From Melastoma dodecandrum (lineage: Eukaryota; Streptophyta; Magnoliopsida; Myrtales; Melastomataceae): a stretch of DNA of 64,000 nt. Positions 1 through 64,000 of this stretch are shown here, piece by piece. Location: the NCBI GenBank assembly GCA_029817715.1, contig JARUPY010000154.1, positions 3,127,501 to 3,191,500 on the forward strand, in the 5' to 3' direction. The notes beneath the pieces were generated by a model. That model saw nothing but the letters and a program-made list of their open reading frames with translations. It had not been told where the DNA came from and made no database searches. The translations under genes were made by a program, and so were the position numbers. The first letter of the stretch is position 1, and each line of letters begins with the position of its first letter.

Positions 1-470
1 AGTTTGGGGTTGTTGTGGGGTTTGGCATGTTTTGGTTGGTTTGGTTCCCACCTAAAATTTTATGGCCATTAACTGTGACGATGATGTAATAAAAGTAGTC
101 TATTGGCAATTTCAGTTAATATATATATATGATTCGGGTACATTAGGTCTAAGGGTTTTTTTTTGGGGGGGTAAGTAGGTCTAAGTGTTATGGCAACACA
201 TTAATTCGATTAGCCTCCAAACACACCCTGGACCCATTCATTTGGTTTGATGTTCTCTTGATTAATGCCGAAATTTGAAATACCAATGAAAATAGATTGC
301 GGACCAATGCTGTTAACTGACGTACCTCCCCGAACCACCGCTACCCCTAATCGAGGACAGTTACGGTCCACGCCAATGTAGTAGCTTACGTCGGCGTCAC
401 ACACCAAGCATGTCGGACTGAAATTGTCGTCTCAGTTCTGGGCCGGTTTCCGAGCTATCTCTCGAGTTAC
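1..470. other. Upstream intergenic DNA, no gene seen
   Basis: AT-rich sequence with a short TA repeat near 120-130 and a run of T followed by a run of G near 155-171. The small open frames on either strand here have no recognisable similarity and no splice or promoter context. I see no gene. Confidence 0.5.
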
Positions 471-533
471 GTGTTGGTTCACAGGGGACCTTTCACTGCC
501 CCATCACAAATATCGACCTCGAGAAGTTCCCTC

Positions 534-561
534 TATATAAAGCATAGTCACGAAGCACGTG
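534..561 (+). promoter_or_regulatory. TATA box and G-box ahead of alpha-dioxygenase
   Basis: TATATAA at 534-540 lies 72 bases before the ATG at 612, so transcription would start near 565. A CACGTG G-box core is at 556-561, unusually close to that start. An ATG at 568 is out of frame with the main start and would matter if the true start lies upstream of it. The spacing is seen directly; function is inferred. Confidence 0.55.
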
Positions 562-611
562 AGGTTCATGCATCCTTGGCCTCGTCCGGTTCTCCTCCTC
601 TGCGTGAGAAA

Positions 612-3260
612 ATGGCGTTCTTGTCCTTCTCGTTCTTCACCGTTGATCCCGAACTCCGTGGTAGATTCTCCGAGTTGGGATACCTCGATGCGCTGATCTT
701 CTACGTAAGCCGCTTCCATCTTCCTCTCGGGGCCCCTTTCCTCGCTACTTGTTTAGACTCGAGCGCGTGCCTTCACCGGTCCCTTTTTTTGGGATGCTTT
801 GCAGGTGATACATCTGGTGGAAAAGCTAGCGCTATGGACGAGGTTGCCCGTGTCACTTGGCAGTCTTTACCTTGCGTTGAGGAGGCATTTGCTTCAGCGT
901 CACAACTTGATTCATGTCGGAGGCATGAACAGGAAGAAGTACGACGTGCAGGAGTTTGCTTACCGGACCCCTGACGGGAAATTTAACGACCCATCCAGTG
1001 ATCTTGTCGGTAGCTATGGCACGTTCTTCGGACGCAACATGCCCCCGTGCACCACCTCTTACAACGTAAGTTTTGGCAAAAGGAACTTCCATTTTCGATG
1101 GCTCCAGCAAAACGCTTTTCTCGAGAATTCTGAGTCCTGAACTTCGGCCTCTGCTGTGATTTTTAACAGTTGATGGATCCACACCCGTCTGTTGTATCAT
1201 CGAAGCTGTTCGCTCGTAAGAAATTCCAGGACAACGGGTCGCAATTTAACATGCTAGCTGTCTCCTGGATTCAGTTCATGGTTCATGACTGGGTGGATCA
1301 CATGGAAGATACTGAACAGGTACAGAGTGCTCATGCCGTCTGATCACGTGCGCGTCTGATTTTATCCCACCGAAGCATGTTTAACCGTCTGCAACCAGGT
1401 GGAGTTAACTGCACCAGCCGAGGTCGCTGGAGGATGTCCGTTGAAGTCGTTCCGCTTTTACAAGACGAAGAAAGTTCTGACTGGTTCTCCTTTCGTGAAG
1501 ACTGGCAACATGAATATCAGAACCCCATGGTGGTAAGTATCACTCCCATCATCCTTCATAGCTGGTCTCAAACGGCAGAGGGCCACCTTAACATGTTTGG
1601 CCACCTGATTGGTAGGGACACGAGTGTTATCTATGGTAGCGATGCCTTCGTCATGAGAAGAATTAGGACATTCAAGGATGGGAAGGTTAGGATCGCGTCA
1701 GATGGTTCTCTGGAAGTTGACAAGAAAGGGATTCCAGTCTCTGGCGACATCAGGAATAGCTGGGCAGGGTTCTCGCTCCTGCAAGCCTTGTTCATCAAAG
1801 AACACAATCTTGTCTGCGATATGCTGAAGGTAATACGTGTTCTCCCTTTGGGCAATAATCCGAGACAAGACGAAAGATGACCCTGGATTGCTTTCTCTAA
1901 ACTATCTGTTTACGCTAACATTTTCAGGAGAACTACCCTGAACTTGACGACGAGAGGATCTACCGCCATGCTAGACTTGTGACCTCGGCCGTGATTGTGA
2001 AAATCCACACGATTGACTGGACGGTGGAGCTCGTCAAGACCGACATTCTTAAGCTCTCCATGTGTTCGAACTGGTAAGGCATCAATTGCCGTAGTCCTTC
2101 TTCTGCAGATAGATGCTGATGTTTACATAATGCAGGTATGGGGCTCTGGGAAAGAAAGCCAAGTATTTATTTGGTCATGCATTTGGACCATGGTTCAGCG
2201 GGCTCATCGGCCTTAAACATCCTCAGGATCATGGAGTTCCGTACTCGCTCACGGAGGAATTCGTCAGCGTTTACAGGATGCACTCTCTCCTTCCTGATGA
2301 TCTTATCCTCAGGGACATCAGTGCAGCAGAGCCACAGAATGATGGCCCTCCGCCAGTATCCAAAGTGTAAGATCCATGATCTCATTTGGTGTATTGAAAG
2401 AAATTGCTTGAAATAATCGACTCTCAGGCATGACGTGTAGGATCCCCATGGAGGAACTACTAGGCAAGGAAGGTAACAAGAAGCTTTCAAAGGTCGGCAT
2501 GGATCAAATGCTCGTGTCGTTGGGTCACCAACCAAGTGGCGCGCTTGTGCTATGGAATTATCCGCGTTGGATGCTGAAGCTGGTTCCTCAGGATGTTGAC
2601 GGCCAAGATAGGAAGGACGCAGTCGATCTGGCAGCCCTTGATGGTGAGTTATCAAGTATTATCTGTATCAAAAGAAACAGTGTGCTGATATCAAGTTTTG
2701 GATCAGTGTACCGTGACAGGGAAAGAGGGGTTGCAAGGTACAACGAGTTCCGGAGAAACCTGCTGATGATCCCGATCCACTGCTGGGAAGATCTGACAGA
2801 TGATCGAGAGGTCATCAGAGCTCTGCGGGAAGTATATGAAGATGATGTGGAGAAGCTTGACTTGCAGGTTGGTTTACACGCCGAGAAGAAGATCCCAGGC
2901 TTCGCTATAAGTGAAACCAGCTTCTTCATCTTCGTGTTGATGGCTAGCAGGTATATCCTGGAATCATCTCCACCCAATAAGTTCGAAAGTATTAAGAAGT
3001 TCCTTCGATGAATCAATCCCGTTTCCCCGGGGATACGCAGGAGGTTGGAAGCCGACCGTTTCTTTACTATGAACTTTAACGCCAACACCTACACCCCTAA
3101 AGGCCTGGACTGGGTTAACAACACCGAATCGTTGAAGGATGTCATCGACAGGCACTTCCCCGGGATGACCAAGAAATGGTTGAAGAACTCTACCGCTTTT
3201 GGAGCCTGGGACTCGCCATCGCCTCCGGAATCAAGGGTGCCCCTCCTTCTGCGGCTATGA
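612..3260 (+). CDS. DOX1: Alpha-dioxygenase (fatty-acid alpha-oxidation)
   Basis: Haem enzyme that adds O2 to the alpha carbon of fatty acids, giving 2-hydroperoxides; known from plant defence and oxylipin metabolism. Ten exons keep phase: 612-704, 805-1065, 1170-1319, 1399-1532, 1616-1829, 1928-2073, 2136-2366, 2441-2643, 2707-2950, 3041-3260, giving 631 residues, the usual family length. Family marks include the distal-histidine segment FMVHDWVDH, the stretch SGDIRNSWAGFSLLQALFIK, the helix with RHARLVTSAVIVKIHTIDW, and the C-terminal block RLEADRFFTMNFN. The start MAFLSF is the first in-frame ATG and matches the short N-terminal exon of the family. The acceptor at 2440 (tgtag) was preferred because the one at 2428 leads to a stop. 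An AATAAA-type polyadenylation signal is near 3392. I am sure of the family; DOX1 versus DOX2 was not tested. Confidence 0.95.
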
Positions 3261-3630
3261 AGACCGGAAACCATATAACCATCTACTGTCAGCAAGTATT
3301 CAGGAGAGCTGTCCGTCATACTATTCATCTGCGGAAGATGTTTTCTGGATTCCCGTGGACTTAAGCTAATATGTATGACATGTACTTGCAATAAAACAAG
3401 ACACAGGGGTGTTCGGGCAAATCTCATGTAATATCAATATGATGTAATGCTCTTGGCATGAAAAACCTTGATGGATTATTAGCTTGAAATAGAAAATAGA
3501 AAATTTGGAATTTTCTAGTTTGACTGGATTTGGTATACCAAAGAATAGATGAAATAAAAGGACTGGAGGAATGAGGCGAAAAGAATCGCAGGGTGTCGGC
3601 CAAGTTCGATCCTGGAATGCTTTCCAGGTG
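3261..3630. other. 3' flank of the dioxygenase, no other gene seen
   Basis: Probable 3' UTR to about 3410, then AT-rich sequence. Nothing codes until the Rab-like remnant on the minus strand. Confidence 0.5.
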
Positions 3631-3635
3631 AATCG

Positions 3636-3930
3636 CTATATGCCTTTATCGAACAACAGTATGATGTCTTCTGAGTTGCTGTTACTTCGTCGAGGTGAAC
3701 AATTTCTCCCAGCACAAAGACTTTGATTAGGGGCCGCAGTGGTTTCGTTACCCTTTCAGTATCTTCTGGCTGGTTATTTCGTGGATCCGTGTGATCATCC
3801 ACGAGAATGCTTCATCGACATTCACATTCTCCGTCGCTGATGTCTCCATGAAGCACAAGCCTTCTTTTTCCACGAAGCTCTTACCTTCTTCCGAATCCAC
3901 CCCATGGACGAACTCAGGACAAAACATTCC
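3636..3930 (-). pseudogene. Truncated Rab GTPase (RABA-like) fragment
   Basis: Read on the minus strand from about 3930, the frame gives EEGKSFVEKEGLCFMETSA, then NVDEAFSWMITRIHEI and a stop at 3748-3750. This is the C-terminal third of a plant RABA-class small GTPase, including the ETSA guanine-specificity motif. After the stop, another frame gives a segment ending in KTSYCCS, which looks like the double-cysteine prenylation tail. The P-loop, the WDTAGQ motif and the NKxD motif are missing upstream, where the DNA becomes AT-rich. The fragment is therefore 5'-truncated and frame-broken, most likely a relic. It could be the last exon of a larger gene, but I found no partner exon within the next kilobase. 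Confidence 0.7.
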
Positions 3931-4830
3931 TGGCTTCGCTGTCCTAATATTTTTGTATTCGGTGAGCGAAGAAGGTAGGGAGGATGGGAAGAGTTGAAAA
4001 CAAGAGAATGGTCGATCCCTTCGTCTCTTTAGTATTAAGCGTTTAACTTTTTAAAATTTAATATTTAAGGTTTAGAGTTTATAGTTTACGTTTTATGGTT
4101 TTAACGTTTGCGAAGTTTATGTAGTAGAGATGATTAAGGTTTTAGATTTCTTAGGTTATTAATTAATTATTAAAATTTAATAAAATTGCCAATTTTAATT
4201 ATAAAGAGTGCAATGTCAATTTTAATCTAACCATAATCAAAATAAAATAAGGAAAATCACAAGGGATCGAGAGGATGCTGATTAGACAGATTAATGATGA
4301 TTAAGGTGATAGTTATAATTGCTAATGGAATTCTTCCATGCGAGCTGACCTCCAAAGGAATACAGACATAGTAACATGACCACGCAACAATGAGGAGATG
4401 TTCGACCACGCCGTCCATCATTACAGCCTTGATCAAAACAATTTTTCTGAATGTTGTTGAATCACATGTAAGAACTCATGAGGCCCTTCCTCTGTCATTG
4501 TCCTCTTTGCATTGCTCTTCTCATTCATCGCCAGCCGCGGATACTCCGCTCTAATCATCATTGTCCCAACGTAGGAAATCAGACATGCCCCACGGTTCCT
4601 CGTGTCAGGATGTGCTCCATTTTACGGCTCTGCTTTTCCCATTCATTCCCCGTAGACTCTTCACATCCACCTCCAGCAAGCAGAACATGGCGAGAACTCT
4701 TCCAGACTGGTGAAGCCGTTCCTGTCAATGTCGCTGCCCTCCTTTGCAAGCCAAGCTGAGTATTTGGACGTGGAGGATAGATCAGACGTGCTCTGTCGCG
4801 GAAATTCGCGATGAAATGAAAAAATGCCAA
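3931..4830. other. Intergenic DNA between Rab relic and PPR gene
   Basis: Very AT-rich around 4030-4300, with short TTTAA and TTTAGG-like runs, then more balanced sequence that probably holds the 3' UTR of the PPR gene. I see no convincing gene; the plus-strand frame at 4478-4759 is unrecognised. Confidence 0.4.
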
Positions 4831-6933
4831 CTATAGAGCTGCAAATATGCTGGACAGAGATGTCGTCCCAGTCTCCTCCAAGCTCTCTCCGGTTGAACTT
4901 TTCGATTTCTTGGGGGGTAATCTGCTTCCAACCTTTTTATGGAGTTTATGAAGTATCCTCCAAGTAATGGCATCAGGTGTGACACCATTCTTCTTCATTT
5001 CGCGGAAAACTTTATAGGCTTCCCTCTTCAATCCCATCTGGCAGGCTTTATCCAACACAACATTGTAACTGAAAACATTTGGAGACAACCCGGCGGTAAC
5101 CATATCAAACAGTAACTGCTGGGCACCGGAGAAATCACCAGACTTGCAAATTCCTTTCAGCAGTGCCGAGTACACATGATCGTCATGGGTGTTCGAAGAC
5201 AGAATGACATCGTCCCACAACCTCTTGGCCTTATCTATCTCGCCACAATCACACAAACCGCTAATCAAAATGCAAAAAGTTGTGCAATCTGCAACTACAC
5301 CTTGACTCACCATGCTGTTATATATTTCCTCTGCTTCCTTCACTGCTCTGAGCTTGAATAGACCCTGAAGAATCGCATTGTAGGTCACGAGATGAGGCCT
5401 CAAACTCCTTTCTGCAAAGGCCCTATTGAATAAACTCAGAGCTTCTGATGTTCTGCCGGTGCCCAACAGACCACAGATGACAGTAGTATACGTGACAGCA
5501 TTGGGAGAGCAAAACTGACCATTTTCCATGTCATCCAATATCTTGATAGCCTCATCGATCTTACTGACTTTGCAGAATGCATGAATGACAGTGTTTAGGC
5601 TTACAACATCGGGATCACAACCATTCTGAAGCATAGTTACCAGGAGGTTGAGAAGTTCGTTTGGATTTTTGACATTGTGTAGGGCTCTCAAGTATATATT
5701 ATAAATCCTTGTCCGATCCAGGCTATCTTTTGTAAGCATATAGTCGAGAATTGATCTCGCATTCCCTATATCAGACGCCTCACAAAGAGCTTCAACAAGA
5801 ACCTTGAAAATATACTCCGACGGAAAGTACCCGAACTCAACTCCTTCCTTGAACAACTGATAAGCCATTGTGCAAGCTCCAGTTGCAGCAAGACCATGCA
5901 CAATTGAATTGTACGAGACGTGGCTTGGGAGCAACCCTTTCTTTTGCATGATTCGAACAATCCCCAATGCTTCTGAATATTTCCCGAGTTTACAGAGGGA
6001 ATCGATAACCTGTCCATAAGAATAGACCTCAGGAACACTTGATCCTTGAGGCATGAACATGGAAATGCGAAAGACTTCGTTAAAAAACCCTCCTTTGCAC
6101 AGAGAATCAACAACGCACGCAAATGCGGCACTATTCACATTCACATCGGCTTCCCTCTTCATCGCATCCCAAGTCTTGGAAATGAACTCCCTGCCCGTCT
6201 CTAAATCCTGCTTACGCAAATACCCGCTGGCCAATGCCGCATAAGTCAAAGAATTCGGCATGACTCCATTGGCACACATTTCACTGAACACCTTCTGCGC
6301 ATTCTCTGCGTCCCCGAATTCGCCATACCCAGTGATCAACGTGGTCCAAGAAACACAATCCAGAACATGCCCTTTGCTCCTTGCCTCGAATAAAACATCC
6401 CTCGCCTTGGAAAACCTCCTCTTCTTACACAACAGATGAACCAAACGGTTATAATTACTCAAACGACAGACGTACTCGGGACGGGCGCCGCCCAATCGCC
6501 TCAAAACATCCAATACCCTATCGGGATCCCCGGACTCGAGCAATCGCGCGATGACAAAATTGCAGGTCTGCTCGTCAGGCACGACACCGGACAAGACAGA
6601 CAACACGAACCAGTCAAACGCCTCCGCAAACCGTCCGGAGTCGCAGAGAACGTACACAACGTTACCTATATTAACCGAGTTGGGCGTGTACCCGCGCACC
6701 CGGAGGTTCGCGACGAGCTGTAGCGCCCCGTCAACGTCCCGGCGGCGGAAGCAGAGGGCCCTGATCCTGCCCGTCCAGTAGGCCTCGTCAGTAACGGGAA
6801 CGACATCGATGTCCGGTCGATCACGGGGTCTTTCGCCATTAAATTCCAGATTGAGGTAGGCAAAACGGGAGATAGCCCTCCTGGCGATCGGGAAGACCGC
6901 TCGATGGTGAGCAAACCTGGGTCGGATTTGCAT
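4831..6933 (-). CDS. P-class pentatricopeptide repeat protein
   Basis: Intronless 700-residue protein made largely of tandem 35-residue PPR motifs. Typical motif cores are seen throughout, such as SWTTLITGYGEFGDAENAQ, TYTTVICGLLGTGRTSEAL, TYNAILQGLFKLRAVKEAE and SYNVVLDKACQMGLKREAY. I count roughly a dozen or more repeats between residues 110 and 660. There is no E, DYW or other C-terminal editing extension, so this is the P class, which binds organellar RNA in stabilisation, splicing or translation. The N-terminus MQIRPRFAHHRAVFPIARR is basic and poor in acidic residues, as in mitochondrial presequences. The gene lies where collinearity predicts an At3g18020-type PPR protein; that identity is from memory. 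Confidence 0.9.
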   Translation of the reverse strand: MQIRPRFAHHRAVFPIARRAISRFAYLNLEFNGERPRDRPDIDVVPVTDEAYWTGRIRALCFRRRDVDGALQLVANLRVRGYTPNSVNIGNVVYVLCDSGRFAEAFDWFVLSVLSGVVPDEQTCNFVIARLLESGDPDRVLDVLRRLGGARPEYVCRLSNYNRLVHLLCKKRRFSKARDVLFEARSKGHVLDCVSWTTLITGYGEFGDAENAQKVFSEMCANGVMPNSLTYAALASGYLRKQDLETGREFISKTWDAMKREADVNVNSAAFACVVDSLCKGGFFNEVFRISMFMPQGSSVPEVYSYGQVIDSLCKLGKYSEALGIVRIMQKKGLLPSHVSYNSIVHGLAATGACTMAYQLFKEGVEFGYFPSEYIFKVLVEALCEASDIGNARSILDYMLTKDSLDRTRIYNIYLRALHNVKNPNELLNLLVTMLQNGCDPDVVSLNTVIHAFCKVSKIDEAIKILDDMENGQFCSPNAVTYTTVICGLLGTGRTSEALSLFNRAFAERSLRPHLVTYNAILQGLFKLRAVKEAEEIYNSMVSQGVVADCTTFCILISGLCDCGEIDKAKRLWDDVILSSNTHDDHVYSALLKGICKSGDFSGAQQLLFDMVTAGLSPNVFSYNVVLDKACQMGLKREAYKVFREMKKNGVTPDAITWRILHKLHKKVGSRLPPKKSKSSTGESLEETGTTSLSSIFAAL

Positions 6934-7022
6934 TATTCGGAAGGAAGCAGCTTGGGAAGAAGAAGAGCTAAAAGATTTGGGTCTGATGGAGGGAAGTACG
7001 AGGAAGTTTTTTTTTCAGTATA

Positions 7023-7087
7023 TGGGCCGAAAAGTTAGATTTGGGCCGGACATTTGACTCCACGACTAGGCCTCACTTCAGGGCCCA
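7023..7087 (-). promoter_or_regulatory. Site II (TGGGCY) cluster upstream of the PPR gene
   Basis: TGGGCC at 7023-7028 and 7042-7047 and its complement GGCCCA at 7082-7087 lie 90-155 bases upstream of the PPR start. Site II elements bind TCP factors and are common in promoters of genes for organelle proteins, which fits this gene. Function is inferred. Confidence 0.5.
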
Positions 7088-7089
7088 TA

Positions 7090-8848
7090 ACATAAATAAT
7101 TCACCTGATTCTTTCTTCGGCACATTTTTCCTTTTATTATATTCGAGATGGAACATGATTTTATTTTTCAAATAGTTATATATATTTATGTGATCTAAAC
7201 TCTTATTAAAAATATGATTTTCACTAATTAACACACCTTTTAATGCTTGCGCCTAGGAGACACCGATTCACTAGAATAATAATAATGTTATACAAATTAA
7301 ATACTACATCTGTGAAATAATATATCTGTGTCTTGAACTAAATAAACTGTCGCTAGCGTAAATAAACAAGGAAATAGAGAATATTGGGGAGTGTGGTAGT
7401 AGGAGCATGGGAATGGGAAGGCATGATGTGTGGAATTGGGAGCTTAAAAAAGCGCAACCTTCGAATCAAGAAAAGGGCTGACACGCCGATGTTTCTCCAT
7501 TGTCTCCCCCCTCCCACAAACCTTTTCTCGAAACATTTTTTCCCCCCCACACCAAGCCATCCATCATTTTGGGTTTTCTTACATGCTTTTGTCTGTTGGG
7601 GAGTGGTGTTTCCTTCCTTTTTATTTGTTTCCTAGGCTCCTCGTAACTGTTGCAAAATAAAATAAAATAAAATAAAATAAAAAGAATTCCTTTAGCAAAC
7701 CCAATAAGAAATTTTCTTCTTCTTTATGAACAAGAAAAAAAAAAGTTTCATTTTTTGAGATTAATTTAATCGACCCAATAGAAACGAGGAAATGGGTAAT
7801 CTCAATGTGGTGTTAAATTAGGCACCCCAAAAAGCAAAATGGCCGGAAAAGCATGGAAAGAAGCAAGGGTCGTCCATGCTTTTTAATGGGGACAAGTGAA
7901 CACACGATCAGATAAGGGGAATATTGCTTTTTGTCTCCCCTGATAATGACCCATTCTTAATGAATCCCACTTAAAAAAATAGACTAACGAATCGTGTTTA
8001 TAATCAATCCCCTCCACTCCACTCCACTCCACTAGAGATTATCAAAGCGGTGGGGAGGGGGGACATCATTCAGGAGACAAAGCTGGGGTCCACCATTTTG
8101 ACATCATGTGATTTAGTCCCTATGCAAATAAAGTGCATAAATCCAACCCACTAGTGCACTCTCCCCATCTCTTTTTTCTTTTTACAAAAAAAAAAAGAAA
8201 AATAGAACATATTCAGATTCAAGTCACCATCCTTTGAGTATTTATCAACTTTAGTAAATGTTTTGGTTGAACGATATTTGTCATAGTTAATAATGTGTTG
8301 GTCACGTGAGATCCCAAATGTGTGTCCAAAAGAGTTGGTTTGTGTCTCTTTTTTTTTTAAAAAAAAATGACACGACCCTGTGAATCTCTGAATCGATGAT
8401 ATTTGTCCCTTTGCAAATCAAGGTTTTCCCCCCCACAATAAAAAAATAAATAGCAAGGGGACATCATTAAAATCTCCAAACAAAAATATGTCCAATTAGA
8501 AAGAATCTGAAGAAACAAAACCAAAAATCAGAACCCACTTTTTTAATTATTGACACAAATACATTTTGGACTGTTGTGGCTTGTACTCATTTCAAGTAAG
8601 TTGTAGTATCAAAAAAAGTTAATTTATTTAATATACACTAATTTTTTTTAAAACATTTTTGTTTTAGTTAAAATGTTCAGTTAATTTCCGTACTAAGGTT
8701 ATAAGAGTTTGAACTGAAACCAAACTAAACTCAAAGACTTAGAAGTTACTCCAAACAACTGCACTGATCCGATCTTCATCGATCTCTGCTTCTTCTTCTT
8801 CTTCCTCCTCCTTGTCATTCGTGGTTGATTCTTTGCATCTCGTGCAAG
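7090..8848. other. PIN promoter and intergenic region
   Basis: About 1.75 kb of AT-rich DNA without a gene. It holds an AAAAT-unit repeat near 7655-7682, a CCACT-unit repeat near 8010-8033 and several poly-A/T tracts. The 5' UTR of the PIN gene, just before the ATG, is CT-rich (near 8785-8815). The TGTCTC sites are listed separately. Confidence 0.5.
7501..8348. promoter_or_regulatory. Four TGTCTC auxin-response-like sites
   Basis: TGTCTC occurs on the plus strand at 7501-7506, 7932-7937 and 8343-8348, and as GAGACA at 8074-8079, all within 1.35 kb upstream of the PIN start. The six-base core is the classical ARF-binding element. Under one match would be expected by chance in this length, so the excess is mild. 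Regulation by auxin is inferred. Confidence 0.35.
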
Positions 8849-11020
8849 ATGATCTCCGCGTCCGACTTCTACCATGTTATGACCGCGGTCGTACCGCTCT
8901 ACGTTGCGATGATCCTCGCCTACGGCTCCGTCAAGTGGTGGGGGATCTTCACCCCGTTGCAGTGCTCCGGGATCAACCGGTTCGTCGCGCTATTCGCCGT
9001 ACCCCTACTTTCGTTCCACTTCATCGCCTCCAACAACCCCTTCGCTATGAACATACGGTTCCTGGCGGCCGACACCCTCCAGAAGCTCGTCGTCCTTGCA
9101 GCTCTCTTCCTCTGGAATAGGATCACTGGGTATCCCTCCCTCGACTGGACCATTACCTTCTTCTCGCTGTCCACGCTCCCGAACACCCTTGTCATGGGAA
9201 TCCCACTGCTGAAGGGGATGTACGGCGACTTCTCCGGCAACCTCATGGTCCAAATCGTCGTCCTCCAGTGCATTATCTGGTACACACTCATGCTTTTCCT
9301 GTTTGAGTACAGGGGAGCTAAGCTCCTTGTAGCGGAGCAGTTCCCCGATGCATCTGCTGGGACAGTTGTTGCAGTACACGTCGATCCGGACGTCGTCTCG
9401 CTGGATGGCAGACTCCCTCTTGAGACTGAGACGGAGGTCACGGGTGACGGGAAGCTCCGCGTGACTGTCAGAAGGTCGAATGCCTCCCGGTCGGACATTC
9501 TCTCTAGGAAGTCATTCTCCCACGCAGGAGATGGGGGGTTCGGGTTTGGTTCCACCACTCCCAGGCCGTCGAACCTCACCAATGCCGAGATTTACTCCCT
9601 GCAGTCATCTCGGAACCCGACCCCTCGTGGCTCAAGCTTTACCCACGCGGACATCTACTCGATGATGGCAGCACCTGGGGGGGCATCCAGGGGACCAGCC
9701 CCTCGTCTGTCCAACTACGAGGATGATCCCCATGGTGCGCATGTTAACAACGCCAAGACCAGCAGGTTCAACCCATACCCTGGCCCCAACCCGGGGATGT
9801 TCTCACCGAAGAGAGCCCTTGGCTCCGGCGTCGATCCACGAAAGACCAGCAACGGGAAGTTGGAAGAAGGCCGCAAGGACCTGCACATGTTCGTATGGAG
9901 CTCAAGCGCTTCCCCTGTTTCCGACGTATTCGGAAATGGCGGCCCCGCCCCCGAGCAACCCAAGGAAGTCCGGCTTGCGGTTTCCCAGGGGAAGGTAGGC
10001 TCTGAGAATCCATTTCCCAGCACAGAACCCTACCTAGAGAGGAACGAGCTTAGCTTCGTGAACAGAGAAACCGAAACCAATCTCATCGAGAACAGGACGA
10101 GCACCCCGGCCGCAGCCGGGGAAGGGAAACCGAAGGCCGTGCCGCCAGCTGGAGTGATGACGAGGCTGATACTGATCATGGTCTGGAGGAAGCTAATCAG
10201 GAACCCAAACACTTACTCCAGCCTGATCGGAATCACCTGGGCCTTAATCTCATTCAGGTTGCACCCCTTAATCACTCCATCCGTCACTATTCGATTAAAG
10301 ATTAAATCTTCGGGTCTAATTATAATCCAATTTCCGAATCCATGATCTGGGTTTCGTTTCCATTTGTGTTTCCCCAGGTGGGATGTGAAGATGCCGGCGA
10401 TCTTAGCTGGGTCGATATCGATACTGTCGGATGCAGGGCTCGGCATGGCCATGTTCAGCCTTGGTCAGTCCAATAATATTATTGGGAATCTCATCTTCAC
10501 GCTGGTCAGAATACGATGATGACATGAATTGTTGTTTCTCCCTTCTTTTCCGACAGGGCTGTTCATGGCATTGCAGCCGAGGATCATAGCCTGTGGGAAC
10601 GCTGTTGCAGCTTTTGCCATGGCCGTGAGATTCCTTGCAGGCCCAGCTGTCATGGCCGCTGCCTCTGCCGCCGTTCATCTTAAAGGCAACCTATTCCGCG
10701 TCGCCATTGTTCAGGTTACCTCCTGCCTGTTTCGATGATTCTTTTCTCAGCTAATGACCCCCGCCAACTGTTAGAATCGTCCTAACATTCGCTCTTTCTC
10801 GCAGGCTGCACTGCCGCAAGGGATAGTTCCCTTTGTGTTTGCCAAGGAGTATAATGTTCACCCTGAAATCCTCAGCACAGGGTGAGTTAAACAGACTAAA
10901 TCAACCATAATTCGGGGGGGTTATGCTAATTAAACTTGTTCTTTACTCTGCAGGGTGATATTTGGGATGCTAATTGCTCTGCCCATAACTTTGGTCTACT
11001 ACATACTCTTGGGCTTATGA
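8849..11020 (+). CDS. PIN1: PIN auxin efflux carrier, PIN1 clade
   Basis: Long-loop PIN protein that exports auxin at the plasma membrane. Exons 8849-10257, 10378-10463, 10557-10714, 10805-10881 and 10954-11020 keep phase and give 598 residues. The N-terminal membrane bundle starts [20 protein letters not shown]; the C-terminal bundle ends YYILLGL-like at the stop. The central hydrophilic loop (about residues 155-440) carries the repeated phosphorylation motifs [14 protein letters not shown] and [14 protein letters not shown], the targets of PID/D6PK-type kinases. [15 protein letters not shown] and [14 protein letters not shown] segments favour PIN1 over PIN2 or PIN3. The ATG at 8849 is chosen because upstream codons in frame are not family-like. 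The exon 1 to exon 2 junction falls in the conserved SF(R/K)W codon. Confidence 0.95.
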
Positions 11021-12012
11021 GGCTTTGGTGCAATTAGTGGTGATCTGGTGATATGATGTGAACTACCAAAAGATGAACATTTTGAAATCATGTCTTTCTT
11101 ATATTTCCCTCTCGCCTTTTGCATTTGTTTTTTCGTTCTAGTATTATTCCTTGGGATTTTAATTTTTCTAGGATGAAGTTGTAAATCATATGGGGTTGAA
11201 TGGAAGTGCCTTATTAGCACGTTCTCACTTTTCATTTCCCATGTTGTAAGAACATGATTTCTAGGCAGGAAAATTCCAACAAGGTTGGCTTTAGCTTTTG
11301 AGCCTGATTGGCTGGATAATAAGATGATGCCTTTTCCCCCCTGGAAGAAAAAAAGAAAACCCCCAAAGGGAAAAAAGGAAACAAATGAAGTAAAAAGATG
11401 GGTACTTTCTACTTTACTCTTTTTGGGTACCCTAGAAGAATAATTTAATTTTTTTGTGATTCATTTCATTAATCATGTAATTTATTTTCCTAAGATTATA
11501 CTTTTCTAAGAAGTGGGTATTTTTCTAATAGAAAAATATGACATGAATTCGAATTGAGCATTTACTACTACTCATGAAAAAGGGGCCACCACCCACCTTA
11601 TGATTCCAAAGGGGAAAGACAAAACTTTCAGAATGTATGTAGATAGAGAAGGAACAAGCAAAAGGTGATGGGTTTGGAGGGGCCCCTCTACAATATTTCT
11701 CAAGAAGATTTTTGAGGATTTGATTTGATCCCGACATGTTTCGAATATTTTCCTTTTCTGAGAGACACCCACGATCATGTTCATGATCATGATGATCAAT
11801 CAATCACTCCCCATCCCACCCCAAGAGATCACTTTTGTTAACGGGACATTTAGTTTTTGATTATAATCAATTATGATAACAAGAACAAAAACACATCACA
11901 TATCATTTGTGCAGTATATCCCCCCCCGGCCGATATTGTTTCATGTTATGACAACCTATTTGGAACAAAATTATAGTAATGAAAGCGATTAAGGGAGGCT
12001 ATGACGGTTTCC
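11021..12012. other. Convergent 3' intergenic region
   Basis: AT-rich DNA between the 3' ends of the PIN gene and the C2 gene, with probable 3' UTRs at each end. The minus-strand frame at 11525-11803 has no recognisable content. I see no gene. Confidence 0.45.
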
Positions 12013-12741
12013 CTATATGCCTTTGCAACCCGGGAGATCGATCCATTGGAGCTGGATCTCGACCTCGCCGCACTCTACGTTCCGAAGCCTCAGGCACATG
12101 TCTTGCACGGCCTTCCCTTGGTTACAGACGATGCAGCTCTCCTCGGAGAGACAGTTGTCTCGCCCCGGCTGTATCCGGGTCACCACCGTCCCGTTCGGGA
12201 AGCAGTGGAGGTCCATCTTCAACGCGTCGATGAAGGGCCTTATGTCGAACTCAGCCTCGCCCATCTTGTCGTCCTTGGTGAAGGTGTCGTGGTCGTAAAC
12301 GGTCTGCCCAAACACGGGGACAATGAATGAGAAAAACTCAGGTTGCCCATGATTACATACATCGACATCGACAGGCCTAACCGAATCCAGCTATCTGATC
12401 GCCATTTACCAGCTTGACGGAGAGGCTTGGGTCGGAAACGGAGAGGGTGAGGTCTTCCTTCCACTCGGGATTGACGTCCTTCTTGATTACCCTAGTCTTC
12501 AGTCTCTGCGAAAAAACCGCGTCTATCCAAATCAGGCACACAAACTAACCTCCCATGCATTGTTCATGCGACGAGGAAGACAACAAGGACCGACCTGGCT
12601 GCCCATCTTGACAACGACGTAGGGATCGCTGGAGTTAACATCCCTGACGGCGAGGTTAACCCCACGCTTGACATGGATCCTAAGGAGACCCAACAAGCTC
12701 TCCATCAGGGATGCTTTGGTGGGTTGCGTCCCCTCTGCCAT
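12013..12741 (-). CDS. Small C2-domain protein of the CAR/GAP family
   Basis: Single-C2-domain peripheral membrane protein. Arabidopsis CAR proteins bind anionic phospholipid in a calcium-dependent way and bring ABA receptors to the plasma membrane. Exons 12595-12741, 12410-12505 and 12013-12303 are in phase and give 177 residues, a typical length. The first exon holds LLRIHVKRGVNLAVRDVNSS and the aspartates of calcium loop 1 (RDVNSSDPYV). The second gives TRVIKKDVNPEWKEDLTLS. The third holds loop 3 (YDHDTFTKDD) and the CAR-specific insertion MGEAEFDIRPFIDALK. The position next to TOC64 matches At3g17980 next to At3g17970 as I remember it. Confidence 0.93.
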
Positions 12742-13419
12742 TTATCCGCCTCCGTGCGAAATCACCACCCCTCCACACCTCTACACCAAAGAGAAAAAAA
12801 AAACTCCAGCCAAATTTGACTAACAAGAAGAACGAAGAACAACGAAATCACACAGAACAAGAACAGGTGTTGGGGATTGCAGTGCTACGTTGCGGGAATG
12901 ATCAAATGACGAGATGACGAATTTTTCTAGGGGGTGGGGGTGGGGGGAAAACATGGGGACAAACCTACTCCGAGGATTAAGGAAGGGAGAAACCAGAAAC
13001 GAAACGTCAGGATCAAACGCTTCTTCTCCTTCCCTGTCTTTTCTAATCTTCGGTTATTAAGCACTCCAAAAAAAAATCTGTTCTCTCCATCCTTAATATG
13101 TCGGAAATGATTAATTGAGTAGCTGGAAGTTTGAACAAAGGTTGTCCGAAATTCGGGGGGAATTTAGGATAAAACAACGACGTTGGGCCTCCATCAAAGC
13201 CCAATGCAGGCCCAATTGTCAGGACCGGCCGCTAATAATTTCAAAGCTCGTCAAAATTTAAGCAGACAAAAACCAAGCCGCGAGCAGCTGCGGCCACGAC
13301 GAAGCCTCGAGAGCTGACCCGTTGCCAATGACGTGTCTGTTCCACCGTTGCCATTGCTGATGGAAAAGGTTCATGGCTGTGGCGTATAGATGCGAGTGGA
13401 TCTCGGAATGGTGCATGGA
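12742..13419. other. C2-gene promoter region with site II motifs
   Basis: No gene seen. TGGGCC at 13184-13189, AGCCCA at 13198-13203 and GGCCCA at 13209-13214 form a site II cluster about 450 bases upstream of the C2 gene and about 200 bases beyond the TOC64 stop. A G-rich run is at about 12930-12947. Confidence 0.4.
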
Positions 13420-16400
13420 CTACTGAAACAGCTTCCCGAGTCTTTCAGCAGAAAGGGACGCCCTTTTGTTCGTCGGCTCAAGAACAAGAGCGTATCTGAA
13501 ATCTGCAGGAAGAAGGCAAAACCAACCATCAGTGTTTGCCAAAAAGCGAGCTGACAATACTCATAACATAGATGCCGTTATACATTCTGTGACGTACCTT
13601 CAATTGCTTCTTTGTAGTATCCAAGCATCTCTCTAGCTGTACCTCTTCGTAGGTAGGCCTTAACGTTCTGAGAAATGGGTAAAAGCTTAAGTCAGGGATT
13701 GCTGGGATCATCGGTCCCGTAACAAAATCACTATATCATGACAGTGCTGTTCTGGAAGACTTTTGAACTACGAACGAAGAGAACTTCAAACAAAGAGCAA
13801 GCATGGTATGATAGAGGCAACTGTAAATATTGACCTACTGAGGAGAACATAATAGATGGTTTTTAGCAAAGGTTGGAGCGAGAAGGCGCTTACCTTCTTA
13901 TCGAGATTGATGGCTTTACTACAGTCTGCCTCAGCTTGAAGAAAGCTAGAAAGAAAGAAATATATTGGTATTATCCAGAGTTAGACAATTCAAACTAACA
14001 GCAGCATTAGGCTCGGAATTTCGAAATGTTGACTGGGTACCTTCCCAATTCCAAATATACTGCTGCCCTGTTGCTGTAGTATGTGGCACTAGTGCCATTC
14101 AATTTGATAGCCTCAGTGTAAAACCCAATCGCCTTCTGCCACTGTTTTTCTTTGAACGCTTGGTTTCCCTGCGAAAAAGGTAAGAACACAATCACTCATC
14201 CGCTACCAAAAGGCCAATTACGAAGCTATGCAGGATCACTGCTAGGGAAGGGTATGACTGAAAATAGGAAAATACACAACTCAAATGCTATGGCGCGAGA
14301 GGACGCGGACCTTCTCTTTAGCTTGTTCAGCAGATTCTTCTCGAGTGATGGTGTTTGCAGATGATTTGGTCTTGCTGGAGATTTCGGCCAGTTCGATCAA
14401 GGTGGCATACATTGACCGAACAGTATCGAGGAGAAATCTATCCCCGCCATGTCTTGCTATAAAAGACACAGACACCGGGCACCTATCATGATATCCCAGA
14501 GGAAGTGTGGCCTGAAATCAAGATAAGGGCATTTAAACAGGTGTGAGTATAAAACGTCCGTCAGAAAAAAAAAACCCTAAACATTTGTCGGTACGCATGC
14601 TAGCACAGTGTTCAGAGTTCGAGCGCAGAGAAAGAGAAAACCTGACAGCAGCCAGACACACTGGCAATGCTCAACAAACTTGAGGCACGGCCCTTAAAAT
14701 CTTCAGAATGTAGTTCTTTACTGCCAACTTTTGGAGGTGGATCGGCAACAGTGGGAATCACAAGAATTCCATCGTCCTAAATGATTGTGCACGTATGAGG
14801 ATGGGAAGAAAAGCAAACGCAACCAGTCCTTCGGTGAAACCGGCATGAAAGAGATTCCACCTAGCATGTGACTAATGCAGCATCATGAAAATACCTTTGC
14901 TTGCCAATTGGCATTTAAAATTACAGAAACTGATAATCGTTGTACACTGCATGGAGAGTTCCACAGAAAAGACCTCACAACATGCAATTAATAAAAGAAC
15001 AATAGAAAGAGACCTTTAAAAGACCGCTTAGAGCTGATCGAAGCGCATTCCGAACCAATATGGAGTTCTCAACTTCCATATCTGCCATCTCAGGCAAGTG
15101 ACTTGATTGTGTGGAGATCACGGAATCAAGTGCAGGCTTCACCTCATCTATCCAGTCCCCGTGATTCTGCTTAAACTCTTCCCTGAGTTGAATAAACAAA
15201 TGAACAATGGCATGAATGTAGACATTACAGGGAATGGTATTATAAAAATGGCAGGTAAACATTATGAAAATGGTGTAAGAACATAATTTCATTGTAACAT
15301 TTTCAACAAAAAAAAAAAGACCAGGGGGGAATGAATAGCCAGCCAAAAGAACCATCACTTAAAAAAGTTGCTTGTAATAGCACTAGACAGCTATATTAGC
15401 TGTCTTCCACCTATCCCTATGCAGAAGGCCCAGAAATCATCACTGATAATGAAATTATCACTGATAATGAAATTATCATAAAGTGATTTTCTATGGCAAA
15501 ACTCAGGTGATTCTGGAGACCCCTGGATTACATAATTGACCCAGCCATTCAGCTACAAGCTCCCGCATGGAGAAAGATAAAAAAAAAAAGAACATCTGGC
15601 ATTGACTAGGAAAGAAATGCTGTTTGAATAGGCATGCCTACCTTTGAAGTACTTGCCCAATTTCTGCGATATCCTTTAGAAAAGAGCTTTTCAAATCACC
15701 ATTGCTTTTCTTGTTATGAAATGCTTTCAAACTCAGAATCTTGGATCTGCAAAATTCCCCCAGATTTTCGTGTCTGAGGACTTGCCCTGAGAAGATATAC
15801 CATAATCAGACATTGCAACACAGAAAAATAGACAGGAACATCAACACCCAGTTATAATGAGCTCACTTCCATAAAGCTTCTCAGTTGATTTAACAACCAC
15901 CTGAACCACCCTGTCTATCGGGACCTTCAAAAGCTGAAAACAATCATCAGCTATTATCATTTGTCGAGGATTACGTTCAGCTGAAAATGGAATTTGCAGC
16001 AACACATGGCCAACACGTCGTAGAACGTCAGGGTCCTTTGCAAACCACCCTACATGTAGCAGCTTTCTTTATTGGGCTATGAAGTGACAAACTGACCCGA
16101 GAGATAATATATCCAAACGACTAAAACGATCCAGTGTTAACATACATACCGACAGCATCCAAACTGCTGGATATGGGTAAAATCCCCACGTTTGACACCA
16201 CTCCACGGGAAGATCGGAAACCAAGAATGCCACAATATGCTGCTGGAACTCTAACTCCGCCAACAGTGTCAATGCCTGAGACAAAGCGATGCAATCATTC
16301 ATGAGATTTTTCAGAAGGAAAACAGTAGCTTCTCCTTACCTATATATAGTTATTATTATATTTCATAAGGATATACTGGAGGAACAGGCCTTTTCTAAAG

Positions 16401-17288
16401 GCCAGCTTATATGCACAATGTGCATAAGCTGACTTTGGAAGATGAACACGCCAAAAAGCGAGCCATGTTGATTACCCAAAGAAAAGTCCACCAGGTTGGC
16501 AGCGACAACAACAGCAGCTCCACTACAAGGTCCACCTGGAACACGATCCTGAGCTGCGGGATTTGTTGGGGAGCCATGATGTTTATTTTCCCCACTTAAA
16601 CTACGAAATCACAAAAAACATACAATTAAAGCAATTTCCAGATTGCATACATATACAAAAGAGGCACTGAGTATAAACCCAAGAATCCATTTCGTTGATA
16701 CATACCCGAATGCAAATTCATTGACAACAGTCCTCCCAACACAGGTAGCACCTCCCTCTACGAGCACAGAAACAACTGTAGCTGTCCGTGTAGCAGGCTC
16801 ATGCGTCCTCGCCCAATCCAAGCTCCCAAAACCAGTCACATGTCCCTCCACATCAAAACTGAAAGCCCAAAATCACAGCACACAAAATTCAATCTTGCTA
16901 CCCCAAATTAAGAGCACCAAGAAATCCAAGCAGAAAGCCCCCACAATTCAACCCCGCCCGCCCAAACTGCCCCAAAACCCTAAAGTAACAAAACCCCAGT
17001 ACAAAAAACCAAGCTTCCGCCCCCCCCCCCCTAAAATTCATCTCCCTTTCACAGACGCAAATCAAAGGGAGAGAAATAGAACAGTTACACGTCGGAGACA
17101 GCGAAGGTGAGGGCGGTGAGCGGGTGGGGAGCCTTGGGAGGAGCCGGCTGCGGAGGGGGGAGAAGACGGAACTTCTCGACGAAGGCACCAAAGTCTTCCC
17201 CGACCCGCTTGAGCTTCTTAGTCAAGAGGACTATGCCGGCGATCCCGAGGCCGAGGAGCACCCAGAGATTGGCCGACTGGGCGCCCAT
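13420..17288 (-). CDS. TOC64: TOC64/OEP64 outer-envelope amidase-like TPR receptor
   Basis: Docking receptor on the chloroplast (or mitochondrial) outer membrane that recruits Hsp90-bound preproteins through its TPR domain. The gene has about a dozen exons. Clear ones are 17089-17288 (N-terminal anchor, ANLWVLLGLGIAGIVLLTKK), 16706-16858, 16476-16600, one ending at 16275, exons near 15780-16060, and the TPR exons between 13420 and 14500. The amidase-like region contains VPGGPCSGAAVVVAANLVDF; the serine nucleophile of the GGSSGGS amidase signature is replaced by alanine, as known for TOC64. The TPR region reads GNQAFKEKQWQKAIGFYTEA, then TYYSNRAAVYLELG, then NVKAYLRRGTAREMLGYYKE, and ends RLGKLFQ. 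Together these look intact. An 18-base tandem duplication lies in an intron at 15439-15474. Confidence 0.93.
15439..15474. repeat. 18-base tandem duplication in a TOC64 intron
   Basis: The unit atcactgataatgaaatt occurs twice, head to tail, with no mismatch. It lies between recognisable TOC64 exons and does not touch coding sequence. Confidence 0.85.
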
Positions 17289-17489
17289 CTCCAATCCCTT
17301 GCCGAGATTGATCGGCAGAGGAGAACGAAGAAGAACGAGAAGAGGAGGATAAGTCGGTCGGTAGGAAGAAGGACAACGGACAAAAGCAAGGGGGAAGACA
17401 GAGTAGGGCGGAAGGTTTATGTATGTCCCGGTACGAGGAAGTTGTCTGAGTTCTTCTGGCCAGCTGTTGGGGTCGAATTCATTGAACAA

Positions 17490-17683
17490 ATCCCACATCG
17501 TGAGACAAATAAAAAGTGGTAGTCTGTTAAGTAGCCTAAACTGGAAGCGTCCACTCGCGACCTTACTTGCACAGGATCTGTTCTATCGACCAAGTCCCTT
17601 AGCGGGTCGGGTTGTGGCCGCAGAGGATCGTTTCCGGTGGGCTCTCCGGCCTTTCTGGGATGGAAGCTGAGGCTGTCTGACAA
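17490..17683 (+). ncRNA. U3 snoRNA-like gene or pseudogene with USE promoter
   Basis: The transcript would begin near 17557. Positions 17558-17587 closely match the 5' domain of plant U3 snoRNA as I remember it, including ACAGGATCTGTTCTAT, which carries the box A' and pre-rRNA-pairing region. Upstream, 17490-17500 is an exact copy of the plant snRNA upstream element RTCCCACATCG, about 67 bases before the predicted start, the spacing expected for U3. GTCTGA at 17675-17680 matches the 3' box D. Against an active gene: the -30 region (TTAAGTA) is a poor TATA box, I cannot find a clean box C (TGATGA), and the span of about 127 bases is well short of the roughly 215 bases usual for plant U3. It is probably an internally shortened or decayed copy. 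It is divergent from TOC64. Confidence 0.5.
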
Positions 17684-17904
17684 ACCCCTAACTAAATCCA
17701 AATCTCCGTTTTGCCCAGGCATTACTATTGATGGGCCCTGACCGGTAGGCCAACTTTGGGGAACAGCGCGCGGCTTTTGCATGAATCATCATCATATGCA
17801 CTGTTTCTTGTATCTATACTTTCGACTTGTTTCAATTTTATCCTGCTTATCTTAGTCTCTAGGTTAACTTTCCCAGACAATAAGAAAATTAATTCTTCTT
17901 AAGC

Positions 17905-17917
17905 GGCTCTGATACCA
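17905..17917 (-). promoter_or_regulatory. Initiator tRNA-Met primer-binding site
   Basis: TGGTATCAGAGCC on the minus strand is the 13-base complement of the 3' end of plant initiator tRNA-Met, the primer for minus-strand DNA synthesis in caulimovirids. It lies about 560 bases downstream of the predicted RNA start, a normal leader distance for the family. The motif is also used by some LTR retrotransposons; the neighbouring genes make the viral reading much more likely. Confidence 0.85.
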
Positions 17918-17940
17918 ATAAACTAAACCAGATATCGAAC

Positions 17941-18294
17941 TTAAGAAGATTTTCTTTGTTGTCTTTGTCGCCGGCGTTCTGCCAACCTCCAATACTCGTT
18001 TGAGTACCTCGAACTTGCCGCAAACCCAAGATTGGATTTACCTTCAAGGAAATATTCCTCAAATTCACTCTGCAAGAGAGTCAGCTCTTCTAATTTTTTA
18101 GAATAGCTATCTACAAGTTCAGTCAGCTGCTGGATTTGCGCTGAGATACTTGCCAATCGATCTACTACAGTGTTTAGAAGTCCAGTAGCAGAATCCTTGC
18201 CCACACCGTGATCCAAATGTAGGAGCTCGGGATTTGGACAATCAGTCATAAGACTCTTGCTTTCGCAACCGTCGTGCTGTTGCACCACCTTCAC
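17941..18294 (-). CDS. Leader-region coiled-coil frame, virion-associated-protein-like
   Basis: Open frame of 117 codons between the viral promoter and the primer site. It opens after a stop at 18307-18309 and has no ATG at its head; the first in-frame ATG is near 18249. The encoded peptide has a central heptad-like region (about residues 40-75, rich in Leu, Ile, Glu and Ser) and a strongly basic tail with arginine and glutamine. A coiled coil followed by a basic tail is the general plan of caulimovirid virion-associated proteins, but I cannot show homology. Non-AUG starts and spliced leaders are known in the family. It could also be a chance frame, though its composition argues against that. 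Confidence 0.45.
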   Translation of the reverse strand: MKVVQQHDGCESKSLMTDCPNPELLHLDHGVGKDSATGLLNTVVDRLASISAQIQQLTELVDSYSKKLEELTLLQSEFEEYFLEGKSNLGFAASSRYSNEYWRLAERRRQRQQRKSS

Positions 18295-18503
18295 AATCTT
18301 ATTAGATTATGACGATTATCATAAACTACACAGCGGAAAGTTTATCATACCTTAACTCAGTGGGTTGCTCAGGGGGTTCACCAAGCTTCCGCGACAATAG
18401 AGATCCAAGAGAAGCACAATTCTCAAACTAGAGAATTCAGCGAACGTATCCGCAAACTGGAGAGGCTCTTCTGTGTCGTTCCAATGCCCTTACACTGAGG
18501 GTC

Positions 18504-18510
18504 TTATATA
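18504..18510 (-). promoter_or_regulatory. Viral TATA box (pregenomic RNA promoter)
   Basis: CTATATAAGACCC on the minus strand, about 340 bases after the end of the last long frame, resembles the TATA region of caulimovirid full-length transcript promoters. RNA would start near 18,478. A second weaker TATA-like stretch (GTATATATTC) is near 18,745. Activity cannot be judged from sequence. Confidence 0.6.
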
Positions 18511-18846
18511 GACACTCCTCATCCAAGGTTTCAGCCCAAAGCTATACTCCCTGCAAGGTTCTTGATCCTTCGATCTGACCTTCCGTTAGTTTTAACCAAT
18601 GTTGATTAATTCTAACCACCTTACTCTTGATTCCTTAAGGTATTCGGAGAGCGATTCAGAGATTTTCTTACTCAGAGTTTTTGAGAGAGAATTTCTCTAT
18701 TCGATTCGCCTCCCCAAATGAAGTAGAGGGCTTGTGAATATATACACAAAGGAGCTGGTGCCTATGCACTGTTTGCCAGCTCAAAAGAAAAAGGAATCTT
18801 AACTGTTGCTAGAGTTAGTGGGGTCCTACTGACCGACAAAAATGTC

Positions 18847-21120
18847 CTAGTCTAACTTTATACAGTTATCTTCTCCCGTCTGCATTGGCTTGCTGTTCTG
18901 GGAGACTCCTTCACTGTCGTTGGCTCTTAAAGTTCCGCCAACTCCTTCTTTTTCTGAGAGTCCCGGTGGGTCTTGGACAGCATTAAGAATTTGCTGGACT
19001 CTCTCTGCATTATGCTCAATTTGCTGATTTAAGGTCTTGTCGGTGAAATCAGCAATCTTGCTCCAAACCTCAAAGGTGTCGGTTCGGAGGTGCAGCTCAG
19101 AGTTCTCTTTCCTCCAGAAGCTATCTAGAAGGTCGAGCATTCTCTGCCATCCTCGGTCTCCTGCTTGTTCGTCGATGAAGCTTAAGTTTGACCGAAGAAT
19201 CGTGACGGTGATCACACCATCACAGAGCACGTAGTATTCGTCCTTGCGGGCTAACACATGCTCTAGCACGTCTTTAAGGAACTCAACTTTTATGGCTTTT
19301 CGGACAGTCTTGTCCTTGTAGTATTTCCGCCATAACCCTCTCTGATCGAGGTCTTGTTTATGAGGTTCCGTCATACGTCTACTCTCACATGGATGGATGT
19401 CCCATACTTGCAGATTTTGAAGTATTACCTTCCCATACTGCGGATGGTCTTCTTCCTCCATCATTGTGCTAGTAATCAACGCCGTGGCATACTTTGGTCC
19501 GTAGCCTAGGCATCCGAGTATATACCTTACCAACGTAGGCAGCGGTTCCATACATTCTGGTTCTGATCTGTCGATCTCCAGCATGTCAACAAACCCAGCA
19601 TACACATAAGGCGCTGCTACTCCCACCATATCTGAGTGAATTCTCAGAGACGGCCACTTCCCCGATATCCAGTGTAGATACGGTTGAAGCACAGTGTTTT
19701 CCTCAAGAGAGGATTCACTCATGTCTACTGTTACCATTGGGACGTCATATTCTCTAACTTCTCCCGGTATTATAGACATTGTTGTGGAGAATATCTGCTG
19801 TCTTTCTTTCTCAAATCGAGACAGCTCCTCCTCACCTGAAGTCATAACCGATAGTTTAAACTCCAGATCTTTGATGTACTCAACGGTCTTTCTTGCGAAA
19901 AACTCAATCTGGCGTTTTTCATCATGCTTAATGCCAGCCATGAGTCCTCCACAGACCACTGCCGCATCCCAACTTAGGGATTCGTCCTCAAATGAGTCTT
20001 CATCAAAAAACCAGGATCCTTCCAGATCCTCTTGGGTTTTCCCAACATGGCCTTTGCCATCGTGGTTCTTACCCCCGTGACTGCTGTCACCAGACTCCTT
20101 GACTGAGTCTTTCACAGGAATTACTTCCTCAAGGCTTTCTTTCTTTTCCAGATTACCTTCCAATGCTGCGTAAGCACTTCCGAAGTCGAAGTACTGCTCA
20201 CACTCCATTGCAGCCGCTTCCTCTGGTTCTTCCCTAGGTTCAGGGTCTACCACTTGGATTGGCTCGCCAATCAAGGCCTTAAACTTAGCCTCTTCCTCAG
20301 CATACTGTGTTTCCATATCCTCTTTCTGTTCCTCCTTGCTTTGTAACAAAGCCTTGTAGGATTTCACAGCTTGATTAATGGAAATTTTCTGCTCTTTGGC
20401 TAAGTGGTTTCGGCAGTAATTGAACTGCTCCATGGTCAATGGAGACCACCAAGGTTCTTCAACCCTTCCGTCCTTCTTAGGACCATCCTTTGCAGAATCA
20501 TCCCCTTTGGGACCAGAAGATCTAAGCCTCTTGACTTTCCTCTTCTTCCCGGCCTTCTCTTCTGACTCAGCTTTTGCTTTGTCTTTCAGATCTGCCGTTT
20601 TCACATCTCTTCTGGAGTTTTCCTCCTTCAGATCTGTCGTCTTCTTTTGAAGATCTTCCTTCACATATCCTTTAGAGTTGGTGTTACCCTTCTCCTTCAG
20701 ATCTGTCTTTCCCTTCTGGGAAACTCTCACTTTCTCTTTAGGATCGGTTTTTACCTTTCCCTTAGATCCAGCCATCCCCTTCTGGGATTCTTTCGCTTTT
20801 CCCTTAGATCTGGCTTCTGCCTCCTTAGGATTAGCCATCTCCTTCTGGAGATCTTGTTTCGCTTTACTTTCGGAGTCAGCTTTTGCTTTCTCCTTAAGTT
20901 CAGCCTTCCCCTTCTGGGAATCCGCAGTTTTCAGCTTCTTAGGACACTCATAAGAGCGGTGCCCGAGTTGCTTACACTGCCAGCAAAGCACTGCTGCCTT
21001 TGTTCCTGAAACAGAACCAGCATCACTATGCTCACCATCTCCCTTGTTAGGACATACCTTTCGGGAATGTCCCTCCTTCTTGCATCCCCAGCATATCTTT
21101 CTCTTTGCAGCAGGATCCAT
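18847..21120 (-). CDS. Third viral frame: double zinc-knuckle protein of unknown role
   Basis: About 757 codons from the ATG at 21120, overlapping the end of the polymerase frame by 74 bases in another phase. Residues 10-23 and 46-59 each form a CX2CX4HX4C zinc knuckle. Residues about 65-220 are very rich in Lys, Glu, Ser and Asp and consist of degenerate repeats (see the repeat entry). An acidic, serine-rich middle follows. A compact C-terminal domain of about 300 residues with several Trp, Tyr and Cys has no family I recognise. By position it takes the place of the transactivator/inclusion-body gene, but I see no transactivator motif. It is uninterrupted. It may be a nucleic-acid-binding, translational or inclusion-body protein; this is inference only. 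Confidence 0.7.
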   Translation of the reverse strand: MDPAAKRKICWGCKKEGHSRKVCPNKGDGEHSDAGSVSGTKAAVLCWQCKQLGHRSYECPKKLKTADSQKGKAELKEKAKADSESKAKQDLQKEMANPKEAEARSKGKAKESQKGMAGSKGKVKTDPKEKVRVSQKGKTDLKEKGNTNSKGYVKEDLQKKTTDLKEENSRRDVKTADLKDKAKAESEEKAGKKRKVKRLRSSGPKGDDSAKDGPKKDGRVEEPWWSPLTMEQFNYCRNHLAKEQKISINQAVKSYKALLQSKEEQKEDMETQYAEEEAKFKALIGEPIQVVDPEPREEPEEAAAMECEQYFDFGSAYAALEGNLEKKESLEEVIPVKDSVKESGDSSHGGKNHDGKGHVGKTQEDLEGSWFFDEDSFEDESLSWDAAVVCGGLMAGIKHDEKRQIEFFARKTVEYIKDLEFKLSVMTSGEEELSRFEKERQQIFSTTMSIIPGEVREYDVPMVTVDMSESSLEENTVLQPYLHWISGKWPSLRIHSDMVGVAAPYVYAGFVDMLEIDRSEPECMEPLPTLVRYILGCLGYGPKYATALITSTMMEEEDHPQYGKVILQNLQVWDIHPCESRRMTEPHKQDLDQRGLWRKYYKDKTVRKAIKVEFLKDVLEHVLARKDEYYVLCDGVITVTILRSNLSFIDEQAGDRGWQRMLDLLDSFWRKENSELHLRTDTFEVWSKIADFTDKTLNQQIEHNAERVQQILNAVQDPPGLSEKEGVGGTLRANDSEGVSQNSKPMQTGEDNCIKLD
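20540..20935 (-). repeat. Degenerate Lys/Glu coding repeats in viral frame 3
   Basis: Units of roughly 30-45 bases encode variants of Ser-Lys-Gly-Lys and Asp-Leu-Lys-Glu-Lys. At DNA level, CCCTTCTGGGA- and CTTTCGCTT-like words recur on the plus strand. The pattern looks like repeated slippage followed by divergence, with reading phase kept. Confidence 0.6.
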
Positions 21121-24100
21121 CTGCAGAGTTTTTTGAAAGAGAGGTATTTGCAAGTTCTCTAGAGAGAGAGTCAGCTATTATGTTGTGGTCGGACTTAATA
21201 TATTCGACCTCGTATTTATAATAGCTTAACAGTTCCTGTAACCTCAAGAGTCTAGTTTGCCTAGCTTCCTTAAGGTTCAGACTCATAAACCTTTTTACAT
21301 AGGTCGAGTCAGAGCGCACTAAAAATGCTTTCGGTGCCAAAAAGATGTAAAAAGCCTTTATTCCATATTTTAAGGCTAATACTTCCTTTTCATGTATCGG
21401 GTACCGTAGTTCGTACCCCTTGAAGCTTCCCGACCAGTATTTGCATACCGGTTCTGGTTTTCGTCCTCTAATTTTGAGGACTGCTCCCCAATAATTTTCA
21501 GAAGCATCAACTTCCAAGACTAACTCATCTTTATCAGATGGTAAAGCTAATTGTGGTAAATTCTTTACCTTTGCTTTAATCCTTTTAATGGACTGAGTGT
21601 CTTCATCTTCCCATTTCCAAGGACTTGTAGAAGAGGTTTTCTTCGAAATCCTACTGAGGTCTCGGGAAAGATTTTTCACAAACTTTCTTGCATAGTTAGC
21701 GCATCCACAAAATCTTTGGACTTGCTTCCTATCCTCAAGTCTGTCAGGAAAATTAACTATTTTTTCAGCAATATGATTTTGCAGTTTGATTTTTCCCTGC
21801 TCAATCTCCATGCCTAGAAAGTTAACTGATTCCTTAAACCATTCTATCTTCTTTTCTGATAGAATCATTCCTTCCCGTCGGAAGATATCAGTCACCTGGT
21901 CAAGGTGTCTCATGTGTTCATCCTCAGTCTGGCTGTAGATTAGCACATCGTCTATATAGACTGCACAAAATTTTCGGATTTGCTTGAAAGCATTATCCAT
22001 TTTGCGCTGAAACACGCCTGGAGCATTCTTCAGACCGAATGGCATAACCAACCATTCAAACATTCCTCGTGGAGCATTGAAGGCAGTTAGAGGAACCGAC
22101 TCTTCTTCCATTTTGACTTGCCAGTATCCACTTTTCAAGTCAAATTTAGAAAAGTATTTTGGTTGACTCAAACTAATCCTATCAATAAGATCTCCCGCCG
22201 TTGGAATCTTATAGCCATCGTCCTTTGTAGCTTTGTTAAGCTGACGATAATCTATAACCATTCGTGCTTTACCTCGCACCTGCTCGGCATGGTTAATTAC
22301 CATAAAGGCTGGACTAGAATGCGGACTGTAACTGTCCCTAATCAAACCTTTTCCAAGCAACTCAGGAATTTGTTTATCAAACTCCTCAACCATCTCAGCC
22401 GTATACGTAATGTTTCTGGCTCTTATAATGGTTCCGGGATCTTTCAACTCTAATCTAGCTTTTAGGCCATTTCGAGTCCATAACTTTAGTGGATCTTCAC
22501 TAAAATTATCGGCCAGTTTTATTAGGAACTTATCCCATTTTGTTCCCATTAACTTGACAGCCATACACACTTCCTGTTTTGGATTTCTAAACAGGTCGTC
22601 ATACCAGCTACTGGTATTCGTTGGAGAAAACAGGGTTTGTACCCATGACTCGTTCTCATCCAACCGCCGTATATCACCACGTTGAGCTCGCACTCTGAAC
22701 GCTCTTTCACATGGGATATCGCCACAGTATTCTGTCCGTTTTACCGGATAAAAGCCAAATTTTAACCGAAGTCTAGGCTCTCTTAGAATACTTATTTTTA
22801 CCCCACCGATGGAAACATCATTTTCATTCTGCACAAAAGGGAGGTTTTCCTTTTGTCCCTTCAAAAAGGCGTTACCAATAATGATGTCGGCCTCTAGTAA
22901 AGGATGTGCAAGAATCTCTTTAATGATGAACTTTTGTCCACCAATAAAGACAGGCACGTTGCTTGCCTTATGACCAACAATTGTGGCCATACCATCGACG
23001 TTAACCATGTGGATGGGTTTCTGCAGTGGTTCCCACCACTCATCTGGCAGAGCATTGAGTCTAGCACAAGTTGTGCTACACCCAGTATCTATCAAAGTAT
23101 CCAGGGAATACTCATAGTATCCAGGAAATTTGAAAGTTAGAGCCACATATGTGCTCAAGTCTTCCTTCCTAACACTAAACCCAATATTCTCAGGTACACT
23201 TTGGGATGGTTCTATCATCCTCCAGATATCGTCTATAGCGATAGACCTTTGCTTGGCTATCTGCTCGATAACCTTACAAACTTCAGGAATCTCAGATAAA
23301 GAGTTACCAATATTAGTTACTCTTAGCATCCTTATAGATTCCTCTCTCGGTTGATCTACAGGGTCTTCATAGACTGGTAATGATACCTGTCTATACCCTA
23401 CGATTCTACCCGTATGTTGCGACGGGGTTCTTGAATCAACAGACCTTCGAGACATCTCTTCTATTAGCGGGGGTGCACTTGCAACCTCTGGTCGAGAGAC
23501 TATTACGTCTTCTCCCACATCACTAACTCTTGAAGAGACTTCAGAGGGCGTTCTATTGAACGGCTCTCTCAGGATTGGCATCCTCACAGGCAAATGCCTG
23601 TCAGCTCTTTCGCTAAGCATAGGCAAATGCCTATCAGCTCTAAAACTGTCCCTAGACGGTTCTCCCAACATCAAAGTAATCTCATTACCTCTTTGTCGGA
23701 TATTGGCCGCACTAATCGGCCTAGAGCTAGTACCAGGTTCAGTCATAACCCAGTTTCTCGGCCAGGTTAACTCTAATGGGTTTACCTCTCGCCTATGGAA
23801 CTGTTGGTAGTTGTTATGACCTTCCTCGAACAACTCTGTAAGTCTAGAGATGTTCCTCACACCAGGACTAGTGGTGTTTACCAATCGGTAAATTACCCTA
23901 GTGTGATACGCTAAAAACTTGGCCTGGGAATTCATCCTATCCATATTCATTGATTTGATCCTTAAGGTCAATGAATTTCCCAAACAGCGATCGTTCAAGG
24001 CCATCATGAAATTTGGATGGACTTGGAACCATACCGGGCCATGTGCTAGGTTGGCCTGTATACCTGATATCAGCTGATCTCGAAACTCTCGCCAACGTTT

Positions 24101-24190
24101 ATCGATCACTGCTGCTACCACAGGACTATCCGCTGGTAAATGAAACAGCGGGACTAATCCTATCTGGATCAACCCAATGTGTATATAGAG
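21047..24190 (-). CDS. Viral frame 2: movement-protein core, protease, RT, RNase H
   Basis: The frame opens just after a stop at 24191-24193, has no ATG until 24007, and ends at 21047. Numbering from the TTG at 24172: residues 1-100 are the main part of a 30K-type movement protein; 140-330 is a variable linker; the aspartic protease triad Asp-Thr-Gly is at 362-364; reverse transcriptase spans about 590-800 with Tyr-Ile-Asp-Asp at 739-742; RNase H follows at about 885-1010. All catalytic motifs are present and no stop interrupts. Lack of a start codon and the split movement protein mean it must be expressed with frame 1, by frameshift, or else it is broken in this copy. A short tandem duplication (two copies of a seven-residue unit) is at about residues 179-195. 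Confidence 0.88.
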   Translation of the reverse strand, partial: LYIHIGLIQIGLVPLFHLPADSPVVAAVIDKRWREFRDQLISGIQANLAHGPVWFQVHPNFMMALNDRCLGNSLTLRIKSMNMDRMNSQAKFLAYHTRVIYRLVNTTSPGVRNISRLTELFEEGHNNYQQFHRREVNPLELTWPRNWVMTEPGTSSRPISAANIRQRGNEITLMLGEPSRDSFRADRHLPMLSERADRHLPVRMPILREPFNRTPSEVSSRVSDVGEDVIVSRPEVASAPPLIEEMSRRSVDSRTPSQHTGRIVGYRQVSLPVYEDPVDQPREESIRMLRVTNIGNSLSEIPEVCKVIEQIAKQRSIAIDDIWRMIEPSQSVPENIGFSVRKEDLSTYVALTFKFPGYYEYSLDTLIDTGCSTTCARLNALPDEWWEPLQKPIHMVNVDGMATIVGHKASNVPVFIGGQKFIIKEILAHPLLEADIIIGNAFLKGQKENLPFVQNENDVSIGGVKISILREPRLRLKFGFYPVKRTEYCGDIPCERAFRVRAQRGDIRRLDENESWVQTLFSPTNTSSWYDDLFRNPKQEVCMAVKLMGTKWDKFLIKLADNFSEDPLKLWTRNGLKARLELKDPGTIIRARNITYTAEMVEEFDKQIPELLGKGLIRDSYSPHSSPAFMVINHAEQVRGKARMVIDYRQLNKATKDDGYKIPTAGDLIDRISLSQPKYFSKFDLKSGYWQVKMEEESVPLTAFNAPRGMFEWLVMPFGLKNAPGVFQRKMDNAFKQIRKFCAVYIDDVLIYSQTEDEHMRHLDQVTDIFRREGMILSEKKIEWFKESVNFLGMEIEQGKIKLQNHIAEKIVNFPDRLEDRKQVQRFCGCANYARKFVKNLSRDLSRISKKTSSTSPWKWEDEDTQSIKRIKAKVKNLPQLALPSDKDELVLEVDASENYWGAVLKIRGRKPEPVCKYWSGSFKGYELRYPIHEKEVLALKYGIKAFYIFLAPKAFLVRSDSTYVKRFMSLNLKEARQTRLLRLQELLSYYKYEVEYIKSDHNIIADSLSRELANTSLSKNSADGSCCKEKDMLGMQEGGTFPKGMS

Positions 24191-26271
24191 TTATATACAC
24201 CTCTCGCGTTACGCATGGTATTTCTTATGCGTTGTACATTCAAGAGTGGGATATCCAAAGTCTCAAGCTCAGTGCTTGTGACTTGCGCTGTCGCCTCTGT
24301 CTGCGAGATATCTATTGTGGATCTAAACCTAAATCTCGATACTTCATAAATTTCTCTTGCATTGACATTTGGCAACCTCCATTCCAGAATTGACTGGGAT
24401 GGATCTTCATACTGGCGGGTTTCCTCCAGTATCTGATTAGTTGTTTCCAAGGGAACCAACTCATCTCCATCTCCTTCCCTTTCTGCTCGCATCATGAACA
24501 GATGTTCGGTCCAGAAATCAGAATCATCATCTGAGTCTGTATCATAATTAGACACAACCTCATATATAGATTCTACTTCCGAATCTAGATCGGAAATCTC
24601 TTGCTCATCAATTGGCTCGTAAGCAAGGATTTCTTCCTCACGACTCCTGTCATCTAGGAAGACCATACGGAGTCTTTCTCTCCTTTGGTTTTTCTTCGGA
24701 CAACTGTCCGCTTTGTGGTCTTTTGAACCACAAAACCAGCAGCAATTACAACTGCTCAAAGGTTTCCCTTTAGGACATTTAGGCTCTCTGCCATGCTTTC
24801 TCTTGAAAGCATCAATCCTATCTTTATCCTTCAGGTTATCCCTTCTCCTCACAAACCTCTTTGGTTTGTAAGCAAGACTTCCCCTTTGCTTACGCTGGAC
24901 GTCCTTCTTGGGCCAAACTTTCTTTTTGTTGTACCCAACGAACTTCCTTGTTTTACGAGGAAAGTTCCTTCTCTTTAGAGAATCACCGGTCGTACTGCGA
25001 GTATCGCATCCGTATCTTCCCGGCACATATTCTATCTGAGAACAACAGCTCTTATTCAGGTAAGGTAGCTTCTTAGCTGCCTCTTTTACCTGAAGCTCAG
25101 TACATGCTTTGCGCATCGCGTACTTCACCGCCTGAATTTTTCCTCCGAGTCCCGAGACTATCTTTTCCTCACTCAGGAGTAATTCATAGGCCTTTTGCGC
25201 AACTTCCGGCCATGGTTCGGGAAGTTTTGCAAAAAAGGTTCCTAATATGAACTGTTGAGATACTACATCCAGATTGTAATAATACCTCTGGAATTCACAC
25301 ACGTAGTTATCAAAATAGCACATATCACAGATCTGTAGCTTAACCAGAGCGGTCAAGGACTGCTCTTTTTCCACCGTCTCAGTGGATAATGAGAAACCAC
25401 AGAACTCTCGTTTCAGGGCATCAGCAATTATTGCCAATACTCCGTCAACCGTCAGCGCTTGATCTATTTTTTCCTTAATGTCTGTGTGTGCCACTAAGGT
25501 TTTCCAGTACTTCTGCGCTGTACCCATGAGGGCTGCCACACACAATTCGTAGACCGCGCCAGGAGGTACTCCTCCTGCAGATGCTGTCATCCGAATAAGT
25601 GATATCCACTCATCTATCTTTTCAGATACATGCTTTTCACAATCTATATCTAGAAAAGCACCCGGGGTAATTATTGGCTTTAGAATATTATCCCTTGGGA
25701 CAAACTCTTGTTTAGTCCGATGTGGATAATCAGGCCTGTAAATTTCCCTCTTCGCAGTTACCAGCTCATTAAACGTTCTGTTGTCTAAATGAACCGGGGT
25801 ATCTTCTGCCAGGCCTAAGGCTTTCCTTAGGTCCTTTGCCAACTCCCCACTTTGGGAGTTCAAGTTTGCACTTCGCTTTTGTGAGTCTAAAATGAAAGGA
25901 GCCACTGACTCCTTATACATTTCATCCACACTTTTGCCTTGATTCTGTTTGGAATTTCTTCCTCCCAGATTCAATCTTTCGACTGGTTTTCCTGTAGTAC
26001 TTTCCAGTCCAGAGGTAGCCTCGGCTTCAGGCCTTTTTAAACCTCTTTCTTTTTCCAGGGCGTCTAACATTGTATTTACAATGGAGCCTACTTCCTTTGC
26101 CATTTGGTTTCGGCTTTCTAGACTTTCATTGCTCCCCTGAATCGTTAGCTGAGTTAAAATATCATTTATACTCTTGCTAACTCCAAATGGAGACAATCTA
26201 GCCTCTGGAACGAACTCCATCCTTGGAGGAGTCCCAGAAGGATTTCCTGAAGATCTACCTTCTCCAGCCAT
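24169..26271 (-). CDS. Viral frame 1: coat protein plus movement-protein N-terminus
   Basis: 700 codons from ATG at 26271. Residues about 190-400 are a caulimovirid-type coat-protein core, 430-490 is strongly basic, and a CCHC zinc finger has its ligands at Cys511, Cys514, His519 and Cys524. An acidic stretch (545-590) follows. Residues from about 632 resemble the N-terminal part of the movement protein, whose core continues in the -1 frame. Coat protein ahead of movement protein is the order I recall for cavemoviruses; badnaviruses and petuviruses have the reverse. The frame is uninterrupted to its stop at 24169-24171. Confidence 0.82.
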   Translation of the reverse strand: MAGEGRSSGNPSGTPPRMEFVPEARLSPFGVSKSINDILTQLTIQGSNESLESRNQMAKEVGSIVNTMLDALEKERGLKRPEAEATSGLESTTGKPVERLNLGGRNSKQNQGKSVDEMYKESVAPFILDSQKRSANLNSQSGELAKDLRKALGLAEDTPVHLDNRTFNELVTAKREIYRPDYPHRTKQEFVPRDNILKPIITPGAFLDIDCEKHVSEKIDEWISLIRMTASAGGVPPGAVYELCVAALMGTAQKYWKTLVAHTDIKEKIDQALTVDGVLAIIADALKREFCGFSLSTETVEKEQSLTALVKLQICDMCYFDNYVCEFQRYYYNLDVVSQQFILGTFFAKLPEPWPEVAQKAYELLLSEEKIVSGLGGKIQAVKYAMRKACTELQVKEAAKKLPYLNKSCCSQIEYVPGRYGCDTRSTTGDSLKRRNFPRKTRKFVGYNKKKVWPKKDVQRKQRGSLAYKPKRFVRRRDNLKDKDRIDAFKRKHGREPKCPKGKPLSSCNCCWFCGSKDHKADSCPKKNQRRERLRMVFLDDRSREEEILAYEPIDEQEISDLDSEVESIYEVVSNYDTDSDDDSDFWTEHLFMMRAEREGDGDELVPLETTNQILEETRQYEDPSQSILEWRLPNVNAREIYEVSRFRFRSTIDISQTEATAQVTSTELETLDIPLLNVQRIRNTMRNARGVYNSIYTLG

Positions 26272-26488
26272 TCAGAAAACCTGACCTTAAGACTTCAATG
26301 GATATTTTTGAAATTGGGTCTAAGTTCTGGATACAGAGAGATACCTTTTGAACCTTAGGGTAGATTTGAAAAACTTTGTAAATATGGGGATATTTTTGAT
26401 AAAGCGGCCATCTATTAATTACTCTTTTTTTCTTGATATCTAGTGTCGTTGCTTGTGTCCGAAATCTTACAGTCAGGGGGGGGAACAT
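26255..26488 (-). CDS. Short basic frame overlapping the start of viral frame 1
   Basis: 77 codons, ATG at 26488, stop overlapping the first 17 bases of the coat-protein frame. The peptide is rich in Lys, Arg, Tyr and Ile. Small frames upstream of the main viral gene are common in caulimovirids, and overlap with the next ATG suits termination-reinitiation. No family is recognised and it may lie partly in host DNA, so confidence is low. Confidence 0.3.
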   Translation of the reverse strand: MFPPLTVRFRTQATTLDIKKKRVINRWPLYQKYPHIYKVFQIYPKVQKVSLCIQNLDPISKISIEVLRSGFLNGWRR

Positions 26489-27034
26489 GATTGAATCATG
26501 TGGGGTATCCGTGTGATTTGGTCCTCCAAACCAAGACAGATGGGTTGCTTGCTCTCTGAAGCAACAAAACCATGTTTATCAATCAAGCCCTAAACAAGAA
26601 GAAGGATTAAGACCAAAAAGTTAACGCGTATTAGTTTCTTGAGTTGTCAAACCCAAAAACCCTTTCCAACCGAACCCACAAAAAAGTCTTCCCTCCTAAT
26701 AGCTCAAAAGACGTTAAATAATAAAAACTTTTGGTCATGAAATTATAGAGGTAGTAATTGTTTCTCAAAGAGAGAGAGAGAGAGAGAGAGGGCAATAATT
26801 AAAAAAATATATATATCTTTTTATTTCTAATAAAACCGATCAGCAATGATTGCAATTTCCTCCTCCAAAATAAAACTCCCACGTGATCATCTCTCCCTTC
26901 CCGTTCCCCCTCTGAATCATCCACCTTCCATGGCGGCCGTCCCCCCCTCCGATGTCGCCTCCACCACACCCCCCGGAACCCCTATAAGACCCGCCCGGTG
27001 TTGAACCGCCAACCTCTCCGCCGCCTCCCCCTCG
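26489..27034. other. Virus-host junction zone and LRR-gene promoter
   Basis: Contains the unplaced left viral boundary, a GA repeat near 26,768-26,790, poly-A/AT runs, and a C-rich 5' UTR ahead of the LRR gene. No gene seen. Confidence 0.45.
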
Positions 27035-30000
27035 ATGGCGTCCCGTCCCCCGGCGGTCACCGGAGACGGTTACCTACAACACCTGGTGAGGTTCGTCGAG
27101 ACCAACTCCGCCTCCCTAATTGACTCGACCGTCACGCTGAAGCTCAACCCTTGCGGCCTCCACTACGTCCACTCCCGCCTCGAGACCCTGGCCGAGCTCG
27201 AACGCCTCCTCTCGGGCGCCCCGGTCGACTACCTCCGCGCCTATGTCTCTGACCTCGGGGATTTCCGGGCGTTGGAACAGCTTAGGAGGATCTTGAGGCT
27301 TGTCACAGAGGTTAAGGTGGTGGCCGTCTTGAGGAATTCCAAAGGGAGGGATCCTACCAGGGTTTGCCTGGGTGGGGTCTTCGGGTGGTTGCGGAGCTTG
27401 GAGTTGAGGGGTTGTGATTTGTCGGCCGCCGAGGCCAAGGGGTTGTTGGAGCTTAGGGGGACTTTGGAGAGGCTTGTCTGTTACAATTCCACCGTGAGTG
27501 TTGATCCCGATCTTGTGCCCTCGAGGGTGTTCGGTTGTTGAAGATTTTGGATTGTTATGGATTCTTGTTGCTTCTGTTTCCATAGCAAGGATGATGATAG
27601 GAGGAAATGTGGGTTAGTCTCCGCACAATTTTGGGAGGTGGGGGATATATTTTGGAGAAAGATTTGTTTGGTTGAAGAGAATGTGCCATATTCTTGATTG
27701 CATCTTTGAGGAAAGCTTCAGCTTGATTACTTTTACATTCACAGAACAGAAAATATGTTGGATTTTCGTGTCATAAATATTCTCTAGAACAGCAAAAAGT
27801 GGAATTCCATATCTTGATTGTCTGTTTTTCTCCAGTTCCCCGATGGTTGTTTATTGTAGTGGTCAATTCACTGGTCATTATAGTAGTAGCTCCACTAGTT
27901 GGTATCAGAAGTAATCTCTTCTGGCTATATCACTCTGGTTGCTTGTTTTAAATAGTTGAGATATAATTCTTGGGTGTTAGTGACATGGTTTAAGTTTTCT
28001 GAGAGTTTGTTCGCTTGCTTCTCAGTATTTGAAGATGATTAAATAGATAATATACACATCTGCTGCTTTTTGTCCGTCATTTTACACTGAGTGGAGAACT
28101 TTGAGTAATTTTTATTTCTTCTCTCGATTTCCTTTTTCTATATAGGACGCTCTTCGGCATGTTTTTGCGAGTCGAATTGCCGAGATAAAGGACTCTCAAC
28201 AGTGGATTCGATTGTCATTTGTTTCTTGTCCATGCAATGGGTTGGTTTTGATGGATGAGAGTCTGCAACTTCTTCCTGCAGTTCAAACCCTCGATCTGAG
28301 CCGGAACAAGTTTACAAAGCTGGATAATCTGAGGAAATGCATCAAGTTGAAGTATCTGGATCTTGGTTTCAATCATCTACAAAATATTTCTTTGTTTAAC
28401 GTGGTGTGTACTGATTCAAGCACATTTCTATATTCATGGATTAGAAACCAGTTTTAGAAAAGCTGCTGAATAGTTGCATTAGTCCAAATATTGACGGCGG
28501 TCGTTCTTATGAACAGGATTGCATTGATGGCCTCACTCATTTTAGATATTTTGAAGTGCTTGTTGACGGGCAGATGAGTTTTTGCAGGATTCATTCTCCC
28601 AAACCCATTGCTGAGGACCTGCTTTTGAGTGAAACTCTTACTAGAAAATCTAGTCTCTTTTAGGATCTCATCTCCGCATGAGCATAAACATGTGAAATAT
28701 TTCATCCTACAAATCCCTCCCTAGTTTTATGGTAGAAACATTCTCTATTAAAGTAACAGAAATTACTTTCCAAATATTTCACCAGCCTTATGCATGACTG
28801 AAGTAATTGTTTTAGGAGTCGTCTGCTGACCCCGTTTTCTCCATTTTCGGTCCATGCAGGGAACGTGCAACCTTGTTAAGCTGGTTTTGAGGAATAATGC
28901 CATATCCACTTTGCATGGAATCGAAAATATGAAGCTACTTGAGGGGCTTGATGTTTCCTACAATGTAATTTCAAGTTTTTCAGAGCTTCAGATACTTGCA
29001 GATCTTCCTAAACTGCAAAATCTTTGGTTGGAAGGGAACCCAGTTTGTTGTTCCCGTTGGTATCGATCGCATGTTTTCAGCCTTTTCGGGAATCCAGATA
29101 AAGTAGGCTACTTATATTAAGTGCGTTATTTTTTAAGCTCATTCCTTCACTGGGGCATTTGTACTGTTAAACTGAAATATACTTTCCTATTCCAATTAAC
29201 ACTTTTTTTACTTATTTATTTTACCAGATTAAACTAGATGACAAAGGCATCAGTACAAGAGAATATTGGCAGAGGAAAATAATTGTGGCTAGGAAGCATA
29301 AAAGACCAGCAAGCTATGGATTTTACTCTCCTGCAAACAACAATGCTAGTCAAGGAGAAAACATCATCAGGAAAAAAGTATGTGATGCTTTTGGAGTGAA
29401 ATCCAAAGATATACCAAGTTTTAAGCTGATACCTGAATTCAGGGTGTCTTCCAACAAAATTAACAATGGTATAATTATTAAAACAAAATTTACAGACCTG
29501 TACGGATTTTTCTGTGTAATAGAGGATCTGCAAGCAATAAATCTGTTCACTGAGAAAGGTTCCGTATTAGTTCGCTGTATCATTTGCTTTTCCCTGGTAC
29601 AGTTTTCATAATTTGACTACATTAAAAAGTTCTTGTAATTCACTTGATCAAACTCTACTCCAGCCCTTGGAACTATTTGGCTGGAAATTCTCATTTTTGT
29701 TGCCTCTAGTCATTATTGCTGCTTTTTTGCGAGTGCATTGCTTTTCGGTAAAGTCCTTGGTTACTAATATATCACAATTATGACTAATACAGAGAAAGCA
29801 GGCTCATCTCGTTTCTATTCAGAGCGAGGAGGAAAACATAGGCTTACTGTCGGAACGAGAGGTTATCTCTGGGGACAATGAGATTCCAGGTGGAGACGAT
29901 ACTGTTGGAGCTGATGACGCTGTTGATGTCGTTGAACTGATGAACCGTGTGGAGCTTATGAAGAAGGAGCGCGCAATCCTTTGGTTACGTGAAATTAGGG

Positions 30001-33000
30001 AATGGATGGACACATCACCGAGCAATTCTGCTGAAAATGATTGCTTGCACATGAGGTGGGAATATCATAACGGCAGTGGAGCAAGCCAGCAGCTGTTTGG
30101 TAAAAGTGCTGAACATTTTTCAGATACATTTAAAGCTTCAGGAGGTGTATCAGAATCTGATGGTTCATTTGCAAATGGAGTAAATGGAAGTACCGGCCAC
30201 TTTTCTCAAGCCGGATTCTATAGTAAGGGTCCGACTAGTAATGGTATTTACGAGGGACCTACTCATATTAATGGATCCCCTGATGATGACCTCATTGCTA
30301 AAGGGCTAATTATTCCTGAAAATCCCTGTAGTACATCCTCTTCGACTGTTGGTAATTCCTTGGGATCTGATGCCTATTCTGTCTTGCCTAGTTCCCCCCC
30401 TTATTATCAAGAGAAAATTCTGCAGCGCCGCCAAACATTGGTGGAGGAAATCCTGCAACTTTCTGCCGACTCTTATTCAGTGGCTTCATCCGATAGCAGC
30501 TGTTGCAGTGAAGATGAGGCCCATGAATCCAAAGGAGAGTCTAATCATTGGGAGGCAGATGGCGCACTGGGGAATTCACTTCCAGATAAGAACAACGATA
30601 TGTCACATCTTCCTGGGCAGGCTGCGAGAAAGAAACACCAATTGATTTTTACCCAAATTGAAGATAAAATTAAGTCTCTAAAATTCTCCAGACAAGTTCC
30701 CTGTAACAAGCCTGATTCTCATCATTTTGGTATTGAGAAGAATGATTTGGAAGAAAAGGTAACCCGAGAGTTCAGTAAGAGAAGCAGAAAGAAACCCCCA
30801 CAAAGAGATATAGATTTGTCCACAGAAACAGGTCATTCAACAAACTCTGGTGGATTAGGAAAATTATTTCATGGAAGTACTATGGATGAAACTAGACGGG
30901 ATCCGATGCAGTCAAATGCAGTTAAGTTTGGCACATCTGCTGCAGTTTCCCCTGGAAGCAGCTCTTTCCTGAGGTCTGATGAGTTTATTGAAAATTATTA
31001 CAAGACCAACATAGCTCTGTCCGGATCTCATGAAACCTGCAATCAGTATCTTCGCTGCGATTGTGTACTGGAGCAAGAATCCATCTATCGGGAAAGGTAA
31101 GCACTTCTTACTCCTTTTGTGTGAAAAGTTGGGAAAACTGTACACGGTTTCATATTTCAGACTTTTGGACTGGCAATACTTACTTCATTGTTAGCCGGAA
31201 TTCTAGTAAATTGTTGTCTTAAGGAAGGCCAGCTGAATAATAAAGAACAGTTTCTGCATAAAAAGGGGTGTCCGCATTCATAAATTTGACATTTTTGGGG
31301 ATGTCTAGATTGTGAAGGACATTTCTATTATGCTACGGTTTCTATGTGTCAACAATCGCATTAGGTAATTTGTGCACTTGTTGCTTCCGCATTTATCTCA
31401 CCAAGTTATTTCTCCCGCCCTTCTCTTGTTGCAGAGAAATAGCCCTGCTAGAGACCACCGAGCCTCGACTTTATGTTCTACTTGTTGGTACCAGATTTGA
31501 TGGATCAGGTGGGAGTGGGACATGTGGAGTATGAAACTTCATGCACCTATTCATTAATTCCTCGTTTCCTTTTTTCTTCAAAATTGCATGATTTCATGGT
31601 TTTGTAACTTCCCTTTCCTGGTTTCTTTCAGGAACCATTGTAAGCATGCTGGGTAACCACACGGTAAAAGAGGTTACTGAAGTCACAGTTGGCTTGGGAT
31701 TTCAGGTTGTGAGGTCAGTATGGTTTTAGTAAGCAGGTTTTACTCTTGGTTCACATTGTATTCCAGATCTGGGATCAAATCATGCTTCTAAATTCCAGAT
31801 CTGGAACCATTGAAAAAACTTTTACAGCCACTAATTTGTGTCTTCATCTAATCTTTTCTCAGGGTATGTATCAGCGGCGGGGCGAGATATCTATTTATCA
31901 CCCGAGATATGGAAAAATCAAGACAACTTCTCGAGATTTTGCAAGTTATTGACGGGTCAATGTCAAGACGCTCTTTGAAAAGGTTTCCACGCGATGCTCT
32001 TCAAAAAACTCGCGCTGATATCAGACTTTTAATTAAATTCGCCATCATTGTCCAGAAGATTTCCGGGTTTTCTTCTAGCGAATTATGTGCGTGGCGTTGT
32101 TCTTTCCCCCATTAAATACTTCTGAACTTTAAATCACAGTGTAGGGCAGGCTCAGGTTGAGTTGTTTAGGAGACACATATGTGGCGGCACAAGAGTCGGC
32201 ATTCTCCAATACTCAATAGTTCACTCTTGGCACAACAATGATGGAGGTGTGCATCATTGACCAATTTACATTGTTCCAATGATTTTATCTACTTTGGGCC
32301 CACTTAGGATTTCTGTAAACTGTGATGCGTGGTTGGATTTCCTTGTCCTTATTTCTTCCCTTAATGTGCTTGTTTTCTTTTCATGCATGCAATTTTGATT
32401 ACTCAAGTTTGGATGACTGTAATTAATCGTAATTTTGTGGTTCTCATTATTGTTCTTGGTTAAACACAACAGATAAGCCAGGGACTTTAAGATCACTGGT
32501 CATGACTCGAAGTCAGTTGTTTTTGTGTACTGAGGATTTTCGGCAATTCAGCTTGCTTTCTCTGAAGTCATCTTTGCCCTCATACTTCTCTTTGGTGTCA
32601 CGGTGCAATATTGCCGACATTTCTGAGATGGTACGATCCTGCTGGATTTCTTTGCGCTCTCAATCAAAAGAAGCATCACATGCAGAGTACTGGATGAGAT
32701 TCCTGTGCTTGTATTTCATTTCATTGCATCATTAGATGGAGGTGTGCTTTCAACATCGTTGCATCACAAAAAGCGTAGCGGATTTGATTATTGTATTATA
32801 GGTCATCGAGGAGAGCAGTCACACCGTGAGCTTAGCTATTGAAAATGCGACCTCGAGAAGGTTCGACCCTGCAACAATCATCCAAAGCAACATGTCAGTG
32901 CTGACAAACATGACCTGGAAGCTGAATTGGTCCTCTGAAAAAGGTTCCTCTCAATTCGTGAAGTTGTTGAAGGCTCTCCATGCCGGGACCGGGTGCCCTC

Positions 33001-33020
33001 TGTTCATAAGATGTAAATGA
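27035..33020 (+). CDS. Large plant LRR protein (At3g17920-like, STK11IP-like)
   Basis: Eleven exons stay in phase: 27035-27493, 28146-28403, 28860-29102, 29228-29377, 29793-31096, 31435-31508, 31632-31713, 31863-31982, 32140-32246, 32482-32630, 32802-33020. They give 1,054 residues. The N-terminal domain contains LETLAELERLLSGAPVDYLR and LEQLRRILRLVTEVKVVAVL. Cytosolic SDS22-like LRRs follow (VQTLDLSRNKFTKLDNL, KLVLRNNAISTLHGIENM). A long Ser-rich region fills exon 5. The C-terminal part (ETTEPRLYVLLVGTRFDGSG, VTVGLGFQVV) looks PH-like. Similar plant proteins are annotated as dynein light-chain-like or STK11-interacting proteins; the cellular role is not established. The acceptor at 32139 was chosen over 32144 and 32150 because only it keeps phase. 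Confidence 0.85.
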
Positions 33021-33423
33021 AGGTTTTTAATTTTTTTTCCTTCTCACCTTTGTCTTTTTATTATTCATTTTATTCTTTCACTGTCCATTTTAGGTCTACA
33101 TTTTATGTGTGTTCCTCTCCTTTGTTTTGCGAGCTTAGGGTATATGTTCCCATGTTATTCTTTGATTATATTCTTTACGAAAGCAATATATCATGTACAC
33201 AATTTGTATAGGCGTTAGTATGCGAAATGTTGGCTTGGAAAGATATTTGACTTTATCAGTTATACAGAATTCCAAAATCTCAATGAAACATCTTGATTCC
33301 CTTCTTGAGAACACCCAAACATGTTTAGGAAAACAATTCCTGCCGATGCTAAAAAGAATTTGCGATTCTGTTCCTCAACTGTCTCTTATTAGCTTCAGAA
33401 ATCTACCTTCATCTCCATCTTTT
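33021..33423. other. Convergent 3' region between LRR gene and LTP gene
   Basis: T-rich sequence, probably the two 3' UTRs. No gene seen. Confidence 0.45.
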
Positions 33424-34095
33424 CTAACATCCACCTAAGTAGATAGCTGCTACTGACATAGCTAGAGCAAACCCAGTTGCAGTGAAGCTGAATTCTCCAA
33501 CATGGAATAAGGGATGCCCATTTCTGGTATTTGCTGCATTGCTTGGTGTATTTCCTGTGTCAGATGTTCCGATGTTTAGTATAGAGGAACTAATACTGTT
33601 TGAACATAAAGTGTATGCAATTAACTCACCACTGCTTGGAGTGGCTGGTGCTGGGCTGCCTGGAGTTCCTGCAATAAGAGTTAATAAGTTTCAGAAACAG
33701 AAAATGAAAGGTTCTTTTGATTATTATGTTGTTGGGGATGTTGCCTTACCGGTCTTGCAGACTGTGATGTCGGCATTGGCACCACATTCCTTGGCTAGGG
33801 ACAGGGCATCAGCCTGGGTTATGTTCAGTTGCTTGAGTATGTCTGGGTTATTGAAGATGGCGCACAGGCACTGCGTGTTGCCCGTCACCATCTGCTTCAG
33901 CGGCACACAGCAAGTAGCGGGAGGTGACGTGGTCTTGTTCAGGTACGGATGGCATGGAAGGAGCTGAGTAATACAGGCAGACGTGCTGTTGCCATTATCC
34001 CCGGGCTGGACAGGGCTGTCGCATGAGCCGGGCATGGCACAGCATGAGATGACAATCAGTGTCGTCAGGAGGGAAGCAATCTGGGCAGCTGCCAT
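33424..34095 (-). CDS. GPI-anchored lipid-transfer protein (LTPG)
   Basis: Secreted eight-cysteine protein that carries lipids at the cell surface, for example for cuticle or suberin. Exons 33750-34095, 33630-33668 and 33424-33554 are in phase and give 171 residues. A signal peptide (MAAAQIASLLTTLIVISCCA) is followed by the eight-cysteine pattern C-C-CC-CXC-C-C. A short Pro/Ser/Thr-rich linker (GSPAPATPS) and a hydrophobic C-terminus (FALAMSVAAIYLGGC) fit GPI attachment. The start at 34095 is preferred to the upstream ATG at 34233 because the signal peptide begins there. A TATATATATATA tract near 34145-34161 may serve as TATA box. Confidence 0.9.
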
Positions 34096-34671
34096 GGTAG
34101 AAAACGGAAACGAAATGTGGAACGATCCTTTAGGGCAGGTTTCCTTTATATATATATATATTGAGGTTTGTCGGCACGATTTGGGTCGGATTTCATCCGA
34201 GGATGGAGGAGAACTTTTCTTCCCTGGATTCATTGTTACCTGTTCATTCTCCCCCGGCGTTGCTCACGGGCACATGCTAAAAAACCATTTGAATTCCTCC
34301 AATTTCTCATCACGTTGCGCACGTGCAACTCGCTTTGATCACCATTTTCCATCATCTGGTACACGCGACCCAAATCTTGAAGCCATATATCATGTTTAAC
34401 GGACACAGCTTCATATAAAGTTAAAGCAAAAGGCAAAGTGTTCATAATTACAAGGTCCATCATTTCATCATCAACACCACCATAACGACGACCATGAATT
34501 CGGACAGCTATCCACCTCTCTCTCATGAATGTGATAAAAACTTTGGAAAAAAAAATAAATCAAGCAGGTTGAACCTGATTCCAGACATGCATGAAGATTC
34601 AAACACAGTCTTTTGTTATCTTGTTAACCATTATGACCGGTCCGGTCAGCTTCGAATAGAATAATGATGGA
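34096..34671. other. Intergenic between LTP promoter and receptor kinase 3' end
   Basis: Holds the LTP TATA tract and probably the 3' UTR of the receptor kinase. The minus-strand frame at 34236-34526 is unrecognised. No gene supported. Confidence 0.4.
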
Positions 34672-36759
34672 TTATGAATCCCTCGAGTCGCTGACCTGAT
34701 CCGGCTGCTGGGTATTCTCTCTCCAGCTGTAACGGCATAGATCCTCGATCCGCCTCGTTACTTCGGACATCGAGGGACGCTGGTCCGGATACTGAGCAGC
34801 GCAGTCAACGGCGAGCTGGAGGAGATCCACCATCTGCTCCTCAATGTTCTGGTACCTTAGGAGCTCGAGGTCGAAGACTTCCGAGGTCCATTCCTCTCGT
34901 ACCACCGACTGCACCCAACGAGGAAGGTCCACGCCTTCTTCATTTAGGAGAGAGTTCGTAGGAGCTTTCCCGGTCAGAAGCTCGAGGAGTAACACCCCAA
35001 AGCTGTAAACGTCTGCCTGCTGAGACACTTTGCGGGGGTCGGTAACCTCGGGTGCCCGGTAACCCGCAACACGTGTAGGAGAGGAGGGAGGGCCAACGAG
35101 TTGGGCAAGGCCGAAATCGGAGACACGAGCGTCATAGGACTTTGTCAGTAGAACGTTGGATGACTTGATGTTCCCATGAGAGACGTTGGGACCTTGTGAG
35201 TGCAGATACTGGATGCCACGGGCGGCCCCGAGGGCGATGGTCGATCTCATTTCCCAATTCAATGGAGTCTTACTGGCTCCCTTATTTCCTACAACAAGAA
35301 TACGAGAAATTACAAAAGAGACGAAGACAATCGGGATGGCATCGTACACAAACAGAAAGCAAAAACAGATCTGCGCACCATGCAACAGAGCAGACAAGCT
35401 TCCCGTGGGCATGTAATCATAAACAAGAAGCTTCTCGTCATTGCTGTAATAATAAGCCATCAGCGGCATCAAGTTCTCATGATCCATCGCCCCAACAGCT
35501 TCGATCTTCTCTCGAAACTCCGCAGCTGGGATGGTCACGTCCCTCAACCTCTTCACAGCCACCATGATCCCAGCCTCCAAAACAGCCTTATAAGCAGTAC
35601 CAAATGTTCCTTTCCCCAAGACTTCCGCAGAAGCTCTCAATAAGTCCTCCAGGCCAAAAACCTTCCCTGATTTCCCCATAAACACCAGCTTTCTCCCCTC
35701 GACACCGCCGTTCATCTGTCTCTCATTTCCCACCGTAGGGGCTGCAACCGGAGCTGTGACCAAGCTCCCGTTACCCATGTACCCTCCTCCGACCTCATAA
35801 GCCCCATCACGCATCCCATCCTGAAGCCCCATTTCCTGATGCTTAATGGTCGCTATATCGACCGACCTCGTACTTTTCCGACCCATTCTACGGCAGATGA
35901 ATATAAGCAATATAAGGAGGAACAGGAACCCGAACACACAACCTATCACGATTCCGGCCAGCACAGACCCGGATAGCTTCTTCCTCTTCACTCCAGCGTC
36001 ACCCCCACTGTTGCTGCCGCCACCAGCGGCATCCGCTCCCTCACTACTGTTACCACCGCTAGGGGAAGGCAGCACGATATCCTTGGAACATGAAGCCAGA
36101 GGCTTCCCACACAAGGAGTTGCCCAAGAACGAGGTGCCGTCGAAACCCTGCAAATCCTCGGGGATAGACCCATTAAGCTGGTTAGCAGACACGTTGAACT
36201 GCACAAGATTCAACCCTTTAATCCCCGCAGGAATAACTCCGGAAAGCTGGTTACTTTCCAACAGCAAAGTCCTAAGCCTAGTCAACTTCCCAAACCCTGC
36301 GGGGATCGGACCAGAGAACTCGTTCCCGGCGAGGCTCACCCTAACGAGACCCTTCAGCTCAAGCAGAACCCCGGGAATGCTCCCGGAGAGCCGGTTCCCC
36401 TGTAAGTACAAGTTCCTCAACTCGACGCAAGACCCGAGATCCGGGGGGAGAGTCCCGGACAGTGAGTTCATCCGCAAAGACAGGGTCCTGAGCTGGGTCA
36501 AGTTACCGAAAATGCCGGGAGGGATGGCGCCGGAGAGGGACGAACCGGGCAGGCGTAGGGCGACGACGCGTGCGGAGTCGCATTGGACGCCAGGCCAGCT
36601 GCAGGGGGTGAGGGAGGTGGTGTTCCAGAGGAGGGTCCTGCCGGAAAGAGCCGATCGGAGGGACAGGAGGGCGGCGCGGTCGGACGAGAGGTCCGATGCT
36701 GCCGCAAAGGAAAGGAAATAATGGAGGTGAAGAAGGAAGGCTAGGAGGGGAAAATGCAT
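34672..36759 (-). CDS. LRR receptor-like kinase, subfamily III (RLK902/RKL1-like)
   Basis: Two exons, 35379... to 36759 and 34672-35288, joined across a 90-base intron (35289-35378) that has no stop and stays in frame, so retention would add 30 residues. Spliced length is 665 residues. Order: signal peptide (1-22), LRR N-cap with CSWPGVQC, five or six LRRs (65-205), a Ser/Gly-rich spacer, transmembrane helix (about 267-289), then kinase domain from about 375. The glycine loop GKGTFGTAYKA and Lys403 (VAVK) are present and DFG is kept. The catalytic loop reads HGNIKSSN instead of HRDxKxxN, so the catalytic aspartate is missing. This is typical of subfamily III and suggests a pseudokinase or weak kinase. 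Its place in the block agrees with At3g17840 (RLK902). Confidence 0.94.
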   Translation of the reverse strand: MHFPLLAFLLHLHYFLSFAAASDLSSDRAALLSLRSALSGRTLLWNTTSLTPCSWPGVQCDSARVVALRLPGSSLSGAIPPGIFGNLTQLRTLSLRMNSLSGTLPPDLGSCVELRNLYLQGNRLSGSIPGVLLELKGLVRVSLAGNEFSGPIPAGFGKLTRLRTLLLESNQLSGVIPAGIKGLNLVQFNVSANQLNGSIPEDLQGFDGTSFLGNSLCGKPLASCSKDIVLPSPSGGNSSEGADAAGGGSNSGGDAGVKRKKLSGSVLAGIVIGCVFGFLFLLILLIFICRRMGRKSTRSVDIATIKHQEMGLQDGMRDGAYEVGGGYMGNGSLVTAPVAAPTVGNERQMNGGVEGRKLVFMGKSGKVFGLEDLLRASAEVLGKGTFGTAYKAVLEAGIMVAVKRLRDVTIPAAEFREKIEAVGAMDHENLMPLMAYYYSNDEKLLVYDYMPTGSLSALLHGAQICFCFLFVYDAIPIVFVSFVISRILVVGNKGASKTPLNWEMRSTIALGAARGIQYLHSQGPNVSHGNIKSSNVLLTKSYDARVSDFGLAQLVGPPSSPTRVAGYRAPEVTDPRKVSQQADVYSFGVLLLELLTGKAPTNSLLNEEGVDLPRWVQSVVREEWTSEVFDLELLRYQNIEEQMVDLLQLAVDCAAQYPDQRPSMSEVTRRIEDLCRYSWRENTQQPDQVSDSRDS

Positions 36760-39092
36760 TGTTGGGTGTGGCGCAAGATTGCAACTGTTTTCCTGGGTTG
36801 AGGGAAGAAAAAGAAGAAGGGTTTTGATTTTGAGTGTGGGCTTGAGTTTGAGTTTTGAGTTCACATACGAAGCAGCAGCCTGCCTGGGAGGGAGAAGAAG
36901 AAGAAGAAGATGGCGGTGGCTGTTTTCCACCTTTGCCCTCGCAATCCTCCCCCGCCCCCCCTGGCTAAATACTACTTCCCCCACTTAAAAGAAATTAAAT
37001 ATGCATACTCAATAAATTTCTGCATTTTCTTGGAAAATTAAAAATATAAAACATTCATTCATTCACTATCAAGTTCGGACATTGTATTATTTACCATAAT
37101 TTCCTCTTAAGTTACATGATGTTTTCTTTTTTTTACTTTCTCTTTTTCTATATAGGATTCTCTACCACCTCATAATATTTTTATCTTTGTTGACTTGTTT
37201 TCCACCTCATCATCATGAAACGAGCAAAGAAGAAAACAGTACGAAAATATAGATATTATTATTTTTCTCTTTTGGTCTGGGGGGTACACATTAAAGAAAA
37301 AGGTGAAAGAAAAGACCGTTCGAAATTTAAAGTGGGGTCCAAACCAAATGAATTATTATTATTATTATTTATATTTAATTATCATAGTTTTCCCATAAGA
37401 CAAAAAAAGTCAATCGTTTTCTCTAAGTAATGTGTGCGTGTAAATAGTAATGATAATAAATACCCAATTTTTAAATACAAAAAAATACATTCAAACTTGT
37501 TAATTTCATGAATAATGTGTGGTTATGTTAAGTCGGGGAGTGGTCAGATGAGCAACACACTAATAATTATGTTTAGGTGGGATGATTGGATGAAAATTGG
37601 TCACCATCCATCAATTCTTTTATTTCTTCTTATGCCATGCCTTCTTTCTAATAATACATTCACATTTCCAATCACGGTTCACCAACTATCTAACCAAACC
37701 CAATTTATTACTAAATCCCCCCTCATCGCCTGTCAATGATAAAACATACTTAATTTGAAAGTAAATATAATGCAGTTGAAAATAAATATAAAGTATCAGT
37801 TTTAATTAGCTCAACGTTGTCGAAAGGAAACCTTCCATCCTACTGCAATGCGACTCCCTCAGTTGTTATCAACTTCAATCTTCCTTCCCTTTTCTTTAAC
37901 TTGGGCCATCCACAGCCCGTTATTTGGGTAATAAACAAATGGCCCAAAATAGCCACACGATCTCTGTCTGGTAATAAAATTAGAAGAAACACGAAGCGAT
38001 GGTAAGAACCTTGAAGACCTTAGAAGACCAATTCCTAAACTGCAATTTCTTGTCAAAGAAAAGCCTGGTCTGGTTGCAAATACTGCTCATCCTGATTCTT
38101 CCACGGTTCACACAATCCGCGACTTTTGATCCCATCTCAAAAAATCATCCATCATATTTTTTTCATCACCGCCCTATGAATATGTATTTTTTCCCAGTCG
38201 GTTACCTAATCAACAAGTAGGTTTCCATTGAGAGACTGACTTTTCCATTGGGGGGGGTAATATAATAATAGAAACTTCCTGGTGGTGCTTCTGGCTCTGA
38301 CCTCCTGTTTGTTCAACTCTCGTTGCATCAAAGATTTAGGGATTTTGGTGGGGGGGAGGTCAAAGTTATTTAGGTCTGACAGATTTTTGTTCCATGGTCA
38401 AATTTCTGCTGCTATTGTCCAAATTGCAAGAATAGGAGGTCGGTCAAACAGGTCTCAATGGGCCAAAATACAAATACCACAAGTTCTACCTTGTCAACTC
38501 CCTTTCGTGTATGAGGATTCTTCCCCGCCACTCTACGCGGGCTTTTTCTAGATTCTGTAGCGATAAAGGTTGGCGGGGTCAATATCGACGTGGACGTCGA
38601 TCGGAAGGTTGGAAGGGAATTCAAGTGAAATCCAGGTTGATATTCTTTGGTTGTTGCTGCAGTAAAGTCCACGGAGATTCTTCTTGAGACTGACTGGAAG
38701 GATAGACATTCATTTTGACTCTCACGATTGCAGAAACCAGTCGAAGTTCACCCAGAAACGAAAGCAGTTAAAGGAAAAAATTGGAGTCGGGAAGGAGAGA
38801 ATGAAAGATTGAATGAATTAATGAATGGAAGCGAAGCTTCTGTACATGTACAAACTGTGATCCATGATCAGGGATCTCTCTCTCCTTCGCTAGACATACG
38901 TAGTTTCTCTTCCCAATTTCACGCCTAAGCCGCTATCGTTGTTAAGATTAAGCTCAAAGAATCAATGAATGATTAAGCTACTCGAAACAATTCGATGGAT
39001 CCATTATTCCTTCCCCTCTCTTCCCTTTCGAATCTAGACCTAATTCCTCTGCTAACCCTCCTTTCCTGACTACAGTCTTAGACATAAGGCAT
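36760..39092. other. Receptor-kinase promoter and intergenic DNA
   Basis: About 2.3 kb. A GAAGAA-repeat 5' UTR-like stretch lies near 36,893-36,910, followed by AT-rich DNA with poly-A/T runs and an ATT-unit repeat near 37,350-37,370. Several short frames occur but none is recognisable. The part near 38,700-39,092 may hold the Nudix 3' UTR. Confidence 0.4.
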
Positions 39093-40229
39093 CTAAGAGG
39101 AGAAAACATCCGGTTCGCCGTTCTGCTGCTTCTTTAATCTGTACACTAACTTGTCTAAGGCTTCCTTCATCCAACTGTGTGGGCAAGCTTCCCTGGCTTC
39201 AGCTGCAGTCACCTACGCAACGATCATCGCAATCCAGATTAGAACACAATCGGATACACCCCGAAAGGGTTTTAGTTCGACTAACAGATAAAAAATCTAA
39301 TTGCAGCGTGCGCTCAGCCGTGCTTACCCATCTTCGCTTTCTGAGATCCTTCTCAGGCCATGACTCGAGCTGCATGTTGACGTGTAAAGAGAACATGTAG
39401 CCGTCATGGTAAGAGCCGTTGCTTTTGCTCTTATACATCCATTTACCCAATTTATCCTGCAATCCGGAACACAGACGACCAAATTCAGACACTTTTTCAA
39501 CATGAAAACAACCCGAATTTCATCCAATCTGCCACAAAAATCATCGATCATCACCTCAAGAGTGCCAACCACTCCAGCCTCTTCCCTGGTCTCGCGCAAG
39601 GCCGCCTGCTCCATAGTCTCATCGATTTCCCAACCTCCCTGAAAACCACATTACAACAAACAAGTAGCATTAGCAAAGCGAGACACTGAACTCAACAAGA
39701 CCCATAACTTGTCTGTTTTTTTTTTTTTTTTTTTGGGGGGGGGGGGGTCAACCACAGCAACTCATAAGGTCAGAGCAAGGAATATACCTTGGGAAACATC
39801 ATCCCCTTCCCTCCCTTCTGGGAACTAACAAGCAGAACCTCAATCTCCTCATCGCCAGCGGAACCCCCTTCAATCCCCCTGTATCTATAAGGAATGCATC
39901 TGCAACGGTCCGGAACAAAACGAAAGTTAATCAACCGTCCAACCCTAAAATCAAAATCCCCGAGAACCCAATTCGATTCCCCAGATTCCCAGAACAACCC
40001 AACTCTGAAACTTTTTTTTGGTTATGTTGGGGGGGGGGGGGTATTCCTCTTACCCGACAACCTGGCGACGACCCTTGTCGTAACGCTGCAAGTGCCTGCC
40101 CGTACGGGAGACGAGGGAGACGACGTCCTCGATCTGAACGTGAAACAGGTTCCCGGGGGAGGCGACCTTCTTAGCGTTATAAAGGGAAAGGAAGACGTTG
40201 ATGACGTTCCTCGAAAGAGAAATCCCCAT
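39093..40229 (-). CDS. Nudix hydrolase (diphosphoinositol-polyphosphate type)
   Basis: Hydrolyses nucleoside-diphosphate-linked or inositol-pyrophosphate substrates. Exons 40054-40229, 39788-39899, 39555-39638, 39328-39456 and 39093-39212 are in phase and give 206 residues. The Nudix box is GGWEIDETMEQAALRETREE followed by AGV, with all Gly, Glu and Arg positions of GX5EX7REUXEEXGU; the usual hydrophobic U after RE is Thr. The segment CIPYRYRG and the C-terminal PHSWMKEALDKLVYRLK match plant NUDT12/13/16-like and NUDT17/18-like proteins. The start at 40229 is the only ATG ahead of the conserved SRTGRHLQRYDKG. It adds about 40 residues that I do not recognise, and a mitochondrial presequence is possible. 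Intron 2 contains a 15-T then 12-G run. Confidence 0.9.
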
Positions 40230-43200
40230 CGATCCCGGGAGGTTCTTCACCACAAACTCCAGGGTAACACAAACGAATCGAGGAAGGCCGGGAAAAGGTA
40301 GAACTAATGAATTCGTCGTGACGGGCAAAAGGATGTCAGAAACCGGAATCCTTTCTTCAGCCAGCGATGACGATATTCGGGAAAACGTAGAACTGGGGAA
40401 GTGATCCGTTGTTCTTTCTTCTTTTCTGTTTCTGTTTCGGAGGGATTGATGTTGTCCGGGAGGGAAAGCCGAAGTGGGCGTGTTATAAATAGAGGAAATT
40501 TTGGAGTTTATCTCGAGAGAGAAAGGAGGAGGAAGGCGACATCCGCAATAATGCAGCGTGTTGCGGTTCTTGCAGGTTGTCGGAAGAGGAAAAAGCGTAA
40601 ATATTTGAAATCGATCCCCAGCCGACGCGCCTGCTGGACTCCGTCTGTTCGCGTCGCGTCGGCACGAGTTGGCCACGTCGGCGTCACGTCCTTACCAAGG
40701 ATTTCGCTCCCTTCTAACATACGTTCGTCATGAGTTCATGTAATGAAATCACTCCCCAACCCAACAATATTTCTACCATTAGTTATGTATTTGTGTCCAT
40801 ATTGAGGAGCTCCATGTATTTGACTCTATCCCCCCCCCCCACCACACCATCCCATGATGATGTCTTTTGACAGGAGTTTGTTGTCTTTGATCAGGTAAAC
40901 CAAATCAACTATGAATTTTGGCCATGGTAATAAATAAATAAACTGCATGTAGTTCGGAAGGTTTGACGTAACTGAAGTAATTAACGTTTTCTATAAAAAG
41001 AATAATTGTCTTTTTATTTCCTGGAGACGTAGTTTTATACGTAAAAAAAAGTAATTGCGTGTGCGTCGTTCGTGACTTTGATAGAGTATTATTATTATTA
41101 CAAATGAAACTAACCCCATGAATGACAACGTCCGTCCGTCCCACTTGAAGAAATTAAAATAAATTCGGACGCATTGTTTGCATGCCGAAAAGGAAAGAAA
41201 AAGGAATTGAGAAGAGGCAAAAAGAAAAAAACGGCGGAGGCTGAGTCTAGTCGTCGCCGAGAACATGGCAGGATTACGAGTGCTATTACGTGTCAAATAT
41301 GACATCCATGCACAATATGAACCCACTGCATATTTTATTTGACATATTGTAAGCCACCAAATCCCATATGTCATGTTTTTCTGGTACGTGCCAACGCGAC
41401 GAAAACGCCACGGTATAAAATCGCTGTTGATGACTAAAAGAAATTGGGTAAATGAATTATTGTACCGTGCTCCTATTTTTATGGAACTTGTTAAATACAC
41501 CGAAATATAATTAATACTACCCCGAAGAAAATTAATAATAGAGCAGGAAAAAAAGGAGGATGAGGCGAAAGAGTCAACTTATCAGACCGAGGATAGGGTT
41601 TTGGGGAAGTTTACATCACACGCGCCGACTGGAGAGGGTGGTGTCGATGTTATCTATCGTGTGGTGCGTGTTTGGTTGCGCGTAAACATGTCAACATCCG
41701 GAATAGACTGGTTTGTTTATATTTAATATTTAAAAAAATATATAATTATTCCATTTCATGGATTAGATGGATACTCAAGAGGTTGGCTCGTGATTAGGTA
41801 TACTACGAGTTATTTGATTACCGATATCTATCATTCACCACGGAGTTTATGTATAATGTTTATGTTTATCCAAATATCAATTACTTATAATATTCTCTCT
41901 TTTTATATATATTAATAGATGTCATCTTCGTCGTCCGTCGAAAAGTAGTTTATAGTGACGTGGTGATATTGGGAATGATGTGGAGGCGCGCACTCGGTTT
42001 TTATACGCTTACCCTTTCTCTCTGTTAAAATCCGTGTTAAGTAATCTTAAGGTGTGGTGGGGACCAACTCATATCCACCAACACTAACACCACCACTGTT
42101 TTTTTCTTACAATGCCTTCAACTCGAAATTACTCACGCGTGTTTTCGATTATTTCCTTTTCCTCCAACCCAAATTCCCTTCTTTTGACTCGACCACCACC
42201 AAAGGGGAGTATGACTACTAAATATTAATATTAAAGCAGTTATCGGTTAAAGTCATCACTCTACCAAATATTAGTTATACATTGTTATGAGGGTAGTCCG
42301 ATCGACTCTAATTAGCCTAATAATATTTTCGATATCTTAAGAAGTTACGGTTCATAGTTAATGGAAGACGCCGAAAATATCAAGTTCAATTAGTATAACT
42401 ATAATAAGACACAACAAAAATCAACATTCATCTAAGGCCAACCATGCATTGTTTGTCGCAAAGCTCTATTGTTCTTCGTTCCCAATTCCAGAATTATTGT
42501 CTTAATCACACCACCATCAATAACATCAATATATAATCATACCATTATCTATGTTCATGTTCCGCCACGTCACCACCGACGACCAGTTTTTACCATGCCA
42601 GCTTCATAAGTCTATGACGCCTATACCAGTTACTAAGTTTACGACATCCACGTCATTTCAGCTTTAGTTTCTTTTGATTTTTCGTCATTTTCATAACTAG
42701 AAGCACTTGAATTTAACTGTGATTGTTTTGATTTTATCCATATATTTATATTTTCATTCTACTTTTTATTCTTAGCGATCACATTCGAATTTCTATAAAG
42801 TTCATGCCAAATATATAATACGTACCTGCGATTCCGTTTTCCTACGGATAGCTCAACCAATTCCGTGCCCAACTTAAGAAACCTATACATGAAAATGGGA
42901 GTACCAGAATTCTGGTCAATTTTACATCAATAAAAAAAATAATTTATCTAGAAGATCGTAATATGGGAATCTAAAAAAAAAAATTGTATGATAAAATGTG
43001 AGGGGCCACGGCCGCAACAGAAGCTTCTGTCATGGATGGGATGGGACAATAATAGTATGGCCAAGACATATCAAAGCAGTGGGGGGTCCATTTCATTTTT
43101 GGATAAATGGGGAGTCCGAACTTATCTATACATGTCATAAACTGCGCGGGCTACCAGCAACTAAGGACACGTTCCTTTGTCGATAACCTAGCGATGTGGC

Positions 43201-44950
43201 CGCGTTCATGTCCTCACAATCAAAGTGCGCCAATTCAAAACATGGGTGCCCTTTTTGTCCCGGGACTCTTCTTCTAAACCAAGTTGGGGAGAACAGCCGA
43301 ACAACATCGTTCTCGTGATTAAAAGGAAAGTTTTGGTCAGTGTTTGTTTTTTTTTTTTTTGGGGGGGGGGGGGGGGGAGGGGAAGCAACCTCGACAGGGA
43401 CTCCCTGACTGTATAACCCCAAGACCCGATCAAACCTACAAAAAGAAGAGAAACAAAAACCCATCAGTATCAGTCATTTTTTCAGCAAATTGATCACTAA
43501 CTCATTGGCAGAAAGTGGGTGAAGGAGATGATATCGAATCTAGTTGAGTTGATGATGATCGGAGAGGAGACAAGATGATAAAGTGTGGGGTGGTGGTGGT
43601 GGCATAAGAACAAAAGCATTTTTTTGAAGATTACTCTACTTTTTTTTCCGAGGGGGGTTACTGAAATTGACAAGCACTACTAGTGTGTTATTGGAATCTT
43701 TCGCTTCATCTGTTTCGGCCATCAGCAATTTGGACCCCATTCATCACACGTTGTTGAAATGATGGTATGGAATTATCATTTTTTTCCTCTCCTTTGGGGG
43801 TCCAGCCCCTATTTTGAGAGAACGACAGATTTTGTTAATATTGTTTCTAGAAATTAGGGGTGGGGGGGTGATTGATTCGTATTATTTCTTTAGGACAATG
43901 TTTTCCATTCGAAGATCCTTAACGGGCTCGGATAGCCCATTTAGTCCGATAATGGGCTTCATCTAGGGCCCATAAGAGTTGGGCCAACAAGCTCATCCCA
44001 TTGTTCCCGAAAGTTGACCCGACGAGACATCCGAGGAAGCAGAGCATTTTTACGTGGTCGAATTGGTCTCCCAAGGAAGTGGCGTCTTCGCTGATTTGGG
44101 ATGCTTTGTGTTTTCCTCCTTTTTCTTTCTCGCTATCATTACGACGCGTGCTCATTTCCCGAGTCAATGTCACTTCGACGTGGCCGATACGACCTCGTCG
44201 CGTCATACGATCTGCGTGGCACGCACTCGCAGGAAACTTTTGGCACCGTCTCCGTCCATGCATTCGGAATTTTATTAGGACCGGAACAAATTATCGCTGG
44301 TGGGAAAATGAAAGTAATGGTATCGGGAAATAGTTTTGTTTTATGGCGGCGGTAAGGCTTGATGATGCCGTTTGAACTCATCCGTGTCGTAAGCCGACAC
44401 ACGAACACGATTTCTAGAAGGAGGATATGATGACGGGTCAAAAGCCAATGAGATCCATCCACGTGTCTAGTTGACGAGGTAACCCCACGCTTCCCACATG
44501 GCAGTACTTATCCACTACTCACCGGAACCCTGCCACGTCATCACTGTCCCTCCGAGGTTCCACAAGCCAGAAAAAGATGCATGTCTTAGTGATGGATGAT
44601 AACGAATTAATGAATTCAATGGACATGAAAATTAACGGTTTTTTTCGAGCTGTAGTAAAAACTATTCATGACTGGTTCGTAGTTGATAAGAATTGGTAAG
44701 AATTAGGTGAATGTGGACGGTGAAACCGGGGGGGTCTGCCGCTGAATTCAACATTTTTAATTGAGTTGGGGAATTGAATTGTCCTCTTATGTTCACACTC
44801 AATCCAAAGGAAAAAAAATAAATTTATTACGTATGATTTCTTACCGTCTTGAATTGCGAATTGGGGGGTTAGAAAGAAAATAAAGAGACGGTCCAAATTA
44901 GGAATCCAATTTTCTGTTAAATTTTTATATTGTTCAATTTCCCCACGGTT
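40230..44950. other. Long intergenic region, no gene identified
   Basis: About 4.7 kb without a recognisable gene on either strand. Features seen: a C-run near 40,832, TA-rich DNA at 41,700-41,930, a T-run/G-run block at 43,347-43,378, another G-run near 43,861, and a site II cluster at 43,934-43,985. Codon-rich but unrecognised frames around 43.9-44.4 kb look like chance. Confidence 0.4.
43934..43985. promoter_or_regulatory. Orphan site II cluster
   Basis: AGCCCA (43934-43939), TGGGCT (43953-43958), GGGCCCA (43966-43972) and TGGGCC (43980-43985) fall within 52 bases. Such clusters mark promoters of growth-related and organellar genes, yet the nearest recognised start is 1.08 kb away. This may be a distant control region of the small gene at 45063 or the promoter of an unseen transcript. 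Confidence 0.4.
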
Positions 44951-44955
44951 TTTTG

Positions 44956-44962
44956 TATAAAA
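44956..44962 (+). promoter_or_regulatory. TATA box of the small conserved gene
   Basis: TATAAAA lies 107 bases before the ATG at 45063, leaving a 5' UTR of about 75 bases. Confidence 0.6.
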
Positions 44963-45062
44963 GGAAGTCCAAAAACCCTTCTCTCTCAAATTCTTCATTC
45001 TACTAAACACGGAAAGCGATAAGAGGAGGGATTTCACGGGCGAGAGAGAGAACGATATCGAC

Positions 45063-45347
45063 ATGGGGCAGAGCAACAAAAGCAACGTGGGAAGGAGGGC
45101 CGAGGAAGAAGCCACGCCACGGGCCGATGGGTTCCCGGTTCACAGCCAGGTGAGGAGGATCAAGGAGGAGTGCGAGGGGATGATCGACGTGCCGCCGTCA
45201 CCGCCACCGACGGCGACGATGCCCGGACAGGACGAGGCCATGAGACCCCCGTCGTCGAGGGGCGTCATGCGGCATCGGTCAAGGTCTCCCCTGGGGTTGT
45301 CTTCGTCCTCGTCCGCCTCCGGGAGGCCCATCTCGGTCGGCGACTAG
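45063..45347 (+). CDS. Small conserved plant protein of unknown function
   Basis: 94 residues, intronless, starting MGQSNKSNVGRRAEEEA. The N-terminal MG could be myristoylated. Conserved-looking blocks are DGFPVHSQVRRIKEE, and a C-terminal tail RHRSRSPLGL then RPISVGD. I recall small uncharacterised plant proteins (At5g16110/At3g02555 type) with the same Arg/Ser-Pro-Leu-Gly-Leu and Pro-Ile-Ser-Val-Gly ending. A good TATA box upstream and GC-rich coding sequence in an AT-rich setting support it as real. No function can be given. Confidence 0.78.
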   Translation: MGQSNKSNVGRRAEEEATPRADGFPVHSQVRRIKEECEGMIDVPPSPPPTATMPGQDEAMRPPSSRGVMRHRSRSPLGLSSSSSASGRPISVGD

Positions 45348-45631
45348 GGAAGGAAGAAAAGAGCTATTACAATGATAATGATGACAATAATAATAGTTCA
45401 TGGAAGAAGGTGGGAGATTTTATTGCTCTCCCTCTCCGCTTTTTCTTTTTTTTTTTTGTATAAAAATATGAGGTTTTGTTTTTTTTTTCTGTTGCCCGCC
45501 TGGTCGGAGTTTCGAAGCTAATGCAAGTTAGAAAAGGAAATGACCTTTTAAGCGAATCCAAGTCTCGTGTCCCGAGTTAAGATGATATAAGAAATGAAAT
45601 AGGTTAGTTTAAGTTAATGGTCTCCCTGCAA

Positions 45632-45726
45632 GGCCCAAATGGAATATCAAGGCCCGACCATATTCATGAAATTCTAATCGGGCCCTTGAGAAAACACTTC
45701 CCCAACAATATATAAGAAAACCCTAG
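45632..45726 (+). promoter_or_regulatory. Promoter-like block: site II, TATA and telo-box
   Basis: GGCCCA at 45632-45637 and GGGCCC near 45680 precede TATATAA at 45709-45715 and the telo-box AAACCCTAG at 45718-45726. This combination is typical of ribosomal-protein, snoRNA and translation-gene promoters. No coding gene or clear C/D or H/ACA RNA was found downstream up to 46,100. Confidence 0.4.
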
Positions 45727-46143
45727 TTGTAGTGACTTGTAGCTGGGGGATAAAAAAAAATAACATTCAATTTTGTCTCTTCTTATATATTTTCTTAGAG
45801 TTTTTGGGGACAAGTCGAATCTGACAACGTCAGATATAACAACCTACTTGCATGGTCATGTAAGAAAGCCAAAAAGAAAAAAAAAAAACATACGGGAAGC
45901 ACGTCGTTGTCGTCGCTGCCCATTGGTATTCTGTTGGGGTCCTAATCATAATCCAACACCTCAGAAGGATTCTTTCGTTTTTTTTTTTTCTCTCTTTTGG
46001 GTTCCTAATGGATGATACTAGGATCCCATCACGCAAAAAAGTGTTGGGGTCTTTCAGGATTTCAAAGATCAATTAAATATTGGTTGTCGGTAGGGGTTGG
46101 ATTAGGATTGGGATTGGGATTGATGGTCTGTCCCCAGTGGCTT

Positions 46144-46265
46144 TGAACAAAGGGTTTCATGGTTCCTGATCAAACCCTTTGTTCACCCTTTGAAATTGAA
46201 TGAAGGGTTTCATCCCACGTGACTTGTCTTTCTTGCGGAAGGATTTCATGGTTCCTGATCAAACC
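46144..46265. repeat. 13-bp inverted repeat with nested 22-bp direct repeat
   Basis: GAACAAAGGGTTT at 46144-46156 and its exact reverse complement at 46172-46184 could form a 13-bp stem with a 15-base loop. The 22-base word beginning tttcatggttcc at 46155-46176 recurs without change at 46244-46265. The pair lies about 600 bases beyond the glutamine synthetase stop. Confidence 0.7.
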
Positions 46266-46826
46266 TCGTGCTCGGGGGAGGTGAACAGAGAATTGACTGA
46301 CTGGTAGAAAGATAGATAGATAGAGATGGTTTCTAACATCCTAAGACATGAGTTGGGAGTGGTGACGATTTGTTTGGTATTGGTTTTGGCATGTGGCTCT
46401 AAATCAAAGAAAATGATCGATGCAGAGATTCAGATTCGGATGCGTATGTCTCAACTAACACTCTGAAACCAAACCAAACCAAACCACACCCACCACAACA
46501 ACATCAACACCCACCTCACACTAAGATATGAAAAATGTAGATAATGTTATACAAGATCGAATCACTTGATGTGAACCCAAATCGTTAATTATTCATGAAA
46601 AGTAACCCAAGTTTGGAGCTCGCCGTGTCAAGCTCTCACTCGACATTACACACCCAGATAGTTAAAAGAGACAACCTAAGCAAATCCACCAACAAGGACA
46701 ATAACAATGGTTCTTTTTGTTTCTTCCATTTTTTTTTCTTTTTTTTTTTTGGCATACCCAAATTTGCACTCCCCCCCAAGGACATAACCAGACCCGAGCG
46801 TTTCTTGCCGCGAGTCATAGGGTCCC

Positions 46827-48914
46827 CTAAGGCTTCCAGAGGATGGTGGTATCAGCAATCATGGAAGTGACGACGTAAGGGTCCATGTTCGAGGCGGGCC
46901 TACGGTCCTCAAAATACCCCTTACCTTCCTTCTCAGTGTCCCTACCCACACGGATGGACGCGCCGCGGTTCGCGACACCCCAGCAGAAGGTGTTGATGTC
47001 TGCGGTCTCGTGCCTGCCCGTGAGGCGACGCTCGTTGCCCTCCCCATAGGCAGCGATGTGCTCCTTGTGACGAAGGCCAAGCTTCTCGATCGCCTTCTTG
47101 ATGACCTCGTAACCACCATCATTCCTCATCGACTTTGTGCTGTAGTTGGTGTGGGCACCAGCACCGTTCCAGTCACCCTGTCCAGGAAAATCACACACTC
47201 TTGCAAATTTCCGCCTGGTGGATTGGATGTTTGGTTCACAGGGATTGTTAAATATTATTGATGTAAGGTATTAAGTGAACCTGGATGGGCTTGGGGTCAA
47301 AGGAGACAACAACTCCAGCAATCTCAGTGATCCTCTGCAGTTTAAGCAATTAATTAGCAATCAACTAATCACATTTAGATCAGAGAAGAAACGACGGATC
47401 AAATGGGGGGTTGTCTTATTTTCTTATGACAACTCACCTCCAAGACGTAACGTGCCACCCACAACTGATCACCGGCGCCAATGCCCGTAACCGGTCCAAC
47501 TTGGAATTCCCACTAGGAAAACACACGCAAAAATGAATGTTCAGAGTTGATTTTAGCACACGGGACATCGCAGAAATAGATCGTGAAGTACCTGGCCAGG
47601 CATGACTTCACCATTGATGCCGCTGATGTTTATCCCAGCATAGACGCAGGCCTTGTAGTGGGAATCAACAATGTCCCTCCCAAATGCCTTGTCAGCCCCA
47701 ATCCCACAATAGTATGGCCCCTAATCATCATGACATCTCGGGAAATCAATCTTAGCAACACAGAGGAATGGCCAAAGAGATTAATTATGATGATGATGTT
47801 TATGATGATAATGGGGTGGGGTTCAACCTGGGGTCCAGGGTAGCCACCAACAGGCCACCCAATTGGCCATTTGACGTCCTTCTGCAACAAGGTGTACTCC
47901 TGCTCAATTCCGTACCTATCACCCACCCCACATCCACAGAACCCCAGTTTTACCGACCCATTTTTCCCAGAAACACCAGAAAGCTCGAGAAACATGGCAT
48001 GAAATGTCCTTATATTTTACCAGGGCTCCTCAGCAACAACATCAGGGTGGCTGAAGATCTTGGCAGCAGCAGCCCTCTTGTTTGTCGGGATGGGCTCTCC
48101 AGCAGGGGTATATGCATCACACATCACCTAAAAGCCAAAATGAGCAACAATTCATTCGTACCCAATGAGAAAAGAAATTATTTAATCCTTTGACTACATC
48201 TGACCTCAAGCAAGCAATTATGTCCACCTAACCCATGATTTTTTTTTAAATAAATAAATACAAACATGGTATGGTTCAACTGAGAACTTACCAGGATGTT
48301 GTTTCCCCTCCTGAAAGGATCCTTGAAAATTGCCTGGGGGCTACCATAACACGCCATAAAACACGAGAATAAGAACACCCGCTTATCAGAATCAGAATCA
48401 GAATAAGGCCACCCATAACTCGGATAAAAACAAGTTCAAAGGTTCTCTTTTTTCAAACAAGCAGGGGCCAGAAAACCACAAGAGGAGGATAGATCATAAT
48501 CATACTAGAGGATGACTTCGCTGTCCTCGCCGGGGGCTTGACCCGTGCTCGAACCGTCGTAGTTCCACTTGGGCAACTTCGCGGGATCACTCACCGGCCC
48601 AGACAGAGTCTACAAAACCATGACCATGAACGAAGACAGCAAAAAGATCAAAACTTTAAGCGAAAAACCCACACCCAAGAACCAGAACCCGACTAGAAGG
48701 CAGGATCATCATTACCCTGGCCTTGCTCCTCAGGTCCATGCCCGATCCGCCGATCCTGAGAACAGAGGAACATCGGGTGAGAAAACACGACGCCCAGAAA
48801 ACGTAGGGGGAAGAAGGAAAGTTTCGAGATCTTGGGGTACCATATGTACTCGGCGATGATCTTCTGGGTGGTCTCGGAGAGGTTGAAGTTGATAAGATCG
48901 GAGAGGAGAGCCAT
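46827..48914 (-). CDS. GLN1: Cytosolic glutamine synthetase (GS1)
   Basis: Makes glutamine from glutamate, ammonia and ATP. About ten exons; clear ones include 48841-48914, 48716-48755, 48506-48609, 48292-48340, 48021-48127, a group between 47277 and 47917, and the last, 46827-47177. The protein starts [20 protein letters not shown] and ends TTILWKP without a plastid extension, so it is the cytosolic form of about 356 residues. Catalytic and signature regions are all visible: [59 protein letters not shown], and the glutamate flap region with [14 protein letters not shown]. The frame is uninterrupted. In Arabidopsis GLN1;3 (At3g17820) lies beside PYD1, as it nearly does here. Confidence 0.96.
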
Positions 48915-50283
48915 GTCGTCCCCTGTCTGAAGGAATGGGAGAAGGAAGTAAAGGGAAGAAGAAGAAGAAGAAGAAGATGTAATAAAGGGATAGATGGTGG
49001 GTGGGGGGTGGGGCGAAACAGCAACAAGCAGTCACTGGTTGTCGTTTGTAGCAGTAGTAGAAGAGAAGGAAGAAGCGATCGACCAATCTCCGGTCAAACA
49101 AATCCGTGGGAGGCGGAGGTGGGAGGGGAGGAGAGGATCAGTGTTTTTCTACAAGGCAAGTTGGACATAACTTTTCGTACCCTTTTTAACTTGTTTCTGA
49201 CCGCCCCAAAATTTTGTCTACAATAATAAAAAATTATAATATTTCCTTTTTATTTTCACGGGACACGAATATTATCCATACCCACTTTGTCATTTGATTT
49301 TCCCACCCCGTTACGTTTGCTCCAATCTAAACGGATCACCACTAATTTCTTTCTTTTTTTCCCATATTCAAGCAAATTGCATTAAAAAAAAAAACACAAA
49401 CATGATAATAGACTTAATAAGGGCAAGTAATGAAAAAATGGGAAATAGTTGAAGGAGACAGCTGTTGTGGTAATGGATTAGCTCTGTGAATGCCGATGAC
49501 TAAAATAGTAAATAATTAAACCCAACCAGAGAGAAAAGGAGGGAGAAGAATCTACCCATAAAATGTGAGTTGATTCTTTTTACCTTTATTAGTTAGAGAT
49601 TTAGCACACGAATCCCGGGTGTATCTCTACCGACTCGGCATATTTTTAGGATGGATATGCTCGTAGTAGTAGTATGTAAAATAAGAAGGTAGACTTTTTT
49701 TTGGGGGGGGAATTAAATAAAAAAATGTCAGAATTCATAGGACAAGAATTAAATTAATGGGATCACAATTATACATGTGTTGGAGTTGAGGAGTAGGTGA
49801 ATGTGGAAGGTGATGAGGAGGAGGATGTTGAGGTCATAAAAAAGAAGAGATAATGGAATGAATCTTTTAAGGGAAGAGTTGGGACATTGTATTCAAAGGA
49901 AAGAAAAAAGAAAGGGGAAGGAATTGTCAATTGGGAGACCCCTCAAATGTCCTCGTCGTCCTCATTGCTTTTTAACATTTTTCAGACAAAAGTTGAAATA
50001 ATGTTTTCGTTTTATTTTGGATGCCTTTTGCCTTCTTTATGTTTGTGGGAGGAAATAACCAGTACGGACTGCACCGCACGGCACCGCACTGCGCATTCAC
50101 AAACCTCCCAACAACCAACCTTTGTCGTCTTCTACCCCTTGTGAAGATAATAATTAAAGCTTTTTGTTAAGTATTGCTTTATTGCTACTTCTTTGTAACT
50201 TGTGTTTTTATATTAAATATATTTCGTAATTGATTTTTTTAATATTTTATATATTTATATATTTTAACCAAAGTGATTGAATT

Positions 50284-50589
50284 TGGGTGAAAACGAGCGG
50301 CGTCCAAATCGAATACCCCAGGCTACTCGATTAGGAATAGTCCGAGCTCGAGCTTGGCTCGAAGTCAATCAAGCTCAAATAATTGGAGCTCGAGCTCGGC
50401 TTGATCTAATTATGGAGAGTTCGAGCTCGGCGAGAAAGACTCGATTATAGGCTCGATTTTATAATATAAGGCGAGCTACTCGCGAACTATTGAGTTATAA
50501 GTGTTTCAGTTCGAATTCGGCTCGTTTCGTTAACGAACCGGCTCAAACTCGATTAAAATCAAACTCGAACCGAATTTTTTTTCACCCAT
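50284..50589. mobile_element. Candidate small non-autonomous element rich in GAGCTCG words
   Basis: Starts with TGGGTGAAAA and ends with the exact inverse TTTTCACCCA, a 10-bp terminal inverted repeat around about 305 bases. Inside, words such as GAGCTCGAGCT, GGCTCGA and ACTCGATTA recur in both directions. No coding capacity. No convincing target-site duplication is seen, so the transposon type is open. Confidence 0.45.
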
Positions 50590-51457
50590 AAGTTGAATAC
50601 ACTTGGAGATGAAAAATCGGGGAAGACTTTGTGGTGGGATGTTGTGTCAAATTGTCAATCCCATCCTCCTTCCTTCCTACCAAACCCCCCAAAAAATAAT
50701 TACTGCTCATCTTCTTCTTGTTCTTCCATTACATTCGTTCGTGAGATTTATTTTATGGAAAATATCCCAATTATTTTTTCTAAACTTTAGGAAAAAAAGG
50801 CGAGGAGTTCTTTTCTTTTTGGGGGGGGGGGGTGTTGGATGGGAATGCGAGAGAGCGTGGCTCTTATTGGCTCCCATGACTTGGCATCCTCTATCCATGG
50901 CGACAAAATCGACCCATGGGACGACAACCTTTTCCTTGTCCTTCTTTTTTTCCTGTTGGCATTATCGAATCTAAGTTTCCTTGTTCGAAACATAAGTTAA
51001 ATCGCATTGCTTTTGCATAGGCATTGTTGGACTGCAGCTCACAAGGAAAATGAAGCTTCTTCGATCGGAATGATTGATCGATGACAACTATGTCTGTGCG
51101 GAGAAAATCACCCGGATGGATGGTATGGATGATCCCCCAAGTTAAATAAATAAATTATTAGGATTGTGATTAGTTTAATCGGGATGGACAAGGTCATTTG
51201 GGTGGGCTTGTCGTTTGTCTGTCGCCTAATCATATGGACCAAAAGAAATACGAATAGGGCGCGTTTCTTTCCTGCAAACTTTTCAATTTTCAGTTTTCTG
51301 TTTATAAAAATATATGGAAAAATTATATTTTTAAATTTTTCGATTCTAAAAATTTACAAACCCCCACCCACCCACCCCCCAGCCCAGTCGCCACTTGTCT
51401 CACCCTCGCTTTGGGAGACTCTCCCGGCCCAGTCGCAAATTCAGGAGGGAGCAGCCC

Positions 51458-52045
51458 CTACGCCATCCGACCACCTCCCACTCTTCCCGCCCCCGCACTC
51501 GCCTCTAAGCCCAGCTCACCCTTCCTCGGTGGTGGGACTATTTCAGGTGTTGTCGTTTCTCTTCTCCATGTCGGTGGGGGAATATATTCGGAATGTCGTG
51601 GTTTCTCGATAGAACCAACGAATTCATTTTCTACGAGTCTGACGAATTCTTCCCTTTTTCGGAATGGAGGCTGGTATGTTGCATGATGGTGGCTTTGTTG
51701 CACTACTCTCTTGTCCTCGTTTATCAAAAGTGACGGATTGTTGTACGTTGTCCTCCCAGGGCTGGTGAAGATAGGGACATTCTTAGTATCAATCTTCATT
51801 TTTCCTTCAGCGATTACCGCTCTGTGTGAGTAGTAATCATGTTGAGGTCCGGTTGCTGATTCGACCCTTCTGTTTATGGGGCTGCCTGACGGTACCCCTG
51901 ACACAGCCCCAAGGTTTTGAAAACTCATCGGAGTTGTTGTCTCCGGTATTGTTTGGATTACCACCAGATCGAGTCCTTGGCATTGTGTTAGCCTAGTTCC
52001 TCCCCTCCCAGTGTGGTCCCCTAAACAGACCCTAAGCGGAAGCAC
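51458..52045 (-). CDS. Unrecognised 195-codon open frame
   Basis: Uninterrupted frame, Pro/Arg/Thr-rich, with peptide words such as TIPETTTPMSFQNLGAVSG and PPPTWRRETTTPEIVPPPRK. The local GC content is higher than in its surroundings. No splice partners, promoter or family are apparent. It may be a relic of a repeat or a chance frame in GC-rich DNA. Confidence 0.2.
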   Translation of the reverse strand: MLPLRVCLGDHTGRGGTRLTQCQGLDLVVIQTIPETTTPMSFQNLGAVSGVPSGSPINRRVESATGPQHDYYSHRAVIAEGKMKIDTKNVPIFTSPGRTTYNNPSLLINEDKRVVQQSHHHATYQPPFRKREEFVRLVENEFVGSIEKPRHSEYIPPPTWRRETTTPEIVPPPRKGELGLEASAGAGRVGGGRMA

Positions 52046-53847
52046 TTACGGATGCCATCGACGATGCCTTCGAGAGTGAGCAAAGACGCAGGAGCACAAA
52101 GAGAGCTTGAACGCTAGAATGCTTGAAATGATAATACATTGACAATATATGTCCGTCTGTAGAGAGGCGTTGATGTGTGTAAAATGCCTAAGATTAACTA
52201 TTTCTACTAAGCTATGTATTTACGGTAATGTAATATTGCACATCTATTAAGCTTCCTTTATTGCCAGTGAAATATCTTCTTTCCATATGAGCAAAATTGA
52301 CAGCAATCTCCTTTCGAATCCTGAAATCTTCTGGAGTCTTCCTTAATAGCTGACTGATCGATCGTGTCGCCCATTGGTCTTCGCCGTAGAGTTTCCTCGC
52401 TCGCCCAGTCTAACCGTCGCTTGCTGCTTCGCTGACCTGTTCCCCGTCGCTTGGTGATCCCTTCGCCCAACAAGCCTTCGCCTGGTGTATATCCGTGGTC
52501 ACCTCCTTACTGGATTTCCATCATTGGGCCTGCGTTCTGGACCGACGATCTACAAATAGGACTGAGATCTGTGACCCAGAATTTTTATTGCTAAACACCC
52601 GGCCTACCCGCCCCCACGCACTTAGAACCTCACTCAGCCTATGCCCCCCGAGCCACTTCAGTCAGCGGCCACCTACCCACGTCCTCAAGCTCCCCTCTTG
52701 TCCTTTCCGTCGATTCTTCTTCTCCCACCAAACACTTTTTTTATTTTCTTAAAAATAGAAAGGGAAGAAAATTTTCATAAACCAAACGAGACCTAAGAAC
52801 TTCATTGTTTCTATCTCAAGTCATCCACGGGCTCTGCCAAACGGGCCACGAGTTGAGTTGACATTATTGGGCTTGAATACGTTGTTCAGGCACAATTTCC
52901 GACACGCGTCGCCCCTCGCTATTCTTTTCTGGCCCATTTAGGTTTCAGAATTGTGTGTGTGTGTGTGTTTTTTTTTTAGCAAGACAAAGGCCGAGTTCTT
53001 ACCCAGAGGAGGAGGAACAGAACAGTCTTGGTAAAAAAAAACCAAAAAAAGGGGACTGCAGCTCAACTCCCCCTCCATGTGAAAAAAGAAAAAGGAGAAA
53101 GAGTGAATTTTACGTTGTTGTTTAGGGACATGGAGAATGAACAGTGGCTGCAACAACACATGACGAACCACTCCGAATAGTGATCGATTTGGAAGCAAAC
53201 CCCGGGTAAGGGAAAGATGGAGTTATCCCCTCCCCCCGGGCCTTTTGATGGAGACAGGATAATGCTTTGCCCCTGATATGAGATCAGGAGGGAGTGTTGG
53301 GAGGGGGGACACACAAGTGTTGCTGTTATGTACCATCAACTCAACCCCCTCTCTCTCTCTCTCCTTCCCCCTCTCTGTTACCATCGACCAGTTGCTTTCA
53401 CCTCACCATTTCCCAAAGGACAAGAAATATATGCAAAGATCAATCGGGGATGTGAAAAGGAAAAGGGATATCCACCCCCCAAACACCGACACCACACACC
53501 TGCGAACCAAGCATCATTCCACTCCATATCAGATGAAAAAATAAAAAACTTGCATGACAAAGTGTGATGTAGCCCAAGAACTACATGTGACTGACCCCAC
53601 CCCTCACCCACTTCATCCAAAAGGGAGAAGGGTCTGTTGCGGAGTGGTGGTTTGCTGCTACTGTTTTGAACATTTCCCACCCCCCACTACAAAAACGGGT
53701 GTTGGGGGAGGGGGGTGGCCACCCTGAAACCTCCTCACACAACCAAAGCTAAAAAAAACTACACCCATGCAGGAGAATAATCACAAGGAACTCCACCAAG
53801 AGTAGTAATACAACAGGTGTTGGGTCCCCTGGAAAAGAAAACAAACT

Positions 53848-55948
53848 ATGTTGGCGCAATACGATGGGGATGGGGCGGGAATAGATGAAGCTAGCGGCGA
53901 GGAAGTTAAGTGCAGGGATGGGATTGCGGAGGGGAGATTGATGGAAGAAGAAATTGGGCAAGGAGGAGGAGAAGAAGCAGAAGTAGATGATGATGGTGGT
54001 GGTGGTGGTGCAGGGGAGAACGATGCGCTGAAGAGGAGGATTTCATCGCACCCTCTGTATAACAAGCTGGTCGAAATCCATCTCGACTGTTTGAAGGTAA
54101 GCCTGAGAGTCTCTTGCATCGTTCTCTTGTCTGCAGCATCTGTGCTGGAAGAATGCTTAGCTCGTCGAAACCTCTGCGGGCAACAATGCAATGTCTTCAG
54201 CTCTGTGATGCATTCGTTTGCGATACATTTCGTGTTTAGAAAATGTTGCCATGTAACTCTGCGATACCGGCCATGTAGAAAATACCACACTCTTTGCATA
54301 AGAATCTCTACGAATAACATAAATCCCCGCTTGAACTCTGATAATCTCTCTTCTTTGGTTTTGTAATTCCTCTACAGGTTAGCGGAGTTGCCAGCCTGGA
54401 TACTACTTTCCAGATCACAACACCGAAACAGCTGCATCAGAGTGAACCGGACCAAACCTTCCCCGACCATTTCTCCGATCTCGACAAGTTCATGGTACGG
54501 CTCACATAAAACACGGCTTTCTTACAGCGTGTCATCGCACCAAAACAACTCATAATGAAATAGTTGGCGGTCCACATTACTCCATCATTTTACTGCTAGT
54601 TTTCTGGCATCCCTAACAAAGCAAAAGATAAAGGATGGGCATTCCTCTGAAGGCTTTCTAGAATTGATAGAAGCATTAGGGGGCCAGTGGGAAGTATTGT
54701 CTTAACTTTGACAGGCCAATACGAAAAATCTCAATAGAGAAGAGAGATATAGTTCACTGTGCCCAGAAAAAAGAAAAGAAAGAAAGTGAGTGGCGTTCCA
54801 CCAAAGATGGACTAGATTTGACCCATCTTTTTATATATATTTTTTATTTTATTTGTTCTTGCTAGGCCTTTTTGGGAGCGTCTAAGATCTGAGACCACTA
54901 AAAGTAGCATCTTTTTGAAAGAGACAATACTAGAATTACCATATAAAGAGGGGACATCACCTGGGATAGTTGCCTGGCAGTCAATCTGTTCATCTTTTTC
55001 AGGACCAATGTAGAGGGAGGAAAGAAAAAGACATTATCTACCAATGAGTTAGTGCATGTGTATAGAGGGAGGGGGGGTTACTCACATGCAATGATTGATG
55101 CATGCCCTGCTACACTGAGGTGGTGGTCACTCCTGGCATCCCCCCCCCACAAGCTTCTACCTTGGGTTAAAACCTGCAGTAAACAAGTCATCTGTAGAAT
55201 ATCTACCAGCTGGATACCATTCTGATAGGCTCAAGACTCGAACAAAAAATGTTCAAAAATGGATCATCCTCATGCTTGTTTAAGCACTGGAGGAACCCTT
55301 CTTTTCTTTTCCACTAAGAACACATCTGCTCTCATGCTCATTGCTCACGTTCTCTAAATCAGATGTTTCGAGTTATTTCTCCTTTGCCTCTTTTTTTCCT
55401 TTTTCCTGAAAAAGTTCTGCACTTTCCGTACAAGGCTGATCATTCCTAATGCAACTCTTTCTTTTCTTTTCTTTCCCTTTATCCAAGATTGAATGCATAA
55501 AATCAACCGGGCCACCGGATCTTGGTGACGAAAAATGAAAACAAAGGAAAACTCCAAAAGCATCAGAATGAACAGCACGAGTTTCTTGGTTTCCCAGAAA
55601 GTAACCACCACAAGATTAGGAAGTGATAACATAGAATTCCTTTTCTTAATTAGTCGGATCTATTCTAGTGCAAGCGAAAGAGCTGGACCGGTCGCAAATC
55701 ACACGTGGCAGAGAAGAAAAGTGGGCAGTCAGATAACGTGACTTGGGATCCTCCTAAGAGATTCTTGCATTTGTGATTGACAGGAAGCATATTGCTTAGC
55801 CTTAAGCCAGCTGAGGGAGGCTATGGAAGAACCGCAGGAGGAAACCGTGACCTTCATCGACGATATGCATTCCCAGCTTCAGGAGATCATTGCCACTCAG
55901 CCCGAAGAACAACCTCAAGCATCCCCATCTCCTTTTTCTGGTGAGTAA
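53848..55948 (+). CDS. KNATM: KNOX-domain protein without homeodomain (KNATM-like)
   Basis: Three exons (53848-54096, 54378-54494, 55784-55948) are in phase and give 176 residues. An acidic, glycine-rich N-terminus precedes the KNOX1 half (ALKRRISSHPLYNKLVEIHL) and the KNOX2 half (LDKFMEAYCLALSQLREAME, TVTFIDDMHSQLQEI). The frame ends at a stop nine residues past QASPSP, and no homeodomain sequence occurs in the next kilobase before the PYD1 3' end. MEINOX-only proteins of the KNATM type bind BELL and KNOX partners and act as modulators in leaf and meristem patterning. The second intron is long (1.29 kb), a feature of KNOX genes, where introns often carry control sites. A truncated KNAT7-like gene is the main alternative. 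Confidence 0.82.
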
Positions 55949-56390
55949 ACTAAACTGAGGGGAAAAGTCCCCTTTTCATTTACTTCAGTTAATTGTTCAA
56001 CAGTTCCCCTGAACTACACTAAAATCTCTAAGGGAAGCAAGCTTCTAACATGAGGAGAGATCCCCCTTTCGAGGACAGGCGCTTTGCTGTTTAAGAGTAT
56101 AGTTTGTAGCTTTAGTTACCCAAGTGCCTGCATGGCTGGCTGTGTAACGACACATGGTTTTCATCCCTTCCCTCGTCCTCTATGTTCGAAATCCTGCTTA
56201 AATATCAATATGCTTGAGTTTATCCATTTTAAGACTTCACTGGACTGAGTAAAGGAAACGACACCATCCATTTACAACACAGGTAAATTAGAGTCGAAGA
56301 ACGCAGTGGATCAGCTAGGTTTAAATGAGGAGACACAGAGCAATTTATTCATTCGAAATGGCAAAGGATGGGCTTACTTAAATCTATAGT
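55949..56390. other. Convergent 3' region between KNATM and PYD1
   Basis: Probable 3' UTRs only; no homeodomain-coding exon found on the plus strand. Confidence 0.55.
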
Positions 56391-59289
56391 TTAGTTAGAG
56401 ACCATGCTCTCTGTCTCCTTCACGAAACCATCTCCCGTCCAATCTTTGTCGGACTGCAAGCCTTTCTTGATTGCTTTTCTTTGTCGTATAGCTTCTTGCT
56501 GTCTCCGTACTAGATCGGTATGGGTCGTGAAATACTCGAGAGAAGTCCTGGCATGGGTAGCAGAAGAAGAAATGAAGAGTTTATCTCCTATCAAGATCAG
56601 GTTCAGCAAATCCTATAAAGATTTGGATTTATCAAAAAGCAACCCACCCTCTGAAATCTTCTATGGTGGAGAAATTATGCATCCTCATGAAGTCCTTCAG
56701 CTCATCACAAAGCTGTTTAACAAGGCCATAGCCGTGCATCATCACACCCGTGCATACCTACAAGGAACAAATACAGTTCTCCTTCAGAGAGAGAAGGCGA
56801 GAAAGAACCAACATAAACTAACAATAATATCACAGCCCTTTCATAGCACGGAATCGAGCAGCCTGCTCTACTAATTGACTTTAAAATGTGTCAAGTAGAG
56901 GCCCATTTAGGATATGCTGTATTGAGGAAGTTCGTCAGTTATAGAGGGATTCCTTCTGCATTATTCAGGAATAGATACGGGATGACAGAGAACTGAAGAG
57001 ACTGAATTTCATAACCCAGAGACAAAGGCTCTATCTGATATTTTTGTACCTGTACAGTATGAGCTCCAAGGAGGATGAACTCTGCCGCATCACCACCAGT
57101 TTCAACACCTCCTATGCCAGAAAGGGTGTAGTCTGCATCGTTAAATTCTGATCTCATCATCTTAGAAATATTCATCACTTTCCCGAGTGCGATAGGATGG
57201 ACTGCTTTGCAAGAATAGCCACCAGGAGTTGAATACCTAGAAAGATTCAATCAGTAAAATTACTTGTTTTGACACAAAACTAACACGAGAAGATTGTTGA
57301 ATTTGGACACCAGGATCGTACCCTTCAACACAAGGCTCAGGTCGTAAAGTATGAAGATTAATACCCATGACACTCATAATTGTGTTAATAGCTGATACAC
57401 CTTCACAACCAGACTTTAGGGCCACCCTTGCAGGCTGTACACAAATTAGTTTCATGGTCGGATTAACCTTTAAAGATGATAGACTCGGAACAACAGCAAT
57501 TGCCATTTTTCTCAGATAAGATAGTCGAGAAATAAAACAAATATATGACAGATGATTAAATTCCAGAGTGAACAACAGAAGCTGCGAAAGACCTTAATTG
57601 ATGAACTTCTACCAAAGAGATCTGAAGTGACCCCAACACAACTGACTCACCCACTAATAAAAAACTCAGGACAACTATTTTAACTTTAGGTTTTTGGAAA
57701 TGACTAGATAACTATCTGATCATCACGATTCACGGCTCAACTCGCACAGACCATTTTATTGCAGCAGAAATGCCCTTGAAGGCAAACTAATGCAGGTCGA
57801 TCAATGATTCCAAGCAACCACAGAATGATGACACTTGCTGGCAATAATTGGTTATGCCGCATAAAGAACTTCCACCAAACACGTATGAAGGACATTCAAG
57901 AGAAGTCATAGTTCACAAGGAATTCTCAGAGACCTACCTGTGTAATATCAGTGATATTGGGAGTCATCTTTGCCCAAACAGGGACAGTAGCTTTCGCATT
58001 TATCCATCCACAAACCTCTTCCAAAAGAGTACAGTCTTGCCCTACTGCAGCACCCATTTTACGTTCCGGCATGCCATGAGGACAAGAGAAATTGATCTCA
58101 AGGGCATCCTAACGTAAAATGTTTTGGTTATAGGCATTATACGAGTGCACCGCCCACAAACAAAAAGAAAAGAGCTGAACAATCGGATCGCATATTTAGC
58201 TTACTATGCCAGTTTGCTCCACTCTGTCAATCAATTCTTCCCACGCAGCTTTGTTGTACTCTTCCATGATGGAAGCTATGAGGATTCTGTCGGGATATTC
58301 TTCCTTCAACTGCTTAAATTCCTTCAACATCGTCTCAAGAGGTCGATCGCTTATGAGCTCTATGTTCTCCCACCCAATGATTTGTCCCTTAGCCGAACCA
58401 TTTGCTCCTACCCGTAACCGAGCATACCGAGGTGTAACATTTATCACTTTAGCCGCATCCAGAGATACCTTACAGAATAGGAGAAAATGAATTAAAATTA
58501 GAAGGCGGAACCCCAAAAAATAAATAAATTAGAAGGAAGAAGACAGAGACAGAGGGCGATGTTATGCAAGTATTTTTTTTCCAATGGAATAGCAACATAA
58601 CAAAATAATAAGCTAAAGAATCAAGCATCCAACTACAGGGACCGCGATTACTATCACTAGAAAAAGAAAGAGATTGTTCTGGGATCATGGCAATCGGGTG
58701 ATGGGTTGTCTCAGTTAGAAGCAAAATCGAGTTTACCTCTCACCGAATCGATTCACTAGTGTGTGAAATCACCAACACTAAATGACTAGATCTTGGTACT
58801 TTATGCGATCATAACTGCTACAAGAAATCAAACTCGACCGTGCAGCTAACATATCAAAGCGGAATCCCAAATCAAACAGTCATCACGGATCAACCAACCG
58901 CCTGGACTTCGACACTATCAACACACTACAGACCAAAAAAGAGTAGTTCCCCGAACCGATCCCTCCTACAGAATCCGTAAACGAAAAAAAAAAAAATCCA
59001 AAACCCTCACCGTTTTGGCAATAACAGCTCCCCATCCCTCATCGAAGGCGCGCTTCATAACCGTGTAGTTAGTCCCGGGCGGTCCGGACCCGATCACGAA
59101 GGGGTTCGGCATCCGGAGTCCGTTCACGGTGACGCCGAGATCCGGCTCGGTCTGCGACTGCGAGCATCGGACCCGGAAGCTGACCCGGCCCGAGGGAACC
59201 GCGAGGGCCAGCGGCCTAGCCCTGAGACCGTCGACCAGTGATCGGTGGTGGTTGCTCGGACGGGGGGAAGCAAGTCCAATCGAGGCCAT
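56391..59289 (-). CDS. PYD1: Dihydropyrimidine dehydrogenase (NADP+), plastid
   Basis: First step of uracil and thymine catabolism, which recycles pyrimidine nitrogen. Exons include 59011-59289, 58205-58468, 57938-58108, one at about 57320-57435, one at about 57050-57237, one at about 56655-56765 and the last, which ends at 56391. The N-terminus is Ser/Arg-rich (MASIGLASPRPSNHHRSLVD) and fits a plastid transit peptide. Then come TVNGLRMPNPFVIGSGPPGT, the active-site region NFSCPHGMPERKMG, FMN-site segments SGIGGVETGGDAAEFILLGA and VCTGVMMHGYG, and the tail FTTHTDLVRRQQEAIRQRKA. Short plant DPYD of about 430 residues lacks the N-terminal iron-sulphur and flavin domains of the animal enzyme, as here. 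It neighbours glutamine synthetase in Arabidopsis too. Confidence 0.95.
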
Positions 59290-60492
59290 TGGGACCGGAG
59301 GGTGAGACTATTCGAAAGTCGAGTTTCAGTTGATTACGTTTGTAAGAAGGAAATCAGTATCCGACTATTTTCTGGTAAGAAGACGATGATATGATAGAGA
59401 AGATGGGATTAAAATATTTAGTAAAAGTTAGCATGACAGCGAGGATATTCACTTCGTCCGCGACGCAATCGCGATGAAGCTCATCCAAAAAGAAAAAACA
59501 ACAGAAAATAAAGAAGGACGACATGATCGAGGATTAGTTTACTCTAACTCCTGACTGAATCTCCAGCTTGTCAGGAAGCATAGGGTTATACGTGAATCTC
59601 GGGTGTTCTTCGGACAACAACTTCGTTCTTCGGTGGATTTCGTCATCCTAACGCCGATTATGGGCTTCGGGCCTTCCTTCCCAGCCCAGTAAGGCCCATC
59701 TATAGGGCGTTATCCACTAGAACCTTCTCCTCCCATTCCGACACGTGTCTCGCCTCCCCTCTAGAATAGAAAGCACGGCTCATTGGGTCGTCGACACGTG
59801 TCACTCACCAGACAAGAAACCCCCCACACACAACACATGCGGGCATCGCCCCGGTAAACTCTAACTGTCCCTAAGGTAGTTAAATTCAAGAAAAGTTCAG
59901 TCTCAAGCTAACCTGTGTATGCGGATGAAGCTCCGGCCCGAACGTTGAACGATTCCCTCACCCTCTCCCTTCCTCTCCTCTCCGTCTCCTTCCTCGTCCG
60001 TAACCTCCGACTTCATCGAGGGAAAACCGTCGTGGTCCTCTATTTTGGGAATCCCGCTTTCTGTCAACGCTAAATTTGGTATCCCGACAAAGGGGAAAGG
60101 AAAAGCAGAGGAAAACAAACGGATTCTTTCTTTACCTCCCCCCCCCCCCCTCCGCATTTTGTCGTCGTTCATCTTCTCGCCATTGTCGTAGAAAATTTGT
60201 TCGCCTTTAATTTTCCTGCTCGAGGAAGACGAAGCGTTTCGCTTTCTGTCCTGGATTTGGGTTAAAGAGCTTTACTTTGTAATGAAAGCATGATTTGTTC
60301 GTCCGTATATTTTGCACTGTTGAGTTTGCGAGGACGATCAACGTTTCCTATCAGAACCCGCAACGGCCCTCCGGCGTTGCATCCTTTGGGCAGAGTGATC
60401 GATTTCCCCGATCGAGAGGAAGACGTACCCAGTTCTGGGATTCGGTCTTTTCGTTGAAAGTTTGGTGCTTTGGGATTTTTTTATCTGCGGTG
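59290..60492. other. Shared upstream region of PYD1 and the lipase gene
   Basis: The two genes diverge from this 1.2 kb. It holds a site II group (TGGGCT 59661-59666, AGCCCA 59683-59688, GGCCCA 59693-59698), two G-box palindromes, and a C-run near 60,138. An ATG at 60290 begins a short upstream frame of about 56 codons in the lipase leader, out of frame with the main ATG. Confidence 0.55.
59740..59802. promoter_or_regulatory. Paired GACACGTGTC palindromes
   Basis: The perfect 10-base palindrome GACACGTGTC, a strong G-box/ABRE core, occurs at 59740-59749 and 59793-59802, 53 bases apart, between two divergent genes. bZIP or bHLH control of one or both is inferred. Confidence 0.55.
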
Positions 60493-62938
60493 ATGGAATC
60501 CAGACAGGGGTCGTCTGCAGCGGCAGCGGCGACGACGGTTATGCTGACCTCCGGTGCAAGTGAGCGGGTGACCGTGTTGTTCTCTGTGAAGGCGATTAGG
60601 AGCTATGTTGCGCACCTCTGTGCGTTCCTACTGGTGGTCCTGTGGCCGTTTCGTTTCTGGAAGAGGTCTACGGTGTCGAGTGTCATTGCGGGTGGAGAGA
60701 AGGGTCGGGAGGAGAGGTCATTGGAGGGTTATCGGAAGGGTGTCAGGGTGCCGGCATCAGCCCTTCCGTTGAGGGTGGCGGTTTCAGCAGTCTTGGATCA
60801 GGAGGTGGCGGTTAGGAGGGCTCTTGCTAAGAAGAGGGTTGTTCAGGATGAGGATGAGGTGACCCGTAGGGAGTACACTCTTTTCACGACGTCCAGGAGC
60901 GATGCCTTGTTTACGCAGACCTGGACCCCGGTCGGCAGTACGATAAGGTAACGAAGGGCGCGTCTAGTGGTGTGTTCTACATTTCTTGATCAACCGGTTG
61001 AGTGCTAGGCTCAGGAGATTGGACTGTTTACTTGCTAGAACAAGTGACCAGTTTTGTGTACTCGTGGCTGATGACGGCTTTACATGCTCGACGCAGGGGA
61101 CTGGTGGTTCTTTTGCACGGACTGAATGAGCACTGGTCTGTTTTACCTAATTCCTGTGATTTGCACTTCATTGATCCTCCCTGAGCCTATATTCATCGAA
61201 TTGCATCTTCCCTTTCGGCAGTGGAAGGTACAGTAATTTCGCCAAGAAGCTGAACGAAAATGGATTCAAGGTTTTTGGGATGGACTGGATTGGTGAGCTC
61301 ATTAGCCTTCTAATGATTAAGATCGCCCCGTAATTGTGCTCTTACTCTAATTTTGACTTTGCATTCTTGTTTTCTTGAGTCGAGTCTGCAATTTCCTTGT
61401 GATGATAAGGTACATTTGTTTTTCCACTTTAGACTCGTCTCGTTAATTCGCTCATGGGACGATCCTTATTGGTCATAAACTGAGGACGTTAGAATGTGCA
61501 GAAAGTGCATCTCCAGTTTGTTCCTTCATTTCTTCTTCGAGTTGTTCTTCCGAAACATGAAAAGAGAGATCAGTGTGATTTACTGAACAACATTGATCTG
61601 TGGTTTGATTTCATAAGGCAACACTGTCTTTGCACTCTAGATAGATCTAAAAGGGGCAGCGTATCTGGTTTTAGAAATCTTACATGAAACAGCAGATGCA
61701 TCTACATATTTGGATGCAGGGCTCCAATGTTTCGTTTCCAGTGCTTTGCGGGGCTGAAGCCTCTCCTTAAGTGTAAGCATATAACATCCGCCATTGGTTG
61801 CACTGGAACGGATTTATCTTTTGAACTCAATAAACCAATCACATAACTTCAAAAATTATACGGTGCAGTAGAAAGGATGGCATATTTCATACTCCCTCTC
61901 AGACCTTTACACCAAGCTTCCCGTGCTTGAACCCAACTGTTTCCATTTGAATTACACCCCGAAATGCCGTGATGTATGATAAAGTGATAATATTTCGTGT
62001 CTTCCTGATGATAGGCCATGGTGGGAGCGATGGTTTACATGCTTACGTGCATTCTCTGGATGACGTTGTCAGTGATTTGGTAAGCACGAAACTACATCGG
62101 CCAAATTGTATGCTGGGTGGATCAACTTTTAACTTTACATACTCTCCACGGTCACAGAAATCGTACCTCGAAAAGGTGAAGGCCCAAAATCCAGGACTCC
62201 CCTGCTTCTGTTTCGGCCATTCAACCGGTGGTGCGATAATTCTTAAGGTTTGTTCTGCTCACAGAAGCTAAACACATATCAAAGCTGTTGTGGGTACTCA
62301 TGATTGTGTTCACTTAATATTGCTTTTGCTTCTCCGTGTAATGATTTGCAGACTATGCTCGATCCAAAAGTTGAAGCTGGCATATCGGGTGTGGTTCTGA
62401 CATCTCCAGCAGTGGGAGTGCAACCGGTTCACCCGATCTATACGGTAACCATGTTTTCGTGGTATTTTGACTATTTTAAACTTATGTTGTGGAAAAGAGT
62501 TCCTGATATTTGCAATGTTAACAGATTATGGCACCAATTCTGGCATTTTTTCTACCGAGATACCAAATCGGAGCTGCTAACAACCCGGGCATGCCGGTTT
62601 CAAGGGACCCGGAGGCTGTATTAGCAAAATACTCCGATCCGCTTGTGTATACAGGTCAAATTCGTGTCAGGACTGGTTACGAGATACTGCGTGTTGCTGC
62701 TCACATACAGCAAAACACAGAGAGATTGAGAGTCCCCTTCTTAGTCTTGCATGGCACTGCAGATTCGGTGACCGACCCCGGAGGTTCACTGAAACTGTTC
62801 AAAGAGGCATCATCAACTGAAAAAACGATCAAGCTATTGGAAGGGCACGTGCACGATCTTCTGTTTGAGCCAGAGCCTGACAGGGAAGCCATAATGCGTG
62901 AGATAATTGAGTGGTTGACTCGTAGAGTAGAACGGTAG
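60493..62938 (+). CDS. Monoacylglycerol lipase-like alpha/beta hydrolase
   Basis: Releases fatty acid from monoacylglycerol or lysophospholipid; some relatives are caffeoylshikimate esterases. Exons 60493-60947, 61097-61135, 61222-61292, 62015-62079, 62158-62247, 62352-62444 and 62525-62938 keep phase and give 408 residues. A long N-terminal extension has a possible membrane segment (SYVAHLCAFLLVVLWPFRFW) before the hydrolase core. The core shows the oxyanion-hole region VVLLHGLNEH, IGHGGSDGLHAYVHSLDD, the nucleophile elbow GHSTGG, the acid in HGTADSVTDP and the histidine in EGHVHDLL, so the catalytic triad is complete. Intron 3 is 722 bases. The ATG at 60493 fits the coding phase; a short upstream frame starts at 60290. 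Confidence 0.92.
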
Positions 62939-63568
62939 ATTACACAGAACACGTCTTCACCAGAACAATCGACCGAACTGTCCTGATCTAAATGCGAGAA
63001 ATTAACTTCTTACGACAGCGGGCCACACATATGCATGGTGGCGACTAAAGCAGCGTCCTTGAATGTGGTTAGCTCGTGGTTTTCCATACAGTAGGAAAAT
63101 GAAGTCTCGCCGGCCTTAATTTGTTTAGTAACTTAGTGTCCGAATGACCGCCCAAAACACGCCTCACAGCTTGGTGTGTTGAACATCCTCGCTGGGATTG
63201 GTACCAAGTCCCAACCCTTTTCTGTCACTTGAATATGTATGCCATGGAGAGACATGCTTAGCTCCGACAATGGTTGTTGGCACGAGCCGAACTTCTCCGT
63301 CCTCAAGTCGAACGATGACTTACTACTTCCGTTGTTAAAACAGATCGGGGATCCACAGTGTGACAGAAGAGCTTTGCAAGGCGATCAGCTTCTCTCTTTA
63401 AAGTGGTATAAGGCCGTCCTTCTCAATAACGGAGTGTCCACAGCCTACAGTTCGAACCAGAGCATCGGATCGGTAAGCAAAGAAATTATAATAGTGGACG
63501 ATGGATCAAAAAGAGTAGAACAGTATTATATCACATGAAAACAGGTGTTAGGACAATCAAACGCAGGA
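62939..63568. other. 3' region of the lipase gene, no further gene
   Basis: Probable 3' UTR, then unassigned sequence. The plus-strand frame at 63239-63538 has no recognisable motif. Confidence 0.4.
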
Positions 63569-64000
63569 TTAGCTAGTTTCCTCTACAGCAGCGGGATGAT
63601 ATTTTGGCAAAGTGCCATGCAAAGCTACGGTGCCGGCTAGTTCAGAAACGTCGAGAATCCTCCACGTTTTGTTTTCCAAATAGTAGGATAATAACTTCTG
63701 GTCGGACTCAATTAGTATCTTCTTGTCGGAAAGTATGCCAAGAACCCTACAAGCTCTGCCGATTAGCCTTGCGAATGTTTGGAATAGCATTGTGATACTT
63801 ATTGCGCCTCGAAATCTTGGAGAATCCAACCTCCTGTCACAGGAAATATGTGCACAGTGTGGCGATAAGGTTCAGCCCACCGGCAGCCGGGTCAGGTGGA
63901 GTTTCTCCTCCCTCATGTTGAAAGATATCAGGGATTCAACGACATATATTTCCTTGTTGGGGAGCCAGTTCAGAGATCCGGGAACAGGTATAAGCCACCG
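63569..64000 (-). pseudogene. Partial F-box-type protein (FBA domain), possibly broken
   Basis: Runs off the right edge. From the edge the minus strand reads VPGSLNWLPNKEIYVVESLI and then FNMREEKLHLTRLPVG before an in-frame TGA near 63,870. In the same frame it resumes to give CRVLGILSDKKILIESDQKL and LENKTWRILDVSELAG, with the final stop at 63569-63571. These blocks resemble the F-box-associated beta-propeller region of plant F-box proteins: a gene-specific interior-strand motif, a polar 'FNMREE' segment, then a C-terminal 'DKKILIE' strand. The TGA could be a true nonsense change or lie in a very short intron of about 48 bases, shorter than plants usually splice. The F-box itself would be outside the window. 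Confidence 0.5.

Follow-up and report, generated by a model that had tools for sequence, protein, structure and literature searches.

An endogenous caulimovirid of Melastoma dodecandrum with a coat-first gene order and a terminal double zinc-knuckle protein

Organization of the element

The window (the whole 64 kb stretch of DNA analysed) carries on its minus strand an integrated caulimovirid, that is, an endogenous plant pararetrovirus, with host-type genes (encoding a PPR protein, a membrane transporter and an LRR kinase) in the flanks on both sides. As the first-pass annotation had claimed, the element includes three long frames without internal stops, and these measure 700, 1047 and 775 codons (757 from the first ATG in the last case), compared with a longest stop-free run of 283 codons in 300 first-order Markov sequences built from the region. 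The features are given below from ORF1 to the leader; P0004, P0005 and P0013 are coat-first polyproteins with which the frames were aligned.

24169..26271, minus strand: ORF1, coat protein and N-terminal part of the movement domain (700 aa stop-free frame; Pfam PF22909; tblastn of P0004, P0005 and P0013)
25057..25371, minus strand: conserved caulimovirus coat domain (Pfam PF22909, residues 301-405; coordinates computed from the frame)
24700..24741, minus strand: CCHC zinc knuckle of the coat protein (pattern scan; motif also readable in P0004 and P0005)
24169..24190, minus strand: stretch within the movement domain where the ORF1 and ORF2 frames overlap (frames and tblastn; frame change in or just before the overlap)
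21047..24190, minus strand: ORF2 frame, rest of the movement domain, aspartic protease, reverse transcriptase (RT) and RNase H (1047 codons; Pfam; homology to P0004 resumes at 24187)
23870..24166, minus strand: C-terminal part of the movement domain (Pfam PF01107, 6.5e-12; profile positions 82-179 of 191)
22811..23155, minus strand: aspartic protease, Peptidase_A3 (Pfam PF02160, 5.5e-11; DTG at residue 362)
21803..22276, minus strand: reverse transcriptase (Pfam RVT_1, 9.8e-38; YIDD at residue 739)
21218..21532, minus strand: RNase H (Pfam RT_RNaseH, 1e-16)
18847..21120, minus strand: ORF3, double zinc knuckle, lysine-rich linker and C-terminal region (757 aa from the first ATG at 21120; frame open from 21174, 775 codons)
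21052..21093, minus strand: first CCHC knuckle of ORF3 (pattern scan)
20944..20985, minus strand: second CCHC knuckle of ORF3 (Pfam PF00098, 23.3 bits versus 20.8; pattern scan)
20449..20931, minus strand: lysine-rich linker of ORF3, partly repeats (41 K in 161 residues; 64-nt direct repeats, start-to-start 66 and 132 nt)
18739..18744, minus strand: TATATA box, candidate pregenomic promoter by its position (string search)
17941..18249, minus strand: 102-aa leader ORF, coiled-coil-like by eye, with a basic end (no Pfam family above cut-off)
17906..17917, minus strand: tRNA-Met primer-binding site TGGTATCAGAGC (exact 12 bases)
17886..17957, minus strand: hairpin with arms flanking the primer-binding site (inverted repeat I18, arms 83% complementary)

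The order coat, movement, protease, RT, RNase H and then a zinc-knuckle protein, also put forward in the first-pass annotation, is confirmed by Pfam and the pattern scan. The coat domain in ORF1 scores 37.4 bits against a cut-off of 27 (no PDB match for ORF1 at E up to 1), the protease occupies one region only, with a weak RVP match at the same place as PF02160, and the RT matches PDB entry 8r0s, named 'Enzymatic polyprotein', at 1.9e-126. In all six frames of the 64 kb, the pattern CX2CX4HX4C occurs just three times, once in the coat protein and twice in ORF3; the double knuckle ascribed to the terminal protein therefore stands, with one zf-CCHC match above the Pfam cut-off and the other knuckle from the pattern scan.

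These domains comprise the hallmarks of the Caulimoviridae, namely a 30K movement protein (its domain split over two frames), a caulimovirus coat domain, a pepsin-like protease, RT and RNase H1, together with a tRNA-Met primer-binding site in the leader, and Pfam detects no integrase family in the three ORFs at E up to 1. Since integrase is lacking and the domains for coat and movement are of caulimoviral type (Pfam), an LTR retrotransposon was rejected. Self-comparison of the window gives no matches, no long terminal duplication is present among the repeats listed (20 of 55 direct families and 25 of 33 inverted pairs), no Rfam family attains its gathering score in the window, and three scans of viral contigs yielded no confirmed relative.

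The primer site TGGTATCAGAGC is the sole mismatch-free match in the 64 kb; at up to two mismatches there are six matches, which is not above chance (shuffle mean 3.84, with 18 of 100 shuffles reaching six). The site printed for WolV1 begins with the identical 12 bases (excerpts of PMC13308828). The surrounding hairpin has a fold z of -3.4, and none of 200 shuffles is as stable. A second TATATA is found at 18510.

Phylogenetic position and comparison with described groups

In an RT-RNase H tree of 50 rows, the window forms one clade with P0004 and P0005 (support 100/100), which bears out, together with the family domains, the earlier identification of an endogenous caulimovirid. Forty-one rows, among them the window and every row named as Caulimovirus, Ruflodivirus, Badnavirus or Dioscovirus, split at 100/100 from nine rows chosen as outgroup. 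This would place the window in clade A of the Caulimoviridae, the nine rows being taken as clade B from their hosts and domain make-up rather than from names. The nearest other branch, with weak support (81/60), holds the Fragaria rows P0010 and P0012.

Grouping of the window with a six-row Badnavirus/Dioscovirus set (three named badnaviruses, DNUaV, one Rhynchospora protein and one unnamed protein) is rejected (AU p 1.8e-85), as is grouping with Ruflodivirus, represented by the single row of Rudbeckia flower distortion virus (AU p 0.0018). The same holds for three Caulimovirus rows (AU p 0.0003), namely Pueraria virus A, Metaplexis virus and SVBV, the genus of the last being given in excerpts of PMC11359110; the unclassified Caulimovirus Eupatorium vein clearing virus lay outside that set. 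Grouping with a 13-row Caulimovirus/Ruflodivirus set is not rejected (AU p 0.0535).

Over RT-RNase H, the window is 57.0% identical to P0004 and 54.1% to P0005. The Fragaria row P0010 reaches 47.6%, and four named genera, with one row taken from each, give 40.0-45.3%. As yardsticks, single pairs of rows show 67.8 and 63.8% within genera and 54.6 and 52.0% between genera. Over the RT core the values rise to 64.3% (P0004), 61.3% (P0005) and 57.0-57.4% (three Fragaria proteins), so that the looser 55% cut-off described in excerpts of PMC5766536 could merge the window with the Fragaria proteins and many others.

P0004 (1583 aa, from an ENA contig of 5309 nt) and P0005 (1592 aa, from a JGI contig of 6475 nt) are the closest relatives among the database proteins compared, and share with the window the order coat, movement, protease, RT and RNase H (the coat match of P0005 lies below the Pfam cut-off), but each is one uninterrupted polyprotein. 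The Fragaria protein P0010 resembles the window in a long C-terminal stretch beyond RNase H, but its domains run movement, protease, RT and RNase H, and Pfam finds no coat domain in it. Badnavirus and Dioscovirus have movement before coat, whereas in the window coat precedes movement (Pfam, tblastn); a coat-first order is that of Cavemovirus. For a Solendovirus, PMC6003744 lists coat, movement, replicase and inclusion-body protein in that order. Florendovirus and Wollendovirus share with the window a large polyprotein combined with a downstream ORF of no known function, but are movement-first members of clades B and C, and their last ORF is given as 45-58 kDa or 568 aa, with a zinc knuckle unmentioned in the excerpts of PMC4241990 and PMC13308828. 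EgEVE_1 of Eucalyptus, also of the Myrtales, was placed near Petuvirus by its authors (excerpts of PMC5452135).

The gene order had been thought unusual. Its coat-first arrangement is confirmed, but coat-first with a terminal ORF is already published for the wendoviruses, a tentative endogenous genus whose described genome opens with a coat ORF bearing a zinc finger, followed by movement protein with protease, protease-RT-RNase H, and a conserved ORF without known function (excerpts of PMC9794742). This shared order, compared by description only, is one reason to consider that the window falls within an established genus or endogenous group lacking a named row in the tree (Vaccinivirus, Rosadnavirus, Xendovirus, Wendovirus, Zendovirus, Cavemovirus, Solendovirus, Soymovirus or others), a reading that is rather doubtful though far from negligible. 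By name, the tree lacks seven ICTV genera and most of the endogenous groups, and some of these may be represented among its unnamed rows. The names Vaccinivirus, Rosadnavirus, Soymovirus, Tungrovirus, Petuvirus, Xendovirus, Yendovirus and Florendovirus do not occur among the best 120 of 647 protein matches, many of them nameless, in a search that kept matches of 0.55-1.75 times query length and that very long single-ORF polyproteins would escape. Nor was any wendovirus sequence recognised among the matches. Moreover, P0010-P0012, which include the weakly supported sister of the window clade, are, judging from their host, probably Zendovirus, an element of Fragaria vesca (excerpts of PMC5766536). 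Yet the RT-RNase H identity to P0010 is 47.6%, the wendoviruses carry a pair of aspartic protease domains, spread over two ORFs, where the window has one region, and their last ORF is described without known domains, in contrast to the knuckles of ORF3 (excerpts of PMC9794742). Solendovirus and Cavemovirus carry a homologue of the caulimovirus TAV (excerpts of PMC5902531; for a Solendovirus, the inclusion body protein, PMC6003744), whereas ORF3 has no Pfam viroplasmin match. Of the earlier proposal of an undescribed lineage, the position outside the genera named in the tree stands, and one of the genera without a named sequence may yet include it; a new genus is likely, though unproven because of these missing names, the window being set apart only from the genera named in the tree.

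A movement domain divided over two reading frames

Matches in the ORF1 frame end at 24172 (P0005), 24226 (P0013) and 24325 (P0004), and all three proteins resume colinearly in the ORF2 frame from 24187 (tblastn), where the Pfam movement protein match starts only at profile position 82 of 191. The element had been called nearly intact, a description that is not supported because the movement domain is divided between the ORF1 and ORF2 frames. For the same reason the copy is probably dead, damage being the presumed cause of the observed split. The copy is otherwise well preserved; its movement gene appears broken.

It is unlikely that the frame change is instead a working viral feature, either a boundary between separate genes or a programmed frameshift, despite ORF1 and ORF2 being otherwise open over their full lengths and despite the frequency of consecutive long ORFs with short overlaps in the Caulimoviridae (excerpts of PMC5902531). 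The switch sits within a domain that P0004, P0005 and P0013 maintain uninterrupted, the first Met of ORF2 is residue 56, and the overlap, judged by eye, lacks a canonical slippery heptamer. For CaMV, experiments excluded frameshifting, in that case between coat and RT (excerpts of PMC5902531).

ORF3 and its proposed role

Read along the minus strand, ORF3 overlaps the ORF2 terminus, follows RNase H and precedes the candidate pregenomic promoter and the primer site. Pfam detects only zinc knuckles in it, PHROGs returns no match, and its C-terminal part has no match in the PDB; two structure models of that part are poor (mean pLDDT 33 and 38). The viroplasmin family (TAV) is not among its Pfam matches at E up to 1, although a Pfam search could miss a distant homologue. 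Homology to the C-terminal extension of the Fragaria proteins and to the tail of the viroplasmin-containing protein P0057 was considered and gave no signal (hhalign).

Protein searches with the whole protein and with residues 285-755, each scoring about 8000 candidates (those sharing most words), found a sole homologue, P0124, a 481-aa protein of Melastoma candidum annotated as hypothetical, and ORF3 thus appears nearly an orphan. The two are about 83-84% identical in the aligned part, from ORF3 residue 280; with the frames of both also open, this suggests that the protein has been under selection. That this single homologue is a hypothetical Melastoma protein, with none found in other caulimovirids, might indicate a host or transposon gene beside the virus, or a recent capture, in place of a standing viral gene, but this is very improbable given the overlap with ORF2, the location before the promoter and primer site, and the presence in other members of a TAV or an ORF without known function at that place (excerpts of PMC9794742 and PMC5902531).

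Its double knuckle, lysine-rich linker and position suggest that ORF3 is an RNA-binding accessory protein occupying the slot that TAV has in caulimoviruses. A double-knuckle terminal ORF is absent from the excerpts of published caulimovirid descriptions consulted, and among the literature matches listed, no title or abstract beginning fits a caulimovirid with a second zinc-knuckle ORF, which is not proof of absence.

The preferred reading, with a probability of roughly 0.6, is that a clade A caulimovirid, separated by a genus-level distance from the testable named genera, became integrated in a plant chromosome. The virus presumably worked like others of its family and would have used ORF3 as an RNA-binding accessory protein; this copy is probably dead. 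A pregenomic RNA would have been transcribed from the promoter near 18740, with minus-strand DNA primed by tRNA-Met at 17917-17906; the coat-movement-protease-RT-RNase H polyprotein would have been cleaved by its own protease, and ORF3, made from the pregenomic RNA or a shorter RNA, would have occupied the slot of the TAV/inclusion-body protein and perhaps also served in its role.

A more specific proposal, plausible but short of even odds, is that the window, P0004 and P0005 constitute a new genus-level lineage in which an unrelated, nucleocapsid-like protein with two CCHC knuckles fills the TAV slot and organizes replication sites or polycistronic translation without TAV; this ORF is known in this place from the window only. 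If so, ORF3 would be a second nucleic-acid-binding protein beside the coat knuckle, and it is a candidate for what TAV-less caulimovirids place in the TAV slot. Endogenous caulimovirid lineages are often defined from RT sequences alone, and the copy described here, with its three long open frames, displays a complete gene order along with a terminal protein for which a single relative was detected. As the tree is rooted, the coat-first window lies near the base of the group leading to the movement-first badnaviruses, and therefore bears on when the coat and movement genes swapped places.

An integrated caulimovirid with three long frames

The caulimovirid element occupies the minus strand of the window from ~26.3 to ~17.9 kb, with plant-type genes in its flanks:

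26271-24169, minus strand, ORF1, stop-free frame of 700 codons
24190-21047, minus strand, ORF2, stop-free frame of 1047 codons
21174-18847, minus strand, ORF3, stop-free frame of 775 codons (757 counted from the first ATG at 21120)
4831-6933, plant-type PPR protein gene
8825-10345, plant-type membrane transporter gene
34672-36984, plant-type leucine-rich-repeat kinase gene

The three long frames reported in the first-pass annotation are borne out, the longest stop-free run in 300 first-order Markov sequences of the same region being 283 codons and the maxima averaging 139. The proposed gene order (coat, movement, protease, RT, RNase H, zinc-knuckle protein) also holds: Pfam finds a caulimovirus coat domain in ORF1, movement protein, Peptidase_A3, RVT_1 and RNase H domains in ORF2, and a single zinc knuckle above the cut-off in ORF3. 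The top match of ORF2 in a PDB search is entry 8r0s ('Enzymatic polyprotein', 1.9e-126), and the element contains DTG, YIDD and RNase H-type motifs, which we take to be protease, RT and RNase H signatures. Across a six-frame translation of the 64 kb, CX2CX4HX4C knuckles occur three times, once in the coat protein and twice in ORF3. On the plus strand, all four 2-kb blocks of 18001-26000 have negative GC skew and negative AT skew, so that the viral coding strand is purine-rich. Because viral domains and a tRNA-Met primer-binding site lie between flanks bearing plant-type genes, the locus is an integrated virus within gene-bearing plant DNA.

A movement domain divided between two frames

The description of the element as nearly intact is not supported as it stands. 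The Pfam movement profile is matched only from position 82 of 191, at the extreme start of ORF2. The tblastn matches to P0005 and P0004, two unnamed database polyproteins related to that of the window, and to P0013, a further database polyprotein, stop in the ORF1 frame at 24172 (P0005), 24325 (P0004) and 24226 (P0013) and all resume in the ORF2 frame at 24187, which therefore points to a frame change within or just before the 22-base ORF1/ORF2 overlap, inside the movement domain. In P0004 (1583 aa), P0005 (1592 aa, its coat match falling below the Pfam cut-off) and P0013 (1686 aa), a single unbroken polyprotein runs from coat through movement, protease and RT to RNase H. The first Met of ORF2 does not occur before residue 56, and no canonical slippery heptamer was seen in the ORF1/ORF2 overlap on inspection by eye. 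The movement protein of this copy looks broken, and damage to the copy is the simplest reading.

Phylogenetic placement and gene order

The protein search returned 647 matches, the best 120 of which were taken (P0079 was dropped as too short); a quick tree comprised the window and 79 of these, and a careful tree the window and 49, hand-picked for spread and rooted on nine rows taken for clade B. The careful tree unites the window with P0004 and P0005 in one clade (100/100); the Fragaria endogenous caulimovirid proteins P0010 and P0012 join this clade at 81/60, and the enlarged set joins a group containing badnaviruses and Dioscovirus at 97/91. The same three groupings are supported in the quick tree (99, 84 and 95). 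Placement of the window clade with six Badnavirus/Dioscovirus-group rows (AU p 1.8e-85), three Caulimovirus rows (p 0.0003) or the Ruflodivirus row (p 0.0018) was rejected, and its union with the P0013/P0046 branch was weakly rejected (p 0.03). Union with the entire 13-row Caulimovirus/Ruflodivirus group was not rejected (p 0.0535). All these p-values are optimistic because the groups were defined after the tree was inspected. Thus, the suggestion of an undescribed lineage stands with respect to the tested Caulimovirus, Ruflodivirus and Badnavirus/Dioscovirus rows, but not to that 13-row union or to genera absent by name. These are Petu-, Cavemo-, Solendo-, Soymo-, Rosadna-, Vaccini- and Tungrovirus and, among endogenous groups, Xendo-, Wendo-, Yendo- and Florendoviruses, to any of which unnamed rows may belong. 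Judged from sequence, the window likely represents a new genus, in a tree that names only part of those described.

Over RT-RNase H, the window shares 57.0% identity with P0004, 54.1% with P0005, 46.9% with P0013 and 47.6% with Fragaria row P0010; against one row of each named genus the values are 44.4% (Caulimovirus), 45.3% (Ruflodivirus), 40.0% (Dioscovirus) and 40.4% (Badnavirus). By the same measure, one Caulimovirus pair and one Badnavirus pair give 67.8% and 63.8% within a genus, and two pairs between genera 54.6 and 52.0%. Over the RT core (235 aa), identities are 64.3% (P0004), 61.3% (P0005), 58.6-59.1% (P0039/P0040) and 57.0-57.4% (three Fragaria proteins). At the 62% cut-off for genus-level units in the available text of PMC13308828 the window would join P0004, and at the 55% used in PMC5766536, as given there and in the available text of PMC10377300, it would join also the Fragaria rows and many others, the segment and identity measure here differing from those of PMC13308828 and PMC5766536.

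Six proteins among the best 120 of 647 matches have a movement and a coat domain according to the precomputed list. A scan of all six for order puts the coat first in P0004 and P0013 and the movement domain first in P0050, P0066, P0075 and P0107; P0005 is also coat-first by its sub-threshold coat match. Wendoviruses, in the available text of PMC9794742, have a zinc-finger coat ORF, movement plus protease, protease-RT-RNase H and a conserved ORF of unknown function, and so resemble the window in being coat-first with an ORF after RNase H; a Solendovirus listing gives coat, movement, replicase and inclusion-body protein (PMC6003744). Florendoviruses (PMC4241990) and Wollendoviruses (PMC13308828), in the text available from each source, also have an ORF downstream, one of unknown function, and differ from the window in placing movement first. 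Since wendoviruses, a Solendovirus and P0004/P0013 show comparable coat-first order, the order is unusual, as first noted, but not new. P0013, the second coat-first polyprotein, is sister to a Cornus florida protein (P0046) elsewhere in the tree, and because this branch stands separate, on a weak AU test, coat-first order may be found at two points within clade A.

ORF3, the leader and the proposed working of the virus

ORF3 overlaps the end of ORF2 in a different frame and consists of two CCHC knuckles in the first 75 residues, a lysine-rich linker (41 K in 161 residues) and a C-terminal region. The features within and downstream of it are:

20661-20922, minus strand, 64-nt repeats (start-to-start 66 and 132 nt) encoding part of the ORF3 linker
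18744, minus strand, TATATA box downstream of ORF3 (another at 18510)
17941-18249, minus strand, 102-aa leader ORF, coiled-coil-like with an arginine-rich end, its stop 23 nt before the primer-binding site
17917-17906, minus strand, tRNA-Met primer-binding site, exact match
17886-17957, minus strand, hairpin with long complementary arms enclosing the primer-binding site (inverted repeat and fold)

The sole ORF3 homologue found is P0124 of Melastoma candidum (Myrtales; hypothetical protein MLD38_026006), with 83% identity over an alignment that starts at residue 280; the protein searches behind it may miss distant relatives because each scored only ~8000 candidates. This homologue points to a melastome or a relative as the host. 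The two proteins align with short gaps and each has an open frame, as would be expected if they had diverged under selection as viral genes, and P0124 is probably another endogenous caulimovirid copy. ORF3 gave no viroplasmin match in Pfam and no match in the PHROG search, its C-terminal part had no PDB match, hhalign against two other caulimovirid tails yielded no signal, and structure modelling produced no usable model. ORF3 occupies the slot of the caulimovirus inclusion-body protein TAV. In the available text of PMC5902531, the TAV of CaMV (P6) carries in its C-terminal portion an RNA-binding domain as well as a Zn-finger domain of unknown function; several genera have no recognisable TAV homologue.

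The leader-like stretch downstream of ORF3 (810 nt) has a more stable fold than 20 of 20 shuffles (z -3.97). The primer-binding site is the only zero-mismatch match in the window; matches with up to two mismatches number six, no excess over chance (18 of 100 shuffles reach six). The 102-aa leader ORF, which matched no Pfam family above the cut-off, is reminiscent of small virion-associated proteins of other caulimovirids. By analogy with the family, the virus would be transcribed from the TATA box, carry a leader with short ORFs, be primed by tRNA-Met and have its polyprotein cut by the viral protease, with ORF3 as a putative RNA-binding accessory protein filling the TAV slot.
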